A DNA stretch of 64,000 nucleotides, taken from Microglena sp. YARC (Eukaryota > Chlorophyta > Chlorophyceae > Chlamydomonadales > Chlamydomonadaceae). The first letter of the stretch is position 1; each line of letters opens with the position of its first letter. Position numbers and translations under genes: made by a program. Shown piece after piece: positions 1-64,000 of this stretch. The stretch lies in contig CM039463.1 of the NCBI GenBank assembly GCA_022414725.1, forward strand, positions 36,656,863 through 36,720,862. Direction: 5' to 3'. The notes beneath the pieces were generated by a model that was not told the DNA's origin, ran no database searches, and was given only the letters and a program-made list of their open reading frames with translations.

Positions 1-66
1 CCACAAAGGAGTCCGAGAGGAACCGAGCGGGTGGGCGACCGGAGGGGAGCCCACAGTTCACAGTTC

Positions 67-131
67 GACCGCGATGTGAACGCTTCCAGGAACATCCTGA
101 TGCTTACACTTCACCAAGTCTTTGGGAGAGA
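67..131 (+). pseudogene. Fanzor C-terminal fragment (RuvC-III)
   Basis: About 65 bases match the end of the Fanzor gene that lies on the minus strand at 17.96-20.1 kb. The translation holds the RuvC-III motif DRDVNASRNI followed by LHQVFGRE. The join to unrelated sequence comes just before base 67, and the match stops after the GRE codons. The preceding 66 bases belong to a different repeat, also seen near 10.14-10.22 kb and 27.4 kb. It cannot code for a nuclease and is a transposon scar. Confidence 0.7.
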
Positions 132-183
132 GAATTCCAAGATGAGGTCTTCACATCAAGTATTAGACACACTACTGTGTAAC

Positions 184-512
184 TACAGTCGGTGGAACAG
201 TAAAATGAAACATCCAAAAACCTGTATAAGACGGTAATATACTAAAATAGTTGTATACAGGATGGACACAAAGACCGTATCGGAGCTTAGGGCGATGATG
301 CTCACTAATGATGCTATCGAAGCTGATGATGCTATCGAAGAACTCTGCCGCCGGGCTGAGGTAACCGAGGCAGCTGCTGCTGTGCCTCCTCAGCCTGAAC
401 ATCCGACGGCAATTGTTGCTCGCACTCTCTTTTCATGCGCAGCTCAAGCTCGTTTTTTTGGTATGAGGCCGATTTTGTAAAACCGTTTCATTTTAGTATT
501 CCGCCGAGTGTA
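184..512 (+). mobile_element. short type-1 mariner-like element with its own ORF
   Basis: The element begins with TA then CAGTCGGTGGAACAGTAAAA and ends with the inverted form, TTTTAGTATTCCGCCGAGTG then TA. These are the ends of the complete transposon at 27,878-31,333. Only about 330 bp lie between the TA dinucleotides, so no transposase is present and any movement would need one in trans. The interior codes for a 72-residue ORF. Sequence just outside the right end (512-560) matches 22,325-22,380, so it seems to have landed in an older repeated sequence. Confidence 0.8.
262..480 (+). CDS. hypothetical small protein inside a mini-transposon
   Basis: The 72-residue frame begins with ATG and stops just before the right terminal repeat. 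The N-terminus (TVSELRAMM, later AIEELCRRAEV) loosely resembles the SAP-like DNA-binding start of the Fanzor at 28.9 kb (TVAKLKELL, later DDIVRLCEDNGL). It could be the remains of a Fanzor N-terminus kept after internal deletion. A repeated DAIEADDAIEE segment is visible. The relation is inference from a short, weak similarity; it may equally be a chance ORF. Confidence 0.35.
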   Translation: MDTKTVSELRAMMLTNDAIEADDAIEELCRRAEVTEAAAAVPPQPEHPTAIVARTLFSCAAQARFFGMRPIL

Positions 513-670
513 ACTGTCAAGTCTTACACAATGTGTATGTTGTTTGTAAAAGATTCACTTGTTTGTAACACTTGGGTTTATTAGCACTGTAACGCTTGAG
601 CTTCTTTCTCACTGGAACGCTTGGGCGTTCCCAATGTGCCGCCTCAAGTAGACTTCTAGGGCACATCAAC

Positions 671-705
671 AAAGATCCCGTGTTCTTTTGTGCCACGGGA
701 TCTTT
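671..705. terminator. perfect 12-bp hairpin
   Basis: AAAGATCCCGTG (671-682) is followed by an 11-base loop and its exact complement CACGGGATCTTT (694-705). Degenerate versions of the left arm, next to ACAAAGACCCCGTGTTCTTT, occur in the repeats at 26.46 kb and 55.99 kb, where the right arm has decayed. It lies 72 bases upstream of the gene at 777. Hairpins can define transcript 3' ends in some giant viruses; that role here is only a possibility. Confidence 0.4.
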
Positions 706-776
706 GCCGCCCGTTCCTCAAAAAACGATATAAATGAAATGTGCTGTGTTCGGAAAAGCGTACTCCACTCTGGTAA

Positions 777-1295
777 ATGACGTCAACCATGTGGACCACT
801 GATCGACACTTGTACACTTATCCATTCTGCCCCAAATGGCACGGTTTCTTTCGATTTAAGCAGGAGGAAGGGTGCCATGACGATGACTTTCCATTGGAAT
901 ACGTCCTGGCGCTTACGGAGCGAGTTCCTGAAATAGAAACATTGAGCATGGTTGCGTACAGCGAACCTCAGATCGTGAGAGTCCCTCGGGTCATGGTCGA
1001 CACGCTGTGCGAACGACAACTGCACAACAATGTAGAGATGCATTGTCTTCACAAAATTGTCGATGCGTTGACTGTCGCACTCGAACGTTTCAACGGCGAC
1101 TCTGATACGCACTCCAAGTTTCAAACGATCAAGCAAGACTTGGAGACAGCGATATCGAACACACAGGCGTCGTGTTCGAAAATGCGCATCCTTCTTCGGA
1201 ACAAGATGATGAAGAAAGAGCTCGCCGAAGTCGCGTGGGCTCCTGAACGACATATTCCCTGGTGCCTCGACGAAGAAGAAAAAAATGGGTTGTAA
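777..1295 (+). CDS. hypothetical protein, 172 aa
   Basis: An intact reading frame with an ATG start (a second ATG is four codons on) and balanced composition. No family is recognised. The protein is acidic in the middle, has several Cys and His residues without a clear metal-binding pattern, and ends with a tryptophan-rich acidic tail (APERHIPWCLDEEE). The stretch about 95-160 is likely helical. The antisense frame of nearly equal length is taken to be a shadow because this strand has the better start and tail. No transposon end interrupts it. Confidence 0.55.
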   Translation: MTSTMWTTDRHLYTYPFCPKWHGFFRFKQEEGCHDDDFPLEYVLALTERVPEIETLSMVAYSEPQIVRVPRVMVDTLCERQLHNNVEMHCLHKIVDALTVALERFNGDSDTHSKFQTIKQDLETAISNTQASCSKMRILLRNKMMKKELAEVAWAPERHIPWCLDEEEKNGL

Positions 1296-1462
1296 CACGA
1301 TTCACGTAAATAAGATGTACAGTAGCATGAAAAGTCAAAGTGCTCACGATGTGAGCATCAATAATATTTTCAAAGCGTTCCTGTAATCAAATAAACACCC
1401 CCCCTGATTGTGCGCCATACGTTTGAATCATCATGAATTTATTGCTGTGATATTGTAGAGAA

Positions 1463-1660
1463 ATGGATCCCCCGACTCGCGAGCAAGTCGCTAAGCTGCA
1501 AAACTGTTATTGGGACGTCCTGGAGGAGAACGCAGAGTTAAAGACCTCCGTACTGGAAAAGGATGAGCTCATTGCTCGCTTGCGCCGGCAACTGAACACT
1601 GCTACCCACAAGGTGGCTAAGCTCCAACAACTGGTCGACCCGGAGATGTTCCTTGCCTCT
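1463..1660 (+). pseudogene. coiled-coil protein cut by a transposon
   Basis: The frame starts at ATG and codes for about 66 residues with heptad-like spacing of Leu and charged residues (ENAELKTSVLEKDELIARL), typical of a coiled coil. At base 1660 the TA and terminal repeat of a type-1 transposon begin, and the frame then runs a few codons into the repeat and stops. The rest of the gene is not found beyond the transposon fragment, so it is truncated. The original function is unknown. Confidence 0.6.
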
Positions 1661-2104
1661 ACAGTCGGCGGAACAGTAAAATGAAACATATATCAGATGG
1701 AAATAAATGTACGACATCGCCGTTAGAAAATTGGCGTTAAGAATGGTCGCTGACTTGGGTGTGTTAAAAACTTCTGTGTTTACGAACATCAGTCGTTCTA
1801 CTCTGTGGAGGTGGAAACGCTTTGGGTAAATCGAAAACGACGTGAATTTGTAAGCAACCTTTTTGAGACGAATAAGGATTTGTTAAAATCGTTTTTATTG
1901 TCAACTCAATGCACAACCGCAAGAGGCGTCGTTTTTTTTTTCAAAAGTACTCACAATGTACGATTATCAACTAAAACAGTGTATCGTTTCATAAAACTCA
2001 TTGGTTTTACAAGAAAAAGGAGCAAACTCCGTGGACAGTGTAAAGGGGACTTAGTTCCACTTGTCAATGAATTTTGTAGTAGGTACAAGGAGACTAATTT
2101 GTGA
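1660..2104 (+). mobile_element. 5' fragment of type-1 mariner-like transposon with broken transposase
   Basis: TA then the CAGTCGGCGGAACAG terminal repeat is followed by the N-terminal half of the same transposase that is intact at 27,925-28,833. The reading frame starts at 1708 and loses frame near 1827, where one base is missing in the codons after WKRFG. A run of T residues near 1930 replaces the sequence found in the intact copy. Homology ends near 2100 and no right end follows. The DDE catalytic domain is absent, so this copy is dead. Confidence 0.85.
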
Positions 2105-2460
2105 ATAGATACTTGTTCAAATGCAATTTATGTTTATTGCAAACCTGAAGGAAGTGTAGTTCATCTGGATGTAGTCCAAAGATGTCAACATATATGAGGG
2201 CTGTTTCGATGTCACATGGACATGTGTGACTCATGTTACAAATTGCCTGCAAGAAATAACTTTCCTTATTTACCAACAATCTCCCTGGTTCTCCAGTTGT
2301 TCGCATGTGAGGCAGATCAATTTCTATGTCTTTGAAGTCTTCACAGATATCATTGCTCAGACTCACAGGTATATTATATATAGCATTCTTCACGTGAAAT
2401 AACTCTATCCACATCAGCAACACGTTGAGTGGATGCTTAAATTACCATGAGACATTTGTC
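2094..2460 (-). pseudogene. broken paralogue of the 5.46-kb hypothetical gene
   Basis: Matches the minus-strand gene at 5,461-5,826 over nearly its full length and shares the same C-terminus (KHKLHLNKYLFTN). The start region here has an in-frame stop after the first codons (MVI then TAA), and a small rearrangement follows the VISRE codons. The duplicated block continues upstream to about 2,640, as it does to about 6,000 in the other copy. The product is unknown. Confidence 0.7.
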
Positions 2461-2465
2461 CATAT

Positions 2466-2640
2466 TTGATTTTTCATACAAAACGTTCTGACGTTATTCG
2501 TTTATTAGTGGGACACCCTTTATACAATTTGGCGAGACGTCGGAGTCATCTGATTAAGATCACCCAGATGTCTGAGTTTTTGGCACATTCATACCAATCT
2601 GGATGGTGCCCCCCAAGCGTAAGCCACCCCTCCGTACGAA
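2466..2640. repeat. segmental duplication, paired with 5,850-6,000
   Basis: Shared stretches such as CATCTGATTAAGATCACCCA and TTGGCGAGACGTCGGAGT occur here and at 5.9 kb in rearranged order. Together with the paired genes at 2,094 and 5,461 they mark a duplication of about 550 bp. The stretch from here to about 3,130 holds no convincing gene. Confidence 0.6.
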
Positions 2641-3153
2641 CGAACACACGCAAACGGAGGAACACTGATGACGACGATCGAAAAACATCTGACTCCACAT
2701 GCAAACGGCGGAAACATGTCCTCGTCTCCAAAAGACACCACCGCGGATTAATGTGTGTCGCGTCTTTCGCAACCTCATTCACTATGGTCCGGTCATCCAA
2801 AGAAACCGTATTGTATCAAGCAGGCTCCTGCTTGAGAATACTATGGGAATTCTTAAGGGGGGATAGCGGGTCCCGCGGAGGGGGGACAGTGGAATTGAGC
2901 TGCTGACTCACTGACTTATCCCATGTGGCACCATCAAGCAAGGAACCCAGCTGCGGCTTGGCTGTTCCGTATACAAATTCAAAAAGACCCATCTTAAGAA
3001 CAGAAGAGAGTGTAGTATAATTCAAATATAAAAAAAAAATTATCGCGTATTGTCATTGGGGGTCAGGTCCTCCAAAGAAACCGCATGGTCTCAATCAGTC
3101 TTCTGTTTGGGCAACGTTGAGGGGTGCATGAGCTCACCTACGTGCGAGGATAT

Positions 3154-3498
3154 TTAGCTTCGTAATAGCATGGATCGATACAGAATATACAACTGCACGA
3201 AAATGTGACTGTGACTGTTGTTGACATCAAGTGTTGTGATACGGTTCTCATCCAAGTGTTGGCAACATATATCACTTGACAAGCATGAGGTTGATTGCTT
3301 GAAATTTTTCATGTCATAGCACGCATTGTTCTTTCTCATCAGCACACCATACATCGGAAATCCCTTGTGAATGTAAGCCTCGTACACTATTCCCACGATA
3401 CTTGTTGTCTTATCCAAGTCGTTGTGCGTTGTTGGGTTGTCTACGGTTACAATGGACCCTACAGTGTACGTGGGATTCTGGTAAGGTAAGCAATCCAT
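3154..3498 (-). CDS. hypothetical protein, about 114 aa
   Basis: The start is taken at the ATG giving MDCLPYQNPTYTVG; the frame is open for 15 codons further upstream, but that extension enters sequence next to a transposon remnant. The protein opens with a hydrophobic, strand-rich region (GSIVTVDN, TSIVGIVYEAYIHKGFPMYGVLM) and contains several Cys residues. No family is recognised. Upstream lies a truncated transposase and downstream a gene-poor duplicated block. Confidence 0.4.
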   Translation of the reverse strand: MDCLPYQNPTYTVGSIVTVDNPTTHNDLDKTTSIVGIVYEAYIHKGFPMYGVLMRKNNACYDMKNFKQSTSCLSSDICCQHLDENRITTLDVNNSHSHIFVQLYILYRSMLLRS

Positions 3499-3621
3499 GT
3501 CTGAAGATCGTGTTTTGAAATATACAATATAAACCCTAAACAATTATCAGCATGGAAAGCGCGAAGGAGTGCTACGACTCGATAGATAACATTGACTGCA
3601 GCCGGGTATTGTGCGCACAGG

Positions 3622-4022
3622 TGTCTTCCAAATGAAGTTTCGTCGATCGATACAAAAGTCCTCCCTTCCTCTTTTAACCGTTCCCTTTGGCTTATGAATG
3701 ACGTGGTTTTCTCATATAAGTTATCAGGCCTGGAGAAGAACTTTGCTTTTTTCTTTGTGAGCCCAAGCCTTTTTATCACAACGCGAAACAATTCTTTTGA
3801 TACCTCAAATCCGAAAGCATCCTTTACCTCATGACGAAGAACAGCAAGAGATGCGAATGGATCTATTTTTAATGACGCCTTTAAGAACTCTATGACCACA
3901 TCCGATTTTGTAGGTTTATTCCGGTTGTACACTTTTTTAGTGGGGTTTGAGATCCACCTCGATACTGTCATGTGGCTTACATTCGCAAGTATACTGTAAC
4001 ATTATTGACCGGTCTGAGTGTA
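3622..4022 (-). pseudogene. truncated type-2 transposase with one terminal repeat
   Basis: From 4,022 (TA) leftward the sequence matches the left end and transposase of the complete element at 23,151-26,258: the inverted repeat TACACTCAGACCGGTCAATA, then the transposase from MTVSRWISN to SIDETSFGRH. The first about 30 codons are deleted, joining the terminal repeat to the middle of the N-terminal DNA-binding part. The match stops just after the first catalytic Asp. It is a dead fragment about 50 bp from the phosphatase gene. Confidence 0.85.
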
Positions 4023-4068
4023 ACTTGGATCTTGAATGGATTCAACAGATACCCTGATGGGGAAGTGA

Positions 4069-4662
4069 TTAGACCAGTAGTGGGGCAGTGGAATTCACGA
4101 GGAGCATCTTCACTCCAGGTTCACGATGATCTTGTTCATGGTTGTCATCTTGATGGGACAAGGATGCACCGCCATGGATGACCTTGCCCCTCAGGTGAAC
4201 TTCAAACATTTCAAGGGACCGTTTAAAGTTGGCTTCTGGTTGGAATGCGGTGGGGTTCAACCTTTGAATGTGCTTGATCGCATCTGTCATCGTAATGCAT
4301 CTTTCCCACATCAGATAAGCAGCAACAACTGTTGCAGACCGTTGTCTTCCCAACCTACAATGCACAAGCACGACATTGTTTTGACTTAACACTCCATGCA
4401 TCACCTCAACAATATATGGTAGATAGGATATGAGTTTCGTGACCTCTTTTTGCCTGCAGTTGTCTTCAACAGCAACCTTAATGTATGTTGTGTTTGGGTT
4501 CCTTGGTTTTATGTACGGTGTGTGGTTTGTGCAGTTCACAACAAGCTTGAATTGCAACGTTTTACAAAGTTGGTGGTTGAGAGCTGCTTCTTGGTCTGAT
4601 AGGTAAAGATTGTCGCACACTTTGAACAAGTTATCGATATGCATCTTATAGAGATCAGCCAT
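4069..4662 (-). CDS. dual-specificity protein phosphatase
   Basis: The active-site loop VHCRLGRQRSATV is clear (Cys near residue 100, Arg six residues later), with the family pattern HCxxGxxRS. An Asp in AVEDN lies upstream where the general acid is expected. The N-terminus (NLFKVCDNLYLSD) is the typical first strand of the DSP fold. Such enzymes remove phosphate from Tyr and Ser/Thr residues of proteins and are common in protists and large DNA viruses. The start is the ATG giving MADLYKM; 11 further codons upstream have only a TTG. The C-terminal 40 residues are polar and probably disordered. The gene is intronless and followed by a transposon scar. Confidence 0.88.
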   Translation of the reverse strand: MADLYKMHIDNLFKVCDNLYLSDQEAALNHQLCKTLQFKLVVNCTNHTPYIKPRNPNTTYIKVAVEDNCRQKEVTKLISYLPYIVEVMHGVLSQNNVVLVHCRLGRQRSATVVAAYLMWERCITMTDAIKHIQRLNPTAFQPEANFKRSLEMFEVHLRGKVIHGGASLSHQDDNHEQDHREPGVKMLLVNSTAPLLV

Positions 4663-4710
4663 ATTATTGTTAATTTTCCCAACACAGGACAACAACAGGT
4701 ATTTTCAGAG

Positions 4711-4726
4711 GTGTTCATGTGAACAC
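4711..4726. promoter_or_regulatory. duplicated palindromic motif upstream of phosphatase gene
   Basis: GTGTTCATGTGAACAC has seven-base arms (GTGTTCA/TGAACAC) and is followed by GTTTAAAATAGGGA. It lies about 50 bases upstream of the phosphatase start, in the gap to the amidotransferase gene. The same motif with the same tail recurs at 22,710-22,725. It may be a protein-binding site; the AT-rich tail could be a core promoter. Function is inferred only. Confidence 0.35.
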
Positions 4727-4767
4727 GTTTAAAATAGGGATTGATGTGATCCTCCGGCATTCTTTAT

Positions 4768-5421
4768 TTATTTTTTGTTGAAAGTGTTGTTCCCGAGATG
4801 GAGAGTCTTTACAGAGGTCTTCGGGGGTGCCCATTTTTGTATTGTCTGTATGAAGTTATTCAATATCAGCTCGGTATGAGCGCAGATTGACTCCGGATGG
4901 AAAAGGGTTCCCCATATCCGTCGTCTCTTATGTCGGAACGCTACAACACGTTGGTCATGGACCTCATCGAGGCAAATCGGGCGCATGCACGGAGCTAGAT
5001 CAGAAATTGAGTATGCAGCATAGAAGTCAGCCTCCAATTTCATTGGACCCCCCTCAACGAGCCCAATACGTGCCCCAATAATTTTGATGCCCCGTGTATG
5101 GTGTACGGCGGCGTCTGTGTATTCGAGATAACCACCAAAGTATAAGTTGATAAACTGGGCACCAAAGCATATTCCAAGAACCGGAGCACCATGTCTGAGG
5201 GCAAAGGTGTTCATCGCCTCTCTGTCACGACCTATGTCATGCACGTGCAATTTCGATCCCGTGAGGATGAACCCAGAAACTTGCTTTGTCCCGCAAATCT
5301 CTACAACCTCTGAAAGAGTACGTGCGATCGCATGACCATGCCTTTGGCGCCTAAGAAAAGATAGGAGGTACTGCCTGAAAATAGGCTTGGGACCGATTGT
5401 ATTGTCAATGACAACGAGCAT
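4768..5421 (-). CDS. class I glutamine amidotransferase-like protein
   Basis: 217 residues with the catalytic triad of class I glutamine amidotransferases: the nucleophile elbow LGICFGAQ (Cys near residue 85) and the His-Glu pair in GTLFHPES (near residue 173). The N-terminus MLVVIDNTIGP and a TGS turn fit the fold. The domain frees ammonia from glutamine for a partner synthetase, as in GMP or anthranilate synthase. No synthetase domain is fused, so it may act alone or with a partner elsewhere. ATG start; its 3' end and the following gap were copied to 22.7-22.8 kb. Same strand as the phosphatase, about 105 bp upstream of it. Confidence 0.85.
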   Translation of the reverse strand: MLVVIDNTIGPKPIFRQYLLSFLRRQRHGHAIARTLSEVVEICGTKQVSGFILTGSKLHVHDIGRDREAMNTFALRHGAPVLGICFGAQFINLYFGGYLEYTDAAVHHTRGIKIIGARIGLVEGGPMKLEADFYAAYSISDLAPCMRPICLDEVHDQRVVAFRHKRRRIWGTLFHPESICAHTELILNNFIQTIQKWAPPKTSVKTLHLGNNTFNKK

Positions 5422-5460
5422 TTTACAATAGAATTTATATAATACACTCCAGAAAGCGGT

Positions 5461-5826
5461 TTAATTGGTGAATAGATACTTGTTCAAATGCAATTTATGT
5501 TTATTGCAAACATGAAGGAAGTGTAGTTCATTTGGATGTAGTCTGAATAAGTCAACAGATATGAGGGCTATTTCGATAGCACGTGGACATGTTTGACCCA
5601 TGTTACAAATTGCATGCAAGAAACGACTTTCCTTCATTACCAACAATCTCCCTGGTTCTCCAGTTGTTCGCATGTGAGGCAGATCAATTTCTATGTCGTT
5701 GAAGTCTTCACAGATCTCATTGCTCAGACTCACAGGTATATTACAGCAGGCTTCACGTGAAATAACTCTATCCACATCAGCAACACGTTGAGTGGATGCT
5801 TGAATGACCATTCGACATTTGTCCAT
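5461..5826 (-). CDS. hypothetical protein, 121 aa
   Basis: Intact copy of a gene whose broken paralogue lies at 2,094-2,460. It starts with ATG (MDKCRMVIQAST) and ends KYLFTN. Central features are IEIDLPHMRTTGEPGRLL and several Cys and His residues. No family is recognised. It shares strand and direction with the two enzymes downstream. Conservation of the frame between the two copies supports that it is, or was, a protein-coding gene. Confidence 0.6.
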   Translation of the reverse strand: MDKCRMVIQASTQRVADVDRVISREACCNIPVSLSNEICEDFNDIEIDLPHMRTTGEPGRLLVMKESRFLHAICNMGQTCPRAIEIALISVDLFRLHPNELHFLHVCNKHKLHLNKYLFTN

Positions 5827-6261
5827 ATCGTTGTATGGATGGAGCTGGCATTATTTTCGGAAAGCAAACGAGTCAACTGTTGCAACCTTTATACAATTTT
5901 TCATCTGATTAAGATCACCCAGATGTCTGAGTTTTTGGCGAGACGTCGGAGTGCCAACCTGGATGGTGCCCGTCAAGTCATCGGAGTACTCACGCAAACG
6001 GCGGAACACTGTCGAGTGTATTACGTCGCACTCAATCACTCACAGGCCCCCCAAAATACTAAACGAACGAACGCGAGAAGCATCATCACCGTGACACACG
6101 CCTCCTCAGAGAAAACGGCGGAACATGTGTCGAGTCACAGAGCGACTTTCGCATCAGGATATATCGACAGCCAATCTGGGATCACGAGTTGGGTTGTTGC
6201 TGAAACCAATCATTATGCGTCCGTGTATCGGGTGTGTAGATGGCATCTAAAGACACTGAAT

Positions 6262-6332
6262 TTTAGCTGATCTACCCATTTGGGTTCAAGGGTCACCGGT
6301 AGGGTGTCCCACAAATTTTGTCTCCGACTGTA
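6262..6332 (+). mobile_element. solo right end of Fanzor family A element
   Basis: About 70 bases match the right end of the Fanzor elements at 11,258-11,333 (inverted) and 20,854-20,925, including GGGTTCAAGGGTCACCGG and the terminal GTCTCCGACTG followed by TA. No transposon gene remains on its left. The bacterial-like pseudogene at 6,343 starts 11 bases beyond it. Confidence 0.8.
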
Positions 6333-6342
6333 AAAAGAAAGA

Positions 6343-6750
6343 ATGTCGGCACTGTTCGCTGCCCTGGTCATCGGGACCGTTGCGGGAACGCTCATCGGCA
6401 CGATCGGCGCCGGCGCCGGCGCGCTTCTGGTCCCGTCCCTCATGTTCTTCGCCGGCCAGTCCATGCAGGGCGCAGTCGGCGTGACGCTGGCGATATAGAC
6501 TATCCCGGTGGGGATCGGCGGGGCGTACTTGTACTACAAACAGGGACTCATCGACCTCTGGGTCGTTGCTGCCGTCGCCATCGGCATGCTCGCTGGAATC
6601 CTCGGCGGCGGGGCTCTGGCGACCTCGGGCGAGATCAGCCCGGTGAAGCTCGAGCTGCTCCTGGGCGTCGTCCTGGTCGTCCTCGGGGGCGTCACCATCG
6701 CCTAGACGCTCCTCGGCTACACCACTGTTCACCCTAAACGGAACAGCTAA
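6343..6750 (+). pseudogene. TauE/SafE-like membrane transporter of bacterial or archaeal type, with two in-frame stops
   Basis: The frame from ATG reads as small-residue-rich membrane helices (GTLIGTIGAGAGALLVPSL; IGMLAGILGGGALATSG), the glycine pattern of the sulfite exporter TauE/SafE family. It is interrupted by TAG at 6,496 and TAG at 6,703 and ends at TAA. GC content is far above the surroundings and codon use is of a GC-rich prokaryote, so it looks recently acquired. At 135 codons it covers only about half of a normal TauE. Both internal stops being TAG could hint at readthrough, but neighbouring genes use TAG as a stop. Confidence 0.7.
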
Positions 6751-6822
6751 TGTACGGATGTACGTGCACGAATTCACTACGCATCCCCAGAGCCCCGCCT
6801 CCGTCTCGTCTCTAAAAAAATA

Positions 6823-6935
6823 TATCAAATGTATCAAAAAAATGTATCAAATGTATCAAAAAATGTATCAAAAATGTATCAAAAAAATGTATCAAATGTA
6901 TCAAAAAATGTATCAAATGTATCAAAAAAAAGAGT
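6823..6935. repeat. ATGTATCAAA-type short tandem repeat
   Basis: Ten to eleven copies of a 10-12 base unit (AAATGTATCA) lie between the transporter pseudogene and the stop of the Ala-rich gene. A related unit (AAACTGTATC) is expanded at 38.9-39.2 kb. No gene is seen here. Confidence 0.85.
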
Positions 6936-6944
6936 TTGTAGTAT

Positions 6945-7952
6945 CTAAATAACTGAGTATCTAACTAACTTACTGAATGACAAAAGCTGGCTGAGGGTCA
7001 GGGAGCGAAGATCAATTGAGTGCTCGATAGCAGCAAGCTTCTTGGCGAGGTACGCCTCACACTTGGCGGGAGTCTGGTTCATGCACGTTAGGTGCGCGCA
7101 CTTGCCAGTGGTGTAGGTCCCACCATTGGGGTTGCTTAAGAGCACCTGTTTTCTACCACACGGGTTGCCGTGAATGGTGACAGCAGTGCAGCCCAGGGTG
7201 GGGGAATACCCCACGATGGTAAACTCACCGTGTTTGGATCCAACAGGAAGCTCGTTCTTTAGAACGGACCCGCGACCAACACGACCGGAGGCCAAGGAGG
7301 AGGACAGGGAGCACGTTGAGAACGAGCCAGCAGGAGAAGCAGAAGCAGAAGCAGCAGGAGCAGCAGCAGGAGCAGCAGCAGGAGCAGCAGCAGGAGCAGC
7401 AGCAGTAAACGTAAAAGCAGCAGCAGGAGCAGCAGCAGGAGCAGAAGCAGGAGCAGCAGCAGTAAACATAAAAGCAGCAGCAGGAGCAGCAGCAGTAGAA
7501 GTAGAAGCAGCAGCAGCAGCAGCAGGAGTAGGAGCCACAGAGGGTGAACCATTGGCGCGGCGCCTTTTACCGCCACTGCTGGAACTCTCCGACATGCATT
7601 CGTCCTCTGGGAGGGCAAGCAAGGCGGAAGGAGCAGGAGCAGCAGAAGCAGCAGACGCAGCAGCAACGGCAATAGGGAGAAGCATTGCCTGTAAAGGCTT
7701 TTTCTCCCCGGCGGGTTTCTCTTCGAGAAACTTAGCGTGCGCAATTTTCATTGCGCAGACAGGGCCTGAGAGGCACGCAGGAACGCAGGGAAATGACATT
7801 ATCTTGTTGCACATGTCCTTCAATTGAGAGACTTTGAGTTGATTGTTGATCTTCGTTCGGTCATTCACTTGGACAACTGTAAATATACCGGAATCATTCA
7901 CGAATGATGTGAAATCGGTAGACATGTTTGTAGACATGTTGTTGGTAGACAT
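6945..7952 (-). CDS. Ala-rich protein with conserved Cys-containing C-terminal domain
   Basis: 335 residues. The N-terminus repeats MSTN and is followed by a folded-looking part (TVVQVNDRTKINNQLKVSQL). Residues about 90-215 are a low-complexity Ala/Pro/Ser tract coded by a GCT/GCA-like triplet repeat. The last 100 residues look globular (GCTAVTIHGNPCGRKQVLL, GKCAHLTCMNQTPAKCEAYL) with four Cys that could bind zinc. A decayed copy of the C-terminal part lies at 53,322-53,440, so the domain belongs to a family. No function is recognised. It is divergent from the gene at 8,063 and separated from it by a GTT repeat. Confidence 0.7.
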   Translation of the reverse strand: MSTNNMSTNMSTDFTSFVNDSGIFTVVQVNDRTKINNQLKVSQLKDMCNKIMSFPCVPACLSGPVCAMKIAHAKFLEEKPAGEKKPLQAMLLPIAVAAASAASAAPAPSALLALPEDECMSESSSSGGKRRRANGSPSVAPTPAAAAAASTSTAAAPAAAFMFTAAAPASAPAAAPAAAFTFTAAAPAAAPAAAPAAAPAASASASPAGSFSTCSLSSSLASGRVGRGSVLKNELPVGSKHGEFTIVGYSPTLGCTAVTIHGNPCGRKQVLLSNPNGGTYTTGKCAHLTCMNQTPAKCEAYLAKKLAAIEHSIDLRSLTLSQLLSFSKLVRYSVI

Positions 7953-7961
7953 GATATCAAG

Positions 7962-7963
<2 letters not shown>

Positions 7964-8014
<51 letters not shown>

Positions 8015-8026
8015 ATTGTTGTTGTT
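7964..8026. repeat. GTT triplet microsatellite
   Basis: About 20 copies of TTG in the gap between two divergent genes, where their promoters should be. Followed by a run of T residues just before the ATG at 8,063. Confidence 0.95.
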
Positions 8027-8062
8027 TCAAAGGAAGGAAAAAGGCGTCAATTTTTTTTTAGC

Positions 8063-8533
8063 ATGGAAAATAATATAAAAGAAGAAGAGGAGAAGACATA
8101 CAGAAGACATACAGAAGACATACAGAAGACAAACAAGATGAAAAATACGATAAATACAAAGACATTGACCGTATCTTTACCTATTGGGTTTCACATGGGA
8201 CTCGAAGAATGGATAGATTCGCAAACACAACACAGGGACGAGGCAATATACGCCCTGCTCGCACACGGTCTACACGCAGTGCGGACGATACCAACAACAT
8301 CGAATGATTATGAGGGTCGTCGTTTAGGCAGATCGTCGGATACTGGTATGGTATGGTATGGTATGGTATGGTATGGTATGGTATGGTATGGTATGGTATG
8401 GTATGGTATGGTATGGTATGTATGGCATGGTATGTTATGTTATGGTATGGTATGGTATGGTAATACTTGGGGGGTACAGTCAACGGAATACTTAAATGAA
8501 ACCGCTTCGTGTACGGCACACCTTGCGGTGTAA
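8063..8533 (+). CDS. ribbon-helix-helix (CopG-like) protein with microsatellite tail
   Basis: Residues about 30-75 fit the ribbon-helix-helix fold: a strand TLTVSLP, a helix GLEEWIDSQTQ, a turn, and a second helix RDEAIYALLAHGL. Such domains dimerise and bind DNA through the strand; they are typical of bacterial and phage repressors and are found in some large viruses. The first 30 residues are charged. After residue 94 the frame enters a GGTAT repeat that codes MVWYG units and then a transposon end, so the natural C-terminus is probably lost or much altered. It may regulate the divergent Ala-rich gene; that is inference. Confidence 0.6.
   Translation: MENNIKEEEEKTYRRHTEDIQKTNKMKNTINTKTLTVSLPIGFHMGLEEWIDSQTQHRDEAIYALLAHGLHAVRTIPTTSNDYEGRRLGRSSDTGMVWYGMVWYGMVWYGMVWYGMVWYVWHGMLCYGMVWYGNTWGVQSTEYLNETASCTAHLAV
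8345..8462. repeat. GGTAT pentanucleotide microsatellite
   Basis: More than 20 copies of GGTAT with a short degenerate break near 8,420-8,445. It lies inside the 3' part of the ribbon-helix-helix frame. Slippage in a five-base unit would change the frame of the tail. Confidence 0.95.
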
Positions 8534-8545
8534 CCTAATGTTGTT
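8475..8545 (-). mobile_element. solo right end of type-1 element, inverted
   Basis: TA then CAGTCAACGGAATACTTAAA and the following GCTTCGTGTACGGCACACC are the exact reverse complement of the right end at 62,808-62,875. No transposase is attached. Confidence 0.85.
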
Positions 8546-8549
8546 GCGA

Positions 8550-9144
8550 CCACCGGAGGGGGACCGAATGGTGTCTACAACAATACATGTCACAACCCAA
8601 TGAAATCAGTAAGCGGCAACTACTTTCGAGTCGGAGCACCTGCCCCTATGCCTTATTTCGAAAGCCGCCGTGCGTGTGTGAAGATGAATGAATGGACTGA
8701 CGGGGGGCTGCTAAAGCCGCAGTGGATTTTGCAGCCCCCTGTTATAAAAACGAGTGTAAACAACGCAAAATCCATACATGGCGGCTTTCGCATCCTCCTC
8801 GGTGTCCACACATGCCAAGGCGGCGGCTCCATGTACACGCAAACGGCGGAAAACTGTCGCATCCACACATCCATTCATGATGTGTAGGATATACCTGTCT
8901 GGAGGCCCGGGTCAGCCAGTTGGCATCGCAGCTCGCTAGGTTTCCGCACAACCCGTGTATGCATTTCTACGGCGATGGCAACATCACCCCTCCTTGATAT
9001 TATCTCCCTTGGGGGCATGCCACGGTGACTTGCGCATACTCATTCTCACAAGTGAATTCAAGCAGAGCAGACAACCTACCCATACAAATACTGAACAACG
9101 CACACATGAAGTCCGCATTTCGAAAAAATATAATTATACGCAGG
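8550..9144. other. gene-poor stretch
   Basis: No frame here has a family signature or good start. The phrase ACGCAAACGGCGGAAAACTG near 8,836 recurs in similar form near 5,995, 6,114, 27,362 and 59,110, so part of it is a further dispersed repeat. Confidence 0.5.
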
Positions 9145-9162
9145 AAACCCTAAACCCTAAAC
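9145..9162. repeat. short interstitial telomere-like repeat
   Basis: AAACCCTAAACCCTAAAC contains two and a half units of the CCCTAAA (TTTAGGG) repeat used by plants and many green algae. It is too short to be a chromosome end and could be chance or a repair scar. Confidence 0.5.
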
Positions 9163-9208
9163 GGCGCTTCCCCTAGGGAAGCTCATTATTGAGCAAGTAG
9201 ATGATTTC

Positions 9209-9865
9209 TTACATCTCACTGGGAATCACGTGAATCACCTCGTTGAGTGCACTATTCAGATTCTGGGACAATTTGTCCATCCACCTGTGATCATCCTCGG
9301 TCATGCGCGCATCGCGCAAGGAGTTGGCCTTGTCGGGATGCAGACTCAGGATCATCATCTTCTGTTCAGTCCTCGTCCAAACGCCTTTTACCCAGGTGTC
9401 AATGGCTTTGTTAGACAACCAGTAAGTCCACCAGCTGGTGGACATTGTCGCCTGGGTAGGCCCGCCTGCGAGGAACGTTTCTAATATCCCGGTCCTCGCC
9501 ATCATGCCGGCTACGTCTTCAAACGCGTGTGCCGGCTGATAGGCAGGCTCGGGCTCGTCGTCGGACATGGGCTCGGGCTCGTCGTCGGACATGGGCTCGT
9601 CGTCGGACATGGGCTGGGACCATGGGCTCGGGCTGGGTTGGTCCTCGTAGTCAGAATCTGACATGGGCTCGGGTTGGTCCTCGTAGTCAGACTCTGACAT
9701 AGGCTCGGGCTGGGTCGCGTCGTCGGACTCATCATCAGATGATACCAAGGATACAATGCACGGCTCATGTGCGTTCAGAATGCGGTTTAAGATTGGTGTC
9801 AAGAAGTCTCGAACAATGTCTTCGTCGTCCATTGATAGGTCGATGATGCACGGTTGTTCTGACAT
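9209..9865 (-). CDS. J-domain-like acidic protein (paralogue of 33.1-kb gene)
   Basis: 218 residues. The N-terminus carries two hydrophobic-acidic motifs (IIDLSMDDED and CIVSLVSSDDESDD) that resemble SUMO-interacting motifs. A repeated acidic stretch follows (units such as EPMSDD), then a globular part (FEDVAGMMARTGILETFLAG) and a C-terminal segment with LHPDKANSL, the HPD signature of J domains between two helices. J domains recruit Hsp70; here the first helix is unusual (WTRTEQKMMILS), so the match is partial. The C-terminal 130 residues are nearly the same in the paralogue at 33,103, while the acidic repeat differs in length. ATG start. Confidence 0.65.
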   Translation of the reverse strand: MSEQPCIIDLSMDDEDIVRDFLTPILNRILNAHEPCIVSLVSSDDESDDATQPEPMSESDYEDQPEPMSDSDYEDQPSPSPWSQPMSDDEPMSDDEPEPMSDDEPEPAYQPAHAFEDVAGMMARTGILETFLAGGPTQATMSTSWWTYWLSNKAIDTWVKGVWTRTEQKMMILSLHPDKANSLRDARMTEDDHRWMDKLSQNLNSALNEVIHVIPSEM

Positions 9866-11067
9866 GATTGAGTTGAGAAATGATAAATAGAGGCAAAGTG
9901 GAAGTATAATATGATATTACAGATCGAGCGAAACATTTCAATTTTTTTTTCACAAGCACTTCGAGGAGAAATACACGAAGGAACGCGCTTTCGATGATAA
10001 CTACAATGACGGGCGCATTAATATCGCGCACCGCCAAGGGAACGCGGTGGCTTGCGCATCCTACTCGTCCATCCTCACCCACAACCTTAAAGGGGCACAG
10101 CGGAGAGGTCTTTTATTCAACAAGCGGCGGAGCCCCTTTCACATCTTCCCCAGCGGAGCGACCGGGGGCGACCGGAGGGGAGCCCCCACGGGAACTCCGC
10201 GAGGAACCGAGCGGGTGGGCGATGTATGTAGCCGGTCTCTACATGTGGCTGTGTGGAAAGCGTGTGAGAAGAATGGGGTAGGGGGGGGGTCGCAAGACGG
10301 ATTGAGAAGATCACACGACTCCTCCTGCTTGACATAATGAAGGCCTCAATGGTCATGTGCAATTCCTGTCACAAGATCAGGAGCGGTTGATGCAAGAAAT
10401 TGGTATGTTGATAATTGTTCTGCGTACAACGTCCATTGTTTGTTGTCTGATGTTGACTCTTCTTTGCCTACATCCGCTTAAAGATTCCCTTTATTGTTCA
10501 ATAACAAAGAACATATTGTTTTTTTGTAATTGTTTGTGCTACGAAGTAAAAAGATAGCAAGTATTGGTTTTGGCCCGGGAATTACGCGCTGCTTCCTCTG
10601 AGCATGCCCTCGTCTTTGCCGTTCTGCAAGCGGCAGACCGCAGGCAAGTTGGATGATAAGAGGTTACCTATCAGCTAGAAAGCACTTCGAAGAGTGGAGA
10701 GAGATGTATGCAGCGGAGACAGACGCGCCAATCTATACACGGAGACAAGAATAGCGTTACAAGGACAGGCGGACGCCAAAGAACACCAGCGGTGGGAGAG
10801 GCGGATGCCTGTAACCTGACTAGACCCTAAGTCAGGAATCTTAAGCCAGGCACCGGCTATACAGAGTGTGTCAGTGAGAGATCGATGACGCAGTCAACAG
10901 GAAGCTGTCACCGTGTCATGAAGGATGACACAGTCTACGGGAAGCTGACACAGTACAGACAGAAACACTGTCTGGGCCGATAGTTCTAAGGAAGTACATA
11001 AGTAGTCACCAAGTCATAAAACGCGTGAGAGCACCGCAATTCATGCTGACCGTTGTGTTGTGCGACG
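9866..11067. other. gene-poor stretch with dispersed repeat
   Basis: No credible gene. Bases 10,123-10,225 (GGCGGAGCCCC, GACCGGAGGGGAGCCC) match a repeat found at 1-55, 22,391-22,440, 27,405-27,460 and 41,193-41,230. From 10,560 to 11,060 the sequence is of mixed composition with many short direct repeats (GACACAG, GGAAGCTG) and no long frame; it may be a decayed transposon or a noncoding RNA, but nothing supports either firmly. Confidence 0.5.
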
Positions 11068-11095
11068 TACACTCGGACAAGTGAATTAGGTTACA
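11068..11095 (+). mobile_element. solo end of type-2 element
   Basis: TACACTCGGACAAGTGAATT, then AGGTTAC, is the inverted right end of the type-2 transposon at 26,234-26,258, with TA at its outer edge. It directly precedes a TnpB-like fragment. Confidence 0.7.
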
Positions 11096-11102
11096 TTTAA
11101 AC

Positions 11103-11216
11103 AAGCGTGGAGAGACATACACCTGCAAGAACTGTCAATTCACATGCGACAGAGACATTGTGGGGGTAGCTGGCATCTTCCTGAAGGCAGTTCGAACAGA
11201 AAATCCCTGTTCGTAA
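11103..11216 (+). pseudogene. C-terminal fragment of TnpB/Fanzor with zinc ribbon
   Basis: A 37-codon frame reads YTCKNCQFTCDRD followed by GIFLKAV and a stop. CKNC is the second half of the OrfB-type zinc ribbon, and CDRD with the following hydrophobic helix is the RuvC-III motif. The sequence is unlike the other Fanzors in this window and closer to the canonical TnpB/Fanzor2 pattern. The rest of the gene is missing. Too short to be certain, but the spacing of Cys and Asp residues is diagnostic. Confidence 0.6.
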
Positions 11217-11257
11217 AGGACAGCATCCCCGGGGGAGTTGACCCCTATGATACCCCC

Positions 11258-13674
11258 TACAGTCAGAGACAGAATTTATGGGACACCCTTACCGGTGACC
11301 CTTGAACCCAATGGGTAGGTCAGCTAAAGGTTTTGTTTGTATCAAAGTCCCAATCCTTCGTGTCCGTCATCCCGTATTTCAGCATTTAAGCTGGCCCAGA
11401 GGATAACAATTGTAAGCTGCTAACTGACCCAGGTGGGTCGGTTGGTTGAGCGCCCACATTTGCCTCTCCGGAAACTGTGGTTTTTGGGGTGGGCGATGAG
11501 GAGGGCACACAAAATGCCGCTGGTCGCTCTTTCCCGTCCATCCATGTCGTCAGAAGCAGAAGAAGGTTCTTGGCAGCGTTCATGTCTCGGTTCCAGGTTG
11601 CACCACAGCGCACATTGGATGATGCGCTTTTGACACTGTTGCGACAGTGCAGTACTTTGTGGACCTTAACGTTCTTCACCACCGTCTTCTGCTTCTCAAA
11701 CGTTGTTGTTGTTGTCGATGAGGGCGGAGGGCTCGTTTTGAACTCTGCGCCAGACGACGCTGTCTGCCTTCATGTTGACGAGCTTCTGGAAGCAGCCGTG
11801 GCAGGTACAAGAAGTGTTGCGTTCGTCGACGTTTTTGAACAGAACATTCTGACGACGTGAAAGGCACTTCCTGATCTCTTTCACTGGTCCAGAACACGAA
11901 CGACTGATGCCATATCCCTGGTTGGACCAGTTGCCGAAGCCAACAACGGTCTTCTTTGCTTTTGGAGCAATCACATCGCATACCTTTTCAATCGTCGTCT
12001 TCTGTGCTTTTGGAGCAATCAAATCGCATACCTTTTCAATCGTCTTCTGTTTGCCCACATATCGAAAGAATCGCATCGATCGGTAACCTCTGTTGGCTCG
12101 TTGTTGAAGGAGGGTCGGGAGCGCGCTGAGGTAACCTCTGACGTGGTCCTGCATGTCGTGCATACTGCTCGTAGTCGGCGATGGAATGGACTTCACGAGG
12201 TCTTGCGTATCGGCATTCCATTTGTTTGTGCGACGATTGCTGGTATTGTACCCAGCTGCTTCTCTAAAGCGGGCAGAGCTGAACGACTCGACTCGACCGT
12301 CAGAAGATGCTATAGTGACGATATCTGTCATACCCGGGTCGATACCGACACGCAGCGCACCCTGGCGCAAAGAAGCGTCCTGGCAGTCTTCGATACTTGC
12401 GTCTTTGGGATACCCCGCATTATCTCCTCCTCCTTCTCCAGCGATATCTTTACCCACCTGATGCTTCATTTGGACGGAGACCCCTTTGCCGTCGCTGAGG
12501 ATTCGGTTGTCAAAACGAGACCCTTTCGTCTCAAGTCCTTGGACATTGAAGTACTTTCTCCACAACATGGAATGATTCTCGTGACGTCCATCGCCACGGA
12601 CGCTCTCGAGCGGCGAATCGCCCATGCTGAGAAGCTTCATGAGTGTCATGGACGATATAGGGACGTAAGAAATGGTGAAGCCGCTCTTGCGTGGAAGGAT
12701 ACTGAACAGACGGGGGCGTTTTTTTGTTGTTTTCTCTTTTAGATCCGCTCCCAACTCTGTAAGCACGTGATGAAACAGTCTCATTGTCAGGTGTGCTCGA
12801 GTGTTGAACTGCTTCCCCCTTGGCAGCGGCAAGAGATCTCTCAGGCGTCTGACAACGTCTTTGATGAGGTTCGCATGCACGAGACCCGCTGGGATGATTT
12901 TGTCGATATCCGAGTCAGGATACTGGACCACTGCCTTGACAATCTTATTGAAATGTTTCTTCAACGAGGGATGTTTCAAGCGCAGGTACTTGATTACAAC
13001 CCTGTCCACGTTTGCCCAGACGCTGTTGCATGCCATCGTCGCCATTTGTATTGAGACGTCTGCGATTACCTGTCCCCATTGACAAACATCTACCTTTAAG
13101 AAGCCTGCAGGCCTGAGAGCGTCGAAAGCAACCATGCTATCTTTCAAGCTCTGGTCCAGCGTATCATTTCGGACATTGGATATCGAGACCGCAAGTATGC
13201 ACCTGTAGTAGAAGTTCCGATCCAGGTGCGGCAACTGCTTGACATCAAAGTCTCCATCATCTAGGCATCTGGTTATGTGAAAATTTGCGAATAAGTATGC
13301 CTCTGCAACTGCGTGGTTGATTACGAGTACCATGCTTTGGATCCTTGAGCAGATCTGCTGCCTCGATACATCCATGCACAAAGAATTAAGCGTCTTCTTG
13401 ACCACCATGATGTCCAGATCGTCGTCATCTCCGTTGTTTGTCACCACCCCCATCGAGAGGGAGTGATTATTATTTTGGTGATACCATACTAACGGACAAT
13501 TTCCTTATACCCTAATACGCGCACGTTATCATGATTGATGCAGAGGTAAGGCCTTGAATGTTTTGTATCAATCTCCTGAAGACAGTATCTGTATTGACAA
13601 GATCGGTTACAAAACTTGAATTGATCAAATCCCCAAAATAAAAGGTGTCCCACAATCAAATGTCCCTAGCTGTA
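11258..13674 (-). mobile_element. Fanzor-only element, family A
   Basis: The two outer edges are related inverted repeats: TACAGTCAGAGACAGAATTT at 11,258 and, on the other strand from 13,674, TACAGCTAGGGACATTTGAT; both continue to GGGACACC. TA lies at each edge, as for Tc1/mariner-type insertion. Inside is one Fanzor gene on the minus strand and no transposase, so mobility would need help in trans. The right end (at 11,258) is shared with solo copies at 6,262-6,332 and 20,854-20,925; left-end sequence recurs at about 53,475-53,491. Confidence 0.8.
11386..13453 (-). pseudogene. Fanzor (TnpB-like RNA-guided nuclease), family A, one frameshift
   Basis: The first 585 codons run from ATG at 13,453 to a stop at 11,696. 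They include RuvC-I GIDPGMTDIVT (near residue 370), VDERNTS and the first zinc-finger half CTCHGC. The remainder (VHKVLHC, then WNRDMNAAKN, the RuvC-III motif) continues in another frame to 11,386. The switch falls inside an AAC triplet tract (11,700-11,715), where the relative at 20.5 kb has no tract, so repeat slippage explains it. A segment of about 13 codons (TTIEKVCD..APKA) is tandemly duplicated. Related enzymes cut DNA guided by an RNA made from the element's end; this copy is probably inactive. Confidence 0.85.
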
Positions 13675-13792
13675 TGGAGAATTCATTGTCTTTCTTACTA
13701 CATGTCCCCCGGGGACCCCCGGATGTGTAATAATAAATTCATAGGTTCGAGGATATACGGGTAGCTTAAATTCAACGGGGTCATTCTCAGTT

Positions 13793-13972
13793 TCTGGCGT
13801 CGACTTGTGCAACGTGAATTCGTTGAATCATGCGATCATCGCTGGTGTGTAGACCGGAAAACTACCGCTATCGTTTGCAGATAGATACCGCTACCGCTTT
13901 TAGCTACCGCTACCGCTTTCCGCTACCTCTACCGCCAGGCAAGTGCAACCAAGGGTTTATAGGGTTTATCCC
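13793..13972. repeat. direct repeat left of the ankyrin gene
   Basis: TTTCTGGCGTCGACTTGTGC through a run of GCTACC units to AAGGGTTTATAGGGTTTATC is repeated in the same orientation at 16,815-17,128. A further shared piece lies outside (13,575-13,615 and 16,480-16,520). The two copies flank the large ankyrin gene. Confidence 0.75.
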
Positions 13973-14022
13973 AACTCACTATTTATTTATACAATCCTGT
14001 GCGCTTGAATGCATAGACACAC

Positions 14023-16161
14023 ATGTTCATCGAAATGCATTCGCACACGCGATCATCGTTTCCATTACTAACGTTGGTTCACGATGACATTCTTGATCGT
14101 ATTTTCATATTATCTTCCAACCCCAAGATTGTATTAGTGTGCAAAACTCTGCAAAACAAATTTTCAGGATTGCCCCTTGCCCGACTTATCCAACCACCAC
14201 AGCGAATTGGAGAGATGATGGCGAAAGGGGGGAGCGCCGACCTTCTAGCAGTATGCTTGGTGTCCAATCCTCTTGTACAGGTTGATGGGGCCCTACAATT
14301 GAGGGCGAACCAAAATGAGAACAAGCTTCTCCATGTGGCTGCGAAGGCCGGTCACGCCGAAGTCTGCAAGCTGCTGATGGATCCAGAGGTGGCTGGAATT
14401 GAGTTCAGGGCAAGGGCGAACTCTAGCGACAGCAGGGCATTGTGGGAGGCTGCCAAGGCTGGTCACACTGATGTCTGCAAGCTGCTTATGGATCCAGAGG
14501 TGGCTGGAATTGAGTTCAGGGCAAGGGCGAACTCTAGCGACAGCAGGGCATTGTGGGAGGCTGCCACTGGAGGTCACACTGATGTCTGCAAGCTGCTTAT
14601 GGATCCAGAGGTGGCTGGAATTGAGTTCAGGGCAAGGGCGAACTCTAGCGACAGCATGGCATTGTGGGAGGCTGCCACAGGAGGTCACACTGATGTCTGC
14701 AAGCTGCTTATGGATCCAGAGGTGGCTGGAATTGAGTTCAGGGCAAGGGCGAACTCTAGCTACAGCAGGGCATTGTGGGAGGCTGCCAAGGCTGGTCACA
14801 CTGATGTCTGCAAGCTGCTTATGGATCCAGAGGTGGCTGGAATTGAGTTCCGGGCCAAGGCGAACTATAGCGACGCCTTGTGGGAGGCTGCAAAGGAAGG
14901 TCACGCAGATGTCTGCAAGCTGCTGATGGATCCAGAGGTGGCTGGATTTGTGTACAGGGCCCGGGCGAAGTCTAGAGACAGCAGTGCCTTGTTGGTGGCT
15001 GCCAAGGCAGGTCACGCAGATGTCTGCAAGCTGCTGATGGATCCAGCAGTGGCTGGACCCAAGTACAGGGCCAGGGCGAACTCTGGAGACAGAAGTGCAT
15101 TGCAGGCGGCTGCCAAGACAGGTCACGCCGATGTCTGCAAGCTGCTGATGTATCTAGAGGTGGCTGGACCCAAGTACAGGGCCAGGGCGAACTCTGGAGA
15201 CAGAAGTGCATTGCAGGCGGCTGCCAAGGCAGGCCACGCCGATGTCTGCAAGCTGCTGATGGATCCAGAGGTGGCTGGACCCAAGTACAGGGCCAGGGCG
15301 AACTATAGCGACGCCTTGTGGGAGGCTGCAAAGGAAGGTCACGCAGATGTCTGCAAGCTGCTGATGGATCCAAAGGTGGCTGGACTTGAGTTAAGGGCCC
15401 GCGCTAACTCTAGCTACAGCCGGGCATTGGGGGTGGCTGCAAGTGCAGGTCACTCAGATGTCTGCAAGCTGCTGATGGATCCAGAGGTGGCTGGAATTGA
15501 GTATAGGGCTCTAGCGAACTTTACCGACAGCAGAGCATTGTGGCTGGCTGCCTATGCAGGTCACGCAGATGTCTGCAAGCAGCTGATGGATCCAGCGGTG
15601 GCTGGAATTGAGTTCAGGGCCAGGGCGAACTCTAGCGAAAGCAGGGCCTTGTGGGCGGCTGCAAGGAAAGGTCACGCTGATGTCTGCAAGCTGCTGATGG
15701 ATCCAGAGGTGTCGGGACTTGAGTACAGGGCCAGGGCGAACCATATGACCAGCTGGGCCTTGTGTGAGGCTGCAAAGGAAGGTCACGCAGATGTCTGCAA
15801 GCTGCTCATGGATCCAGCAGTGGCTGGACTTGAGTATAGGGCCCGGGCGAACTCTAGCGATAGCAGGGCCTTGTGGTCGGCTGCCACTGCAGGTCACGCA
15901 GATGTCTGCAAGCTTCTGTTGGATCCAGAGGTGGCTGGACTTGAGTTCAGGGCCCAGGCAAACTCTAGCGATAGCAGGGCATTGTGTGTGGCGGCCATTG
16001 CAGGTCACGCAGATGTCTGCAAGCTGCTGATGGATCCAGAGGTGGCTGGACTTGAGTTTAGGGCCCAGACGAACTCTAGCGATAGCAGGGCATTGTGTGT
16101 GGCGGCCACTGCAGGTCACGCAGATGTCTGCAAGCTGCTGATGGATCCAGAGGTGTCTTGA
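14023..16161 (+). CDS. F-box-like ankyrin-repeat protein, 712 aa
   Basis: The start (HDDILDRIFILSSNPKIVL, VCKTLQNKF) resembles an F-box, which would tie the protein to an SCF-type ubiquitin ligase. From about residue 95 there are about 20 repeats of some 33 residues with the ankyrin core AAKAGHADVCKLLMDPEVAG; the linker EFRARANSSDSRALW is longer than usual. The repeats are almost identical at DNA level, so they have expanded or been homogenised recently. The stop at 16,159 is a TGA where sister repeats have GGA, and the frame continues for 12 codons beyond, so the protein is probably one part-repeat shorter than its ancestor. Similar proteins are abundant in giant viruses. Confidence 0.85.
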   Translation: MFIEMHSHTRSSFPLLTLVHDDILDRIFILSSNPKIVLVCKTLQNKFSGLPLARLIQPPQRIGEMMAKGGSADLLAVCLVSNPLVQVDGALQLRANQNENKLLHVAAKAGHAEVCKLLMDPEVAGIEFRARANSSDSRALWEAAKAGHTDVCKLLMDPEVAGIEFRARANSSDSRALWEAATGGHTDVCKLLMDPEVAGIEFRARANSSDSMALWEAATGGHTDVCKLLMDPEVAGIEFRARANSSYSRALWEAAKAGHTDVCKLLMDPEVAGIEFRAKANYSDALWEAAKEGHADVCKLLMDPEVAGFVYRARAKSRDSSALLVAAKAGHADVCKLLMDPAVAGPKYRARANSGDRSALQAAAKTGHADVCKLLMYLEVAGPKYRARANSGDRSALQAAAKAGHADVCKLLMDPEVAGPKYRARANYSDALWEAAKEGHADVCKLLMDPKVAGLELRARANSSYSRALGVAASAGHSDVCKLLMDPEVAGIEYRALANFTDSRALWLAAYAGHADVCKQLMDPAVAGIEFRARANSSESRALWAAARKGHADVCKLLMDPEVSGLEYRARANHMTSWALCEAAKEGHADVCKLLMDPAVAGLEYRARANSSDSRALWSAATAGHADVCKLLLDPEVAGLEFRAQANSSDSRALCVAAIAGHADVCKLLMDPEVAGLEFRAQTNSSDSRALCVAATAGHADVCKLLMDPEVS

Positions 16162-16577
16162 CTTGAGTACAGGGCCATTGTGAATATTGACAGCAGCTAG
16201 GTCTTGTGTTAGGCAAGACACGTTTCTTGCCACCGTAGAGCAAGTATTTATCCACTCTCCTCAAACTTTTCAGAAATGTGTTCAGTTTGCTCAAGCAAAA
16301 ATATCGCTGCGTGTGCCCGATAATTCCAGATGTAGCAGACATATTTGATAATGAGTCAGGAACGCTTTGAAAATGATTATTGATGCGCACGATGTGAGAA
16401 AGTACTTTGACTTTTCATGCTACTTTGAAGATGTAACTTCTATGTCTTTACAGTCCTTGAATATTTATATCCATCAATCTACTGAAGACAATATCTGTAT
16501 TGACAAGATCGGTTACGAACCTTGATGAAACTTGAATTCCTTAATGTAAGAAAGACAATTTGCACCAGTACATTTGT

Positions 16578-16744
16578 TAATGGGCGTTCCTGCCTCCCGG
16601 CCGATTTTGACTGGTTGCGAAACATGGTATGGAGCGGAATTGTGATTCCTTGGTGCTGATGTCTCAAGCTAGAGAGTCGTTCAGGAGGCTCTAAATCCTG
16701 ATTATAAATTTAAAAAAATCGGCCGGGAGGCAGGAACGACCATT
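16578..16744. mobile_element. MITE, GGGCGTTCCTGCC family, copy 1
   Basis: About 167 bp with 30-bp inverted repeats (TAATGGGCGTTCCTGCCTCC; the inner part is CGGCCGATTTT). The right end has a base change and is followed by a second partial end (TGTTCCTGCCTCC). Four copies lie in the window (also 27,699, 38,500, 50,224) and a one-ended piece at 46,119-46,152. No coding capacity. Confidence 0.9.
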
Positions 16745-16814
16745 TGTTCCTGCCTCCATCGGGGGAGAGGTTTTGACTGGTTTCGGAGACTTTATGGCTC
16801 CTGTGTATTCTCCC

Positions 16815-17128
16815 TCAGTTTCTGGTGTCGACTTGTGCATCGTGAATTCGTTGCGTAGTGCGATCATCGCTTGTGTGGAAAACTATCTATATGCTGAAAA
16901 CTATCTATATGCTGAAGCGATCGAGGATGAGTGTTGGGCTTCGAAAGCCATCCTGAAACCGCCTGTACAAGTCGTTCATGAGGCTCTAAATTCAGTACAA
17001 AAAATCCGCCGTAATCCCATTCTGTACCGCTTGCAGATACAGCTACCGCACCCGCTACAGCTACCGCTACCGCTACCGCTACCGCCAGGCAAGTGCAAGT
17101 GCAACCAAGGGTTTATAGGGTTTATCGT
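16815..17128. repeat. direct repeat right of the ankyrin gene
   Basis: Partner of 13,793-13,972, with a longer interior including a duplicated AACTATCTATATGCTG and a purer run of GCTACC. The repeated pair suggests that the ankyrin gene was inserted or duplicated as a block. Confidence 0.75.
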
Positions 17129-17133
17129 ACCAC

Positions 17134-17814
17134 TCAGCACATATAGTGTTCAGAGTGCCCTCCTGAGCTGGCACTTGCCTCTTGCATTAGCGTTGTAAAT
17201 ACATCCTTTATCGCAGCAGGGAGCCTAGTCGCCTTGTAATCTCCATCCAGTACAACCATAGTGACCTGGCATTTTGCGATCACCATGTCCTTTTCCTCAC
17301 CGTCGCCATTCGTCACAGACTTTAGAATGACCTCGTCCATGACAGCACGAGCGCCAGTGACTCGACTCACCCCGGATAACACTCTGAACCTGTCCTTAGA
17401 TCTAAGCGGAGCCTTGTATGACAGCCTCATGTCAGTTATTGCCAGCCCTAGGTTTGCTCGTGCATAGGCATCGCAGTCAATACCCAGTCGCTCCAACCCA
17501 TCGTGTATAGCATGTTGGAAGTAGTTGGCATACACGGCATTGTTCACCACTCCAAATTGATCCAGCTCATAGTCTCTCACACCCATCTCTAAGCAGTACA
17601 CTCCATCCACCCAGCCATCATAAGGACCGATTAGGGGATCTGGTAACTCCCCCTCCCGACCGGTAACCGACACGCTCCCATTCTGTTGGGCACTGCATTG
17701 CGCTTCTAATCCCAGTACAAGCGGATGGTGTTGGTGGTGCTGCCGAAAGTGCGGGTGGGCGCGGGATGAGGGGGCATACCGGGGTCGTGGGGCGAATGTG
17801 GCATAGGGTGGCAC
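17134..17814 (-). CDS. plastid-type acyl-ACP/acyl-lipid thioesterase (hotdog fold)
   Basis: The core VRDYELDQFGVVNNAVYANY, with the catalytic Asp and following Asn, matches single-hotdog thioesterases of the plant ALT type, which release fatty acids or 3-keto acids from acyl-ACP in plastids. LGLAITDMRLSYKAPL, DRFRVLSGVSR and a C-terminal strand QVTMVVLDG complete the fold. The first about 60 residues are Pro-, Arg- and His-rich, as expected of a transit peptide. The frame has no ATG at this start; an ATG in another frame at about 17,869 gives MLHIARATCGSQALSRRAT, so the true first exon or a small frameshift lies there. GC content is higher than around it. Confidence 0.8.
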   Translation of the reverse strand: MPPYATFAPRPRYAPSSRAHPHFRQHHQHHPLVLGLEAQCSAQQNGSVSVTGREGELPDPLIGPYDGWVDGVYCLEMGVRDYELDQFGVVNNAVYANYFQHAIHDGLERLGIDCDAYARANLGLAITDMRLSYKAPLRSKDRFRVLSGVSRVTGARAVMDEVILKSVTNGDGEEKDMVIAKCQVTMVVLDGDYKATRLPAAIKDVFTTLMQEASASSGGHSEHYMC

Positions 17815-17961
17815 GACGACTAAGAGCCTGGCTACCGCATGTTGCTCGTGCGATGTGCAACATGGAGAGGTGGTGCGAAGGTGTGGTGGGGTCTGTGGCC
17901 TTGGGGCGGGAATGGGCAGGGGGGATCACAATCTCTTACCAAACATTGGTGGGCATAACAT

Positions 17962-20140
17962 TTATACTCGATTATAAAAAAGAGGTGCAAAACATATTTG
18001 GCAACAAACTGTACAGTTGTTCTCAAATAAAGTGGGACACACCTTATAATCATCCAGACTGCAGATCGTTGCTTTTTGGCAACGTTGGGGGGGGCAGCAG
18101 GTTGAAGAGGTTCTCGAGGATATTCCGAGTCGCCTCTGTGGTAAACAGTTCAATCCCAAACGACGGAAAGCAAGTCCAGTGGCAAGGATAAAAACGTGGT
18201 TGTCGTTGGTAGTACAGTTGTTCTCAAATAAAGTGGGACACCTTATAATCATCCAGACTGCAGATCGTTGCTTTTGGGCAACGTTGGGGGGGTGCAGCAG
18301 GTTGAAGAGGTTCTCGAAGATATTCCGAGTAGCCTCTTTGGTAAACCGTTCAACCGTCTGTGTCCCCATATCAGTATCAGGGGGTGGGGGTGGGGTTGTC
18401 GAGGAACTTCTCGGCGCGTCTCGGCGAAACGCTAGAGGACGCTCTCTCCCAAAGACTTGGTGAAGTGTAAGCATCAGGATGTTCCTGGAAGCGTTCACAT
18501 CGCGGTCCCAAGTCTTTCCGCAGTGAAGCATACCACCGCTCTGTTGGCGTGGCGCTCCGCTTTGACTGCTTTTGCAGTGGAGAATCTTATGAATCCGCTT
18601 GCGTCCTTCTGTACATTCCCAAGCTGTACCGTCTTGCTTCTTACGATGAGTGAGTGCCACCATGTTGTAAAGGTGGTTCTCACAGCAGCTGCATCGTTGA
18701 GATGTTCTAAACTCATCGATGTCCTCCATGATGACGTTTTCTCGGCTACGAAGCTCGAAACGAATAGCTTGGAGAGGGCCACAAGTCCGCCTAGAGATTG
18801 GCGTCGCCCCCAGACCTTTCCAATCACCAAACACGATGAGTACCTTAGCGCTCTTCTCTCTCGGAGCTACGAAGTCAGCAATCTCAACAATGAGTTTCTG
18901 TTTCTTGCAGTACCTGCGAAAGCGGAGGTTCCGGTACCCCCAGGAAGCACGATGGGCAAGAAGGATTGGGGCGGCACCCATGTAGAATCTGGCGTACGCA
19001 CCAATCTGTTCAGAACTCGAAGAGTCTCTATCTGGAATGATACCACCCACGATATCAGCCGTCTCGAGGTTCCAAACGTCAGTTTGACGCTGAGACTTGA
19101 AGATCAGACCCTTGCGATAATATTGCGCCGAGCTGTACGATCTGGTACCTCCGTTGAGTCCTGTTACAGTCACGATATCAGTAACACCCGGGTCTACCGA
19201 AGCCACGACCACATTGTCAAGGAAGGATACAATGCCACCCTCGTCTGCAGGCATCGAACATGTCAGACACGCAGGCTTATTCATCAAGATGCTGACTGCA
19301 AAGCCGTCAGTCACAATGCGGTAACCGAACTTCCGAGAAACTGTCTCCACTTTCTTGAGGTTTGCGAAGCGCTCCCACATTCCTTGATGGTTTTTGGAAG
19401 CAACGTCTGCCTTGCATGAATCGAAGTGGCACTCGTTGACCATATAGAAAAAGGCCATTTTCGAAATCGGAATGTGCGACAGAGTGAATCCAGGCAACAA
19501 CGAGAATGTGCGATGTTTTTCGTTTTTCTTCGATGGTCTCCGACAATATCTTGTGGTACAGAGGCAGGGTCATGTGAGCCCGAGACGCAAAAGTGTTTCC
19601 GGATGGTAAAGGTAGAACCCCCCTGAGACAGAATGCCACTTCGCGTGCAAAGAAGCGTTTCGCGTTATCTGCGTCCACCCTAAGGTTCTTCGAGGAGAGC
19701 CAAGCTTTGCTCAACTTTTCAAGCCTCTCTTGAAGTTTAGTCAACCTAACACGCAAAGGGGATCCTTCTGGTTCCTTCCTACCGACCCTCTTCTTCGCAA
19801 GAGCAACTGCACTTTTTGCCGATCGTAGTCTAGCTGTTGGAAGCTTGGTTGGCAGCTTGGTTGTATGAGGGCTCATCTTGAAGATGACGTCAAGATTCTT
19901 TGTAGGGCACTTGATCACTGCAGCCACGATGTCCGACCTTGCAATCTGTGGGTACTTCCACTTCAAGTAAGTCGTTATGCGTCGCTCAAGGTTGGTCCAA
20001 AGATGGTTAGAGGCCATTGTGGCCATGAGAATAGACAGGTCTGCAATGATCTGGTTCTTCACGTCCCCCCGAATGTCAACTTTGGATTGCCCCGGCTCTC
20101 TTAACAAGTCGAACAGAAGCCGACTACTCTCGATCAAAGC
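17962..20140 (-). pseudogene. Fanzor, family B, truncated and frameshifted
   Basis: The N-terminal part reads from about 20,140 to 19,307 and the nuclease part in another frame from 19,500 to 17,962; the overlap marks a frameshift near 19,490. Motifs: RuvC-I SVDPGVTDIVT, DEFRTSQRCSCC (likely the relocated catalytic Glu plus first zinc pair), HKILHC, and RuvC-III WDRDVNASRN. The beginning of the gene is replaced by a family A fragment joined at about 20,140. The C-terminal frame runs on through the terminal repeat twice because the end is duplicated. No transposase is attached. The nuclease core is intact, but the whole gene cannot be read as one frame. Confidence 0.8.
18012..18350. repeat. 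tandemly duplicated right end of Fanzor family B
   Basis: TACAGTTGTTCTCAAATAAA then GTGGGACACC and CCAGACTGCAGATCGTTGCT occur at 18,012 and again at 18,213. The first is the outer edge. Further solo copies are at 21,377 and partly at about 31,341, with an inverted one ending at 41,465. The motif CAAATAAAGTGGGACA is typical of mariner-like terminal repeats. Confidence 0.85.
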
Positions 20141-20925
20141 GCTCCCGATCCTCCTACAACACAGAGCCAACAAAGGCTACCGATCTATGCGATTCTTTCG
20201 ATACGTTGGTAAACAGAAGACGATTGAAAAGGTATGCGATGTGATTGCACCAAGGGCACAGACGACCGTTGTTGGCTTCGGCAACTGGTCCAACCAAGGG
20301 TATGGTATCAGTCGTTCATGTTCTGGGCCCATCAAAGAGATCAGGAGGTGCCTCTCACGTCGTAAGAATGTTTTGTTCAAAAACGTCGACGAACGCAACA
20401 CTTCTTGTAAATGTCACGGCTGCTTCCAGAGGCTTGTCAACATGAAGGCAGACAGCGTAGTCTGGCGCGGAGTTTGCAAAGAGTCCCCAATCGACGGGTC
20501 TATAACTGTTGAAAAGCAGAAGATGGTGGTGAAGAACGTCAAGGTCCACAAAGTACTGCACTGTAGAGACTGTCAAAAGCGCATCATCCAATGTGCGCTG
20601 TGGTGCAACCTGGAACCGAGACGTGAACGCTGCCAAGAACCTTCTTCTGCTTCTGACAACGTGGATGGACGGGAGAGAGCGACCTGAGGCATTCTGTGTT
20701 CCCTCGCCTCCCCCCAAAACCACAGTTTCCATCGAGGCGAGTGTGAGCGCTAAACCGACCGACCCACCTGGGTTTGTCAGCAGCTTGCCTTGTTATCCTT
20801 TGGGCCAGCTTAAATGCTGAAATACAGAGATGAAGGGCAAAAATATGTACTCGCCTTTAGCTGATCTACCCATTGGGTTCAAGGGTCACCGGTAGGGTGT
20901 CCCACAAATTGCGTCTCCGACTGTA
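20140..20925 (+). mobile_element. 3' half of Fanzor family A with its right end
   Basis: From about 20,140 the plus strand reads as the C-terminal part of the family A Fanzor (GYRSMRFFRYVGKQKTIEKV, CKCHGC, VHKVLHC), changes frame near 20,590, then gives WNRDVNAAKN. It ends in the family A right end with TA at 20,924. It lacks the duplicated codons and the AAC tract of the 11.3-kb copy, so it is closer to the ancestral sequence there. Its left side is fused to the opposing family B Fanzor; its right end interrupts an RNA ligase gene. Confidence 0.85.
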
Positions 20926-21339
20926 GTCTATTCTGATCGCAAATATCACAAACATCTTGGCGAGCTTACACAGGGCCACCTTGTTCTGCACACCTTTACC
21001 GCAGTACTCGCCACATACGACGATGTTCGATCTTATATCTGCTCCATGGATCTCTTGGATACGATCGAACAGATCGGAGTACTTCTTCGCAGTCAGAAAC
21101 ATGTGGCAGCCTTGGTTGTCGTTGTCGACCGACAGGATTCTGTTTCGAGACTGAATGGTGTCCACGAAGTCAGGGGTTCCAGTAATGAAGTGCCTCACAA
21201 TGTCCGAGTGCGTCCCGTGCAGTTTGACCGTGCCTCGGAACTTGAGCGTCTGCGGGATCGCGCTTCCGAAGACGTACGGCAACTCTTTCAGGACGTTCCT
21301 GAACTGCTGGATCGGGGGAAATGGAATGAAGGCCGGCAT
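20926..21339 (-). pseudogene. RNA ligase N-terminal domain, cut by a Fanzor element
   Basis: Starts at ATG (MPAFIPFPPIQQFRNVLKEL). VKLHGTHSD is the nucleotidyl-lysine motif of ATP-dependent RNA ligases (Lys near residue 39). RILSVDNDNQG and VVCGEYCGKGVQNKVAL match the later adenylation motifs, and MFVIFAI follows. Such enzymes seal RNA breaks and are found in phages, protists and large viruses. After about 138 codons the frame enters the Fanzor terminal repeat at 20,925 and ends shortly after, so the remaining motifs (including KLK-type motif V) are lost. A family B end lies just upstream at 21,377. Confidence 0.75.
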
Positions 21340-21376
21340 TCGACTAACATACAGGTGTCGGTGGTTAGGCTTGGCT

Positions 21377-21480
21377 TACAGTAGTTCTCAAATAAAGTGG
21401 GACACACCTTATAATCATCCAGACTGCAGATCGTTGCTTTTGGGCAACATTGGGGGGGTGCAAACTCATACAGATATTGT
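21377..21480 (+). mobile_element. solo right end of Fanzor family B
   Basis: TACAGTAGTTCTCAAATAAA to GGGCAACATTGGGGGGG matches the duplicated end at 18.0-18.3 kb, with no gene attached. It lies between the start of the broken RNA ligase and the gene at 21,557. Confidence 0.85.
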
Positions 21481-21556
21481 TTAAAAAATTGAAACCATTT
21501 CCATCTGAGCAAGAAGACAACCAAACCAACTCTATCCACAACGTGAAATAACTAAT

Positions 21557-22108
21557 ATGTCAACAGTCGGTGAGAAAATATGGTTGCAACTTGCTAATGC
21601 TGCATACAAATCACATGATCCGTATGATACGCATCTGGTATACAACAAATACACTTTTCCAGCTGTGATGTTCACATTCGGAGACGCTTTCTTCACAGCG
21701 TTCTCTAAGTTCGTGGACCATAAGATCTATGGAATGGACATGTCTGAATGCTTTGACTCCAAATTGTACATGGACAAAAGGAACAGACACAAGTTGTTTG
21801 CTCTGGAAGCCTTGTGTATGACTGAAGAACCATCTACCATCTACCGCATACTGGAGAGGCTGTTCATCATCCGACCTGGATCCAAGGACATCAACATCGA
21901 CTTATTTGGCGCCGATACACTGTCGATCTCTTACTTTGATACAGAAATCCAGGAGGTCTTCTTCGAGAAGATTTGCATGTCTTGGCTGCGCGTCAGTAAG
22001 GCAGTTCGAGTGATCGCAGAGCGATACCGCAAACACCTCCAGAGGAAAAGGAATCACATGGTCAGTCACGTGCTCGTGCCTTTCATCGTGCGAAACCACG
22101 TCAACTAG
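21557..22108 (+). CDS. hypothetical protein, 183 aa
   Basis: Intact frame from ATG (MSTVGEKIWLQLANAAYKSH). Rich in aromatic residues in the first half (VMFTFGDAFFTAFSKFVDH), with a helical, basic C-terminus (VRVIAERYRKHLQRKRNH). No family is recognised. Composition and length look like a real gene, with no repeat inside. A short direct repeat (AACCACGTCAACTAGAC) lies across its stop. Confidence 0.6.
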   Translation: MSTVGEKIWLQLANAAYKSHDPYDTHLVYNKYTFPAVMFTFGDAFFTAFSKFVDHKIYGMDMSECFDSKLYMDKRNRHKLFALEALCMTEEPSTIYRILERLFIIRPGSKDINIDLFGADTLSISYFDTEIQEVFFEKICMSWLRVSKAVRVIAERYRKHLQRKRNHMVSHVLVPFIVRNHVN

Positions 22109-22838
22109 ACGTGGCCACTTAAAAACCACGTCAACTAGACCCCATTCTCTGTATTTTTTCCATGAATATGGCGAATATTGTCAGTAATTGCTGAAAAGTT
22201 TGAGAAGTGTAGACATAATTCACTTGTAATGTAATGTTTTCTCCGTTTGATGATGACCCTGACCACATTGAATACAGATTTGTATAGCAGAGCTCTGCTT
22301 GTCATGACCACCATTTTTGTTGCAACCTCCAAAGAATCTTTTACAAACAACGTACACTTTGTGTAAGACTTCAAAGTTACGTAGTTGATGTGAACTGTGG
22401 GCCCCCCTCCGGTCACCCACCCACTCGGTTCCTCGCGGACTAGCTTAAATTCAACGGTAGCATTCAGCCAGGCCATCATGCTCTTGGCTCAACATGTCAT
22501 GGAGCAATGATTTGGTTGCTCCAATATTTTTGGATTAGATCCCGGGTCAAAACCAATACCAGGAGAGGGTGATATGCGGGTTAAGACACTACACGAGATT
22601 TTGATGCGATTATGCCTGCCTGCAGAATGAACGATCTATCCCCTTTCCTTAGCACTTCGACGAAGCAGGATTTTAAGCAGTCGAACAAAGAAAATGTATC
22701 TTTTAAGAGGTGTTCATGTGAACACGTTTAAAATAGGGAGCCTCCGGAAGAATTCTTCAGTATTTATTTGTTGTTGGAATAATTGTTGTTCCCGAGATGG
22801 AGTGTGCGTTTTTGCTGAGTTTGTGAGCAATGCACTTG
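22109..22838. other. gene-poor stretch with copied pieces
   Basis: Bases 22,325-22,380 match 512-560, and 22,391-22,440 match the repeat at the start of the window. 22,707-22,803 are a copy of 4,705-4,803, that is, the gap between phosphatase and amidotransferase plus the last codons of the latter. A minus-strand frame of 114 codons (22,135-22,479) overlaps these repeats and is not supported as a gene. Confidence 0.55.
22710..22725. promoter_or_regulatory. second copy of palindromic motif
   Basis: Same GTGTTCATGTGAACAC and GTTTAAAATAGGGA tail as at 4,711. It came with the copied block, so its presence here may have no function of its own. Confidence 0.3.
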
Positions 22839-23129
22839 TCATTCAGCGCGGATACGTGTTCGGCCCCTGACAATTTTATAGAAGTGCCTACACCTGTTCT
22901 TCATTGGAGTCCCGTCACTCCACACATGATATTGTAAGAATTTGAGACAAGACTGCAGCTGCTTGTTGTGTTGCACCTTGAATTTCTCAAAAATGTCTTC
23001 CTGTATATTTTTATACATTGTTAACGAAACTAGATCATGCAACACCTTTGAGTCGTACAGCAAGATCTTTGTTTGCGTATCAATCATGTTGATGATCGTG
23101 TCTAACACATCTTGTGGCAATGCACCCAT
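22839..23129 (-). CDS. hypothetical protein with F-box-like start, 96 aa
   Basis: The ATG-started N-terminus LPQDVLDTIINMIDTQTKIL looks like the first helix of an F-box. The remainder is charged with several His and Cys, without repeats. It lies 22 bases outside the left end of the type-2 transposon at 23,151. It may be a whole short gene or what is left after rearrangement. Confidence 0.45.
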   Translation of the reverse strand: MGALPQDVLDTIINMIDTQTKILLYDSKVLHDLVSLTMYKNIQEDIFEKFKVQHNKQLQSCLKFLQYHVWSDGTPMKNRCRHFYKIVRGRTRIRAE

Positions 23130-23204
23130 GAGCTAAGATGTGTTTTTAGTTACACTCAGACCGGTCAATAATGTTAAAGTATATTGAATCAATTACAATT
23201 CTCT

Positions 23205-24137
23205 ATGTACAACTTGGACAGACGGTCGATTGTTGTACACATGTACAAATTGCTGCAAAGTTTGAGGAGAGTGGCTATACTTGCGAATGTAAGCCACATG
23301 ACAGTCTCGAGGTGGATCTCAAACCCCACTAAAAAAGTGTACAAACGGAATAAACCTACAAAATCGGATGTGGTCATAGAGTTCTTAAAGGCGTCATTAA
23401 AAATAGATCCATTCGCATCTCTTGCTGTTCTTCGTCATAAGGTAAAGGATGCTTTCGGATTTGAGGTATCAAAAGAATTGATTCGCGTTGTGATAAAAAG
23501 GCTTGGGCTCACAAAGAAAAAAGCAAAGTTCTTCTCCAGGCCTGATAACTTATATGAGAAAACCACGTCATTCATAAGACAAAGGGAACGGTTAAAAGAG
23601 GAAGGGAGGACTTTTGTATCGATCGACGAAACTTCATTTGGAAGACATACGAGAGACGTGTTTGGCTACTCACCAAAAGGAGAGCTACTGGTTGTACCGA
23701 GGTTGAGACCTAGGGTGACGACAATGTCGGCACTTTGTCTTATTCAACAAGGAAAAGGAGACATTTATTTTAACATCAGGCAAGGGTCTTTCAACACGCA
23801 TACTTTTGTTGAGTTTTTAGAAAATTTGGACTGTCCAACTGACACAGTAATTATACTTGACAACGTTGCTTTTCACCACTCCAAGAAGGTCAAAACACTT
23901 GCAGCTTCAAGGGGGTGGGAGCTCCTATACACTCCTCCCTACTCACCTTGGTTCAACCCAATAGAAGGGGTGTTCTCCATCGTCAAACGCGATTTCTATA
24001 AAAGCCAAGATGTGTATAAGGATTTGAGTTCTGTTAAAGAGAAACACGTAGAGGCTTTTTTTCGAAAGTCATCGAATACAATTTCTGGACCTTGGTACAA
24101 GGAAATAGATACATTGGCTACTAAATGGAGACGATAA
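23205..24137 (+). CDS. IS630/Tc1-mariner transposase, DD34E
   Basis: About 310 residues. N-terminal helix-turn-helix part (VAILANVSHMTVSRWISN) and a second winged-helix part (LAVLRHKVKDAFGFEVSKEL) precede the catalytic core: first Asp in SIDETSF, second in ILDNVAFHH, Glu in PPYSPWFNPIEG, with 34 residues between the last two. It cuts and pastes DNA at TA sites. The ATG giving MYNLDRR is preferred; only a TTG lies further up. The last codons overlap the start of the Fanzor gene. All catalytic residues are present, so it may be active. Confidence 0.93.
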   Translation: MYNLDRRSIVVHMYKLLQSLRRVAILANVSHMTVSRWISNPTKKVYKRNKPTKSDVVIEFLKASLKIDPFASLAVLRHKVKDAFGFEVSKELIRVVIKRLGLTKKKAKFFSRPDNLYEKTTSFIRQRERLKEEGRTFVSIDETSFGRHTRDVFGYSPKGELLVVPRLRPRVTTMSALCLIQQGKGDIYFNIRQGSFNTHTFVEFLENLDCPTDTVIILDNVAFHHSKKVKTLAASRGWELLYTPPYSPWFNPIEGVFSIVKRDFYKSQDVYKDLSSVKEKHVEAFFRKSSNTISGPWYKEIDTLATKWRR

Positions 24138-26185
24138 TCAATAAAGAGCCTCCGGACAAGCGTACGCGACCGGACCGGGCGGCCAAAATTAAGGACAGGA
24201 AAAACGGCGAGGAGAACGTGGTAAAGTGTACACTGAGTTGGATCATAGCGGATAAGGACAACAAGGACGTTATCACCAAGGTGATTAAGGAGCGGGTCGA
24301 CAGCGTATCCAAGAGGACTTATCTTGCCGGTGTTGCGGGGAACCGGATATTAAAAGAAGTCTTCGAAGGGGTACCAGATGCGCAACTTCACACTGTAAGT
24401 GTCCCTAGCGTCGACCAGAACTTCATTCGGCAGCTTATGGTGGGGTCGAGACAGGCGCACATGGAGACGAGGGACGCCACAGTCGAAAGGTTCTTTCACA
24501 ACAACTATTGGTTTAGGGAGAAGATTGAGGGGCGCGAGGTAATTGTGAAAAAGAAGAAACAATACGTGGGTGCCATCGCTCGCTACGATGGCGATCGAAA
24601 CCTGTACAGCCACGCGTCGAAGAAGTACCTGACCAATTTCAATAACCACTACAGAGTCCATCTCTCCACATGGATCAAGAAGTTCGTTTACTCGAAGGAA
24701 AACAGGATCTTGGCCAAGGAGTTCAAAGATGAGCACGGCATTGACGAGACCGTATTCCACCGATACCTCCTCTACGATATCCACTCTTGGGGAGTAAAGG
24801 AAGACCTCATAGCGATACATTCGCTCCTACCGGAGCGAACAAAGATGTTGCTGAAGATTCAGCACTCGATCATCGGACGGGACGAGATCAACCGACAGTG
24901 GCTTAAGAGCGTTTCCAACAGCGCCAAGATGATCCGGTACAACGTCTTTATCAATCGATACCTCGAGGCCACAGAGGACGAGGGCTACGCCAAGCTGGTC
25001 AACATCGCTCCCATCCCAACAGTCAAGCACTCCTTCATCACGATAGACACCGACAGCCTACTGGGCGTCCTCAAGGACGTGGGTCTCGTCGAGAGTCTCG
25101 AAAAGACGCTGACGAACAAGGAGCACTGGGAGTCGGTCTTCGATGTGGAAAACATCCGTTCTACTGGGAAAGGTGTGTTTACATGCACCATAGACACTGA
25201 CGGCGTAATGGCTTGTACCCACTTTCTTAGGGCCGAGAAGAAAAAGATTTCAATCAAGGACGACGGAACGGCGATTAAGAAGCAGACCAATACTCTCCGC
25301 GAGTTTTCCGAGTCCGACCCCAATGTGGTGGTCGTTGCAAACGACCCTGGCCGCTGCAACATTGCCTTTTTGACTTGGAAGAAAAATAAGGTCGAAGAAA
25401 AAGATAAGGGGGGTAGGAAGAGGAAGAGGCACTGCGAGTTCGGGAGCAAGAGACTCACGCGGGAGCGGTACTACGTTGAGAGCGGGGTCTTCAAATCTAG
25501 AGGTCCGACCAAGAAGTGGTTGTCTAACATCCAGGACTGCCTTGACGACCTGAAGGACAACAGTCCCAAGCGCACATCTCTAGAGTCGTTTGACGCTTAC
25601 GTGACTGTAATGGTCAACCATTGGGATTCTCGATGGGGGGAGATGTCCAAGTCGCGGTGGGGCACGCAGCGCCTGCGGCTCTACGGTGGCAAGAAACGTG
25701 TCTTAGCACGCTTCTTCAACGAGGTCCAGGCGGATGTCGGTGAGAGGAAAACAATTGTCATCGCATACGGTTCTTCTAAGTTTGCCCCTGGTGGCAAGGG
25801 TGAACTTTCTGTCCCTACAACGAGCGCGTTCAATGCGTTTAGAGACCGTTTCAAGGGGCGAGTTGCCGTCATTGACGAATTCCGTACCACAAAGATCTGG
25901 CACAAGGACAGCACCACCGTCCTCCAGAGTGTGCAGTCCGAAAAAGAAGGGCGCACGGTTCGAGGCTTGCTATGGTGCAGTTCCACCATGGAGAACAGCA
26001 AGTTGTTTGTAAACCGTGACCTAAATGCAGCCATTAACATCCACAATTGCTTTACAATGTACCCAACCCGCCCCGGAATTCTTGCGAGGCCAAAGAAATA
26101 TTGCAAACTGGAAGTTGTGGTAGGACGCACAATTGATTACAAGCTGACAGGTTCTTTACAGAACGCAGTGTCGAGCGAAGTGTAG
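24125..26185 (+). CDS. Fanzor nuclease, family C
   Basis: 686 residues, intact. RuvC-I VANDPGRCNIAFL (Asp near 407), IDEFRTTKIW (Glu near 585, the position proposed as the relocated RuvC-II Glu in Fanzors), RuvC-III NRDLNAAINIH (Asp near 631). The zinc finger that normally lies between the last two is reduced: only one Cys remains (LLWCSS). The N-terminal 400 residues are basic and helical and should bind RNA and target DNA. ATG overlaps the transposase stop by 13 bases. Fanzors form RNA-guided DNA nucleases with an RNA from the element's 3' end and probably act in the nucleus. Confidence 0.9.
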   Translation: METIINKEPPDKRTRPDRAAKIKDRKNGEENVVKCTLSWIIADKDNKDVITKVIKERVDSVSKRTYLAGVAGNRILKEVFEGVPDAQLHTVSVPSVDQNFIRQLMVGSRQAHMETRDATVERFFHNNYWFREKIEGREVIVKKKKQYVGAIARYDGDRNLYSHASKKYLTNFNNHYRVHLSTWIKKFVYSKENRILAKEFKDEHGIDETVFHRYLLYDIHSWGVKEDLIAIHSLLPERTKMLLKIQHSIIGRDEINRQWLKSVSNSAKMIRYNVFINRYLEATEDEGYAKLVNIAPIPTVKHSFITIDTDSLLGVLKDVGLVESLEKTLTNKEHWESVFDVENIRSTGKGVFTCTIDTDGVMACTHFLRAEKKKISIKDDGTAIKKQTNTLREFSESDPNVVVVANDPGRCNIAFLTWKKNKVEEKDKGGRKRKRHCEFGSKRLTRERYYVESGVFKSRGPTKKWLSNIQDCLDDLKDNSPKRTSLESFDAYVTVMVNHWDSRWGEMSKSRWGTQRLRLYGGKKRVLARFFNEVQADVGERKTIVIAYGSSKFAPGGKGELSVPTTSAFNAFRDRFKGRVAVIDEFRTTKIWHKDSTTVLQSVQSEKEGRTVRGLLWCSSTMENSKLFVNRDLNAAINIHNCFTMYPTRPGILARPKKYCKLEVVVGRTIDYKLTGSLQNAVSSEV

Positions 26186-26258
26186 AAGATAAACACATAC
26201 AAGAGGATTTTGGGGGACTCGGCATATTATGTAACATAATTCCCTTGTCCGAGTGTAA
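26186..26258 (+). other. 3' end of type-2 element, candidate guide-RNA scaffold
   Basis: The 73 bases from the Fanzor stop to the outer TA are kept in other copies (60,370-60,442 and 62,570-62,599), together with the last codons of the Fanzor. In TnpB and Fanzor systems the guide RNA is transcribed over this part and extends into the flank. No RNA is shown here; the call rests on position and conservation. Confidence 0.4.
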
Positions 26259-26361
26259 ATGCACAGGAAATCGCGAAGATAGGAATATTGAATCCAAACT
26301 ATTCGTCTTAGATGAGAGGCAGCTGCTATGTACAAACATAAACTGTTTAGGGAGTTGGTAC

Positions 26362-26777
26362 TACAGTCGGCGGCGGAACAGTAAAATGAAACATCCCAAT
26401 AAACGGTATAAGGCGTCGACAGAATGGCCCGTCCAGCAAAGAAACCTCCTGTCATGACGCAACAAAGACCCCGTGTTCTTTTGGGCCACGGTACCGGGGA
26501 AGAGGCGATCGCTTAAGTGCGGCTGGTCCTTCAATGGACACTCTCGAAAGTACCGACAAAAGAATGATACGGAGTCTGCAGGATGGAGAGCCGTGATCTA
26601 AAAAAGAACCACGATATTCTCGTTAACATCTTGTAATTTGTTGATTCTAAATCGTATTGGTGTTCCACTTCCCCGTGGGTTGCTACACCATTAGGGTTTT
26701 GGGGTTTGCCGGCAGGACTCCTCTCTCAAGGTGTTTCGTACACGAAGCGGTTTCTTTTTAGTATTCCGTTGACTGTA
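26362..26777 (+). mobile_element. short type-1 element without transposase
   Basis: 416 bp from TA-CAGTCGGCGGCGG to TTTAGTATTCCGTTGACTG-TA. The interior (ACAAAGACCCCGTGTTCTTT, then GATCTAAAAAAGAACCACGA and GTTCCACTTCCCCGTGGGTT) is shared with 55,990-56,280 and, in part, 40,853-41,059. No gene. The left end carries an extra CGG. Confidence 0.85.
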
Positions 26778-26789
26778 CGATCCTCCATG

Positions 26790-27146
26790 TCAAGTTGTAG
26801 CATCCATAGTGGAACCGTTGCACACAAACATAGCTTGCTGCTGCTGTCTGCAAATCCTTAGAATTTGAATGCCGCAGTAAGCGATGACATATGACCGATT
26901 GATCTCGATGATGTAGGTGTTCTCCACGCGCGCAGCCTTAATGGTAGTTACATCTGTTGTATCATGCACACTCAGCTCAGGTGTGAACACTGTGATACCA
27001 TCTGCATTCTCTGTCCAAACGCGTCCCGTGTGGTTTGACAAGCTTTGAAGCTTGATGACTATGTCTGGCGCCATGTCACTCCGGAGCACGTGGACGGTGC
27101 GATTCATATAGCTTATCGACATGGGAACAATGCCTGTAGAAGTCAT
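26790..27146 (-). CDS. hypothetical protein, about 118 aa
   Basis: ATG start giving MTSTGIVPMSISYMNRTVHV. The sequence is strand-rich and hydrophobic at intervals (VIKLQSL, GITVFTPELSVHD, NTYIIEINRSYVIAYCGIQI). A QQQQ run lies near the end. No family is recognised. The stop lies 12 bases from a transposon edge, so the C-terminus may have been changed. Confidence 0.5.
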   Translation of the reverse strand: MTSTGIVPMSISYMNRTVHVLRSDMAPDIVIKLQSLSNHTGRVWTENADGITVFTPELSVHDTTDVTTIKAARVENTYIIEINRSYVIAYCGIQILRICRQQQQAMFVCNGSTMDATT

Positions 27147-27179
27147 GACAACAGGTGTATTACACACACACACAAATAG

Positions 27180-27698
27180 TCGCTTTATATTAATAATGAG
27201 GCCTCCGACAAAAAAGAACGGACGCTTGATGAATGGATCGAGTGGGCCGGCGCGCTCCGCATGAACGCATCGAATTGCAGAAAATTAACAAAATGCTACG
27301 AGAAAGTATCGGATGCGGGTGAAGTCGTTGACAAAACTTCAAAGCCCCGGCATCCTCACACAAACGGCGGAACACTGTGTCGTCCGTACCACATTAAACA
27401 AGTGGCGGAGCCCCTTTTACCTCCCCCCAGCGGAGCTCCCACAAAGGAGTCCGCGAGGAACGAGGAACATCAACCAGCACAGTGTAACATCAACCAGCAG
27501 ACACAATACATCGTAATCTCTGGCTGGCGTGGCTTTACTTCAGCGCAACTTCTGAACCCACCACCGGAAAATTCCGACGCGTCCAGGGCAGTACATCGAA
27601 ATCTCTGGCTGGCGTAGATACGTGATTCTTGGCAGCTTGTATTGTCAATTTAAGATTTTTTACAAAATTGACATTGAAGAGGGACATATGTGTCGATG
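27180..27698. other. stretch with coding remnant and dispersed repeat
   Basis: An open plus-strand run (about 27,197-27,360) reads LDEWIEWAGALRMNASNC and looks coding, but has no proper start. It passes into the dispersed repeats ACAAACGGCGGAACACTGTG and GGCGGAGCCCC. A short duplication (ATCTCTGGCTGGCGT) occurs at 27,513 and 27,601. Confidence 0.4.
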
Positions 27699-27866
27699 TA
27701 ATGGGCGTTCCTGCCTCCCAGCCGATTTTTTTAAATTTCTAATCAGGATTTAGAGCCTCCTGAACGACTCGCTAGCTTGAGACATAAGCACAAAGGAATC
27801 ACAAATCCGCTCCATACCATGTTTAGAAACCAGTCAAAATCGGCCGGGAGTCAGGAACGCCCATTA
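27699..27866. mobile_element. MITE, GGGCGTTCCTGCC family, copy 2
   Basis: 168 bp with TA at both edges and nearly perfect inverted repeats. It sits 12 bases from the left edge of the complete type-1 transposon. The interior (GCTAGCTTGAGACATAAGCA) runs opposite to copies 1 and 3. Confidence 0.92.
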
Positions 27867-27924
27867 TGTGTAAATACTACAGTCGGCGGAACAGTAAAAT
27901 GAAACATATATCAGATGGAAATAA

Positions 27925-28833
27925 ATGTACGACATCGCCGTTAGAAAATTGGCGTTAAGAATGGTCGCTGACTTGGGTGTGTTAAAAACTTCTGTGTTTA
28001 CGAACATCAGTCGTTCTACTCTGTGGAGGTGGAAACGCTTTGGTGTAAATCGAAAACGACGTGAATTTGTAAGCAAACTTTTTGAGACGAACAAAGAGTT
28101 GTTGAAATTGTTTTTATTGTCAACTCAATGCACAACCGCAAGAGGTGTTGTTGCATTTCTCAAAAGTACTCACAATTTACGATTATCAACTAAAACAGTG
28201 TATCGTTTCATAAAACTCATTGGTTTTACAAGAAAAAGGAGCAGACTCCGTGGACAGTGTAAAGGGGTCTTAGTTCCACTTGTCACTGAATTGTGTAGTA
28301 GATACAAGGATACAATCAATGCTGGGAAAATTTTAGTATCAGTTGACGAATGTGGGTTTAGTGAGCGTCTCAAGCCACATTATGGGTATTCCCCTGTAGG
28401 AAAACCTGTTATCGTTAAAACTACTGGTGGGTGGGTACACCATAGTTTGTTGATGGCAGTTTTTTCAGATGGTAGGAAGGAGTTCGTTGTGAAGAAAGGA
28501 TCTGTGAAGAAGACGGACTTCGCTGCATTTATTGACTCATTGAGTTTGTGCAATAATTCAGTAGTAATAATGGACAACGCCAGTATCCATAAGAACTTGG
28601 TCCTCAGAAGCCCCGTAAATATTTGTTACACTCCTCCTTACAGTCCAGAATTCAATGCTATTGAGCTGTGCTTCGCTAAGGTGAAGAAGGACTTTCGTCG
28701 ATTGAACTATATACCAAACGATACAAAGACGCACGTGTCTGATATGATTTCCTTAGCATTCAGCAACCTCACTGATAAAATCATTATGGGTTGTTTTGAC
28801 CACGTATGGAACACGTATGTGATGTTTGTATAA
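27925..28833 (+). CDS. Tc1/mariner-like transposase with short D-E spacing
   Basis: 302 residues from ATG. N-terminal helix-turn-helix (FTNISRSTLWRWKRFG) and a second DNA-binding part are followed by the catalytic core: SVDECGFSE, IMDNASIHKN and PPYSPEFNAIEL. Only 29 residues lie between the second Asp and the Glu, against 34 in the type-2 enzyme, because the loop after the second Asp is shorter. All three acidic residues are present. The C-terminus ends NTYVMFV; a related copy at 57.2 kb ends with ten other residues (TRQIANTKPD). Confidence 0.92.
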   Translation: MYDIAVRKLALRMVADLGVLKTSVFTNISRSTLWRWKRFGVNRKRREFVSKLFETNKELLKLFLLSTQCTTARGVVAFLKSTHNLRLSTKTVYRFIKLIGFTRKRSRLRGQCKGVLVPLVTELCSRYKDTINAGKILVSVDECGFSERLKPHYGYSPVGKPVIVKTTGGWVHHSLLMAVFSDGRKEFVVKKGSVKKTDFAAFIDSLSLCNNSVVIMDNASIHKNLVLRSPVNICYTPPYSPEFNAIELCFAKVKKDFRRLNYIPNDTKTHVSDMISLAFSNLTDKIIMGCFDHVWNTYVMFV

Positions 28834-28862
28834 AAAGTTCTGTGATGTATAAATTATGTAAG

Positions 28863-31211
28863 ATGGCAACGAAACCTCCGACAGTCGCGAAATTGAAGGA
28901 GCTACTAAAATTGGCCGAAGTAGCATACTCATCAAAGGACAAGAAGGACGATATTGTCCGTTTATGCGAAGACAATGGTCTCATTGCCAGACCCCCTCCA
29001 GAATACAAGACGGTGGAAAATATGTGTGTCGTGAAATGCGCCCTGAAGAAGGCAATGAGTCTTGACGATGAAGAATTCGGTAAGTTTAGGGAGCATGTGG
29101 ATCAGCTCGTCAATGTGGTGAGCCGCATGTTGCGGCGTTCCAGTCTGGTGCTGACTTTCCATGTCACGAGGCTCATGGAGGGCGACCTGCCGATTCCTAA
29201 TATGTACGATATGAAGGATACCTACTGGAAGGATTGGCTAAGGATCGGAGTTGACGGTGTCTTTCCAGATGAAGAGAGTAGAATATCATACGAATCCGTG
29301 AAAGACGTAATCGGAAAGGTGCTTGGTAGCGATGACCCTGACTACATCAACTCCTACCCTATCTATTTCGACCAGGTTTTGAACTATGCCGGTCACACAT
29401 TGAGCACTGTCGTGTCGAACAACGCATGGGTTCCTTTGGTACCTCGTCTGACACGCCTCACTAAGGCTACTTTGAATGCACTGGGAGCTCCGAAGACCAT
29501 CCGTGTGTACGACGTGATGAGGGTTATCCAACAAGAAATACAGGAGATGGAATCTTGGCCAGAGTCTGTTCAGGAGTATGTCCGTGATGTTCGAGTCAGG
29601 CTGAAAGTTCCAGATGGAAGTCGACTTTATGATGACTATGGCAACGACATGGACTTCCCGACCATGGTCCGGTTCAATTATTGGATGCAGACACGGTTGG
29701 AGGCTATTGGTGCACGTCGTATCCGGTTGATGCCCATCTTTAATGTCCAACGGGCGCATGTCCGCCTTGACATGAAGACCCTCGTGAACCTATTCAGGCA
29801 CGTGTTCCCCAAAGACCCAAACATCGTCGAGCTTTCAAAGTGGAAAAATGTAAAGGATCCCGACCGCTTCATGTTGCCTCTGAAGCCTGCAGTTAAGAAG
29901 AAAAAATCATGTGGTCCTGGTGAATGGGAGGCATACAAGTTGGCCCAACAGAAGTACGATGCTGACGTTAATGATATCAAGGATACTGACGAGTACAGAC
30001 ATGCAAAGGGTAGGTATGACACGCTCGTGAACGCCCGAAAAACAGTCGCAGGTTCCTTCTTCAAGAAACCACCTGTCAAGACGGGGTGGGTGTTCGATTG
30101 TAGCATCTGTACTGACATAGTCTCATTGAGCATGCAGTACAGCAAGACAGTACAGGTTCGTGTATCCGATCTGAAGAAGACAAGTAAGAGGTCTCGTGAC
30201 GATGAAGGTATGAGCGTCTCAGAACAGTATGACCATAAACTCAAAACGACATTGCCCGATATGGGTATCGTCGTTCTGGGTGTGGATCCTGGTAGGAGCA
30301 ACATCGCTACAGTCACGTATCTGGCAGACGACAAAAGCAAGACATGGAAGCTTACACGCGGATCTTTTTACCACAAGTCTGGTATCAAGAAACAGAAAAA
30401 ACAGCAAGAAAAACGTTTCTCAGACATGATTCCTAGATGGGAGTCTCTTCGTGAAAATGGAGCAGCGTTGAGTACATCCAGGACGGATGATATCTCGGCT
30501 TACTTGAAAAATTACGCTACGTTTTCCGACGAGTGGTGGAGGATGGCACTCCTTCGCAGAGAATCCCGAGACAACTTTCAGAGGTACATTGGCAAGCGCA
30601 AGGCTATGGACTCATTTTGGGCAGGGATCAAGCGCAACATGAAGTTGGATCATCCTGACCTGAGGGTTCGCGTAGCATATGGTTCTGCAATCACGACTCT
30701 GAAGGCTACCGGACCAGGAGAGGTAGCTGTGCCTACGGGATCTATGTTCGCTTCCTGCAAGCGCCTCTTCAAAGAGGAGGTTCATGTGACAGATGAGTTC
30801 AAGACGACTCTCATGTCTTGGGAAACCGGTGCCAAGAAGGAATGTGTTTACAAAATTCCAAGTGTCCAAATAACCACGGAAGGGCAGATTCGTCTAGGTT
30901 ACGAGTTGTTGGGTCACACCCCATTGAAGGAGACTCCAAAGGTCTCTTATCGCGACCAGTTGGCGGTGAGGGTGTACTGCACACGTAAACAAATCCAAGA
31001 AAAACACAGGAGGGGTGGCTTAGCCCCCTCTCTTGTCGACAACAACTCGATCAAGCGGTACCCTGAGGTACGAGGACTGCGATTCTCTCCAGAAACCAGC
31101 ACTTACTCGGACCGGGACCGCTCCTCTGCTCTCACAATTGCAAGGCTGCACTGCATGGAACTGTTGGGTCAAGGGAGACCGCTTCCATTTTGCAGGGATG
31201 CGTGTTGTTGA
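28863..31211 (+). CDS. Fanzor nuclease, family D, with SAP-like N-terminus
   Basis: 782 residues from the ATG giving MATKPPTVAKLKELL; an in-frame ATG at 28,806 would overlap the transposase stop by 28 bases and is also possible. Residues about 6-40 fit a SAP DNA-binding motif (KLKELLKLAEVAY, DDIVRLCEDNGL). RuvC-I LGVDPGRSNIATV (near 475), TDEFKTT (near 643) and RuvC-III SDRDRSSALTI (near 749) supply Asp, Glu and Asp. The zinc-finger Cys pairs are absent. It is intact and lies inside a complete transposon, so it is a good candidate for an active RNA-guided nuclease. Confidence 0.88.
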   Translation: MATKPPTVAKLKELLKLAEVAYSSKDKKDDIVRLCEDNGLIARPPPEYKTVENMCVVKCALKKAMSLDDEEFGKFREHVDQLVNVVSRMLRRSSLVLTFHVTRLMEGDLPIPNMYDMKDTYWKDWLRIGVDGVFPDEESRISYESVKDVIGKVLGSDDPDYINSYPIYFDQVLNYAGHTLSTVVSNNAWVPLVPRLTRLTKATLNALGAPKTIRVYDVMRVIQQEIQEMESWPESVQEYVRDVRVRLKVPDGSRLYDDYGNDMDFPTMVRFNYWMQTRLEAIGARRIRLMPIFNVQRAHVRLDMKTLVNLFRHVFPKDPNIVELSKWKNVKDPDRFMLPLKPAVKKKKSCGPGEWEAYKLAQQKYDADVNDIKDTDEYRHAKGRYDTLVNARKTVAGSFFKKPPVKTGWVFDCSICTDIVSLSMQYSKTVQVRVSDLKKTSKRSRDDEGMSVSEQYDHKLKTTLPDMGIVVLGVDPGRSNIATVTYLADDKSKTWKLTRGSFYHKSGIKKQKKQQEKRFSDMIPRWESLRENGAALSTSRTDDISAYLKNYATFSDEWWRMALLRRESRDNFQRYIGKRKAMDSFWAGIKRNMKLDHPDLRVRVAYGSAITTLKATGPGEVAVPTGSMFASCKRLFKEEVHVTDEFKTTLMSWETGAKKECVYKIPSVQITTEGQIRLGYELLGHTPLKETPKVSYRDQLAVRVYCTRKQIQEKHRRGGLAPSLVDNNSIKRYPEVRGLRFSPETSTYSDRDRSSALTIARLHCMELLGQGRPLPFCRDACC

Positions 31212-31333
31212 TGGGCTACAAAAAAACATGATGGTGTTCCACTGCCCCGTGGGTTGCTACACCATAAGGTTACACCATAAGGTGTACCGTACACTCCAGA
31301 AAGCGGTTTCATTTTAGTATTCCGTCGAGTGTA
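31212..31333 (+). other. 3' end of type-1 element, candidate guide-RNA scaffold
   Basis: 122 bases between the Fanzor stop and the outer TA. They contain GTTCCACTGCCCCGTGGGTT and short hairpins (CACCATAAGGTG; GTGTACCGTACAC). The same block is kept at 26.65-26.78, 34.05-34.13 (inverted), 40.97-41.06, 56.19-56.28 and, in part, 62.81-62.88 and 8.48-8.55 kb. By analogy with TnpB it could be the scaffold of a guide RNA, with the guide read from the flank. Inference only. Confidence 0.45.
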
Positions 31334-31542
31334 GGAACAGTTTGTTCTCAAATAAAGTGGGACAAAAATGTAACTACAAGAGCAATGTGGAATTTTGCGA
31401 AAATATAACACTCCAAGAAAATTGTTCATGTCCAGTCCAGTACCAATGTGTCTAACTTTATACAGACCCAATCATTGGGGATATAGGTACTCCAATTTCA
31501 TCATGATCGCGCGCCACACCCCTCATAATCCACAATCACTAG

Positions 31543-32391
31543 CTACATCAGGTGCCTCGCCAGGGCGTGCATCTGCGACTGCAAGTTTTTGGTCGACATA
31601 CACACATTGCAGTTGCAGACGCTCACGACGTGTGCTGCGGCTCTCATAATACCCTCCTCGTCCTGTCTGATCTCGAAAGGTTTATCACGAAAAAGTACAC
31701 TGAATGCCATGTTAGCCATTGTACATGCGTCAAACGAAGTGAGGCCTCTCTCGAATAGCATGTGCATGATGGTAATGTGCCCGTGGGCGAATGCCTTGTC
31801 ATAGTGATCGTCGGCGTAGCCAGTTCTGTCTATCGCATTAACGTCCAGTAGGATCTGCACGACCTCAGCGTACCCAAACTTGCAGGCAATCATGAATGGG
31901 TCGTCGAAGAGGTTCCGACGGAGACGCACGGGTCCTCCAGTGATGAGGAAACTCCTCACAATGTCTGGGCGGTTGCGTCTGATGGCCAGGCCCATGCACT
32001 CAATGACAAGATTGTCATTGATGACATCCTTCCAGTATTCTTGCATGCATCTCAAAGCTTCAATGCTCCCGTCACTGTGTATGGCCGCCCGAGTCTCACT
32101 GAGCATGCAAGAGCGTGCTACTTTGAGAGAGACATCAGAGTTATCTTGGACTAAAGCGAGTATGCACTTCATGTTTCCCATTGATTGCATGGCACGAACT
32201 GCATTCCGCATGGAGCGGAATCTAGTCACCAACAGATGTCGCATGTACCCAGTGGTCTCCGACGCTGCCTTTTGCATGGAGCGGCTCAACTCCCACGGAA
32301 AAGGCGTTGAGGATCCGCTACGGTCCACAGTCAATGATGCTATGTGTAGCCACACCTCGGTTGGGATCCCATGATATGGGACGGATCCCAT
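31543..32391 (-). CDS. divergent ankyrin-repeat protein, 282 aa
   Basis: Starts at ATG (MGSVPYHGIPTEVWLHIASL); PTEVWLHIASL resembles the first F-box helix. Weak ankyrin-like units follow, e.g. NRPDIVRSFLITGGPVRL, FGYAEVVQILLDVNAIDR and HGHITIMHMLFERGL. The C-terminus has a Cys cluster (VCNCNVCMS). It is intronless in this reading and differs strongly from the two other ankyrin genes here. Probably a substrate adaptor or binding protein; partner unknown. Confidence 0.7.
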   Translation of the reverse strand: MGSVPYHGIPTEVWLHIASLTVDRSGSSTPFPWELSRSMQKAASETTGYMRHLLVTRFRSMRNAVRAMQSMGNMKCILALVQDNSDVSLKVARSCMLSETRAAIHSDGSIEALRCMQEYWKDVINDNLVIECMGLAIRRNRPDIVRSFLITGGPVRLRRNLFDDPFMIACKFGYAEVVQILLDVNAIDRTGYADDHYDKAFAHGHITIMHMLFERGLTSFDACTMANMAFSVLFRDKPFEIRQDEEGIMRAAAHVVSVCNCNVCMSTKNLQSQMHALARHLM

Positions 32392-32399
32392 GATGTTGA

Positions 32400-33102
32400 T
32401 TGTTGTGCCTGAGGGAAAACAAGTGCGTGGAATTAAATGTTGTAGTCATCAAATGAAGAACCAATGAATAGTCAATGATATTGATCGTGTTTACCTTGGA
32501 CGTGAAGAAACAAATGGGGATAAGTAGGGATTTATTGATGTGGTGAATGGGTTTTGTGAATGAAAGAATGGAAGAATAAATAGATCGCGAAACCCGCTCC
32601 GCAACCCCATGGCACACACCGCATGCCCCCATGCCTCATGCAACCCCATGGCAAACACCGCATGCCCCATGCAACCCCATGGCACACACAGCAACCACAT
32701 GGCACACACCGCATGCCCCATGCAACCCCATGGTAAACACAGTAAAAAACTGTGTGTAGTGTAGCAGCAAGGTAAGAAAAACGAAAGAAAACAAGCGACG
32801 ATGACTGGGGAGGAGGGATGGGGGGGTATCTACAGAGGAGTATGGCGACAGGGGAGGAGGTTGAAGAAGGTGCAGCAGGTTGAAGAATTTTACAGAAGCG
32901 TTGGTTGCCATACATGACATTCTGATATTTAGTACATGCAAATTCCTTATTACACGTCAAGCCATGCCAAATGTTACCAACTCCCATGTGACACCCGGAG
33001 CCAAGAAATCTGTGTGGACGATGCAGTTGCATGCCATCATGGTGATGTAGTTCTCGTAGGTGTGTCCTGCTCGAAAACCTAACCAAATATGAACGCAGCA
33101 AT
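32400..33102. other. gap with minisatellite and possible exon
   Basis: 32,606-32,745 repeats CCCCATGGCACACACCGCAT units. 32,740-32,860 (TGTGTGTAGTGTAGCAGCAA) is shared with 46,800-46,990. A minus-strand stretch at 32,990-33,070 preceded by TTTTCGAGCAG reads as TYENYITMMACNCIVHTDF and could be an exon. No complete gene can be built. Confidence 0.45.
32606..32745. repeat. CCCCATGGCACACACCGCATG minisatellite, array 1
   Basis: About four units of roughly 31-40 bases. Larger arrays of the same unit occur at 38,073-38,310 and 46,367-46,740, and a remnant at 34,157-34,220. Confidence 0.9.
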
Positions 33103-33762
33103 TTAAGCCAACTCAGTATTATAGAGCAAGTAGATGATTTCATACATCTCACTGGGAATCACGTGGTGCACATCGTTGAGTGCACCATTCAGATTCTGGG
33201 ACAGTTTGTCCATCCACCTGTGATCATCCTCGGTCATGCGCGCATCGCGCAAGGAGTTGGCCTTGTCGGGATGCAGACTCAGGATCATCATCTTCTGTTC
33301 AGTCCTCGTCCAAACGCCATGAAACCAGGTGTCAAGGGCTTTTTTAGACAACCAGTACGTCCACCAGCTGGTGGACATGGTCGCCTGGGTAGGCCCGCCT
33401 GCGAGGAACGTTTCTAATATCCCGGTCCTCTCCAGTAGCCCGGCTACGTCTTCAAACGTGTGGGACGGCTGATATACGGCCTCGGGCTCGGACTCGTCGT
33501 CAGACTCGGACATGGCCTGGGCTTGGGCATCGGACTCGGACTCGGACTCGGCATCGGACTCGGACATGGCCTGGGCCTCGTCGTCAGACTCGGACTCGGA
33601 CATGGCCTGGGCCTCGTCGTCGGACTCATCTTCAGACGATACCAAGGATACAATGCACGGCTCATGTGCGTTCAAAACGCGGTTGCATATTTGTGTAACA
33701 CAGTTCCGAACAATGTCTTCATCGTCCCTTGATAGGTCGATGATGCACGGTTGTTCTGACAT
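33103..33762 (-). CDS. J-domain-like acidic protein (paralogue of 9.2-kb gene)
   Basis: The start is taken at the ATG giving MSEQPCIIDLSRDDED, as in the paralogue; eight more codons are open upstream. The plan is the same: two hydrophobic-acidic motifs like SUMO-interacting motifs, an acidic repeat (here AMSESDDE-type units), a globular part (FEDVAGLLERTGILETFLAG), then LHPDKANSLRDARM with the HPD of J domains. The C-terminus has a short extra tail. The paralogues are near-identical in the last 130 residues and diverge in the repeat, as expected from slippage. Confidence 0.65.
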   Translation of the reverse strand: MSEQPCIIDLSRDDEDIVRNCVTQICNRVLNAHEPCIVSLVSSEDESDDEAQAMSESESDDEAQAMSESDAESESESDAQAQAMSESDDESEPEAVYQPSHTFEDVAGLLERTGILETFLAGGPTQATMSTSWWTYWLSKKALDTWFHGVWTRTEQKMMILSLHPDKANSLRDARMTEDDHRWMDKLSQNLNGALNDVHHVIPSEMYEIIYLLYNTELA

Positions 33763-34047
33763 GTTGTATGCAGGTCTTGTAATCACTCATCTGCATACAC
33801 AAGCCGATATTCAGCATTTTCATGTCATGTGCCAGCACCAACTAGAACAACCGTCTCAGGATCCATTTTTACTAATCATCACAATTTTTTCGTGTTAATT
33901 GTACGCAGGGGGTGGGGGGCTGGACAAGCAGCAGTTGTGCAAGGCAGGAGGAGCCCCATTGGGATGACGGAAACTCTTAGGCACATCGACCTAATGCATC
34001 AGTGCATGCATGCATGACCATGGCATGTCAAGTATGCTATGTATTCA
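33763..34047. other. gap without recognisable gene
   Basis: No frame with a motif. CATGCATGCATG at 34,003-34,014 is a simple repeat. Confidence 0.5.
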
Positions 34048-34150
34048 TACAGTCGACGGAATACTAAAATGAAACCGCCTCGTGTACGGCACACACCTTA
34101 CGGTGTAGCAACCCACGGGGCAGTGGAACACCAATACGATTTTGAATCAA
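34048..34150 (-). mobile_element. solo right end of type-1 element, inverted
   Basis: TA-CAGTCGACGGAATACTAAA, then the candidate scaffold block in reverse (CCCACGGGGCAGTGGAACAC). The left part of the element is missing; a remnant of the CCCCATG minisatellite follows. Bases 34,250-34,340 downstream are shared with 41,061-41,153. Confidence 0.8.
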
Positions 34151-34381
34151 CAAATTGCAGGTACACACAGCATGCCCCATGCAACCCCGTGGTACACACA
34201 ACATGCCCCATGCAACCTAAATACCTCAAATGCCGGGCTTCGCCCCTACACGAAACGTGAGTGATCCTGTGTTGTAAATCTATCTATCACTCTTCTTCAC
34301 GTGCGTGTGCGTTATCGCATGCTTTCGGTCGAGTCCGACCAACTGTCAAAATCCTAAGGTGTCTATTTTCATCAGATCAAA

Positions 34382-35174
34382 TCACAAACGTAGCGGCAGT
34401 CGCGAAGGGGTGCCGATTGTACAGAACACACACTTGTATTGGCTTCTTTTCCAACAGTCTTCGCATCTTGCAGCTTTGCATTCCTTGCATGAAGACCCCT
34501 TCGTGCGCAGATTTGCGCATTGAGGGCAACACCATTTAGCACCCGCGGCACCCTCATCTTCGTCATCATGCGTCAAGTCCACTTCCAATGCTCTCTGCCC
34601 ACGTTTGGCATGTCGCACAGTCAGAGGCACAACACTACTAGGGCCAGCTATGGAGTCGCGGCAAAGAGGGCACGAATTAAGTCTTGGAAAGCAGTCTCCG
34701 CACACGAGGTGATCGCAGGGAAGGGCGATCGCTGCAACATGATTGTTTAAGCAGCAAGGACACTTCCACAAAGGGCGCTCGATATCAACCACCTCGACCT
34801 CATTCTCAACCACCTCGACCTCATTCTCAACCACCTGGACCTCATTCTCAACCACCTCGACCTCATCCTCAACTACCTCGACCTCATTCTCAACCACATC
34901 GACCGCATCCTCAACTACCTCGACCTCATCCTCTTCATCTGTAGTCACAGGAATAAAATGAAAAACCGTGTCAGATATTAATAAATAGAGAAACACGGGA
35001 AATGTAAAACGACATCGCAGTCGTACATTCTGTGTACCTCACGGCGTAGCACTCACCCCCGTTGTAGCGTCGGTATCCCATTTGGTGTAGGCTATTCAGG
35101 ATGTACATGAGCAGTTGCTGGACCTTGTTGGCGTTTTCGATGCTCTGTGGTGAGAAGCGAGCGACGCTGGACAT
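34382..35174 (-). CDS. RING-finger protein, two exons
   Basis: Exon 1 (35,174-35,057) codes MSSVARFSPQSIENANKVQQ and on to MGYRRYNG; the intron is 35,056-34,939; exon 2 is 34,938-34,382. The last base of exon 1 (G) and first two of exon 2 (AT) make an Asp codon, so the frame continues into DEEDEVEVVEDAVDVV. This acidic repeat of about 45 residues is followed by a C3HC4 RING (CPCCLNN, CDHLVCGDC, CPLCRD) and a C-terminal cysteine cluster (CCPQC, CKEC, CEDC, CVFC). Probably a ubiquitin ligase. The total is 224 residues. The acidic repeat is coded by an 18- to 24-base tandem repeat. Confidence 0.8.
34939..35056 (-). other. spliceosomal intron of the RING gene
   Basis: 118 bases with a strong donor (G/GTGAGT) and an acceptor ending TTATTCCTGTGACTACAG. 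It is phase 1, and joining the exons keeps one open frame. It contains stop codons in the exon 1 frame. It is one of the clearest signs that the window is expressed with spliceosomes. Confidence 0.75.
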
Positions 35175-35175
35175 G

Positions 35176-36335
35176 ACCAAAATAACTGTCAAAATGTAGA
35201 GAATCTTTCACAAATAAACACACTGAAAAATAGGTGTCTGCACATGAGGACAATCAAAATAACTGTCAAAATGTAGAGAATCTTTCACAAATAAACACAC
35301 TGAAAAATAGGTGTCTGCACATGAGGACAATCAAAATAACTGTCAAGATGTAGAGAATCTTTCACAAATAAACACACTGAAAAATAGGTGTCTGCACATG
35401 AGGACAATCAAAATAACTGTCAAAATGTAGAGAATCTTTCACAAACAAACACACTGAAAAATAGGTGTCTGCACATGAGGACACTCAAAATAACTGTCAA
35501 GATGTAGAGAATCTTTCACAAATAAACACACTGGAAATAGGTGTCTGCACATGAGGACAATCAAAATAACTGTCAAAATGTAGAGAATCTTTCACAAACA
35601 AACACACTGAAAAATAGGTGTCTGCACATGAGGACAATCAAAATAACTGTCAAAATGTAGAGAATCTTTCACAAATAAACACACTGAAAAATAGGTGTCT
35701 GCACATGAGGACAATCAAAATAACTGTCAAAATGTAGAGAATCTTTCACAAACAAACACACTGAAAAATAGGTGTCTGCACATGAGGACACTCAAAATAA
35801 CTGTCAAGATGTAGAGAATCTTTCACAAATAAACACACTGAAAAATAGGTGTCTGCACATGAGGACAATCAAAATAACTGTCAAAATGTAGAGAATCTTT
35901 CACAAATAAACACACTGAAAAATAGGTGTGCACATGAGGACAATCAAAATAACTGTTAAAATGTAGAGAATCTTTCACAAACAAACACACTGAAAAATAG
36001 GTGTCTGCACATGAGGACACTCAAAATAACTGTCAAGATGTAGAGAATCTTTCACAAATAAACACACTGAAAAATAGGTGTCTGCACATGAGGACAATCA
36101 AAATAACTGTCAAGATGTAGAGAATCTTTCACAAACAAACACACTGAAAAATAGGTGTTTGCACATGAGGACAATCAAAATAACTGTCAAAATGTAGAGA
36201 ATCTTTCACAAACAAACACACTGAAAAATAGGTGTCTGCACATGAGGACACTCAAAATAACTGTCAAAATGTAGAGAATCTTTCACAAACAAACACACTG
36301 AAAAATAGGTGTGCACATGAGGACAATCAAAATAT
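35176..36335. repeat. 77-bp satellite, about 15 units
   Basis: The unit begins CAAAATAACTGTCAAAATGT and includes GAATCTTTCACAAATAAACA and GGTGTCTGCACATGAGGACA. Units differ by a few bases and one or two short deletions. The array starts directly upstream of the RING gene's ATG and so covers its 5' flank or a 5' intron; each unit read on the minus strand has an acceptor-like CTATTTTTCAG. Confidence 0.95.
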
Positions 36336-36339
36336 TAAA

Positions 36340-36440
36340 AGCAAACAATTGCATGTACCTTGGTCCTCTGACGACGACGATATATAGCATGGCATAGGAT
36401 GACTTGGGTATGTTTCCTGTGTTACGAAAAATTGGAGCAT
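36340..36440 (-). other. exon-like segment mirrored at 49.75-49.80 kb
   Basis: On the minus strand, TTTCGTAACACAG/GAAACATACCCAAGTCA matches the plus-strand start of the JmjC-like gene (TTTCGTAGCACAG/GAAACATGCCCAAGTCA). It runs to a donor-like AAG/GTACAT at about 36,358. It appears to be the exon border of an inverted partial copy of that gene; the start ATG here is ATA. Confidence 0.5.
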
Positions 36441-37540
36441 AAAATCAGTCAGGCAGGCAGTGCAGCAGCAGCATTTGACTATCCTGTAAGCTAGGTCCGA
36501 CCATCTCAACTCGATCTAGCATCCTGTAAGTTATCGAACAATTGCTACAGTGCAGGCAGGAATTGCAGCAGCAGCATTTGACTATCCTGTAAGCTAGGTC
36601 CGACCATCTCAACTCGATCTAGCATCCTGTAAGTTATCGAACAATTGCGACAGTGCAGGCAGGAATTGCAGCAGCAGCATTTGACTATCCTGTAAGCTAG
36701 GTCCGACCATCTCAACTCGATCTAGCATCATGTAAGTTATCAAACAATTGCGACAGTGCAGGCATGCATTGCAGCAGCAGCAGCAGCATTTGACTATCCT
36801 GTAAGCTAGATCCGACCATCTCAACTCGATCTAGCATCATGTCAGTTATCGAACAGTCGCGACAATGCAGGCAGGCATTGCAGCAGCAGCATTTGACTAT
36901 CCTGTAAGCTAGGTCCGACCATCTCGAACAATTGCGACAGTGCAGGCATGCATTGCAGCAGCAGCAGCAGCATTTGCCTATCCTGTAAGCTATATCCGAC
37001 CAGCTCGACTCGATCTAGCATCCTGTCAGTTATCGAACAGTCGCGACAGTGCAGGCAGGCATTGCAGCAGCAGCATTTGACTATCCTGTAAGCTAGGTCC
37101 GACCATCTCGAACAATTGCGACAGTGCAGGCATGCATTGCAGCATCAGCAGCATTTGCCTATCCTGTAAGCTAGATCCGACCATCTCAACTCGATCTAGC
37201 ATCATGTAATTTATCGAACAATTGCGACAGTGCAGGCAGGCATTGCTGCAGCAGCATTTGACTATCCTGTAAGCTAGGTCCGACCATCTCAACTCGACCT
37301 AGCATCCTGTAAGTTATCGAACAATTGCGACAGTGCAGGCATACATTGCAGCATCAGCATCAGCATCAGCATCAGCATCAGCATCAGCATCTACCAACTA
37401 TCCTGTAAGCTATATCCGACCAGCTCAACTCGATATAGCATCATGTCAGTTATCGAACAGTCGCGACAATGCAGGCTGGCATTGCAGCAGAAGCATCTAA
37501 CAACTATCCTGTAAGCTAGATCAGACCAACTTCACCTGGT
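36440..37540 (-). repeat. about 106-bp satellite, array 1
   Basis: About ten units containing GATCTAGCATCCTGTAAGTT and a CAG-rich core (GCAGCAGCAGCATTTGACTA), with local expansion to CAGCAT repeats near 37,345-37,390. The same unit in opposite orientation forms array 2 at 48,185-49,700. Both lie beside the same exon-like flanks. Confidence 0.93.
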
Positions 37541-37930
37541 TGATTGAACAAACACGATTGAGCGAGCGAGCAAGCACTTCCTGAGCAATGCGAGCAAGCA
37601 GTTCCTGAGCAATGCGAGCAAGCAGTTCCTGAGCAATGCGAGCAAGCAGTTCCTGAGCAATGCGAGAAAGCACTTCCTGAGCGAGCGAGCGACCACTTCC
37701 TGAGCAATGCAATTCGGCAATGCAATTCAAATTAGCGAACAGGCGATGCAACTCGTCGCGAACTCCTGGAAGCTATTTCAAAGACACCTCACCTTGGGCT
37801 TCCGAATTTCCAGGAATTGAGTGGTAACCAGCGAAAGATGTGGTGCTTCCTCGCTGGACCGAGCATATGAAACCCTACCAAACCCTTATCATGTTTCAGC
37901 TGAAACTCTCGACGTTTGACATGTCTATCC
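37541..37930 (-). other. flank of array 1 with 24-bp repeats and exon-like end
   Basis: 37,575-37,690 repeats GAGCAATGCGAGCAAGCAG units. On the minus strand, 37,915-37,785 runs open and ends GAAGCCCAAG/GTGAGG, a good donor; the same donor and exon occur inverted at 47,846-47,951. The reading frame across the two copies is not settled. Confidence 0.5.
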
Positions 37931-38072
37931 TGTGACACGTCACCTTTCACCGATGCGAGCGTTTGCTGTCAGCCAGCTCGCGACACGAACCTCCGGGCAT
38001 CGTGTGTGGTTTCGCATGTCCGGGCAGCGTGTGGTTTCGCATGTCCGGGTAGCTTGCGACCCGAACCTCCGG

Positions 38073-38310
38073 GCATGCCCCATGTAACCCCATGGCACAC
38101 ACCGCATGCCCCATGCATCATGCAACCCCATGGCACACACCGCATGCCCCATGCATCAAGCAACCCCATGGCACACACCGCATGCCCCATGCATCATGCA
38201 ACCCCATGGCACACACCGCATGCCCATGCATCATGCAACCCCATGGCACACACCGCATGCCCCATGCATCATGCATCATGCAACCCCATGGCACACACCG
38301 CATGCCCCAT
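38073..38310. repeat. CCCCATGGCACACACCGCATG minisatellite, array 2
   Basis: Six or more units of 40-50 bases including CCCCATGCATCATGCAA. Just before it, near 37,990-38,070, CGGGCA-containing repeats (GTTTCGCATGTCCGGG) occur. Confidence 0.92.
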
Positions 38311-38690
38311 TATACCGTTTTTTTACTGTTCCGCGACTGTAGGGATAGGAGGAAGACGGGTATAGATATCGGGCAGGAAGGGGGGGGGGTGGTGTTCCGC
38401 AGGGGTGTTCCGCAGGGGTGTTCCGCAGGGGTGTTCCGCAGGGGGCTTTGGGCAGGAGATTTGGCTTGCGGGGCCAAAGAGGTAAGGTGACGTCGGGATT
38501 AAATGGGCGTTCCTGCCTCCCGGCCGATTTTGACCGGTTGCAAAACATGGTATGGAGCGGATTTGTGATTCCTTTGTGCTGATGTCTCAGGCTAGCGAGT
38601 CTTTCAGGAGGCTCTAAATCCTGATTAGAAATTTTAAAAAATCGGCCGGGAGGCAGGAAAGCCCATTATTTACTGTTCTGCCGACTGTAG
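38311..38690. mobile_element. transposon-end cluster with MITE copy 3
   Basis: Inverted left ends of type-1 elements lie at 38,320-38,341 (ACTGTTCCGCGACTG-TA) and 38,671-38,688 (ACTGTTCTGCCGACTG-TA). Between them are a 15-base repeat (GGTGTTCCGCAGGG) at 38,390-38,440 and a complete GGGCGTTCCTGCC MITE at 38,500-38,668. No gene. Confidence 0.75.
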
Positions 38691-38939
38691 GCCCGGATTC
38701 ATATATCCACATTTGTACACAGAGGACAAATTGGCAACGATTGTGAGAGAGTGCGGGGTTCTCAAACGACAGTACACGGACATGTTGAGAAACGATTGAG
38801 TATTCAACTTTTACAACGGAGACTGATACAGATTTTGAAACTGAAGCAATAACAAGACGGTAAAAATCTCATTAGAAAAGCCTAGATATACTACACTGTA
38901 GTTTCTAGGCAACGCCGTGACCCAAACTGTATCAGAACT

Positions 38940-39235
38940 GTATCAAAGGGGGTGTGACCCAAACTGTATCAAACTGTATCAAACTGTATCAAAGGGGGTG
39001 TGACCCAAACTGTATCAAACTGTATCAAACTGTACCAAACTGTACCAAACTGTATCAAACTGTACCAAACTGTACCAAACTGTACCAAACTGTACCAAAC
39101 TGTATCAAAGGGGGGTGTGACCCAAACTGTATCAGAACTGTATCAAACTGTATCAAAGGGTGTGAGATCAGACCAAGTGAATCAGGGTGTGTGATCAAAC
39201 TGTATCAGAACTGTATCAAAGGGGGTGTGATCATC
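38940..39235. repeat. AAACTGTATC tandem repeat
   Basis: About 25 units of AAACTGTA(T/C)C with interspersed AAGGGGGTGTGACCC. Related to the short repeat at 6.83-6.93 kb. No gene is supported. Confidence 0.92.
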
Positions 39236-39288
39236 AGGCCTGCGCGCATTGCAGCTTCTAGGCAGCTCCCAAAGCCATCAATCGTGCT

Positions 39289-40653
39289 CTAACCACCAAA
39301 TCTCAAGAGAAGTTTGGCAACTTCAATGTGTCCACCCTGTCTAGCCAACTCCAGAGCAAGCCCCCTCTGGCGTCTAAATTCTTCCATAAGAGCAGCTCCT
39401 CCTAGACAGTCTGTGTGTGTAGGGTGGACTGGAGCAGACAGGAGGAGTCTGACCACCTGGGTGTGGCCACCCTCGGCTGCTCTCAGCAGAGCATCCATCT
39501 GGTCGTCCGCTCGCGCAGGGTGGACTGGAGCAGACAGGAGGAGTCTGACCACCTCGGTGTGGCCACCATAGGCTGCTCTCAGCAGAGCACCACCCATATG
39601 GTAGTCCGCTCGCGCAGGGTGGGCTGGAGCTTCCATGAGGAGCCTTACTGTATCGATGTGACCCTCACCAGCTGCGCTTGCCAGAGCACGCCCCCTCTGG
39701 CAGTCTGCGTGTGCTGGGTGGTCTGGATATCCAATGAGAAGCTTGGCCACCTCAGTGTGACCACCCCAAGCTGCTTCTATAAGAGCAAGTCCATTAAGAC
39801 AATCTGCTCGCGCAGGGTGGATAGGAGCAGACAGGAGTAGCCTCACTGTCTCGATGTGTCCACCCTCAGCTGCTTCCACAAGAACACGCCCCCTCTTGCA
39901 GTCAGCTCGCGCAGCATGCTCTGGATATCCAATGAGAAGCTTGGCCACCTCAATGTGACCACCCCTAGCTGCTGCCTCAAGAGCAAGTCCATCAAGACAA
40001 TCTGCTCGCGCAGGGTGGATAGGAGCAGACAGGAGTAGCCTGGCCACCTCCATGTGACCACCCTCAGCTGCTTCCACAAGAGCAAGCCCCCTCTGGCAGT
40101 CTGCACGCGCAGCATGCTGGGGTGATTCCAAAAGAAGCCTTACAATCTCGGTGTGACCACCAGCACCTGCTGGCACAAGAGCACGCCCACCTTGGCAGTT
40201 TGCATGTGCAGGGTTGACTGGAGCTTCCAAAAGAAGCCTTACAATCTCGGTATGGCCATTCTCTGCTGCTTCTATTAGCAGTTCACTATCACCACTATTA
40301 GGTATGGTCCCTGCAGCAAACCTAGGGGTCTGAACAATAGCCCTGACCAGGTCGGTATGTCCACCGATTACAGACTGTGTTAGCAGAGCATCGTAGTTAA
40401 AAGAGCCTGGTACGGTCAGATCCAACAGCTGCAAAGCCACATCAATGCGATCGTATGTCATGCGACCGTATGTCATAGCACGTTCGAATGCGTTCGTGAT
40501 AGTGAATCTGCGCAACAGGATGTGAGGAAAGTTGGCTGATGCGTAGTCCGACCAGGCTGGGAAGAGAGTAGACAGTTCCAAACATTGATGAATACCAATT
40601 GACTCGAATAGAATGCGCGATATTAGCTCTGGAGGAATAGTAGGGAGAGGCAT
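39289..40653 (-). CDS. F-box/ankyrin-repeat protein, about 454 aa
   Basis: The start is taken at the ATG giving MPLPTIPPELISRIL, a good F-box start (PPELISRILFESI, TLFPAWSDYA); 23 more codons are open upstream but overlap a fold-back element. From about residue 100 there are about 11 ankyrin repeats with the core GGHTEVVRLLLSAPVHPARAD. F-box and ankyrin domains together suggest a substrate receptor of an SCF ubiquitin ligase. This architecture is frequent in pandoraviruses and other giant viruses, and less so in their hosts. DNA repeats are similar but less uniform than in the 14-16 kb gene. No introns are seen. Confidence 0.85.
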   Translation of the reverse strand: MPLPTIPPELISRILFESIGIHQCLELSTLFPAWSDYASANFPHILLRRFTITNAFERAMTYGRMTYDRIDVALQLLDLTVPGSFNYDALLTQSVIGGHTDLVRAIVQTPRFAAGTIPNSGDSELLIEAAENGHTEIVRLLLEAPVNPAHANCQGGRALVPAGAGGHTEIVRLLLESPQHAARADCQRGLALVEAAEGGHMEVARLLLSAPIHPARADCLDGLALEAAARGGHIEVAKLLIGYPEHAARADCKRGRVLVEAAEGGHIETVRLLLSAPIHPARADCLNGLALIEAAWGGHTEVAKLLIGYPDHPAHADCQRGRALASAAGEGHIDTVRLLMEAPAHPARADYHMGGALLRAAYGGHTEVVRLLLSAPVHPARADDQMDALLRAAEGGHTQVVRLLLSAPVHPTHTDCLGGAALMEEFRRQRGLALELARQGGHIEVAKLLLRFGG

Positions 40654-40714
40654 CGAAAAATCTGAGAGAAGCAGAAAGAAGCTGAGAATAGAGGCTGCGA
40701 TCCTAGAAGAAACC

Positions 40715-40852
40715 CTTCGCACACTGCGGACCCCTCAATATTCGAGAGACCGGACATGGACCCCTGCGTCCTTCCAACCCGATCGGGACCCCAAGCTCTA
40801 TTTTAGGGGCTGCTCGGTCTCTCGAATATTGAGGGGTCCGCAGTGTGCGAAG
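40715..40852. mobile_element. fold-back element with perfect 38-bp arms
   Basis: CTTCGCACACTGCGGACCCC and on through CAATATTCGAGAGACCG (40,715-40,752) is repeated exactly in reverse at 40,815-40,852, with 62 bases between. No coding capacity. It lies about 60 bases upstream of the ankyrin gene's ATG, where the promoter should be. The exact arms suggest recent origin or gene conversion. Confidence 0.85.
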
Positions 40853-41059
40853 ATCTAAAAAAGAACCACGATATTCTCGTTAACATCCTGCAATTTGTTG
40901 ATTCAAAATCGTGATCTAAAAAAGAACCACGATATTCTCGTTAACATCCTGCAATTTGTTGATTCAAAATCGTATTGGTGTTCCACTGCCCCGTGGGTTT
41001 CTACACCGTAAGGTGTGCCGTACACGAATCGGTTTCATTTTAGTATTCCGTTGACTGTA
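40853..41059 (+). mobile_element. right part of type-1 mini-element with internal duplication
   Basis: GATCTAAAAAAGAACCACGA through GATTCAAAATCGT (61 bases) occurs twice in tandem, then the scaffold block and TTTAGTATTCCGTTGACTG-TA at 41,058. It abuts the fold-back element without a gap. The left end is missing. Confidence 0.85.
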
Positions 41060-42004
41060 CACGAAACGTTCGTGATCCTGTGTTGTAAATCTATCTATCA
41101 CTCTTCTTCACGTGCGTGTGCGTGCGTTTGCATTATCGCATGCATTTGGTCGATAGTACAATGATCAATGAATCCAGTCTCATGCATGTGAACTGTGGGG
41201 CCCCCTCCCGCTGGGGGGGGGTGTAAGGGGCTCCGCAGTTTGCGTCGTGTGTACATAGATGGCTGGATGTGAATCGCGGTAGTCCGATATCATGTTTCAT
41301 TTGCGGTATTCGAACTGTGGAAGAGTCCTTGGTGGCATGTCAGGGGGGGGGGGTCTAAGAACAATATCAGAGGCGATGACTGTAAACATTACAGTGTGTA
41401 CCTGGTTTCAGGGGATATCATTCAAATTATACTGAGTGTCCCAAAATTATTTGAGAACAACTGTATGAATCATAAATACGGTGTATGCAACTAAATGAAA
41501 CAAATTTGGTGTATACAAACTTAATAAATCAAATTTTGTGTATGCAACCAAATGAAACAAATCTGGTGTATGCAAATTCAATAAATCAAATTTTGTGTAT
41601 TAAACCAAATGAAACAAATTTGGTGTATGCAAATTCAATAATCGAATTTTGTGTATGCAACCAAATGAAACAAATTGTGTCCTTATCATTCAGGTAATAT
41701 ACCATACGATGATACCATCAACAAAATTAACTATCACCACCACTATCTCAGGTGTGAGGCTCGACAGGCATGTGTCAACACCACCAAAAAAATCAACTAT
41801 CACCACCACTATCTCAGGTGTGAGGCTCGACAGGCATGTGTCAACACCACCAAAAAATCACCACCACTATCTCAGGTGTGAGGCTCGACAGACATGTGTC
41901 CAACTCCACCAAAACAAATAACCACCACTACAGTCGGCGGAACATAGTTTTAGATTTCCATAGTTTTAGATTTCCATAGTTTTAGATTTCCAGGGTCAGG
42001 GTCA
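41060..42004. repeat. gap with three short tandem repeats
   Basis: 41,061-41,153 is shared with 34,250-34,340. 41,432-41,465 is an inverted family B end. 41,480-41,690 repeats a 58-base unit (CAAATGAAACAAATTTGGTG). 41,735-41,910 repeats a 60-base unit (CCACCACTATCTCAGGTGTG). 41,929 starts a type-1 left end, and 41,946-41,990 repeats CATAGTTTTAGATTTC. No gene is seen. Confidence 0.7.
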
Positions 42005-45000
42005 TTAATGCGTTCCCAACCTCCGCACATGTGCTAGTGCGGACACAGGTTGTGTAGCAAAACGGATCCTCTCCCACCCCTTGACCGCATCCGCATTCTC
42101 CTTCACGAACGCCACCCAGATGTCGCTGCGCATGAAGGCAGCGAACACTTGCAGGTCCACCAGATCGTCGACCGGCTCCCAGGTGTCGTCCTCGGCAGTG
42201 TAAGGGTCATGCCACCGCACCTGCGCACAACGTGAATAATGTGGGTCAATCATGCAGTTATTCAGTCAGTCAGTCAATTATGCAATCAGTTATTCAGTCA
42301 GTCAACAACCTATGAATTTGACAAGGGCACAACCCTGTTTGAAGACACATCTCACTGCACCAGTCATCCTACAAGTAGGTCTGACAATTGCCAATGAATT
42401 CGTCAATTCATACATAAGTTTATGCCAAGGCATCATCCATTAATTGATTCAGTATGTGACCATACACAAGTGCTTGACATGACAGTTACATTACAATCAA
42501 GGACAACCTATGAATTTGACAAGGGCACAACCCTGTTTGAAGACACATCTCACTGCACCAGTCATCCTACAAGTAGGTCTGACAATTGCCAATGAATTCG
42601 TCAATTCATACATAAGTTTATGCCAAGGCATCATCCATTAATTGATTCAGTATGACCATACACAAGTGCTTGACATGACAGTAACATTACAATCAAGGAC
42701 AACCTATGAATTTGACAAGGGCACAACCCTGTTTGAAGACACATCTCACTGCACCAGTCATCCTACAAGTAGGTCTGACAATTGCCAATGAATTCGTCAA
42801 TTCATACATAAGTTTATGCCAAGGCATCATCCATTAACTGATTCAGTATGTGACCATACAAAAGTGCTTGACATGACAGTAACATTACAATCAATGATAA
42901 CCTATGAATTTGACAAGGGCACAACCCTGTTTGAAGACACATCTCACTGCACCAGTCATCCTACAAGTAGGTCTGACAATTGCCAATGAATTCGTCAATT
43001 CATACATAAGTTTATGCCAAGGCATCATCCATTAATTGATTCAGTATGACCATACACAAGTGCTTGACATGACAGTAACATTACAATCAAGGACAACCTA
43101 TGAATTTGACAAGGGCACAACCCTGTTTGAAGACACATCTCACTGCACCAGTCATCCTACAAGTAGGTCTGACAATTGCCAATGAATTCGTCAATTCATA
43201 CATAAGTTTATGCCAAGGCATCATCCATTAATTGATTCAGTATGACCATACAAAAGTGCTTGACATGACAGTTAACATTACAATCAAGGACAACCTATGA
43301 ATTTGACAAGGGCACAACCCTGTTTGAAGACACATCTCACTGCACCAGTCATCCTACAAGTAGGTCTGACAATTGCCAATGAATTCGTCAATTCATACAT
43401 AAGTTTATGCCAAGGCATCATCCATTAATTGATTCAGTATGTGACCATACACAAGTGCTTGACATGACAGTAACATTACAATCAAGGACAACCTATGAAT
43501 TTGACAAGGGCACAACCCTGTTTGAAGACACATCTCACTGCACCTGTCATCCTACAAGTAGGTCTGACAATTGCCAATGAATTCGTCAATTCATACATAA
43601 GTTATGCCAAGGCATCATCCATTAATTGATTCAGTATGTGACCATACACAAGTGCTTGACATGACAGTAACATTACAATCAAGGACAACCTATGAATTTG
43701 ACAAGGGCACAACCCTGTTTGAAGACACATCTCACTGCACCAGTCATCCTACAAGTAGGTCTGACAATTGCCAATGAATTCGTCAATTCATACATAAGTT
43801 TATGCCAAGGCATCATCCATTAATTGATTCAGTATGTGACCATACAAAAGTGCTTGACATGACAGTAACATTACAATCAAGGACAACCTATGAATTTGAC
43901 AAGGGCACAACCCTGTTTGAAGACACATCTCACTGCACCAGTCATCCTACAAGTAGGTCTGACAATTGCCAATGAATTCGTCAATTCATACATAAGTTTA
44001 TGCCAAGGCATCATCCATTAATTGATTCAGTATGTGACCATACACAAGTGCTTGACATGACAGTAACATTACAATCAAGGACAACCTATGAATTTGACAA
44101 GGGCACAACCCTGTTTGAAGACACATCTCACTGCACCAGTCATCCTACAAGTAGGTCTGACAATTGCCAATGAATTCGTCAATTCATACATAAGTTTATG
44201 CCAAGGCATCATCCATTAATTGATTCAGTATGTGACCATACACAAGTGCTTGACATGACAGTAACATTACAATCAAGGACAACCTATGAATTTGACAAGG
44301 GCACAACCCTGTTTGAAGACACATCTCACTGCACTAGTCATCCTACAAGTAGGTCTGACAATTGCCAATGAATTCGTCAATTCATACATAAGTTATGCCA
44401 AGGCATCATCCATTAATTGATTCAGTATTACCATACAAAAGTGCTTGACATGACAGTAACATTACAATCAAGGACAACCTATGAATTTGACAAGGGCACA
44501 ACCCTGTTTGAAGACACATCTCACTGCACCAGTCATCCTACAAGTAGGTCTGACAATTGCCAATGAATTCGTCAATTCATACATAAGTTTATGCCAAGGC
44601 ATCATCCATTAATTGATTCAGTATGTGACCATACACAAGTGCTTGACATGACAGTTACATTACAATCAAGGACAACCTATGAATTTGACAAGGGCACAAC
44701 CCTGTTTGAAGACACATCTCACTTGCACCAGTCATCCACAAGTAGGTCTCTGACAATTGCCAATGAATTCGTCAATTCATACATAAGTTTATGCCAAGGC
44801 AATCATCCATTAATTGATTCAGTATGTGACCATACACAAGTGCTTGACATGACAGTAACATTACAATCAAGGACGACCTATGAATTTGACAAGGCACAAC
44901 CCTGTTTGAAGACACATCTCACTGCACCAGTCATCCTACAAGTAGGTCTGACAATTGCCAATGAATTCGTCAATTCATACATAAGTTATGCCAAGGCATC

Positions 45001-46314
45001 ATCCATTAATTGATTCAGTATGTGACCATACACAAGTGCTTGACATGACAGTAACATTACAATCAAGGACAACCTATGAATTTGACAAGGGCACAACCCT
45101 GTTTGAAGACACATCTCACTGCACCAGTCATCCTACAAGTAGGTCTGACAATTGCCAATGAATTCGTCAATTCATACATAAGTTTATGCAAGCATCATCC
45201 ATTAATTGATTCAGTATGTGACCATACAAAAGTGCTTGACATGACAGTAACATTACAATCAAGGACAACCTATGAATTTGACAAGGGCACAACCCTGTTT
45301 GAAGACACATCTCACTGCACTAGTCATCCTACAAGTAGGTCTGACAATTGCCAATGAATTCGTCAATTCATACATAAGTTATGCCAAGGCATCATCCATT
45401 AATTGATTCAGTTTACCATACAAGTGCTTGACATGACAGTAACATTACAATCAAGGACAACCTATGAATTTGACAAGGCACAACCCTGTTTGAAGACACA
45501 TCTCACTGCACCAGTCATCCTACAAGTAGGTCTGACAATTGCCAATGAATTCGTCAATTCATACATAAGTTTATGCCAAGGCATCATCCATTAATTGATT
45601 CAGTATGTGACCATACACAAGTGCTTGACATGACAGTTACATTACAATCAAGGACAACCTATGAATTTGACAAGGGCACAACCCTGTTTGAAGACACATC
45701 TCACTGCACCAGTCATCCTACAAGTAGGTCTGACAATTGCCAATGAATTCGTCAATTCATACATAAGTTTATGCCAAGGCATCATCCATTAATTGATTCA
45801 GTATGTGACCATACAAAAGTGCTTGACATGACAGTAACATTACAATCAAGGACAACCTATGAATTTGACAAGGGCACAACCCTGTTTGAAGACACATCTC
45901 ACTGCACCAGTCATCCTACAAGTAGGTCTGACAATTGCCAATGAATTCGTCAATTCATACATAAGTTTATGCCAAGGCATCATCCATTAATTGATTCAGT
46001 ATGACCATACACAAGTGCTTGACATGACAGTAACATTACAATCAAGGACAACCTAATTTTTTTTTTTTTTAAACGTCCGTAAGTCAGTCAGTCAAATAAA
46101 TTCTGTGTAGAAATTTCAAAAAATCCGCCGGGAGGCAGAAACGCCCATTACTTACTCGGAACATTGGGATGTAGAGGTAGTGAGGCGCCACCACACCAAC
46201 GCAATCACTCCCAAACACCATCTTCACATCCACAATGCTGCGGAATGTGAATTTATAATCATCTCTGAAAAAGTTGGCGTGCCGACCTTTGCAAGATCGT
46301 CGAATCATATCCAC
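42005..46314 (-). CDS. chromodomain protein, last two exons
   Basis: Exon 46,314-46,156 (acceptor CTGCAG/GTGG, donor CGA/GTAAGT) codes VDMIRRSCKGRHANFF and on to HYLYIPMFR. The intron runs to 42,221 (acceptor TTGTGCGCAG). The last exon, 42,220-42,005, codes VRWHDPYTAEDDTWEPVDDL and on to a stop. Both junctions are phase 0, and joining them makes a classic chromodomain core, IPMFRVRWHDPY..DDTWEP, split by the intron. Chromodomains bind methylated histone tails; they also occur in retrotransposon integrases. The 3.9-kb intron is filled by a satellite. Upstream exons probably include 47,201-47,426. The start of the gene is not found. Confidence 0.6.
42290..46060. repeat. about 197-bp satellite, about 19 units, within an intron
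   Basis: The unit includes AACCTATGAATTTGACAAGG, CAGTCATCCTACAAGTAGGT and CAAGTGCTTGACATGACAGT. Length varies from 192 to 199 bases through short indels. The array lies inside the chromodomain gene's large intron. One inverted unit plus 20% of another lies in intron 2 of the JmjC-like gene at about 51,076-51,310. Confidence 0.95.
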
Positions 46315-46366
46315 CTGCAGCACCCAATGAATTGAATTGAATTGAAAACTGTGTGTGGTGATGCAA

Positions 46367-46740
46367 CCCCATTCCTCGTGCAACCCCATGGCACACACCG
46401 CATGCCCCATGCAACATCATGGTAAACACAGTATGCCCCATGCAACTCCATTCCTCATGCAACCCCATGGCACACACCGCATACCCATACAACCCCATGG
46501 CACACACCGCATGCCCCATGCAACCCCATGGCACACACCGCATGCCCATACAACCCCATGGCACACACCGCATGCCCCATGCATGCCCAATGCACCCCCA
46601 TGCAACCTCATAGTAAACACAGCATGCAACCTCATAGTAAACACAGCATGCCCCATGGTACACACCGCCTTCCCCATGCAACCTCATGGTAAACACAGCA
46701 TGACCCATGGTACACACCGCATGCCCAATGCACACCCATG
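46367..46740. repeat. CCCCATGGCACACACCGCATG minisatellite, array 3
   Basis: About ten units, several with AACCTCATAGTAAACACAGC as a variant. It lies in what should be an intron of the chromodomain gene. Confidence 0.92.
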
Positions 46741-46869
46741 AAATCACTCCGGTACAATAGCATACAATAGTACTACTCCACCTATGGCGCTATACATCCT
46801 GGTAAACAACTGTGTGTAGTGTAGCAGCAAGGTAAGAAAAACGCAAGAAAACTCACGATGACTACCAGC

Positions 46870-47195
46870 GACGATGACTGGGGAGGAGGGCTGGGGGGGG
46901 GGTAGCAACAGGGAGGAGGGCTGGGGGGGGGGGTAGCGACAGAGGAGTATGGCGACAGGGAGGAGGGCTGGGGGGTAGCGACAGAGGAGTATGGCGACAG
47001 GGGAGGAGGGCTGGGGGGGGGGGGGTAGCGACAAGGGAGGAGGGCTGGGGGGGGGGGGGTAGCGACAGGGGAGGAGGGCTGGGGGGGGGGGGGGTAGCGA
47101 CAGGGGAGGAGGGCTGGGGGGGGGGTATCGAAAGAGAAGTATGGCGACAGGGGGAGGGTATCGAAAGAGAAGTATGGCGACAGGGGAGGAGGGCT
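46870..47195. repeat. G-rich minisatellite
   Basis: Units of GGGAGGAGGGCTGGGGGGG with runs of up to 13 G and a GTAGCGACAG linker. On the minus strand it is a long pyrimidine tract with many CCCCAG acceptor-like sites, beside the repeated SIM exon. The G-runs could form quadruplexes. Confidence 0.9.
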
Positions 47196-47200
47196 GAGGA

Positions 47201-47426
47201 CGCTCTCAAGCTTAACGGCCACATTGGGGGAGTCGCAAGTATCCAATGACTCCATTAAGGAGTCCTCGTCATCCGAAGACGACAAGCATGACAGGTCGAT
47301 AACGTCAGGGACGATCTCAAGCTTAACGGCCACATTGGGGGAGTCGCAAGTATCCAATGACTCCATTGAGGAGTCCTCGTCATCCGAAGACGACAAGCAT
47401 GACAGGTCGATAACGCCAGGGACGAT
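47201..47426 (-). CDS. exon with two SUMO-interacting-motif repeats (partial gene)
   Basis: After an acceptor TTGCTGGCGCAG, the exon codes two tandem copies of a 37-residue unit, IVPGVIDLSCLSSSDDEDSS then MESLDTCDSPNVAVKLE. VIDLS followed by acidic and Ser residues is the standard SUMO-interacting motif. The 111-bp DNA unit is a recent tandem duplication. A possible small exon upstream (about 47,650-47,686, ending at donor GTG/GTGAGTGAG) would join in phase 0. Probably part of the chromodomain gene on the same strand; the donor of this exon is not identified. Confidence 0.45.
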
Positions 47427-47504
47427 CTGCGCCAGCAAGAAAAGCAGTGCAAACAGTGAAATCAGTGCCCCATCAAAATCAAGCTGGGAAAACACCACAG
47501 GGTT

Positions 47505-47630
47505 TCGTCAGTAGCTGGGAAACCACGCGCGCACGCAGTCGTCAGTAGCTGGGAAAACACCACAGGGTTTCGTCAGTAGCTGGGAAACCACGCGCGCACG
47601 CAGTCGTCAGTAGCTGGGAAAACACGCGCG
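47505..47630. repeat. 57-bp minisatellite
   Basis: Units of CGTCAGTAGCTGGGAAAACA and CGCGCGCACGCAGT. It lies between putative exons on the minus strand. A GACGAAAAG-type repeat follows at 47,757-47,810. Confidence 0.85.
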
Positions 47631-47845
47631 CACGCACACTCACTCACCACATGCATAGTAGTTTCCATCTCGATGCAGGAGTCCTTGAAGAAAAGGAGTA
47701 GGATAGTAGAATAGTAGAATATAGTAGAATTGTAGAATAGTAGTTTTTAGAAGTAGACGAAGGACGAAGGACGAAGGACGAAAAGGACGAAAAGGACGAA
47801 GGACAGGTTCTTTGGAATGCTGGCTGACCGCAAACGTCGCGCGAG

Positions 47846-48184
47846 CTGAAACATGATAAGGGTTTAGTAGGTTCATATGCTCGGTCCAGCGATGATGCAC
47901 CACATCATTCGCTGGTTACCACTCAATTCCTGGAAATTCGGAAGCCCAAGGTGAGGTGTCTTTGTAATAGCTTCCAGGATTTCGCGACGAGTTGCATCGC
48001 CTGTTCGCTAATTTGAATTGCATTGCTTAGGAAGCGCTTGCTCGCATCGCTCAGGAAGTGCTTGCTCGCATCGCTCAGGAAGTGCTTGCTCGCATTGCTC
48101 AGGAAGTGCTTGCTCTCATTGCTCAGGAAGTGCTTGCTCGCTCGCTCGCTCAATCGTGTTTGTTCGATCAACCAGGTGAAGTTG
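47846..48184 (+). other. exon-like segment and flank, inverted copy of 37.5-37.9 kb
   Basis: CTGGTTACCACTCAATTCCT to GAAGCCCAAG/GTGAGG repeats, in opposite direction, the sequence at 37.8 kb. A 24-base repeat (GCTCAGGAAGTGCTTGCTCG) follows. If spliced over array 2 to 49,781 the reading is open in one frame but with a stop further upstream. It may be a first or second exon of the JmjC-like gene. Confidence 0.45.
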
Positions 48185-49700
48185 GTCGGATCTAGCTTAC
48201 AAGATAGTTGTTAGATGCTGCTGCTGCAATGCCTGCCTGCACTGTCGCGACTGTTCGATAACTGACAGGATGCTAGATCGAGCCGAGCTGGTCGGATATA
48301 GCTTACAGGATAGTTGTTAGATGCTGCTGCTGCAATGCTTGCCTGCACTGTCGCGACTGTTCGATAACTGACAGGATGCTAGATCAAGTCGAGCTGGTCG
48401 GATATAGCTTACAGGATAGTTGTTAGATGCTGCTGCTGCAATTCTTGCCTGCACTGTCGCGACAGTTCGATAACTGACAGGATGCTAGATCGAGTCGAGC
48501 TGGTCGGATATAGCTTACAGGATAGTTGTTAGATGCTGCTGCTGCAATGCTTGCCTGCACTGTCGCAATTGTTCGATAACTTACAGGATGCTAGATCGAG
48601 TCGAGCTGGACGGATATAGCTTACAGGATAGTTGTTAAATGCTGCTGCTGCTGCTGCTATTCCTGCCTGCACTGTCGCGACTGTTCAATAACTGACAGGA
48701 TGCTAGATCGAGTCGAGCTGGTCAGATATAGCTTACAGGATAGTTGTTAGATGCTGCTGCTGCAATGCTTGCCTGCACTGTCGCAATTGTTCGATAACTT
48801 ACAGGATGCTAGATCGAGTCGAGCTGGACGGATATAGCTTACAGGATAGTTGTTAAATGCTGCTGCTGCTGCTGCAATTCCTGCCTGCACTGTCGCGACT
48901 GTTCAATAACTGACAGGATGCTAGATCGAGTCGAGCTGGTCGGATATAGCTTACAGGATAGTTGTTAGATGCTGCTGCTGCAATGCTTGCCTGCACTGTC
49001 GCGACTGTTCATTAACTGACAGGATGCTAGATCGAGTCGAGCTGGTCGGATATAGCTTACAGGATAGTTGTTAAATGCTGCTGCTGCTGCTGCAATGCTT
49101 GCCTGCACTGTCGCGACTGTTATAACTGACAGGATGCTAGATCGAGTCGAGCTGGTCGATATAGCTTACAGGATAGTTGTTAGATGCTGCTGCTGCAATG
49201 CTTGCCTGCACTGTCGCGACTGTTCAATAACTGACAGGATGCTAGATCGAGTCAAGCTGGTCGGATATAGCTTACAGGATAGTTGTTAAATGCTGCTGCT
49301 GCTGCTGCTGCTGCAATGCTTGCCTGCACTGTCGGGACTGTTCAATAACTGACAGGATGCTAGATCGAGTCGAGCTGGTCGGATATAGCTTACAGGATAG
49401 TTGTTAGATGCTGCTGCTGCAATGCTTGCCTGCACTGTCGCGACTGTTCAATAACTGACAGGATGCTAGATCGAGTCGAGCTGGTCGGATATAGCTTACA
49501 GGATAGTTGTTAGATGCTGCTGCTGCAATGCATACACTGTCGCGACTGTTCAATAACCGACAAGATGCTAGATCGAGTCGAGCTGATCGGATATAGCTTA
49601 CAGGATAGTTGTTAGATGCTGCTGCTGCAATTCCTGCCTGCACTGTCGCGACTGTTCGATAACTGATAGGATGCTAGATCGAGTTGATCTTGTAGGATCT
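48185..49700 (+). repeat. about 106-bp satellite, array 2
   Basis: About 14 units including GATGCTAGATCGAGTCGAGC, TATAGCTTACAGGATAGTTG and a GCTGCTGCTGC core of varying length. Opposite in orientation to array 1. It ends 80 bases before the first recognised exon of the JmjC-like gene and may be its intron. Confidence 0.95.
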
Positions 49701-49785
49701 ATATTACAGGATAGTCAAATGCTGTTGCTGCACTACCTTCCTCCCTGACTGATTTTATGCTCCATTGTTTCGTAGCACAGGAAAC

Positions 49786-52485
49786 ATGCCCAAGTCAACC
49801 CAAGTAGCCCAGAATACTAAGGGACCCTCGAATAAGTCCCTAAGAGGTGTGAGGAAAGCTGCAAAGCTAAAGGCTGCAGCCTCCGAGTCAATGCGTAGTC
49901 CTTCATTGTTCGGATCAGCCTTGGCAGTTGAAGGAAGTGGGGGGGCTGATGCTTTTAAAAAAGACACATCCAATCTTGGTGAGTGAGCCAGAAGTGTGTG
50001 TGTGTGTGTGTGTGCAAAGTTCTGTGTGGAAGTGCATGGATATTAATTTGTATTCTGCTTGCATATCCGTATATTTGAGTGTGTTTGTGTTTGCATGGGG
50101 TCATCTTGTAGTGCATGGACATCCAGATGTGTGTGTGGGGAATGCACAGTGAATTGTGGAAGTGTAAGGATGGCAATTTATTTTTGCGAGAGTGTGTATT
50201 TGAGTGTGTTCATGTTTGCATGGAATGGGCGTTCCTGCCTCCCGGCCGATTTTTTTAAATTTCTAATCAGGATTTAGAGTCATGAACGACTCTCTAGCTT
50301 GAGACATCAGCACCAAGGAATCACAATTCCGCTCCATACCATGTTTCGCAGCCAGTCAAAATCGGCCGGGAGGCAGGAACGCCCATTATGGGGTTGTCTT
50401 GTAGTGCATGGATAGCCAGATGTGTATGCATGTACTGACACGCAGCAATGTGCTAGTATATGGATAGCAAATTGTTTCTGTGTGCATGCTTGATTGGCTG
50501 AGTGTGTTCATGTTTGCCTGATGTGTGTGTATGTACTAGCACATAACTGTGCGACCATGTATGTGTAGCCAGTTGTTTTGTGTGTGCCACCGTTTGAGGT
50601 TTTAATGCCAGCGGTTGACCATAATTCAGATGCCACGTGTCCAGGCTGTCAAGACTATGCACGCAATGGAAACGCCTAGCCGACTTAAAAAATTCAAAAA
50701 AATTTGATTGTGGGATATGCCTGTCAACTGTGTGTGTGTGTGTGTGTGTGTGTGCGTCCTTCCGTCACAAACTACTTTTTCGGGATTCACCTGTTATCAC
50801 AATAAATCGAATCTTGTTGTTGTCCTTAAACACTGCATTCCCCATGGAACCCCATTGCACAGGGATGACTGTGAAGTCCATTCTGAAGTCCACACGAAGA
50901 GGAGAGTTGTTGATGTGCATAATGACCATCTCAATTCTCATGGGAGCAGCCTTCATTGAGGTTAACACCAAAGGAATCCTGCACGCTACATTCAACCCAG
51001 AAGCTGATTTCTTCAAGCAACCCCTAGTGAGTTTGATTTTTGTGACGTACTTTACTTGTTTAATTCATAGGTTTCTCTTGATTGTAATGTTACTGTCATG
51101 TCAAGCACTTGTGTATGGTCATACTGAATCAATTAATGGATGATGCCTTGGCATAAACTTATGTATGAATTGACGAATTCATTGGCAATTGTCAGACCTA
51201 CTTGTAGGATGACTGGTGCAGTGAGATGTGTCTTCAAACAGGGTTGTGCCCTTGTCAAATTCATAGGTTGTTCTTGATTGTACTGTTACTGTCATGTCAA
51301 GCACTTGTATTGTCAACATTAATTTACTCTCCTTCGTCTTATCTTATTTAATGTATCCTTTTTTTTGTAGACTGACATCCGAGACGCTCGCGTGAAGGCG
51401 TCCAATTCCGATTCAAGTGCAGGCTGTATGTATTGCAGAATTAAAACCGAAATTCTGACGTACGCCAATGAGAACCATCTTGTGTGCCCATTATGTTGGG
51501 ATATGAGAGTGTTGGGTCCTCACATGACTATATTTCTGGATAAGGACATCTCTGCTGTAGCTAGGAAGGTGTTGGAGTTAGTTTCTAATGCGGCAATTAC
51601 GATTGATATGCACAGATACGCTCCCACTATTGTCTCCACATTGTGGGAGGTATTACCCACAGCATCCGAGCTGTTCAGAATCATTCAGGACTCCTTCGAT
51701 TCTGAAGAGAAGTTTAACATGCTTTCCGAGAAAATAAGAATTAATATGCCTCGTGTCACTAAATTGACTGTCCAAAATACTGAGTATTATATCGCACGTG
51801 TATACTTCCAAACCACATTGGATTTATTGCACAACAATCAGCTAGATAGTATAGCGAAGGCTCTATTTATGAACGCTGCTGCAGTAAATATCCGCCCTGA
51901 CCAGAACATACGTATGAAAACGATGTTGTTTCTGTCAACGCAAGGAGGAGATGGAACTGGTTTACATTGGGATATTACCCGGGGACTTAATGTTGCTTTC
52001 TCATTGACCCCAGGTGTGACTGGTCCATTAGCATATTGGCTTTTTATCCCCCCTTGGGAATTTGAAGAATTTATTGCTTTTGTGCAGTCTGGCAATTGTG
52101 TGAAGGTAGTCAGAGACAAGTTTGAGGAAGCTATTAGACTAAAAACTGACTTTCCCTTGTTGTCAGCGGATGAAATGTTTCAATTACATCGCCAAGTCCC
52201 CAACTTGGTCCGAATTGTTTTCCCAAAAGCCATGGACAGGTAGTTCATGTGGCTCCAGGATGGATTCACAGTGTTGTGAATGTTTTACCAAATTGGAAGC
52301 TAGCTTTTGATTTCGAAAGATTGGAAGAGTTCCCTTTATATGCATATTACATAAAAATATTTGGATCTGTTTTTTTTCAGGATAGATGCCCAGAAGATTA
52401 CGTCACACTGGATGCAGTTATCAAAGACAATGTTGATATGATGACGAAGGGTCATGTACCCGATTCGTTGACACAAGCAACCTAA
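49786..52485 (+). CDS. JmjC-like dioxygenase, at least three exons, one frameshift
   Basis: Exon A 49,786-49,978 (MPKSTQVAQNTKG..), intron with donor CTTG/GTGAGT; exon B 50,863-51,026; intron 51,027-51,370; exon C from 51,371. The phases (1, then 0) match. Exon C has a CxxC..CxxC pair (CMYC, CPLC), then GTGLHWDITRGLNVAF with the iron-binding HxD (near residue 318), and further on VVHVAPGWIHSVVNV with the distal His and NWKLAFDF. The frame changes by one base near 52,222-52,240 (FPKAMDR then stop; the JmjC end continues in another frame to 52,485). JmjC enzymes hydroxylate or demethylate proteins with iron and 2-oxoglutarate. A pseudogene or a missed splice is possible. Confidence 0.6.
50224..50388. 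mobile_element. MITE, GGGCGTTCCTGCC family, copy 4, in an intron
   Basis: About 165 bp with nearly perfect inverted repeats; the left TA is lost (GGAATGGGCG). It lies in intron 1 of the JmjC-like gene, between two TG-rich stretches. Confidence 0.9.
51076..51310 (-). repeat. single inverted unit of the 197-bp satellite in intron 2
   Basis: AGGTTTCTCTTGATTGTAAT to CAAATTCATAGGTTGTTCTT is the reverse complement of one unit of the 42.3-46.06 kb array, followed by the start of a second. It fills most of the 344-bp intron. Confidence 0.92.
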
Positions 52486-52612
52486 AATATGTATTGGGTT
52501 TATGCTCGTGTATTTATATATGTGACCCACTTTATTTGAGATATTGACATATTTGACATTTAGTACAACATCTTAAATTGGCTACAAGCTCCAAAGCACA
52601 AGTATCACACTC

Positions 52613-53032
52613 CTATCGGTCAGACGACAGAGTGGCCCAGATTTCCCTAGCCTCATCCTCAAGATTTTCCAGTTCCTGCTCCGACAACTGTGGCACACAA
52701 CCCGGTGGTACAGACTTGACTGTTACAACGTCACAAAACTTAGAATCGAACCCATCCACCTGCATTTTCTCCTCCATCAAACCACGTTGTTTTACCGATT
52801 CCTGGCTCAGTGGTCCCGGTATGACCTCTCCATTGGATTGCATCCCTGTAAGAATGATCGTCAGCATCACTGCAGCTGCTGCAATCGCTTCATCCAATGT
52901 CTCCCCACCACCAATGACGGATGATAATCCGGGCACCCACACCTCGTGGAATTCAAAACCGTCTCTTGAGCATATGTTGTGAACACCAAGGAATTCGTAC
53001 GCATCACCATACTCAAAAAATCTGGTAATCAT
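52613..53032 (-). CDS. HicB-like protein, 139 aa
   Basis: Residues about 25-75 match the HicB antitoxin fold: FHEVWVPGLSSVIGGGETLD, EAIAAAAVMLTIILTG and GEVIPGPLSQ correspond to the family pattern of F.V.VPdLpg, GdTleEAi and the closing P.P. HicB proteins neutralise the HicA RNase in bacteria; no HicA-like partner is seen near here. The C-terminal 60 residues are acidic and helical and not part of HicB. Upstream of the ATG, TATTCCTTGCAG looks like an acceptor, so the gene may have a 5' intron. Probably acquired from bacteria and domesticated. Confidence 0.6.
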   Translation of the reverse strand: MITRFFEYGDAYEFLGVHNICSRDGFEFHEVWVPGLSSVIGGGETLDEAIAAAAVMLTIILTGMQSNGEVIPGPLSQESVKQRGLMEEKMQVDGFDSKFCDVVTVKSVPPGCVPQLSEQELENLEDEAREIWATLSSDR

Positions 53033-53269
53033 GGCGATCGTCGTCCTGCAAGGAATAATATATGTTTACGCTGTAGAATAAGTGGGAGCTTTACGGCGCC
53101 GGTGAAATACCACTACTTATAACAACACCTTGTATTTTGGGGATTCTGAAACCCAGCCCCAGACAAGGCCTTTAGGTAAATTGGCGTGTTTTTGTTGTAC
53201 GATTATTGTAACTCTTCTTTAATATTGTATGTATTCACATGCTGACAAGGTGCATGCGATGAAGAGTGG

Positions 53270-53491
53270 ACAAGAAGTCGCCGTGACCCTTGAACCCAAT
53301 TTGTTTAAGAACGTACCTCGCGTGCATGAATCAGCCTCCCTCACAGCGTGAGGCGTACCTCGCCACCAAGCGAGCTACGCACGACGTTCTACGCACGACG
53401 AGCTACGCACGTCGAGCTTGCAATTGAGCTTCGGTCCAGTACCTGGTACAGCAGACGACGTTTCTCACATGTTCAAATGTCCCTAGCTGTA
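53270..53491. mobile_element. family A remnant with fragment of the Ala-rich gene
   Basis: GTGACCCTTGAACCCAATTT (53,283) is right-end sequence of Fanzor family A, and CAAATGTCCCTAGCTG-TA (53,474-53,491) is its left end. Between them, 53,322-53,440 is a degraded copy of the 3' part of the 6.9-kb gene (CGTGCATGAATCAGCC; GAGGCGTACCTCGCCA) with a repeated CTACGCACGACG. A host-gene piece thus lies between two ends of one element. Confidence 0.6.
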
Positions 53492-53517
53492 TGCGATGGA
53501 TGAGGTAGGATTATAGA

Positions 53518-53736
53518 TTGCGGGGTATTACGTCGCGTCCCAAGGGATTGGTCTCATGGCATAGCTGCGCAAGCCTGGGCGTGGTCGACGAGCAGAGCCA
53601 GGCCCTCAGCGCCGTCACTAGGGAGGCCTTCGAGGCCAGGCGGGGCCGGATCCTCGAGTGGTGGCTGAGGCAGCTGCGGGACGGAGAGGTGGACGCAGAG
53701 TTCCTTGCCGACCTCGTGCCAGGCGCCAGGTGGTAG
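53518..53736 (+). pseudogene. GC-rich fragment, possibly bacterial
   Basis: A short open frame (SQALSAVTREAFEARRGRIL to LVPGARW) of high GC, unlike its surroundings. It overlaps the C-terminal codons of the minus-strand gene. It might be a piece of a bacterial gene; no family is recognised. The opposite-strand reading is arginine- and proline-rich and looks like an accidental tail. Confidence 0.35.
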
Positions 53737-54511
53737 AGTGCAGACACCGCACTATAAAGATTATGGATAGCGCTATCATGAGCCCGACTCCAACATATAG
53801 GATGTTTGAGTTGTTGTACAATTTCGAGCAACCCAGAACAACGAACGATATCACGTGTTCAAGAAAGGTCGTTGGGTCCGCGGACTTCCTCATGAGCTCA
53901 CGGCTAAAGTGCGTCCAAGAGTTGTTTAGGTCGTGTGTGAACTTGATGCATGATTGAGGCGATGTGGGGTGAATGCAAAGGAAGTGCAGTTTCAGCAGGA
54001 TACGTATTTCCCCGGGAGGGATGTATCCTTTGACGCAATGATAGTCATTGTTGTAATCGACCCCATTGAAGTCCAGAGTTGAGAGGACGCTCGTGTTTGA
54101 CTCGATTGTTGTGTATGTTGTGGTGTTTTCGTTCAGTGCAAGGATGATGCGTATAAATGCATTGCCACATTGAGGGACGTATTTGAACGGCGCATCGTAA
54201 TGGCAGGCACTGAGGACGACATCACTGTTGCGTCTCTTCAGCGGATCAACGCTCAAGTATACTTCGTCGCAATTCTTTTCCGGGACGATGCGGTAGCCTG
54301 GATAAGATTCCTGTATCTTGTCAATAATGACTGGCGCATCCCGCAATGCTTTTATGGAGTTGCGCACATGCAAGGGTGCGTCAATGGTGTCAATCCATAA
54401 ATGGACAGACGTCACATTTTCATCGTTGTATCTTTTTGACTTAAAATACGAGGTGACATTTTGGGCATGGTTTGCGTATGCGTACGTTGGCAGCTTGCCT
54501 TCAATCAACAT
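53618..54511 (-). CDS. unknown protein with HxD motif and C-terminal membrane helix
   Basis: The ATG start gives MLIEGKLPTYAYANHAQNV. The middle, VVLSACHYDAPFKYVPQCGN then AFIRIILALNEN, DFNGVDYNNDYHCV and IRILLKLHFLCIH, has HYD, a distal His and an Arg in an order compatible with a double-stranded beta-helix oxygenase, but the family is not identified. A hydrophobic segment LYVGVGLMIALSIIFIV near residue 245 should span a membrane. The last 35 residues come from a GC-rich inserted piece, so the native C-terminus is likely lost. Intronless. Confidence 0.6.
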   Translation of the reverse strand: MLIEGKLPTYAYANHAQNVTSYFKSKRYNDENVTSVHLWIDTIDAPLHVRNSIKALRDAPVIIDKIQESYPGYRIVPEKNCDEVYLSVDPLKRRNSDVVLSACHYDAPFKYVPQCGNAFIRIILALNENTTTYTTIESNTSVLSTLDFNGVDYNNDYHCVKGYIPPGEIRILLKLHFLCIHPTSPQSCIKFTHDLNNSWTHFSRELMRKSADPTTFLEHVISFVVLGCSKLYNNSNILYVGVGLMIALSIIFIVRCLHSTTWRLARGRQGTLRPPLRPAAASATTRGSGPAWPRRPP

Positions 54512-54700
54512 GTTTATTCATCGGATACATAAAAACATACGTATGTAGGAATCTGAGTTCATGGCAGAGCGAGGACTTTCCCATGCACCCGCCGGCCACG
54601 CCCATTATTATTCGCCTCCCCGCCTCCCAAACTGGGCATCGAATGAAGTGTAAACAACCATTCATTCTTCAGTGACAGAAACGAATCAATTTAATTTTTC

Positions 54701-55978
54701 ATGAGTTCCTTTGACGAAATCAATGAAGATGTATTGGAGATCATTCTATCCAATGCGATTTCGAACGAATGCCACCTCAAACAAGTGGCTCTAGTTAGCA
54801 AACAGTGGAGATGCGTCGCACCCCGGTGTGTCACAAGGATCCACCTGAGACATTATAAAAGTTTGGACTACGTCTCACGCATTTGCAGGCTCCAAGAGTT
54901 GAAAATCTGTATCAATCGGGGGAAAGAAGACGTGCTCGACATATCACCTCTGTCCGGACTCACTTCGTTGGTTCACCTCGACATATCTTACACCTACGTG
55001 ACCGACCTATCACCCCTGTCCGGCCTCGCTTCGTTGGTTCACCTGAACATGTCGTCGTCCCCACGTGTGTACGACATATCACCACTGTCCGGACTCACTG
55101 CGTTGCTTCACCTCGACATTTCGTACACACTTGTGGACGACATATCACCGCTGTCAGGACTCACTTCATTGGTTCACCTGAACATATCGTCCACACGCGT
55201 GGGCGACGTATCACCGCTGTCCGGCCTCACTTCATTGATTCACCTGAACATGGAGTACACCCACATGGTAAACGACATATCACAGCTGTCCGGTCTCACT
55301 GAGTTGGTTCACCTGAACATGTCGTCCACACGTGTGGACGACATATCACTACTGTCCGGCCTCACTTCGTTGGTTAATCTGGATATATCGTACAACGACG
55401 TGGGCAACGTATCACCTCTGTCCGGCCTCACTTCATTGATTCACCTGAACATGGAGTACGTCCACATGGTGGACGATATATCACCGCTGTCCGGACTCAC
55501 TTCGTTGGTTCACCTGAACATGGCGTCCACACGTGTGGACGACATATCACCACTGTCCTGCCTCACTTCGTTGGTTCACCTGAACATATCGTACAACGAC
55601 GTGGGATGCATATCACCGCTGTCCGGCCTCACTTCATTGATTCACCTGAACATGGAGTACACAAACATGGTGGACGGCATATCACAGCTGTCCGGACTCA
55701 CTTCGTTGGTTCACCTGGACATATCGTACACCTACGTGACCGACCTATCACCTCTGTCCGGCCTCGCTTCGTTGGTTCACCTGAACATGTCGTCGTCCAC
55801 ACGTGTGGACGACATATCACCACTGTCCGGACTCACTGCGTTGCTTCACCTCGACATTTCGAACACACTTGTGGACGACATATCACCGCTGTCAGGCCTC
55901 ACTTCGTTATGCGTCTACACGCAAGGAGGATGCTGTGGCACACAGGGAGGATGCGGTTTCGTGAACCTCCTTTCATGA
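54701..55978 (+). CDS. F-box/leucine-rich-repeat protein 1, cut at the 3' end
   Basis: ATG start; F-box-like N-terminus (SSFDEINEDVLEIILSNAIS, VSKQWRCVAPRC) followed by about 15 leucine-rich repeats of 22-24 residues with the consensus DISPLSGLTSLVHLNISYT. Repeats of this regular, Asp-rich kind resemble the bacterial internalin type. At about 55,905 the repeat breaks off and the frame reads GGCCGTQGGCGFV into sequence shared with a transposon-derived repeat at 26.45 kb, then stops. The last repeats and any cap are therefore missing. Probably a ubiquitin-ligase substrate receptor. The 60 bases upstream are conserved in the sister genes. Confidence 0.75.
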   Translation: MSSFDEINEDVLEIILSNAISNECHLKQVALVSKQWRCVAPRCVTRIHLRHYKSLDYVSRICRLQELKICINRGKEDVLDISPLSGLTSLVHLDISYTYVTDLSPLSGLASLVHLNMSSSPRVYDISPLSGLTALLHLDISYTLVDDISPLSGLTSLVHLNISSTRVGDVSPLSGLTSLIHLNMEYTHMVNDISQLSGLTELVHLNMSSTRVDDISLLSGLTSLVNLDISYNDVGNVSPLSGLTSLIHLNMEYVHMVDDISPLSGLTSLVHLNMASTRVDDISPLSCLTSLVHLNISYNDVGCISPLSGLTSLIHLNMEYTNMVDGISQLSGLTSLVHLDISYTYVTDLSPLSGLASLVHLNMSSSTRVDDISPLSGLTALLHLDISNTLVDDISPLSGLTSLCVYTQGGCCGTQGGCGFVNLLS

Positions 55979-55981
55979 CGC

Positions 55982-56280
55982 ATTGCACATCAACAAAGAC
56001 CCCGTGTTCTTTTGGGCCACGGTACTGGGGAATAGGCGATCGCTTAAGTGCGGCTGGTCCTTCAATGGACACTCTCGAAAGTACCGACAAAATAACGATA
56101 CGGAGTCTGCAGGATTGAGAGCCGTGATCTAAAAAAGAACCACGATATTCTCGTTAACATCTTACAATTTGTTGATTCAAAATCGTATTGGTGTTCCATT
56201 GCCCCGTGGATTTCTACACCATTAGGTTACACCGTAAGGTGTGCCGTACACGGTTTCATTTTAGTATTCCGTTGACTGTA
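55982..56280 (+). mobile_element. type-1 mini-element lacking its left end
   Basis: ACAAAGACCCCGTGTTCTTT through the scaffold block to TTTAGTATTCCGTTGACTG-TA is about 300 bases shared with 26,455-26,777. It truncates the LRR gene on its left and a minus-strand gene on its right. Confidence 0.85.
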
Positions 56281-56810
56281 TATACACCTGCTTATCGTGA
56301 TGGGCCAACGCTACATTGTAGTGCTTCAGTTCAAAGACATACTCGCGCCTGCGAGAAACCAGGGCATTCTCCACAATATTGAATGTGTGGCCAGTAGTAG
56401 GTGGTTGAGATCCTGAAGAAGGCAAGTATGCAATTACTGTCAAGTAGGCCTTGGTTGAATGAGACTCTAGGTGCGCGGTCATCCCATGGCCAAGGGCAGA
56501 CCGGTGCACCTTTTCTGTGTTAGTTGCTTCATAATATGACACTTCATCTCCGCCCCTGACTCCTGCATCTCCAACAGATACATTGAAGTTTGCATCTATT
56601 CTCCGCCTTGCCAGCACGCGTTGATTGTTCAGGGGTGACAACTGGATTTCCAGCAACTGGCCTGTCTGATTCGTCACATGAATTGCCCCTGAAATAATAA
56701 CCCTCCATGTGCACCGCACTGTAGCGAATCCCTCGATGCCCCGCAAGTTATCATACATCTCCTTGCACATGTAATATGCCACACAGGGATCCGCACAATA
56801 AAATGCACTA
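56281..56810 (-). pseudogene. hypothetical protein truncated at both ends by transposons
   Basis: A good open frame (DPCVAYYMCKEMYDNLRGIE to DKQVYI) of about 175 residues without a proper ATG at its start; it runs open further upstream into a duplicated TTTTATTGTGC sequence and then a transposon edge at 56,844. At the other end it runs into the terminal repeat at 56,280. It contains strand-rich parts (RVIISGAIHVTNQTGQLLEI, AYLTVIAYLPSSG). The family is not recognised. Confidence 0.5.
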
Positions 56811-56843
56811 CTTGCACAATAAAATGCACATGTAATATGCCAC

Positions 56844-57275
56844 TACAGTCGGCGGAACAGTAAAATGAAACATATATCAGATGGTAGGAAGGAGTTCGTT
56901 GTGAAGAAAGGATCTGTGAAGAAGACGGACTTTGCTGCATTTATTGACTCATTGAGTTTGTGCAATAATTCAGTTGTAATAATGGACAACGCCAGTATCC
57001 ATAAGAACTTGGTCCTCAGAAGCCCCGTAAATATTTGTTACACTCCTCCTTACAGTCCAGAATTCAATGCTATTGAGCTGTGCTTCGCTAAGGTGAAGAA
57101 GGACTTTCGTCAATTGAACTATATACCAAACGATACAAATACGCACGTGTCTGATATGATTTCCTTAGCATTCAGCAACCTCACTGATAAAATCATTATG
57201 GGTTGTTTTGACCACGTATGGAACACGTATGTGACAAGGCAAATAGCAAACACAAAGCCTGACGTTGTTGCGTGA
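56844..57275 (+). mobile_element. type-1 deletion derivative with transposase 3' end and no Fanzor
   Basis: TA-CAGTCGGCGGAACAG and 30 more bases of the left end are joined at CAGATGG to the middle of the transposase; in the intact element CAGATGG occurs at both break points, so the deletion used this short homology. The frame keeps the second Asp and the Glu and ends NTYVTRQIANTKPDVVA, a longer C-terminus than in the Fanzor-carrying element. No Fanzor sequence and no right end follow. Confidence 0.85.
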
Positions 57276-57645
57276 CAGCATCAAGACGCTTCGCAAAGCA
57301 ACGGATGTAATGAAGATACACGAATTGAATACAACAACAACAACAACTCCCGCCTGCCTCCCTGAATGATGAATGAAAAAATCACTCACACACTTTCCTG
57401 TATGTAAGGAGGTTTCTTTACTGGACGAAGAAGCTCATCATACATTAAAGCGACCACTCTCATCAATTCGGATCCTTTACAGTCTCGTCACACAGATGTG
57501 GTAGGGTCCTCCAAATAAGCAAAAGTTCCTGCACAGGGCACCCAGATCCCGTGTAAAAAATATAAAAAATGAGACAAAAAAAATCTCGTCCACTCGTCAT
57601 CGAATGATGTGTAAACAAACATTCATTCTTCAGTAACACAAACGA
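57276..57645. other. gap with shared upstream sequence of LRR genes
   Basis: No gene. ACAACAACAACAAC at 57,335 is a simple repeat. 57,597-57,645 (CATCGAATGATGTGTAAACA, CATTCATTCTTCAGT) matches 54,638-54,690 upstream of LRR gene 1 and may hold a common promoter. Confidence 0.5.
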
Positions 57646-59047
57646 ATGAGTTCTTTTGACGAAATCAATGAAGATGTATTGGAGATCATTCTATCCAATG
57701 CGATTTCGAACGAATGCCACCTCAAACAAGTGGCTCTCGTTAGCAAACAGTGGAGATGCGTCGCACCCCGGTGTATCAAAAGGATCCACCTGAGACATTA
57801 TACAAGTTTGGACTATGTCTCACGCATTTGCAGGCTCGAAGAGTTGAAAATAGGTATCAATCGTGGGAAAGACGTCGTACCCTACAAAAAAATGTCGTAC
57901 ACCTCAGAGGGCGAAGACCTATCACGTTGTCGGCCTCACTGCGTTGGTTAACCTAGACATTTCGCACACAGACGTGTTTGACATATCACCGCTGTCCGGA
58001 CTCACTGCGTTGGTTTATCTGGATATGTCGTACACCTCAGCGGGCGAAGACCTATCGCCGTTGTCCGGCCTCACTGCGTTGGTTCACCTAGACATTTCGC
58101 ACACAGACGTGTTTGACATATCACCGCTGTCCGGACTCACTGCGTTGGTTTATCTGGATATGTCGTACACCTCAGCAGGCGAAGACCTATCACCTCTGTC
58201 CGGCCTCACTTCGTTGCTTAACCTGTACATGGCGTACAACGAAGTGGAAGACATATCACCTCTGTCCGGACTCACTTCGTTGACGCACCTGAACATGGAG
58301 CACACCTACGTGTTTGACATATCACCACTGTCCGGCCTCACTTCGTTGGTTCGCCTTAACATCCCTTACACACGTGTGGAATACATATCACCGCTTTCCG
58401 GCCTCACCTCGTTGGTTCATTTGAACATATCGTACACCTCCGCTGGCGAAGTACCATCACCTCTGTCCGGCCTCACTTCGTTGCTTCACCTGGATATGTC
58501 GTTCAACGAAGTGGAAGACATATCACCACCATCCGCCCTCACTTCGTTGACGCACCTGAATTTGGCGCACATCTACGTTGCCGACCTATCACCGCTGTCC
58601 GGACTCACTTCGTTGATTCACTTGGATATGGATAACACGATTGTGGACACCATATCACCTCTGTCCGGACTCACTTTATTGACGCACCTTAACATGTCGT
58701 ACACACGTGTGGACAACATATCACCGCTGTCAGGACTCACTTCGTTGCTTCACCTCTACATTCCGAACATCGAAGACAGGATCGAAGACTTATCACCGCT
58801 GTCCGGCCTCACTGCTTTGGTTCACCTAGACATTTTGCACCTCCACATGACCGACATATCACCGCTTTCCGGCCTCACTTCATTGGTTCACCTGAACATG
58901 GAGGGTACCGACGTGGAAGACATATCACCACTGGCAGGACTCACTTCATTGGTGCACCTGGACATTTCGAACACCGATGTGGGCGACATATCACCGATTT
59001 CCGGGCTCACTTCGTTGATTTATCTGAAAATGACGGAAAAACGGTAA
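57646..59047 (+). CDS. F-box/leucine-rich-repeat protein 2, frameshifted
   Basis: The first 90 codons are nearly those of protein 1 (F-box, VSKQWRCVAPRC). Near 57,925-57,940 two single bases are missing compared with sister repeats (CACGTTGTCGGCC against CACCGTTGTCCGGCC), so the remaining 16 repeats (DISPLSGLTALVYLDMSYTS) lie in another frame ending at 59,047. Otherwise it is intact with a natural end (KMTEKR). It may be a recent pseudogene or a sequencing error. Confidence 0.7.
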
Positions 59048-59164
59048 AGTAGTCTCGAATGTCCCGTGGAGCAGGAAGATGGATTCAGTTGCAGAAACCT
59101 ACAATAACCGGCAGAAAACTGTCGAATCCATCCGTCCGTCCATTCATTACACACGATGCGGTGG

Positions 59165-59268
59165 CGGAATACAAGTAAACACAACTGTTGCAATATTGTA
59201 TTGATGTGTAAAGACAACTGTTGCAATATTGTATTGATGTGTAAAGACAACTGTTGCAATATTGTTCA
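59165..59268. repeat. 35-bp tandem repeat
   Basis: Three copies of ACAACTGTTGCAATATTGTA with TTGATGTGTAAAG between LRR genes 2 and 3. ATATTG/CAATAT is a small palindrome within each unit. Confidence 0.85.
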
Positions 59269-59346
59269 GTGCCAGCACACTTCACAGTATTTGATCGCAA
59301 TTTATATCCAGTAGCTGAAAACAGAAAAAAAACGAATCAATTTAAT

Positions 59347-60188
59347 ATGAGTTCCTTCGCCGACATCCCTGAAGATGTCCTGGAGATCATTCTCTCCAAT
59401 GCGATTTCTAACGACTTCCACCTCAAACAAGTGGTTATCGTTTGCAAAGAGTGGAGATGCGTCGCACCCCGGTGTGTCACAGGGATCCACATAAGCCATT
59501 ACGAAAGTTGTGCGCAAAATATCTTCTCTGTCCTTCCTCAATTCGTTGGTTCATCTCAACATGTCGCACACCTCAGCGGTCAACCTGACACCTCTGTCAG
59601 ACCTATCTGCGTTGACGCACTTGGACATGTCGGAAATCGACGATCTCCAAGACCTGACACCTCTGTCCGGTCTAACTTCGTTGGTTCACTTGGACATATC
59701 GAGCACCGACGTGGACGATATATCACCGTTGTCCTGTCTAACTTCGTTGGTTCACTTGGACATATCGAGCACCGACGTGGACGATATATCACCGTTGTCC
59801 TGTCTAACTTCGTTGATTCACATGGACATGTCGAGCACCTACTTTACCTACCTATCACCTCTGTCCGGCCTCACTTCGTTGGTTCACCTTAAAATATCGC
59901 ACACCTTCTTGGACAACGACATATCACCGCTGTCCGGCCTCACTTCGTTGGTTCACCTCGACATTTCGGAAATCGAAGGCAGGCTCGAAGACATATCACC
60001 GCTGTCCCGCCTCACTTCGTTGACGCACCTGGACATATCGCACACCTCCGTGGAAGACATATCACCGCTGTCCCGCCTCACTTCGTTGACGCACCTGAAC
60101 ATATCGTCCACATACGTGGACAACCTGACACCTCTGTCAGACCTAACTGCTTTGACGCACTTGGAGAGCACATCAAAGAGATCGATAC
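59347..60188 (+). pseudogene. F-box/leucine-rich-repeat protein 3, frameshifted and truncated
   Basis: ATG start (SSFADIPEDVLEIILSNAIS, VCKEWRCVAPRC). A frame change near 59,510-59,530 separates the F-box part from about nine repeats (DISPLSCLTSLVHLDISSTD; NLTPLSDLTALTHL). The repeats end at a type-1 transposon end (TA-CAGTCGGCAGAACATTAAA at 60,186). A dead or dying copy. Confidence 0.75.
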
Positions 60189-60442
60189 AGTCGGCAGAAC
60201 ATTAAAATGGTACTGGCACTCTCGAAAGTACCTACAGTCGGCGGAACAGTAAAATGAAACATATATCAGATGGAAATAAATGTACGACATCGCCGTTAGA
60301 AAATTGGCGTTAGGACGCAAAATTGATTACAAGCTGACAGTTTCTTTACAGAACGCAGTGTCGATCGAAGTGTAGAATATAAACACATACAAGAGGACTT
60401 TGAGAGGATTATTACGTAACATAATTCCCTTGTCCGAGTGTA
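60186..60442 (+). mobile_element. solo type-1 end and hybrid element 1 (type-1 left, type-2 right)
   Basis: 60,186-60,232 is a short type-1 left end. A second one begins at 60,233, carries transposase 5' sequence as far as AAAATTGGCGTTA, then continues with the last codons of the type-2 Fanzor (GGACGCAAAATTGATTACAA) and the type-2 right end, with TA at 60,441. The 210-bp element thus has non-matching ends. Confidence 0.88.
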
Positions 60443-60456
60443 TAACAATACATATA

Positions 60457-62406
60457 ATGCAGTGGGGACTCGGTGTTGAGCACGAGTTCAACGTCTCTCT
60501 ATCTTCTTCCCCACGAGCGCAAGCGCTCCTTCCGTCAAAGGTCCTCCCCGAGTACGGCGGGTCGTATTACTCTTCGATAAAAAACGATGAGAGCGTGTCC
60601 GCCGTGCGCGCACCCGCAGGCGTCGACCTGGACACAAAGGCGATCCTCGAGCACCTGCAGCACATCGCAAGACTGGATGGGCTTTTCTTGGACTCCGAAA
60701 AAGCAAAGTCTAACGCGTCCAGGTCATTGTCGATTAAAACCTTCATGCGCAAGCAAGGCAAGGATACCGTACAGACGAGCATTTACAGTGGGGACACACT
60801 GTTTGTCACCTGCTGCTATGATGACATATATTCGATCACGGTGATCCCGAACGAAAAGCGACCTAGCACACCGCTGTCCGATGAGGACACACTGCGCAGC
60901 CTGTGCGCGCTCCGCGCAGTCAAGGTATCGAAGAAATCCCAACAACAAAAACAAGAACAACAACAATCAAAAATAAACAAAACTTACGACGTGGACGGCC
61001 CATTCCTGGAGACTCGCAGCACAAAGCACAAAAACGCGACCGTTGCCGGCGTGGCAAGACAGCTGCACGAAGCCGAAGCAGCGGTCCTGGCACGCGCGAA
61101 CGAGGAGGGAATCACCGGCGCGCAGATATTTCCGTGGAGCGGCAGAATCACCCCACAGGGCGAAGCCTTATACGAGGGCAGCTTCCACGTCTGGGTGACG
61201 CTCCCGCACGATCGCAATGTAGACATGACCTTGCGCGAGTACAAGCTGCTGCAACTGCAGCACGCGTACCTGGGCCATCTGCTGCAGACGGTTGAGCCAT
61301 TACTCATGAGTCTTTTCTCGGGCGACCCCCGCGCCCTTGGCGACGACAAGAACACGCACAACCGCGCCAGTATGCGCGCGGACACCAGTAACTTTGCCGG
61401 ATATGGCACCACAGCCGTGAAGTACATCGCACGAGGGCCGGACGTCGATTTGATTACCGGGTTCCAGGTCATGTGGTTCGAAAACGAGTCGGACATGCTG
61501 GCAAGACGCGGGGCACGCATGCAGCGCGACGACATGTCCAAGCTATTCGTGTGGATCGATGGCAAAAAGGTCCCGTTCACAGCATGCATTGGCTCACATA
61601 TGCGGAACGGGTATTATTACCCCTAATTACACGTGGAATATCCCATTACATAAGAGTCCAGAGGCAGGGACGGGGGCCGACATCCGCAGCAGGCTCTGCG
61701 ACTCTTTAGACATGTCCCTGAAGAAGGGTTGGGTGCCCCTCTGGCTCCGCGTCCGCGACACACTGGAACTCCGGTTCGTGCATGGAGAGGGGACGCCGAA
61801 GGTCAAGGTGTCGCGGAACGCGCCTATTGACGCGAGGCGGTGGGGGAAGGAACTCGTCGGCATCGAGTTCCGCGCGATCGACAACATGCCCACGCACCAA
61901 ATCGATCATGTGCTTCACCTCGTCGTGCTCTTGGGCGCAGCCGCCGTCTCGCAGGTCGAAAAAATATGGCATGATAACGCCGACTCTGACCCAGACACCC
62001 AAGCCTTCTTTGCCACGCACGCCGCCACCCTCTCGCCCCACTGGAACGCCGCGCTCGACGCCGTACGCAAGCAGGGAGCGCACGCCCCATTACCCAAGGC
62101 GTACACCACCTACATCGCGTCCCAGGCGGGTATTTCCCTGAAGACACGCAATGCATCATCCGCCACCGCGTTCGGTGCGCTGCAGGACTTCGCGAAGAGC
62201 CTTCACGCAGAGTACTTCGCCCACTCCGTCACAGCCCTCATGCATCCGCGGTCGAACGACAAAGGACCACCCGCGTTCTCGAACACCAACCAGGAGGCGT
62301 GGGAAGCGATGTACAACGAATTGGATGCTACGGAAAAAATATTGGTAGAAAAGTCAAAATTGGACGCACCATATCTCGTCGCAATGATGAACAGAGCGAC
62401 GCATTC
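60457..62406 (+). CDS. amidoligase / glutamate-cysteine-ligase-like protein, +1 frame change
   Basis: The start is the ATG 15 bases beyond the hybrid transposon: MQWGLGVEHEFNVSLSSS, with the GVEHEF signature of the glutamate-cysteine ligase/amidoligase fold. Later motifs are GSFHVWVTLPHDR (61,170-61,215) and GIEFRAIDNMPTHQIDHVLH (61,858). These ATP-grasp-like enzymes of the GCS superfamily join an amine to a carboxylate; giant viruses and bacteria carry free-standing forms. Frame 1 ends at CCC TAA (61,621-61,626), and the protein continues in the +1 frame as NYTWNIPLHKSPEAG. The second frame runs into a hybrid transposon at 62,407, giving a short foreign tail. GC content is high compared with neighbours. 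A product of peptide modification is possible; the substrate is unknown. Confidence 0.7.
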
Positions 62407-62599
62407 TACAGTCGGCAGAACAGTAAAATGAAACATATATCAGATGGAAATAAATGTACGACATCGCCGTTAGAAAATTGGCGTTAAAATTCTTGCGAGT
62501 CCAAAGAAATATTGCAAACTGGAAATTGATTACAAGCTGACAGTTTCTTTAGATAACGCAGTGTCGAGCGTAGTGTAGTAATTCCCTTGTCCGAGTGTA
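62407..62599 (+). mobile_element. hybrid element 2 (type-1 left, type-2 right)
   Basis: TA-CAGTCGGCAGAACAGTAAA, transposase 5' sequence to AAAATTGGCGTTA, then type-2 Fanzor 3' codons (AATTCTTGCGAGTCCAAAGA) with a further internal deletion, and a type-2 right end with TA at 62,598. The left break point is the same as in hybrid 1, while the right one lies about 45 bases further upstream in the Fanzor. Confidence 0.88.
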
Positions 62600-62603
62600 C
62601 CAC

Positions 62604-62875
62604 TACAGTCGGCGGAACAGTAAATGAAACATATATCAGATGGAAATAAATGTACGACATCGCCGTTAGAAAATTGGCGTTAAGAATGGTCGCTGACTTG
62701 GGTGTGTTAAAAACTTCTGTGTTTACGAACATCAGTCGTTCTACTCTGTGGAGGTGGAAACGCTTTGGTGTAAATCGAAAACGACGTGAATTTGTATGTA
62801 AATCGACAACATTAGGTTACACCGCAAGGTGTGCCGTACACGAAGCAGTTTCATTTAAGTATTCCGTCAACTGTA
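62604..62875 (+). mobile_element. type-1 mini-element, 272 bp
   Basis: Left end (one A missing in TAAATGAAAC), transposase N-terminal codons as far as CGACGTGAATTTGTA, then TTAGGTTACACCGCAAGGTG and the right end TTTAAGTATTCCGTCAACTG-TA. It shares its right end exactly with the inverted solo end at 8,475. It truncates the LRR gene to its right. Confidence 0.88.
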
Positions 62876-64000
62876 TTGTATGTTGACTTTAAGGCTATTG
62901 ATAGCGGTTAGTCCGGACAGAGGTGACAGGTCTACCAAGCTGTTGGAAGAGACGTTAAGGATCTTGAGAGAGGTTAGTCCGGACAGAGGTGTCAGGTCTA
63001 CCACTCTGGTGCGAGCGACGTTAAGGCTCTTGAGAGCGGTTAGTCCGGACAGCGGTGTCAGGTCTACCACGCTGTTGAAAGAGACGTCAAGGCCCGTAAG
63101 AGCGGTTAGTCCGGACAGCGGTGTCAGGTCTACCACGGTGTTGCCAGAGACGTTAAGGCCCTTGATAGCGGTTAGTCCGGACAGCGGTGTCAGGTCCACT
63201 ACTCTGTTGTCATAGAATTGAATATCCGTGAGAGCGGTAAGTCCGGACAGCGGTGTCAGGTCCACTACTCTGTTGCCATAGAATTGAATATCCGTGATAG
63301 AGGTTAGTCCGGACAACGGTGTCAGGTCTACCACTATGTTGAAAGAGAATTGAATATCCGTGATAGCGGTTAGTCCGGACAACGGTGTCAGGTCTACCAC
63401 TATGTTGGAAGAGACGTTAAGGCTCTTGAGAGCGGTAAGTCCGGAAAGCGGTGTCAGGTCTACCACTCTGTTGAAATAGAAGTTAAGGCTATTGATAGCG
63501 GTTAGTCCGGACAGCGGTGTCAGGTCTACCACTCTGTTGAAAGAGACGTTAAGGCCCTTGAGAGCGGTTAGTCCGGACAGTGGTGTCAGGTCTACCACTA
63601 TGTTGGAAGAGACGTCAATGTCCGTGAGAGCGGTAAGTCCGGAAAGCGGTGTCAGATCTACCACTCTGTTGGAAGAGACGTCAAGGCCCGTAAGAGCGGT
63701 TAGTCCGGACAGCGGTGTCAGGTCTACCACTCTGGTGTGAGCGACGTTAAGGCTCTTGAGAGCGGTTAGTCCGGACAGCGGTGTCAGGTCTACCACTCTG
63801 TTGAAAGAGACGTTAAGGGCCGTAAGAGCGGTTAGTCCGGGCAGAGTTCTGAGGTCGCTTACTCCGGTTTCCGAGATATCCAACTCGTGGACACACCGGG
63901 GCGCGACGTAGCTCCACGTTTTGCAAACGAGCACCACTTCTTTGAAGAAGTAGCAATTGCCAGCAATTTCCTGCGATTTAATCGCATTGTGGAGAGTGAT
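62876..64000 (-). CDS. F-box/leucine-rich-repeat protein 4, partial at both ends
   Basis: Open from the window's right edge; the first visible residues (NAIKSQ, VVLVCKTWSYVAPRC) are the end of an F-box like those of genes 1-3, so the start lies beyond 64,000. About 15 repeats follow with the consensus VVDLTPLSGLTALKSLNVSS, a different subtype from DISPLSGL. At 62,876 the frame runs into the transposon end and stops after a few codons. The repeats are near-identical at DNA level. Confidence 0.75.

Follow-up and report, generated by a model that had tools for sequence, protein, structure and literature searches.

Two complete TA-bounded transposons, E1 and E2, adjoin one another in the stretch of Microglena sp. 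YARC DNA analyzed here (64 kb, hereafter the window), and in each the gene of a DDE transposase precedes that of a Fanzor1-type nuclease. We explain them, with moderate confidence, by common descent of the transposase-Fanzor cassette combined with RNA-guided retention. E1 and E2 would be two anciently diverged families derived from one IS630/Tc1-type transposon, whose ancestor would already have carried a transposase followed by a zinc-finger-less nuclease of the Fanzor1 type. The transposase would excise the element and insert it at TA, and the Fanzor, most likely guided by a right-end RNA reaching briefly into the flanking DNA, would cut the empty site after excision, such that repair restores a copy of the element (retention or homing). 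Short derivatives with both ends would be mobilized in trans, and those also keeping the right-end hairpin segment could supply extra guides. The DNA itself shows the genes with their catalytic residues and predicted fold, the ends with their TA sites, the copies and hybrids, and the C before the left TA; we infer the enzyme activities, the guide RNA, the CTA target motif, and the retention role. Two complete transposase-Fanzor pairs beside their own miniatures, cross-family hybrids, and a base fixed where a target motif is predicted to lie amount to a small natural experiment, and the shortened and hybrid offspring should facilitate tests of what the nuclease does.

Genes and ends of the two elements

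Both elements are of the IS630/Tc1/mariner type and run from TA to TA on the + strand, E1 at 23151..26257 and E2 at 27878..31333. Beyond the TA, their terminal inverted repeats match at 23/34 positions in E1 and at 25/34 in E2, and none of 20,000 shuffles scored as high in either case. Further left and right ends of E1 within the window share its terminal base amid different flanks, as do further E2-type ends with E2. An earlier note on this DNA had described two TA-bounded elements, each with a DDE transposase and then a Fanzor, which is borne out by the genes, the terminal repeats, and the further copies. Its limits for E1 (23,151-26,258) hold for the element and its start, while the end moves to 26257. 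The E1 transposase (310 aa, 23205..24137, +) matches Pfam DDE_3 with an E of 1.4e-27 and NCBIfam IS630 with 138 bits, and its triad is D141/D219/E254, with 34 residues separating the last two. For the E2 transposase (302 aa, 27925..28833, +), the corresponding values are 1.3e-24 and 106 bits, with 29 residues between the last two members of the triad D141/D217/E247. The downstream Fanzors comprise 686 aa in E1 (24125..26185, +; D/E/D at 407/585/632) and 782 aa in E2 (28863..31211, +; D/E/D at 475/645/752, numbered from 28863). All six catalytic acidic residues attributed to each pair are therefore present, and the Fanzors do reside inside Tc1/mariner elements, as had been claimed.

Relatives of the Fanzors numbered 38 in the E1 family (P0064-P0101) and 63 in the E2 family (P0001-P0063), of which 28 and 30, respectively, were aligned together with the window's own proteins, yielding 29 and 31 rows. 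D, E, and D are kept in 29, 28, and 28 of the 29 E1-family rows and in 31, 31, and 31 of the 31 E2-family rows, and the DPG of RuvC-I is present as DPGR in both the E1 and E2 proteins. Since the triad is near-invariant in both families, the Fanzor nuclease is under selection. A C4 zinc finger would lie between the catalytic E and the final D; its CxxC was found in 0/31 E2-family rows and in 1/29 E1-family rows (the distant P0101). This finger is part of the Fanzor motif given in 2013 (Bao and Jurka 2013, PMC3627910), but it is not universal, because Yoon 2023 (PMC10711439) credits only "many" TnpBs and Fanzors with one. Judging from their sequences, we file the E1 and E2 Fanzors as a zinc-finger-less Fanzor1-type variant, i.e. 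a lineage that retains the catalytic residues without the finger. Their predicted models (pLDDT 84.9 for E1 and 86.9 for E2) place both in the Fanzor1 fold, as the best seven PDB matches for each were solved Fanzor1 structures (SpuFz, PpFz, and GtFz), with best E values of 6e-20 for the E1 model and 4.7e-16 for the E2 model.

The 13-base overlap previously reported for the E1 reading frames is real, and the Fanzor frame has no in-frame start upstream. This overlap looks derived, because 90 of the 94 E1-like transposases compared terminate short of residue 305, lacking the tail that creates it; 30 stop at residue 296, including P0102, which is 97% identical to the E1 transposase. For E2, either a 28-base overlap or a 29-base gap had been offered, depending upon which of the in-frame ATGs (28806, 28845, and 28863) is used. 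We took the start at 28863, which is common to P0001 and P0002, the nearest relatives of the E2 Fanzor (the starts of remoter relatives vary), and E2 therefore probably has the 29-base gap. In a related cassette elsewhere, L002, a left tip is followed by transposase and Fanzor genes, both of E2 type and 46 bases apart; the contig ends within the Fanzor and does not include a right end. With gaps in L002 and probably in E2, and with an overlap in E1 that seems derived, the earlier note's reading of overlap as a sign of coupled expression is not supported.

Probable kinship of the two cassettes

The E1 and E2 transposases are 25% identical over 269 aligned residues, and the best local alignment of the Fanzors is 26% identical over 285 aligned residues, which does not fit a recent tandem duplication, in agreement with the earlier note. 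Such wide divergence (25-26%), the differing DDE spacing (34 versus 29), and the genuine overlap in E1 are all consistent with a history in which two unrelated mariners captured Fanzors independently and express overlapping genes from one transcript. We consider this history very unlikely, as the genes of E1 and E2 are mutually nearest among the groups compared and the overlap is absent from L002, probably from E2, and, as judged by transposase length, from most of the E1 relatives compared. The E1-family Fanzor HMM scored 140-214 bits on E2-family Fanzors, compared with 72, 51, and 29 bits on the reference proteins PpFz1, SpuFz1, and GtFz1 and 100 and 82 bits on two other, shorter Fanzors of the window, the comparison set being these five, two of which are shorter or broken genes. 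The two Fanzor family profiles match each other over 548 columns (E 7.8e-60). Likewise, members of the opposite family reached median scores of 131 and 148 bits with the transposase HMMs, versus 76 and 79 bits for ten bacterial IS630s. In a transposase tree limited to the two families and bacterial IS630s, with rows found by means of a profile built on both families, E1-like and E2-like sequences join apart from the bacterial ones (support 93/84). An earlier tree with six bacterial rows gave a support of 80; it included L007, a row with internal stops, which was then removed, and five other rows were added. The HMM cross-scores and the transposase tree argue against the description of these transposons as unrelated and of their layout as having arisen twice. 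By sequence comparison, both genes of E1 and E2 form mutual nearest groups among those compared, and because this is true of Fanzors and transposases alike, a single ancient cassette seems likelier than two Fanzor captures.

A third history, in which a single capture of a Fanzor by one mariner was followed by its transfer to a related mariner through recombination, draws upon the hybrid miniatures I and J1 (described below), which show that E1 and E2 sequences do become joined. However, such an exchange predicts Fanzors that are more alike than the transposases, whereas the observed identities are 26% and 25%, and we regard it as improbable. As for further paired cassettes in support of descent from one ancestor, P0197 and P0089 come from the same source and have the same 19,129-base longest contig, which is only a hint. 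Several such length coincidences occur between the Fanzor and transposase lists, and the 19,129-base pair alone was used because one of the others, P0036 and P0146, cannot constitute a paired locus, as the two genes exceed 2,936 bases. Searches of IMG/VR viral contigs returned no match for the E1 and E2 Fanzors, their alignments, or the end sequences, nor for other proteins of the window, and phage records held no match for the E2 Fanzor. Among prokaryote genome contigs, 33 stretches matched, two of which encode a relative, both apparently misbinned. A piece of P0067 was entertained as a viral primase and dropped, as Pfam assigned it no family. Pfam assignments for 29 genes of the window did not discriminate among a giant virus, an endogenous virus, and nuclear DNA.

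Offspring, the left-flank C, and the right end

The window contains 18 E2-type ends, with E2's own counted. M2 (26362..26777, +) is a 416-bp non-autonomous element whose left tip is of E2 type and which retains the hairpin segment at the right end, without a transposase or a full Fanzor. The 329-bp E2-type miniature A (184..512, +) kept both ends, lacks the right-end hairpins, and has a reading frame that by eye resembles a Fanzor N-terminus. Among the incomplete copies, B (1660..2094, +) is a truncated E2 left end of 95% identity and H (56844..57234, +) is an E2 left end fused to an internal transposase piece (98.9%). E2-type right ends with the hairpin segment and no left end occur at E (34048..34133, -) and F (40976..41059, +), G (55964..56280, +) combines an M2-type body with a right end and no left end, and D (8475..8551, -) is an E2-type right end for which a left end was sought and none was found. 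Two further E2-type left tips lie at 38669..38689 (-), where the tip runs into an M3 miniature element, and at 60186..60209 (+). E1 is represented by C (3622..4022, -), a truncated left end plus part of the transposase gene that is 97-99% identical with an internal deletion, and by a 29-nt right tip (11068..11096, -; 93%). Three miniatures are of mixed composition: in I (210 bp, 60233..60442, +) and J1 (193 bp, 62407..62599, +) the left end is that of E2 and the right end that of E1, and J2 (272 bp, 62604..62875, +) joins an E2 left end (98.5%) to a D-like right end that is 80% identical to that of E2. I and J1 have one clear substitution in common, and a second candidate sits at a deletion edge in J1. 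A search for the empty sites of eight elements found nothing that spans the E1 or E2 insertion point, and only a hint of ~10 nt on the left side at J2.

A C precedes the left TA at 9/10 of the E2-type left ends in the window (P 2.4e-6 against a background of 18.8%), the lone exception being the tip at 60186, which has an A. With L001 and L002 added, the count rises to 11/12 (P 1.0e-7); in both cases the position was spotted first and the statistics were calculated afterwards. The base following the right TA (C3, T3, G1, and A1 among eight) does not match this left-side C. The C is possibly a Fanzor target motif (CTA), or else a transposase preference. Both hybrids with E1 right ends, I and J1, lie at C-TA and both E1 left ends lie at AGT-TA, and therefore the C is tied to the E2 left end or its transposase, not to the nuclease.

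A stretch of ~100 nt located 3' of the E2 Fanzor is common to E2, M2, E, F, and G and is partly present in D and J2. In E2 it spans 31232..31333 (+), beginning ~20 nt past the Fanzor stop, and it is a candidate omega-RNA scaffold. Its fold has a z of -2.98, with 1/200 shuffles as good, although only 3/8 of the right ends folded reached z < -2 and both E1-type ends were no better than shuffles. The right end of E1 (26077..26257, +), which starts ~109 nt before the close of the Fanzor frame and runs to the TA, is a candidate guide-RNA region as well, with parts kept in I and J1; its portion at 26121-26257 is without fold support (z -0.04). None of 14 pairs covaried in the right-end alignment, and scans for Rfam families and tRNAs gave no match. 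By analogy with the ghost loci of Saito 2023, the ~100-nt right end of E2 occupies the position expected of a guide RNA. Of the loci that could qualify as such ghosts, i.e. ends plus the right-end segment without a complete nuclease gene, M2 is complete, and E, F, and G are right ends only.

Could the transposase account for all of this by itself, preferring C-TA at the left end and needing a conserved right end, with the Fanzor as a passenger that has no part in RNA-guided spread? The C accompanies the E2 left end whichever right end is attached (I, J1, or J2), the right end shows no covariation, and A retains both ends without hairpins, all of which fit. Conversely, the selection upon the nuclease (D/E/D in 31/31 E2-family and 28-29/29 E1-family rows) is not expected of a passenger, the likeness of five right ends (E2, M2, E, F, and G) runs ~70 nt past the terminal repeat, and a near-symmetric transposase complex should presumably bias both flanks, yet the right flank has a G in only 1/8. 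We consider the transposase-only account possible, though clearly the less probable one, and continue to favor RNA-guided retention. A bolder extension, which we put forward as a long shot, is that the guide-RNA end could be a swappable module. Miniatures would take their transposition end from one Fanzor-mariner family and their guide-RNA end from another (I and J1, and J2 with a further right-end type), transposase parasites would thereby switch the nuclease that retains or spreads them, and C-TA at the left flank would mark sites that the nuclease can revisit.

Comparison with known systems

The layout of a mariner transposase plus Fanzor1 is already known (Bao and Jurka 2013, PMC3627910). 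There, PGv-1 and PUl-1 are Tc1/mariner elements that resemble E1 and E2 in having a Mariner transposase and a Fanzor1 inside one TA-flanked element, and such elements are also described from large algal viruses, together with Fanzor-only relatives having the same ends. Unlike PGv-1 as described there, E1 and E2 are without a third (endonuclease) gene and without the C4 zinc finger. A second parallel is provided by the Spu-1 ghost loci of Spizellomyces punctatus, which (Saito 2023, PMC10432273) likewise consist of nuclease-less ends with a common right-end segment, with invariant bases just outside the left repeat. For Spu-1 these bases are CA, CATA is the motif that was tested, and sequencing recovered the RNA, whereas the E2-type elements have C only and a putative RNA; unlike Spu-1, E1 and E2 also encode a transposase. 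For the SfAV Fanzor1 and IS607 TnpB, the predicted RNA scaffold takes in the terminal repeat as well as the target duplication (Yoon 2023, PMC10711439), and the right-end segment proposed here would likewise include both. Those systems involve a different transposon type and right-end RNAs, whereas the RNA of E1 and E2 is a candidate. The Submariner MITEs of Pandoravirus salinus (PMC4495683) are similarly Tc1/mariner miniatures that proliferated within a single genome, accompanied by duplication of TA; 75-86 residues separate D from E in the Submariner transposases, versus 34 in E1 and 29 in E2, and the paper nowhere uses the word Fanzor. Compared with what is described of PGv-1 and PUl-1 (PMC3627910), the present locus differs in that two related families adjoin and have hybrid offspring. 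New here are the E2-type miniatures that keep the right end, the E2/E1 hybrids, and the C before the left TA.

Two complete elements and their nucleases

E1 (23151-26257) and E2 (27878-31333) are complete TA-flanked elements arranged side by side in the window, each encoding an IS630/Tc1-type DDE transposase followed by a long nuclease gene on the same strand. Both transposases match Pfam DDE_3 (E 1.4e-27 for E1 and 1.3e-24 for E2) and score 138 and 106 bits, respectively, against NCBIfam IS630, which has a curated cut-off of 100 bits. Beyond the TA, the terminal repeats match at 23/34 positions in E1 and 25/34 in E2, while none of 20,000 shuffles was as high as either. The boundaries are most strongly established by further copies in the window, which terminate at identical bases beside different neighbouring DNA. 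Thus, the two elements described in the earlier note are confirmed, except that E1 ends at 26257 rather than one base later at 26258. According to PMC3627910, a mariner transposase and Fanzor1 within one element have been known since 2013.

Neither nuclease had a Pfam match above cut-offs, the best for E1 being a weak Cas12f1-like TNB match (E 0.027). At E 0.001 or better, sequence searches identified 63 relatives of the E2 nuclease and 38 of the E1 nuclease, and family profiles were built from the window protein plus 30 and 28 relatives, respectively. The E1-family profile matched the solved Fanzor1 proteins PpFz1 (2.9e-19), SpuFz1 (8.5e-13), and GtFz1 (4.8e-6), and the E2-family profile matched GtFz1 (1.9e-8) and SpuFz1 at just 0.036. 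AlphaFold2 models of the nucleases (pLDDT 84.9 for E1 and 86.9 for E2) both had SpuFz, PpFz, and GtFz as their top seven PDB matches. The catalytic acidic residues are intact, as had been proposed: the three RuvC positions are conserved in 31/31 E2-family rows and in 29/29, 28/29, and 28/29 E1-family rows, the gapped row being P0100, a sequence that stops early. A zinc finger belongs to the defining Fanzor motif of Bao and Jurka (PMC3627910), but a CxxC between the E and the last D was found in 0/31 E2-family rows and 1/29 E1-family rows (P0101). From homology, predicted fold, and the missing CxxC, both nucleases are assigned to a Fanzor1-type lineage without a zinc finger.

Fanzor-like genes of a different type (DPGxTDIVT, with CxxC) are also located at 11696-13453 (-), 17962-20026 (-), and 19977-20687 (+); in two of these, at 11696-13453 (-) and 17962-19458 (-), the CxxC lies right behind the glutamate. 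These genes are at least in part decayed, and 11257-12124 is 80% identical to 20926-20139. One EukProt gene set contains pieces of the E1 Fanzor, with best local alignments of 95-99% identity over 17-24% of the query, and an 83% relative; a 98% relative comes from metagenomes, and one E2-family protein carries the organism name Chlamydomonas incerta.

Relationship of the two elements and their gene order

The two elements had been considered unrelated, which our comparisons contradict. Pairwise, the transposases share 25% identity over 269 residues (E 4e-25) and the Fanzors 26% across 285 residues, while profile-profile comparison of the Fanzors gave E 7.8e-60 across 548 columns. At equal database size, the E1-family Fanzor HMM scored 31 E2-family rows at 140-214 bits, a Chlamydomonas protein (P0062) at 113, PpFz1 at 72.4, SpuFz1 at 51, GtFz1 at 28.7, and the window Fanzors at 11696 and 17962, whose shorter length lowers their scores, at 99.6 and 81.8. 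The E2-family HMM scored 29 E1-family rows at 72-154 bits, compared with 39.9 for the 11696 Fanzor, 36.3 for GtFz1, 15.6 for SpuFz1, and 14.0 for the 17962 Fanzor. Similarly, the transposase HMMs gave cross-family medians of 131 (17 rows) and 148 bits (16 rows) versus 76 and 79 bits for ten bacterial IS630s, with disjoint score ranges that are narrowly separated in one direction (113.8 vs 112.9). A search with a profile of both families found 378 transposase matches, 120 of them listed; a tree of 43 sequences (30 of the listed matches, E1, E2, the E2-type contig L002, and the ten bacteria) recovered E1-like and E2-like groups (each 100/99) with the bacteria to one side (93/84), albeit with long branches, few outgroups, all of them bacterial, and matches gathered with that shared profile. 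An earlier tree supported the same split at 80. The simplest reading of these similarities is that E1 and E2 represent one ancient cassette that has since diverged.

The contig L002 seems to have been filed under a bacterium by mistake. It combines an E2-like left tip with a transposase (299-1237) and, from 1284 to beyond the contig end, a Fanzor, both genes being of E2 type, so the transposase-Fanzor layout is judged to be old in the E2 line. L001 carries, at 250-2919, a Fanzor-only E2-type element with matching ends and TA and without a transposase; its Fanzor frame is split between one ORF at 365-769 and another at 957-2804. For the E1 transposase, the top-ranked plasmid match is an IS630 on an Acidithiobacillus caldus plasmid (L009 2138-4145); this IS630 and an annotated gene of the TnpB family start back to back, possibly by chance.

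The E1 genes do overlap. For E2, either an overlap or a 29-base gap had been suggested, and the gap is favoured: its two nearest relatives start at the methionine coded at 28863, 29 bases past the transposase stop, with variable starts among more distant relatives. In L002 the gap is 46 bases, and a stop immediately upstream excludes an earlier ATG. The E1 transposase is 14 residues longer than the 97%-identical P0102, which stops at residue 296. Among 94 E1-like transposases (97 listed, minus 3 below the identity cut), 90 terminate before residue 305 and 30 at 296, although these ends are projected and a few may be contig-end cuts. A short gap therefore seems to be the usual arrangement, and the overlap, previously taken as a sign of coupled expression, provides no support for coupling.

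Derivatives, hybrids, and surroundings

With ≤6 mismatches allowed, the window has 18 E2-type ends (10 left and 8 right, including those of E2). Five short elements are complete: A (184-512), M2 (26362-26777), the hybrids I (60233-60442) and J1 (62407-62599), and J2 (62604-62875), which has an E2 left end and a diverged, D-like right end. Truncated copies include left ends B (95% identical) and H (99%), an E1 left end, C (97-99%), right ends D, E, F, and G, and tips at 11068, 38689, and 60186. Recent activity is suggested by the left ends, most of which match E2 at 95-100% identity, while short-element right ends share just 75-82% identity with that of E2 across long matches and thus belong to other or older lineages. 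By eye, A and M2 each retain a short frame resembling an E2-type Fanzor start, which may point to an origin from Fanzor-only elements.

I and J1 each join 80-odd bases of the E2 left end to an E1 right end. The E1 part takes in roughly the final 65 bases of the E1 Fanzor frame in I and, with a deletion, roughly the final 100 in J1. The E2 breakpoints of the two hybrids are a few bases apart at most, and one clear substitution missing from E1 is common to both; their E1 breakpoints are ~40 bases apart and their TA sites differ. Such joins may have arisen twice, but we favour a single hybrid that moved and later lost pieces, in which case some transposase tolerates mixed ends. Among the papers listed in literature searches, a weak basis given that few subscription papers were covered, none reported hybrid Fanzor-mariner miniatures.

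A separate miniature family, M3 (~168 bp, TA at its ends, copies 92-94% identical, distinct from the E2-type miniatures), occurs at 27699-27866, 16578-16744, 38502-38668, and 50220-50390, with a part at 46097-46151; one copy stops ~11 bases left of E2 and another lies directly beside an E2-type left tip that is cut. Tandem leucine-rich-repeat genes (54701-60205) have G, H, and the 60186 tip inside or at their end, and 66 identical inverted bases are found at 18442-18507 and 67-132, one site being ~50 bases left of A. Genes of the window encode an RNA ligase, dual-specificity phosphatase, amidotransferase, thioesterase, and ankyrin and leucine-rich repeats, a content that could fit either a large DNA virus or an endogenous virus of this kind. 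With the same limited coverage of subscription papers, the literature searches found no paper combining Fanzor, Mariner, and giant virus.

Element ends compared with known Fanzor systems

C precedes the left TA at 9/10 E2-type left ends of the window (P 2.4e-6; 1.0e-7 with L001 and L002, both C) against a background of 18.8% of window TAs, at a position picked after being noticed. G at -5 is also frequent (7/12), and the base after the right TA varies (C3 T3 G1 A1, n=8). For S. punctatus, CATA is the motif that was tested, and an invariant CA stands in front of the left repeat (PMC10432273); we read this CA as belonging to the motif, and by analogy C-TA may be a target motif of the E2 Fanzor. 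The C may instead be due to the transposase: the hybrids, with their E1 right ends, are likewise located at C-TA, versus AGT-TA at the two E1 left ends.

Behind the E2 Fanzor, ~100 bases are common to E2, M2, E, F, and G, extending far past the terminal repeat. By eye, these five of eight right ends share a first hairpin, D and J2 keep its inner part alone, and A is without it. The E2 fold beats 199/200 shuffles (z -2.98); among the eight folded, G (z -2.04) and L001 (z -2.36) also scored low, while M2, F, E, and both E1-type right ends were no better than ordinary, and 0/14 pairs covaried in an alignment of seven sequences. We infer that the E2-type right-end segment is a candidate guide RNA: it occupies the same position as known Fanzor guide RNAs, in an arrangement like that of the ghost loci in Saito 2023 (PMC10432273).
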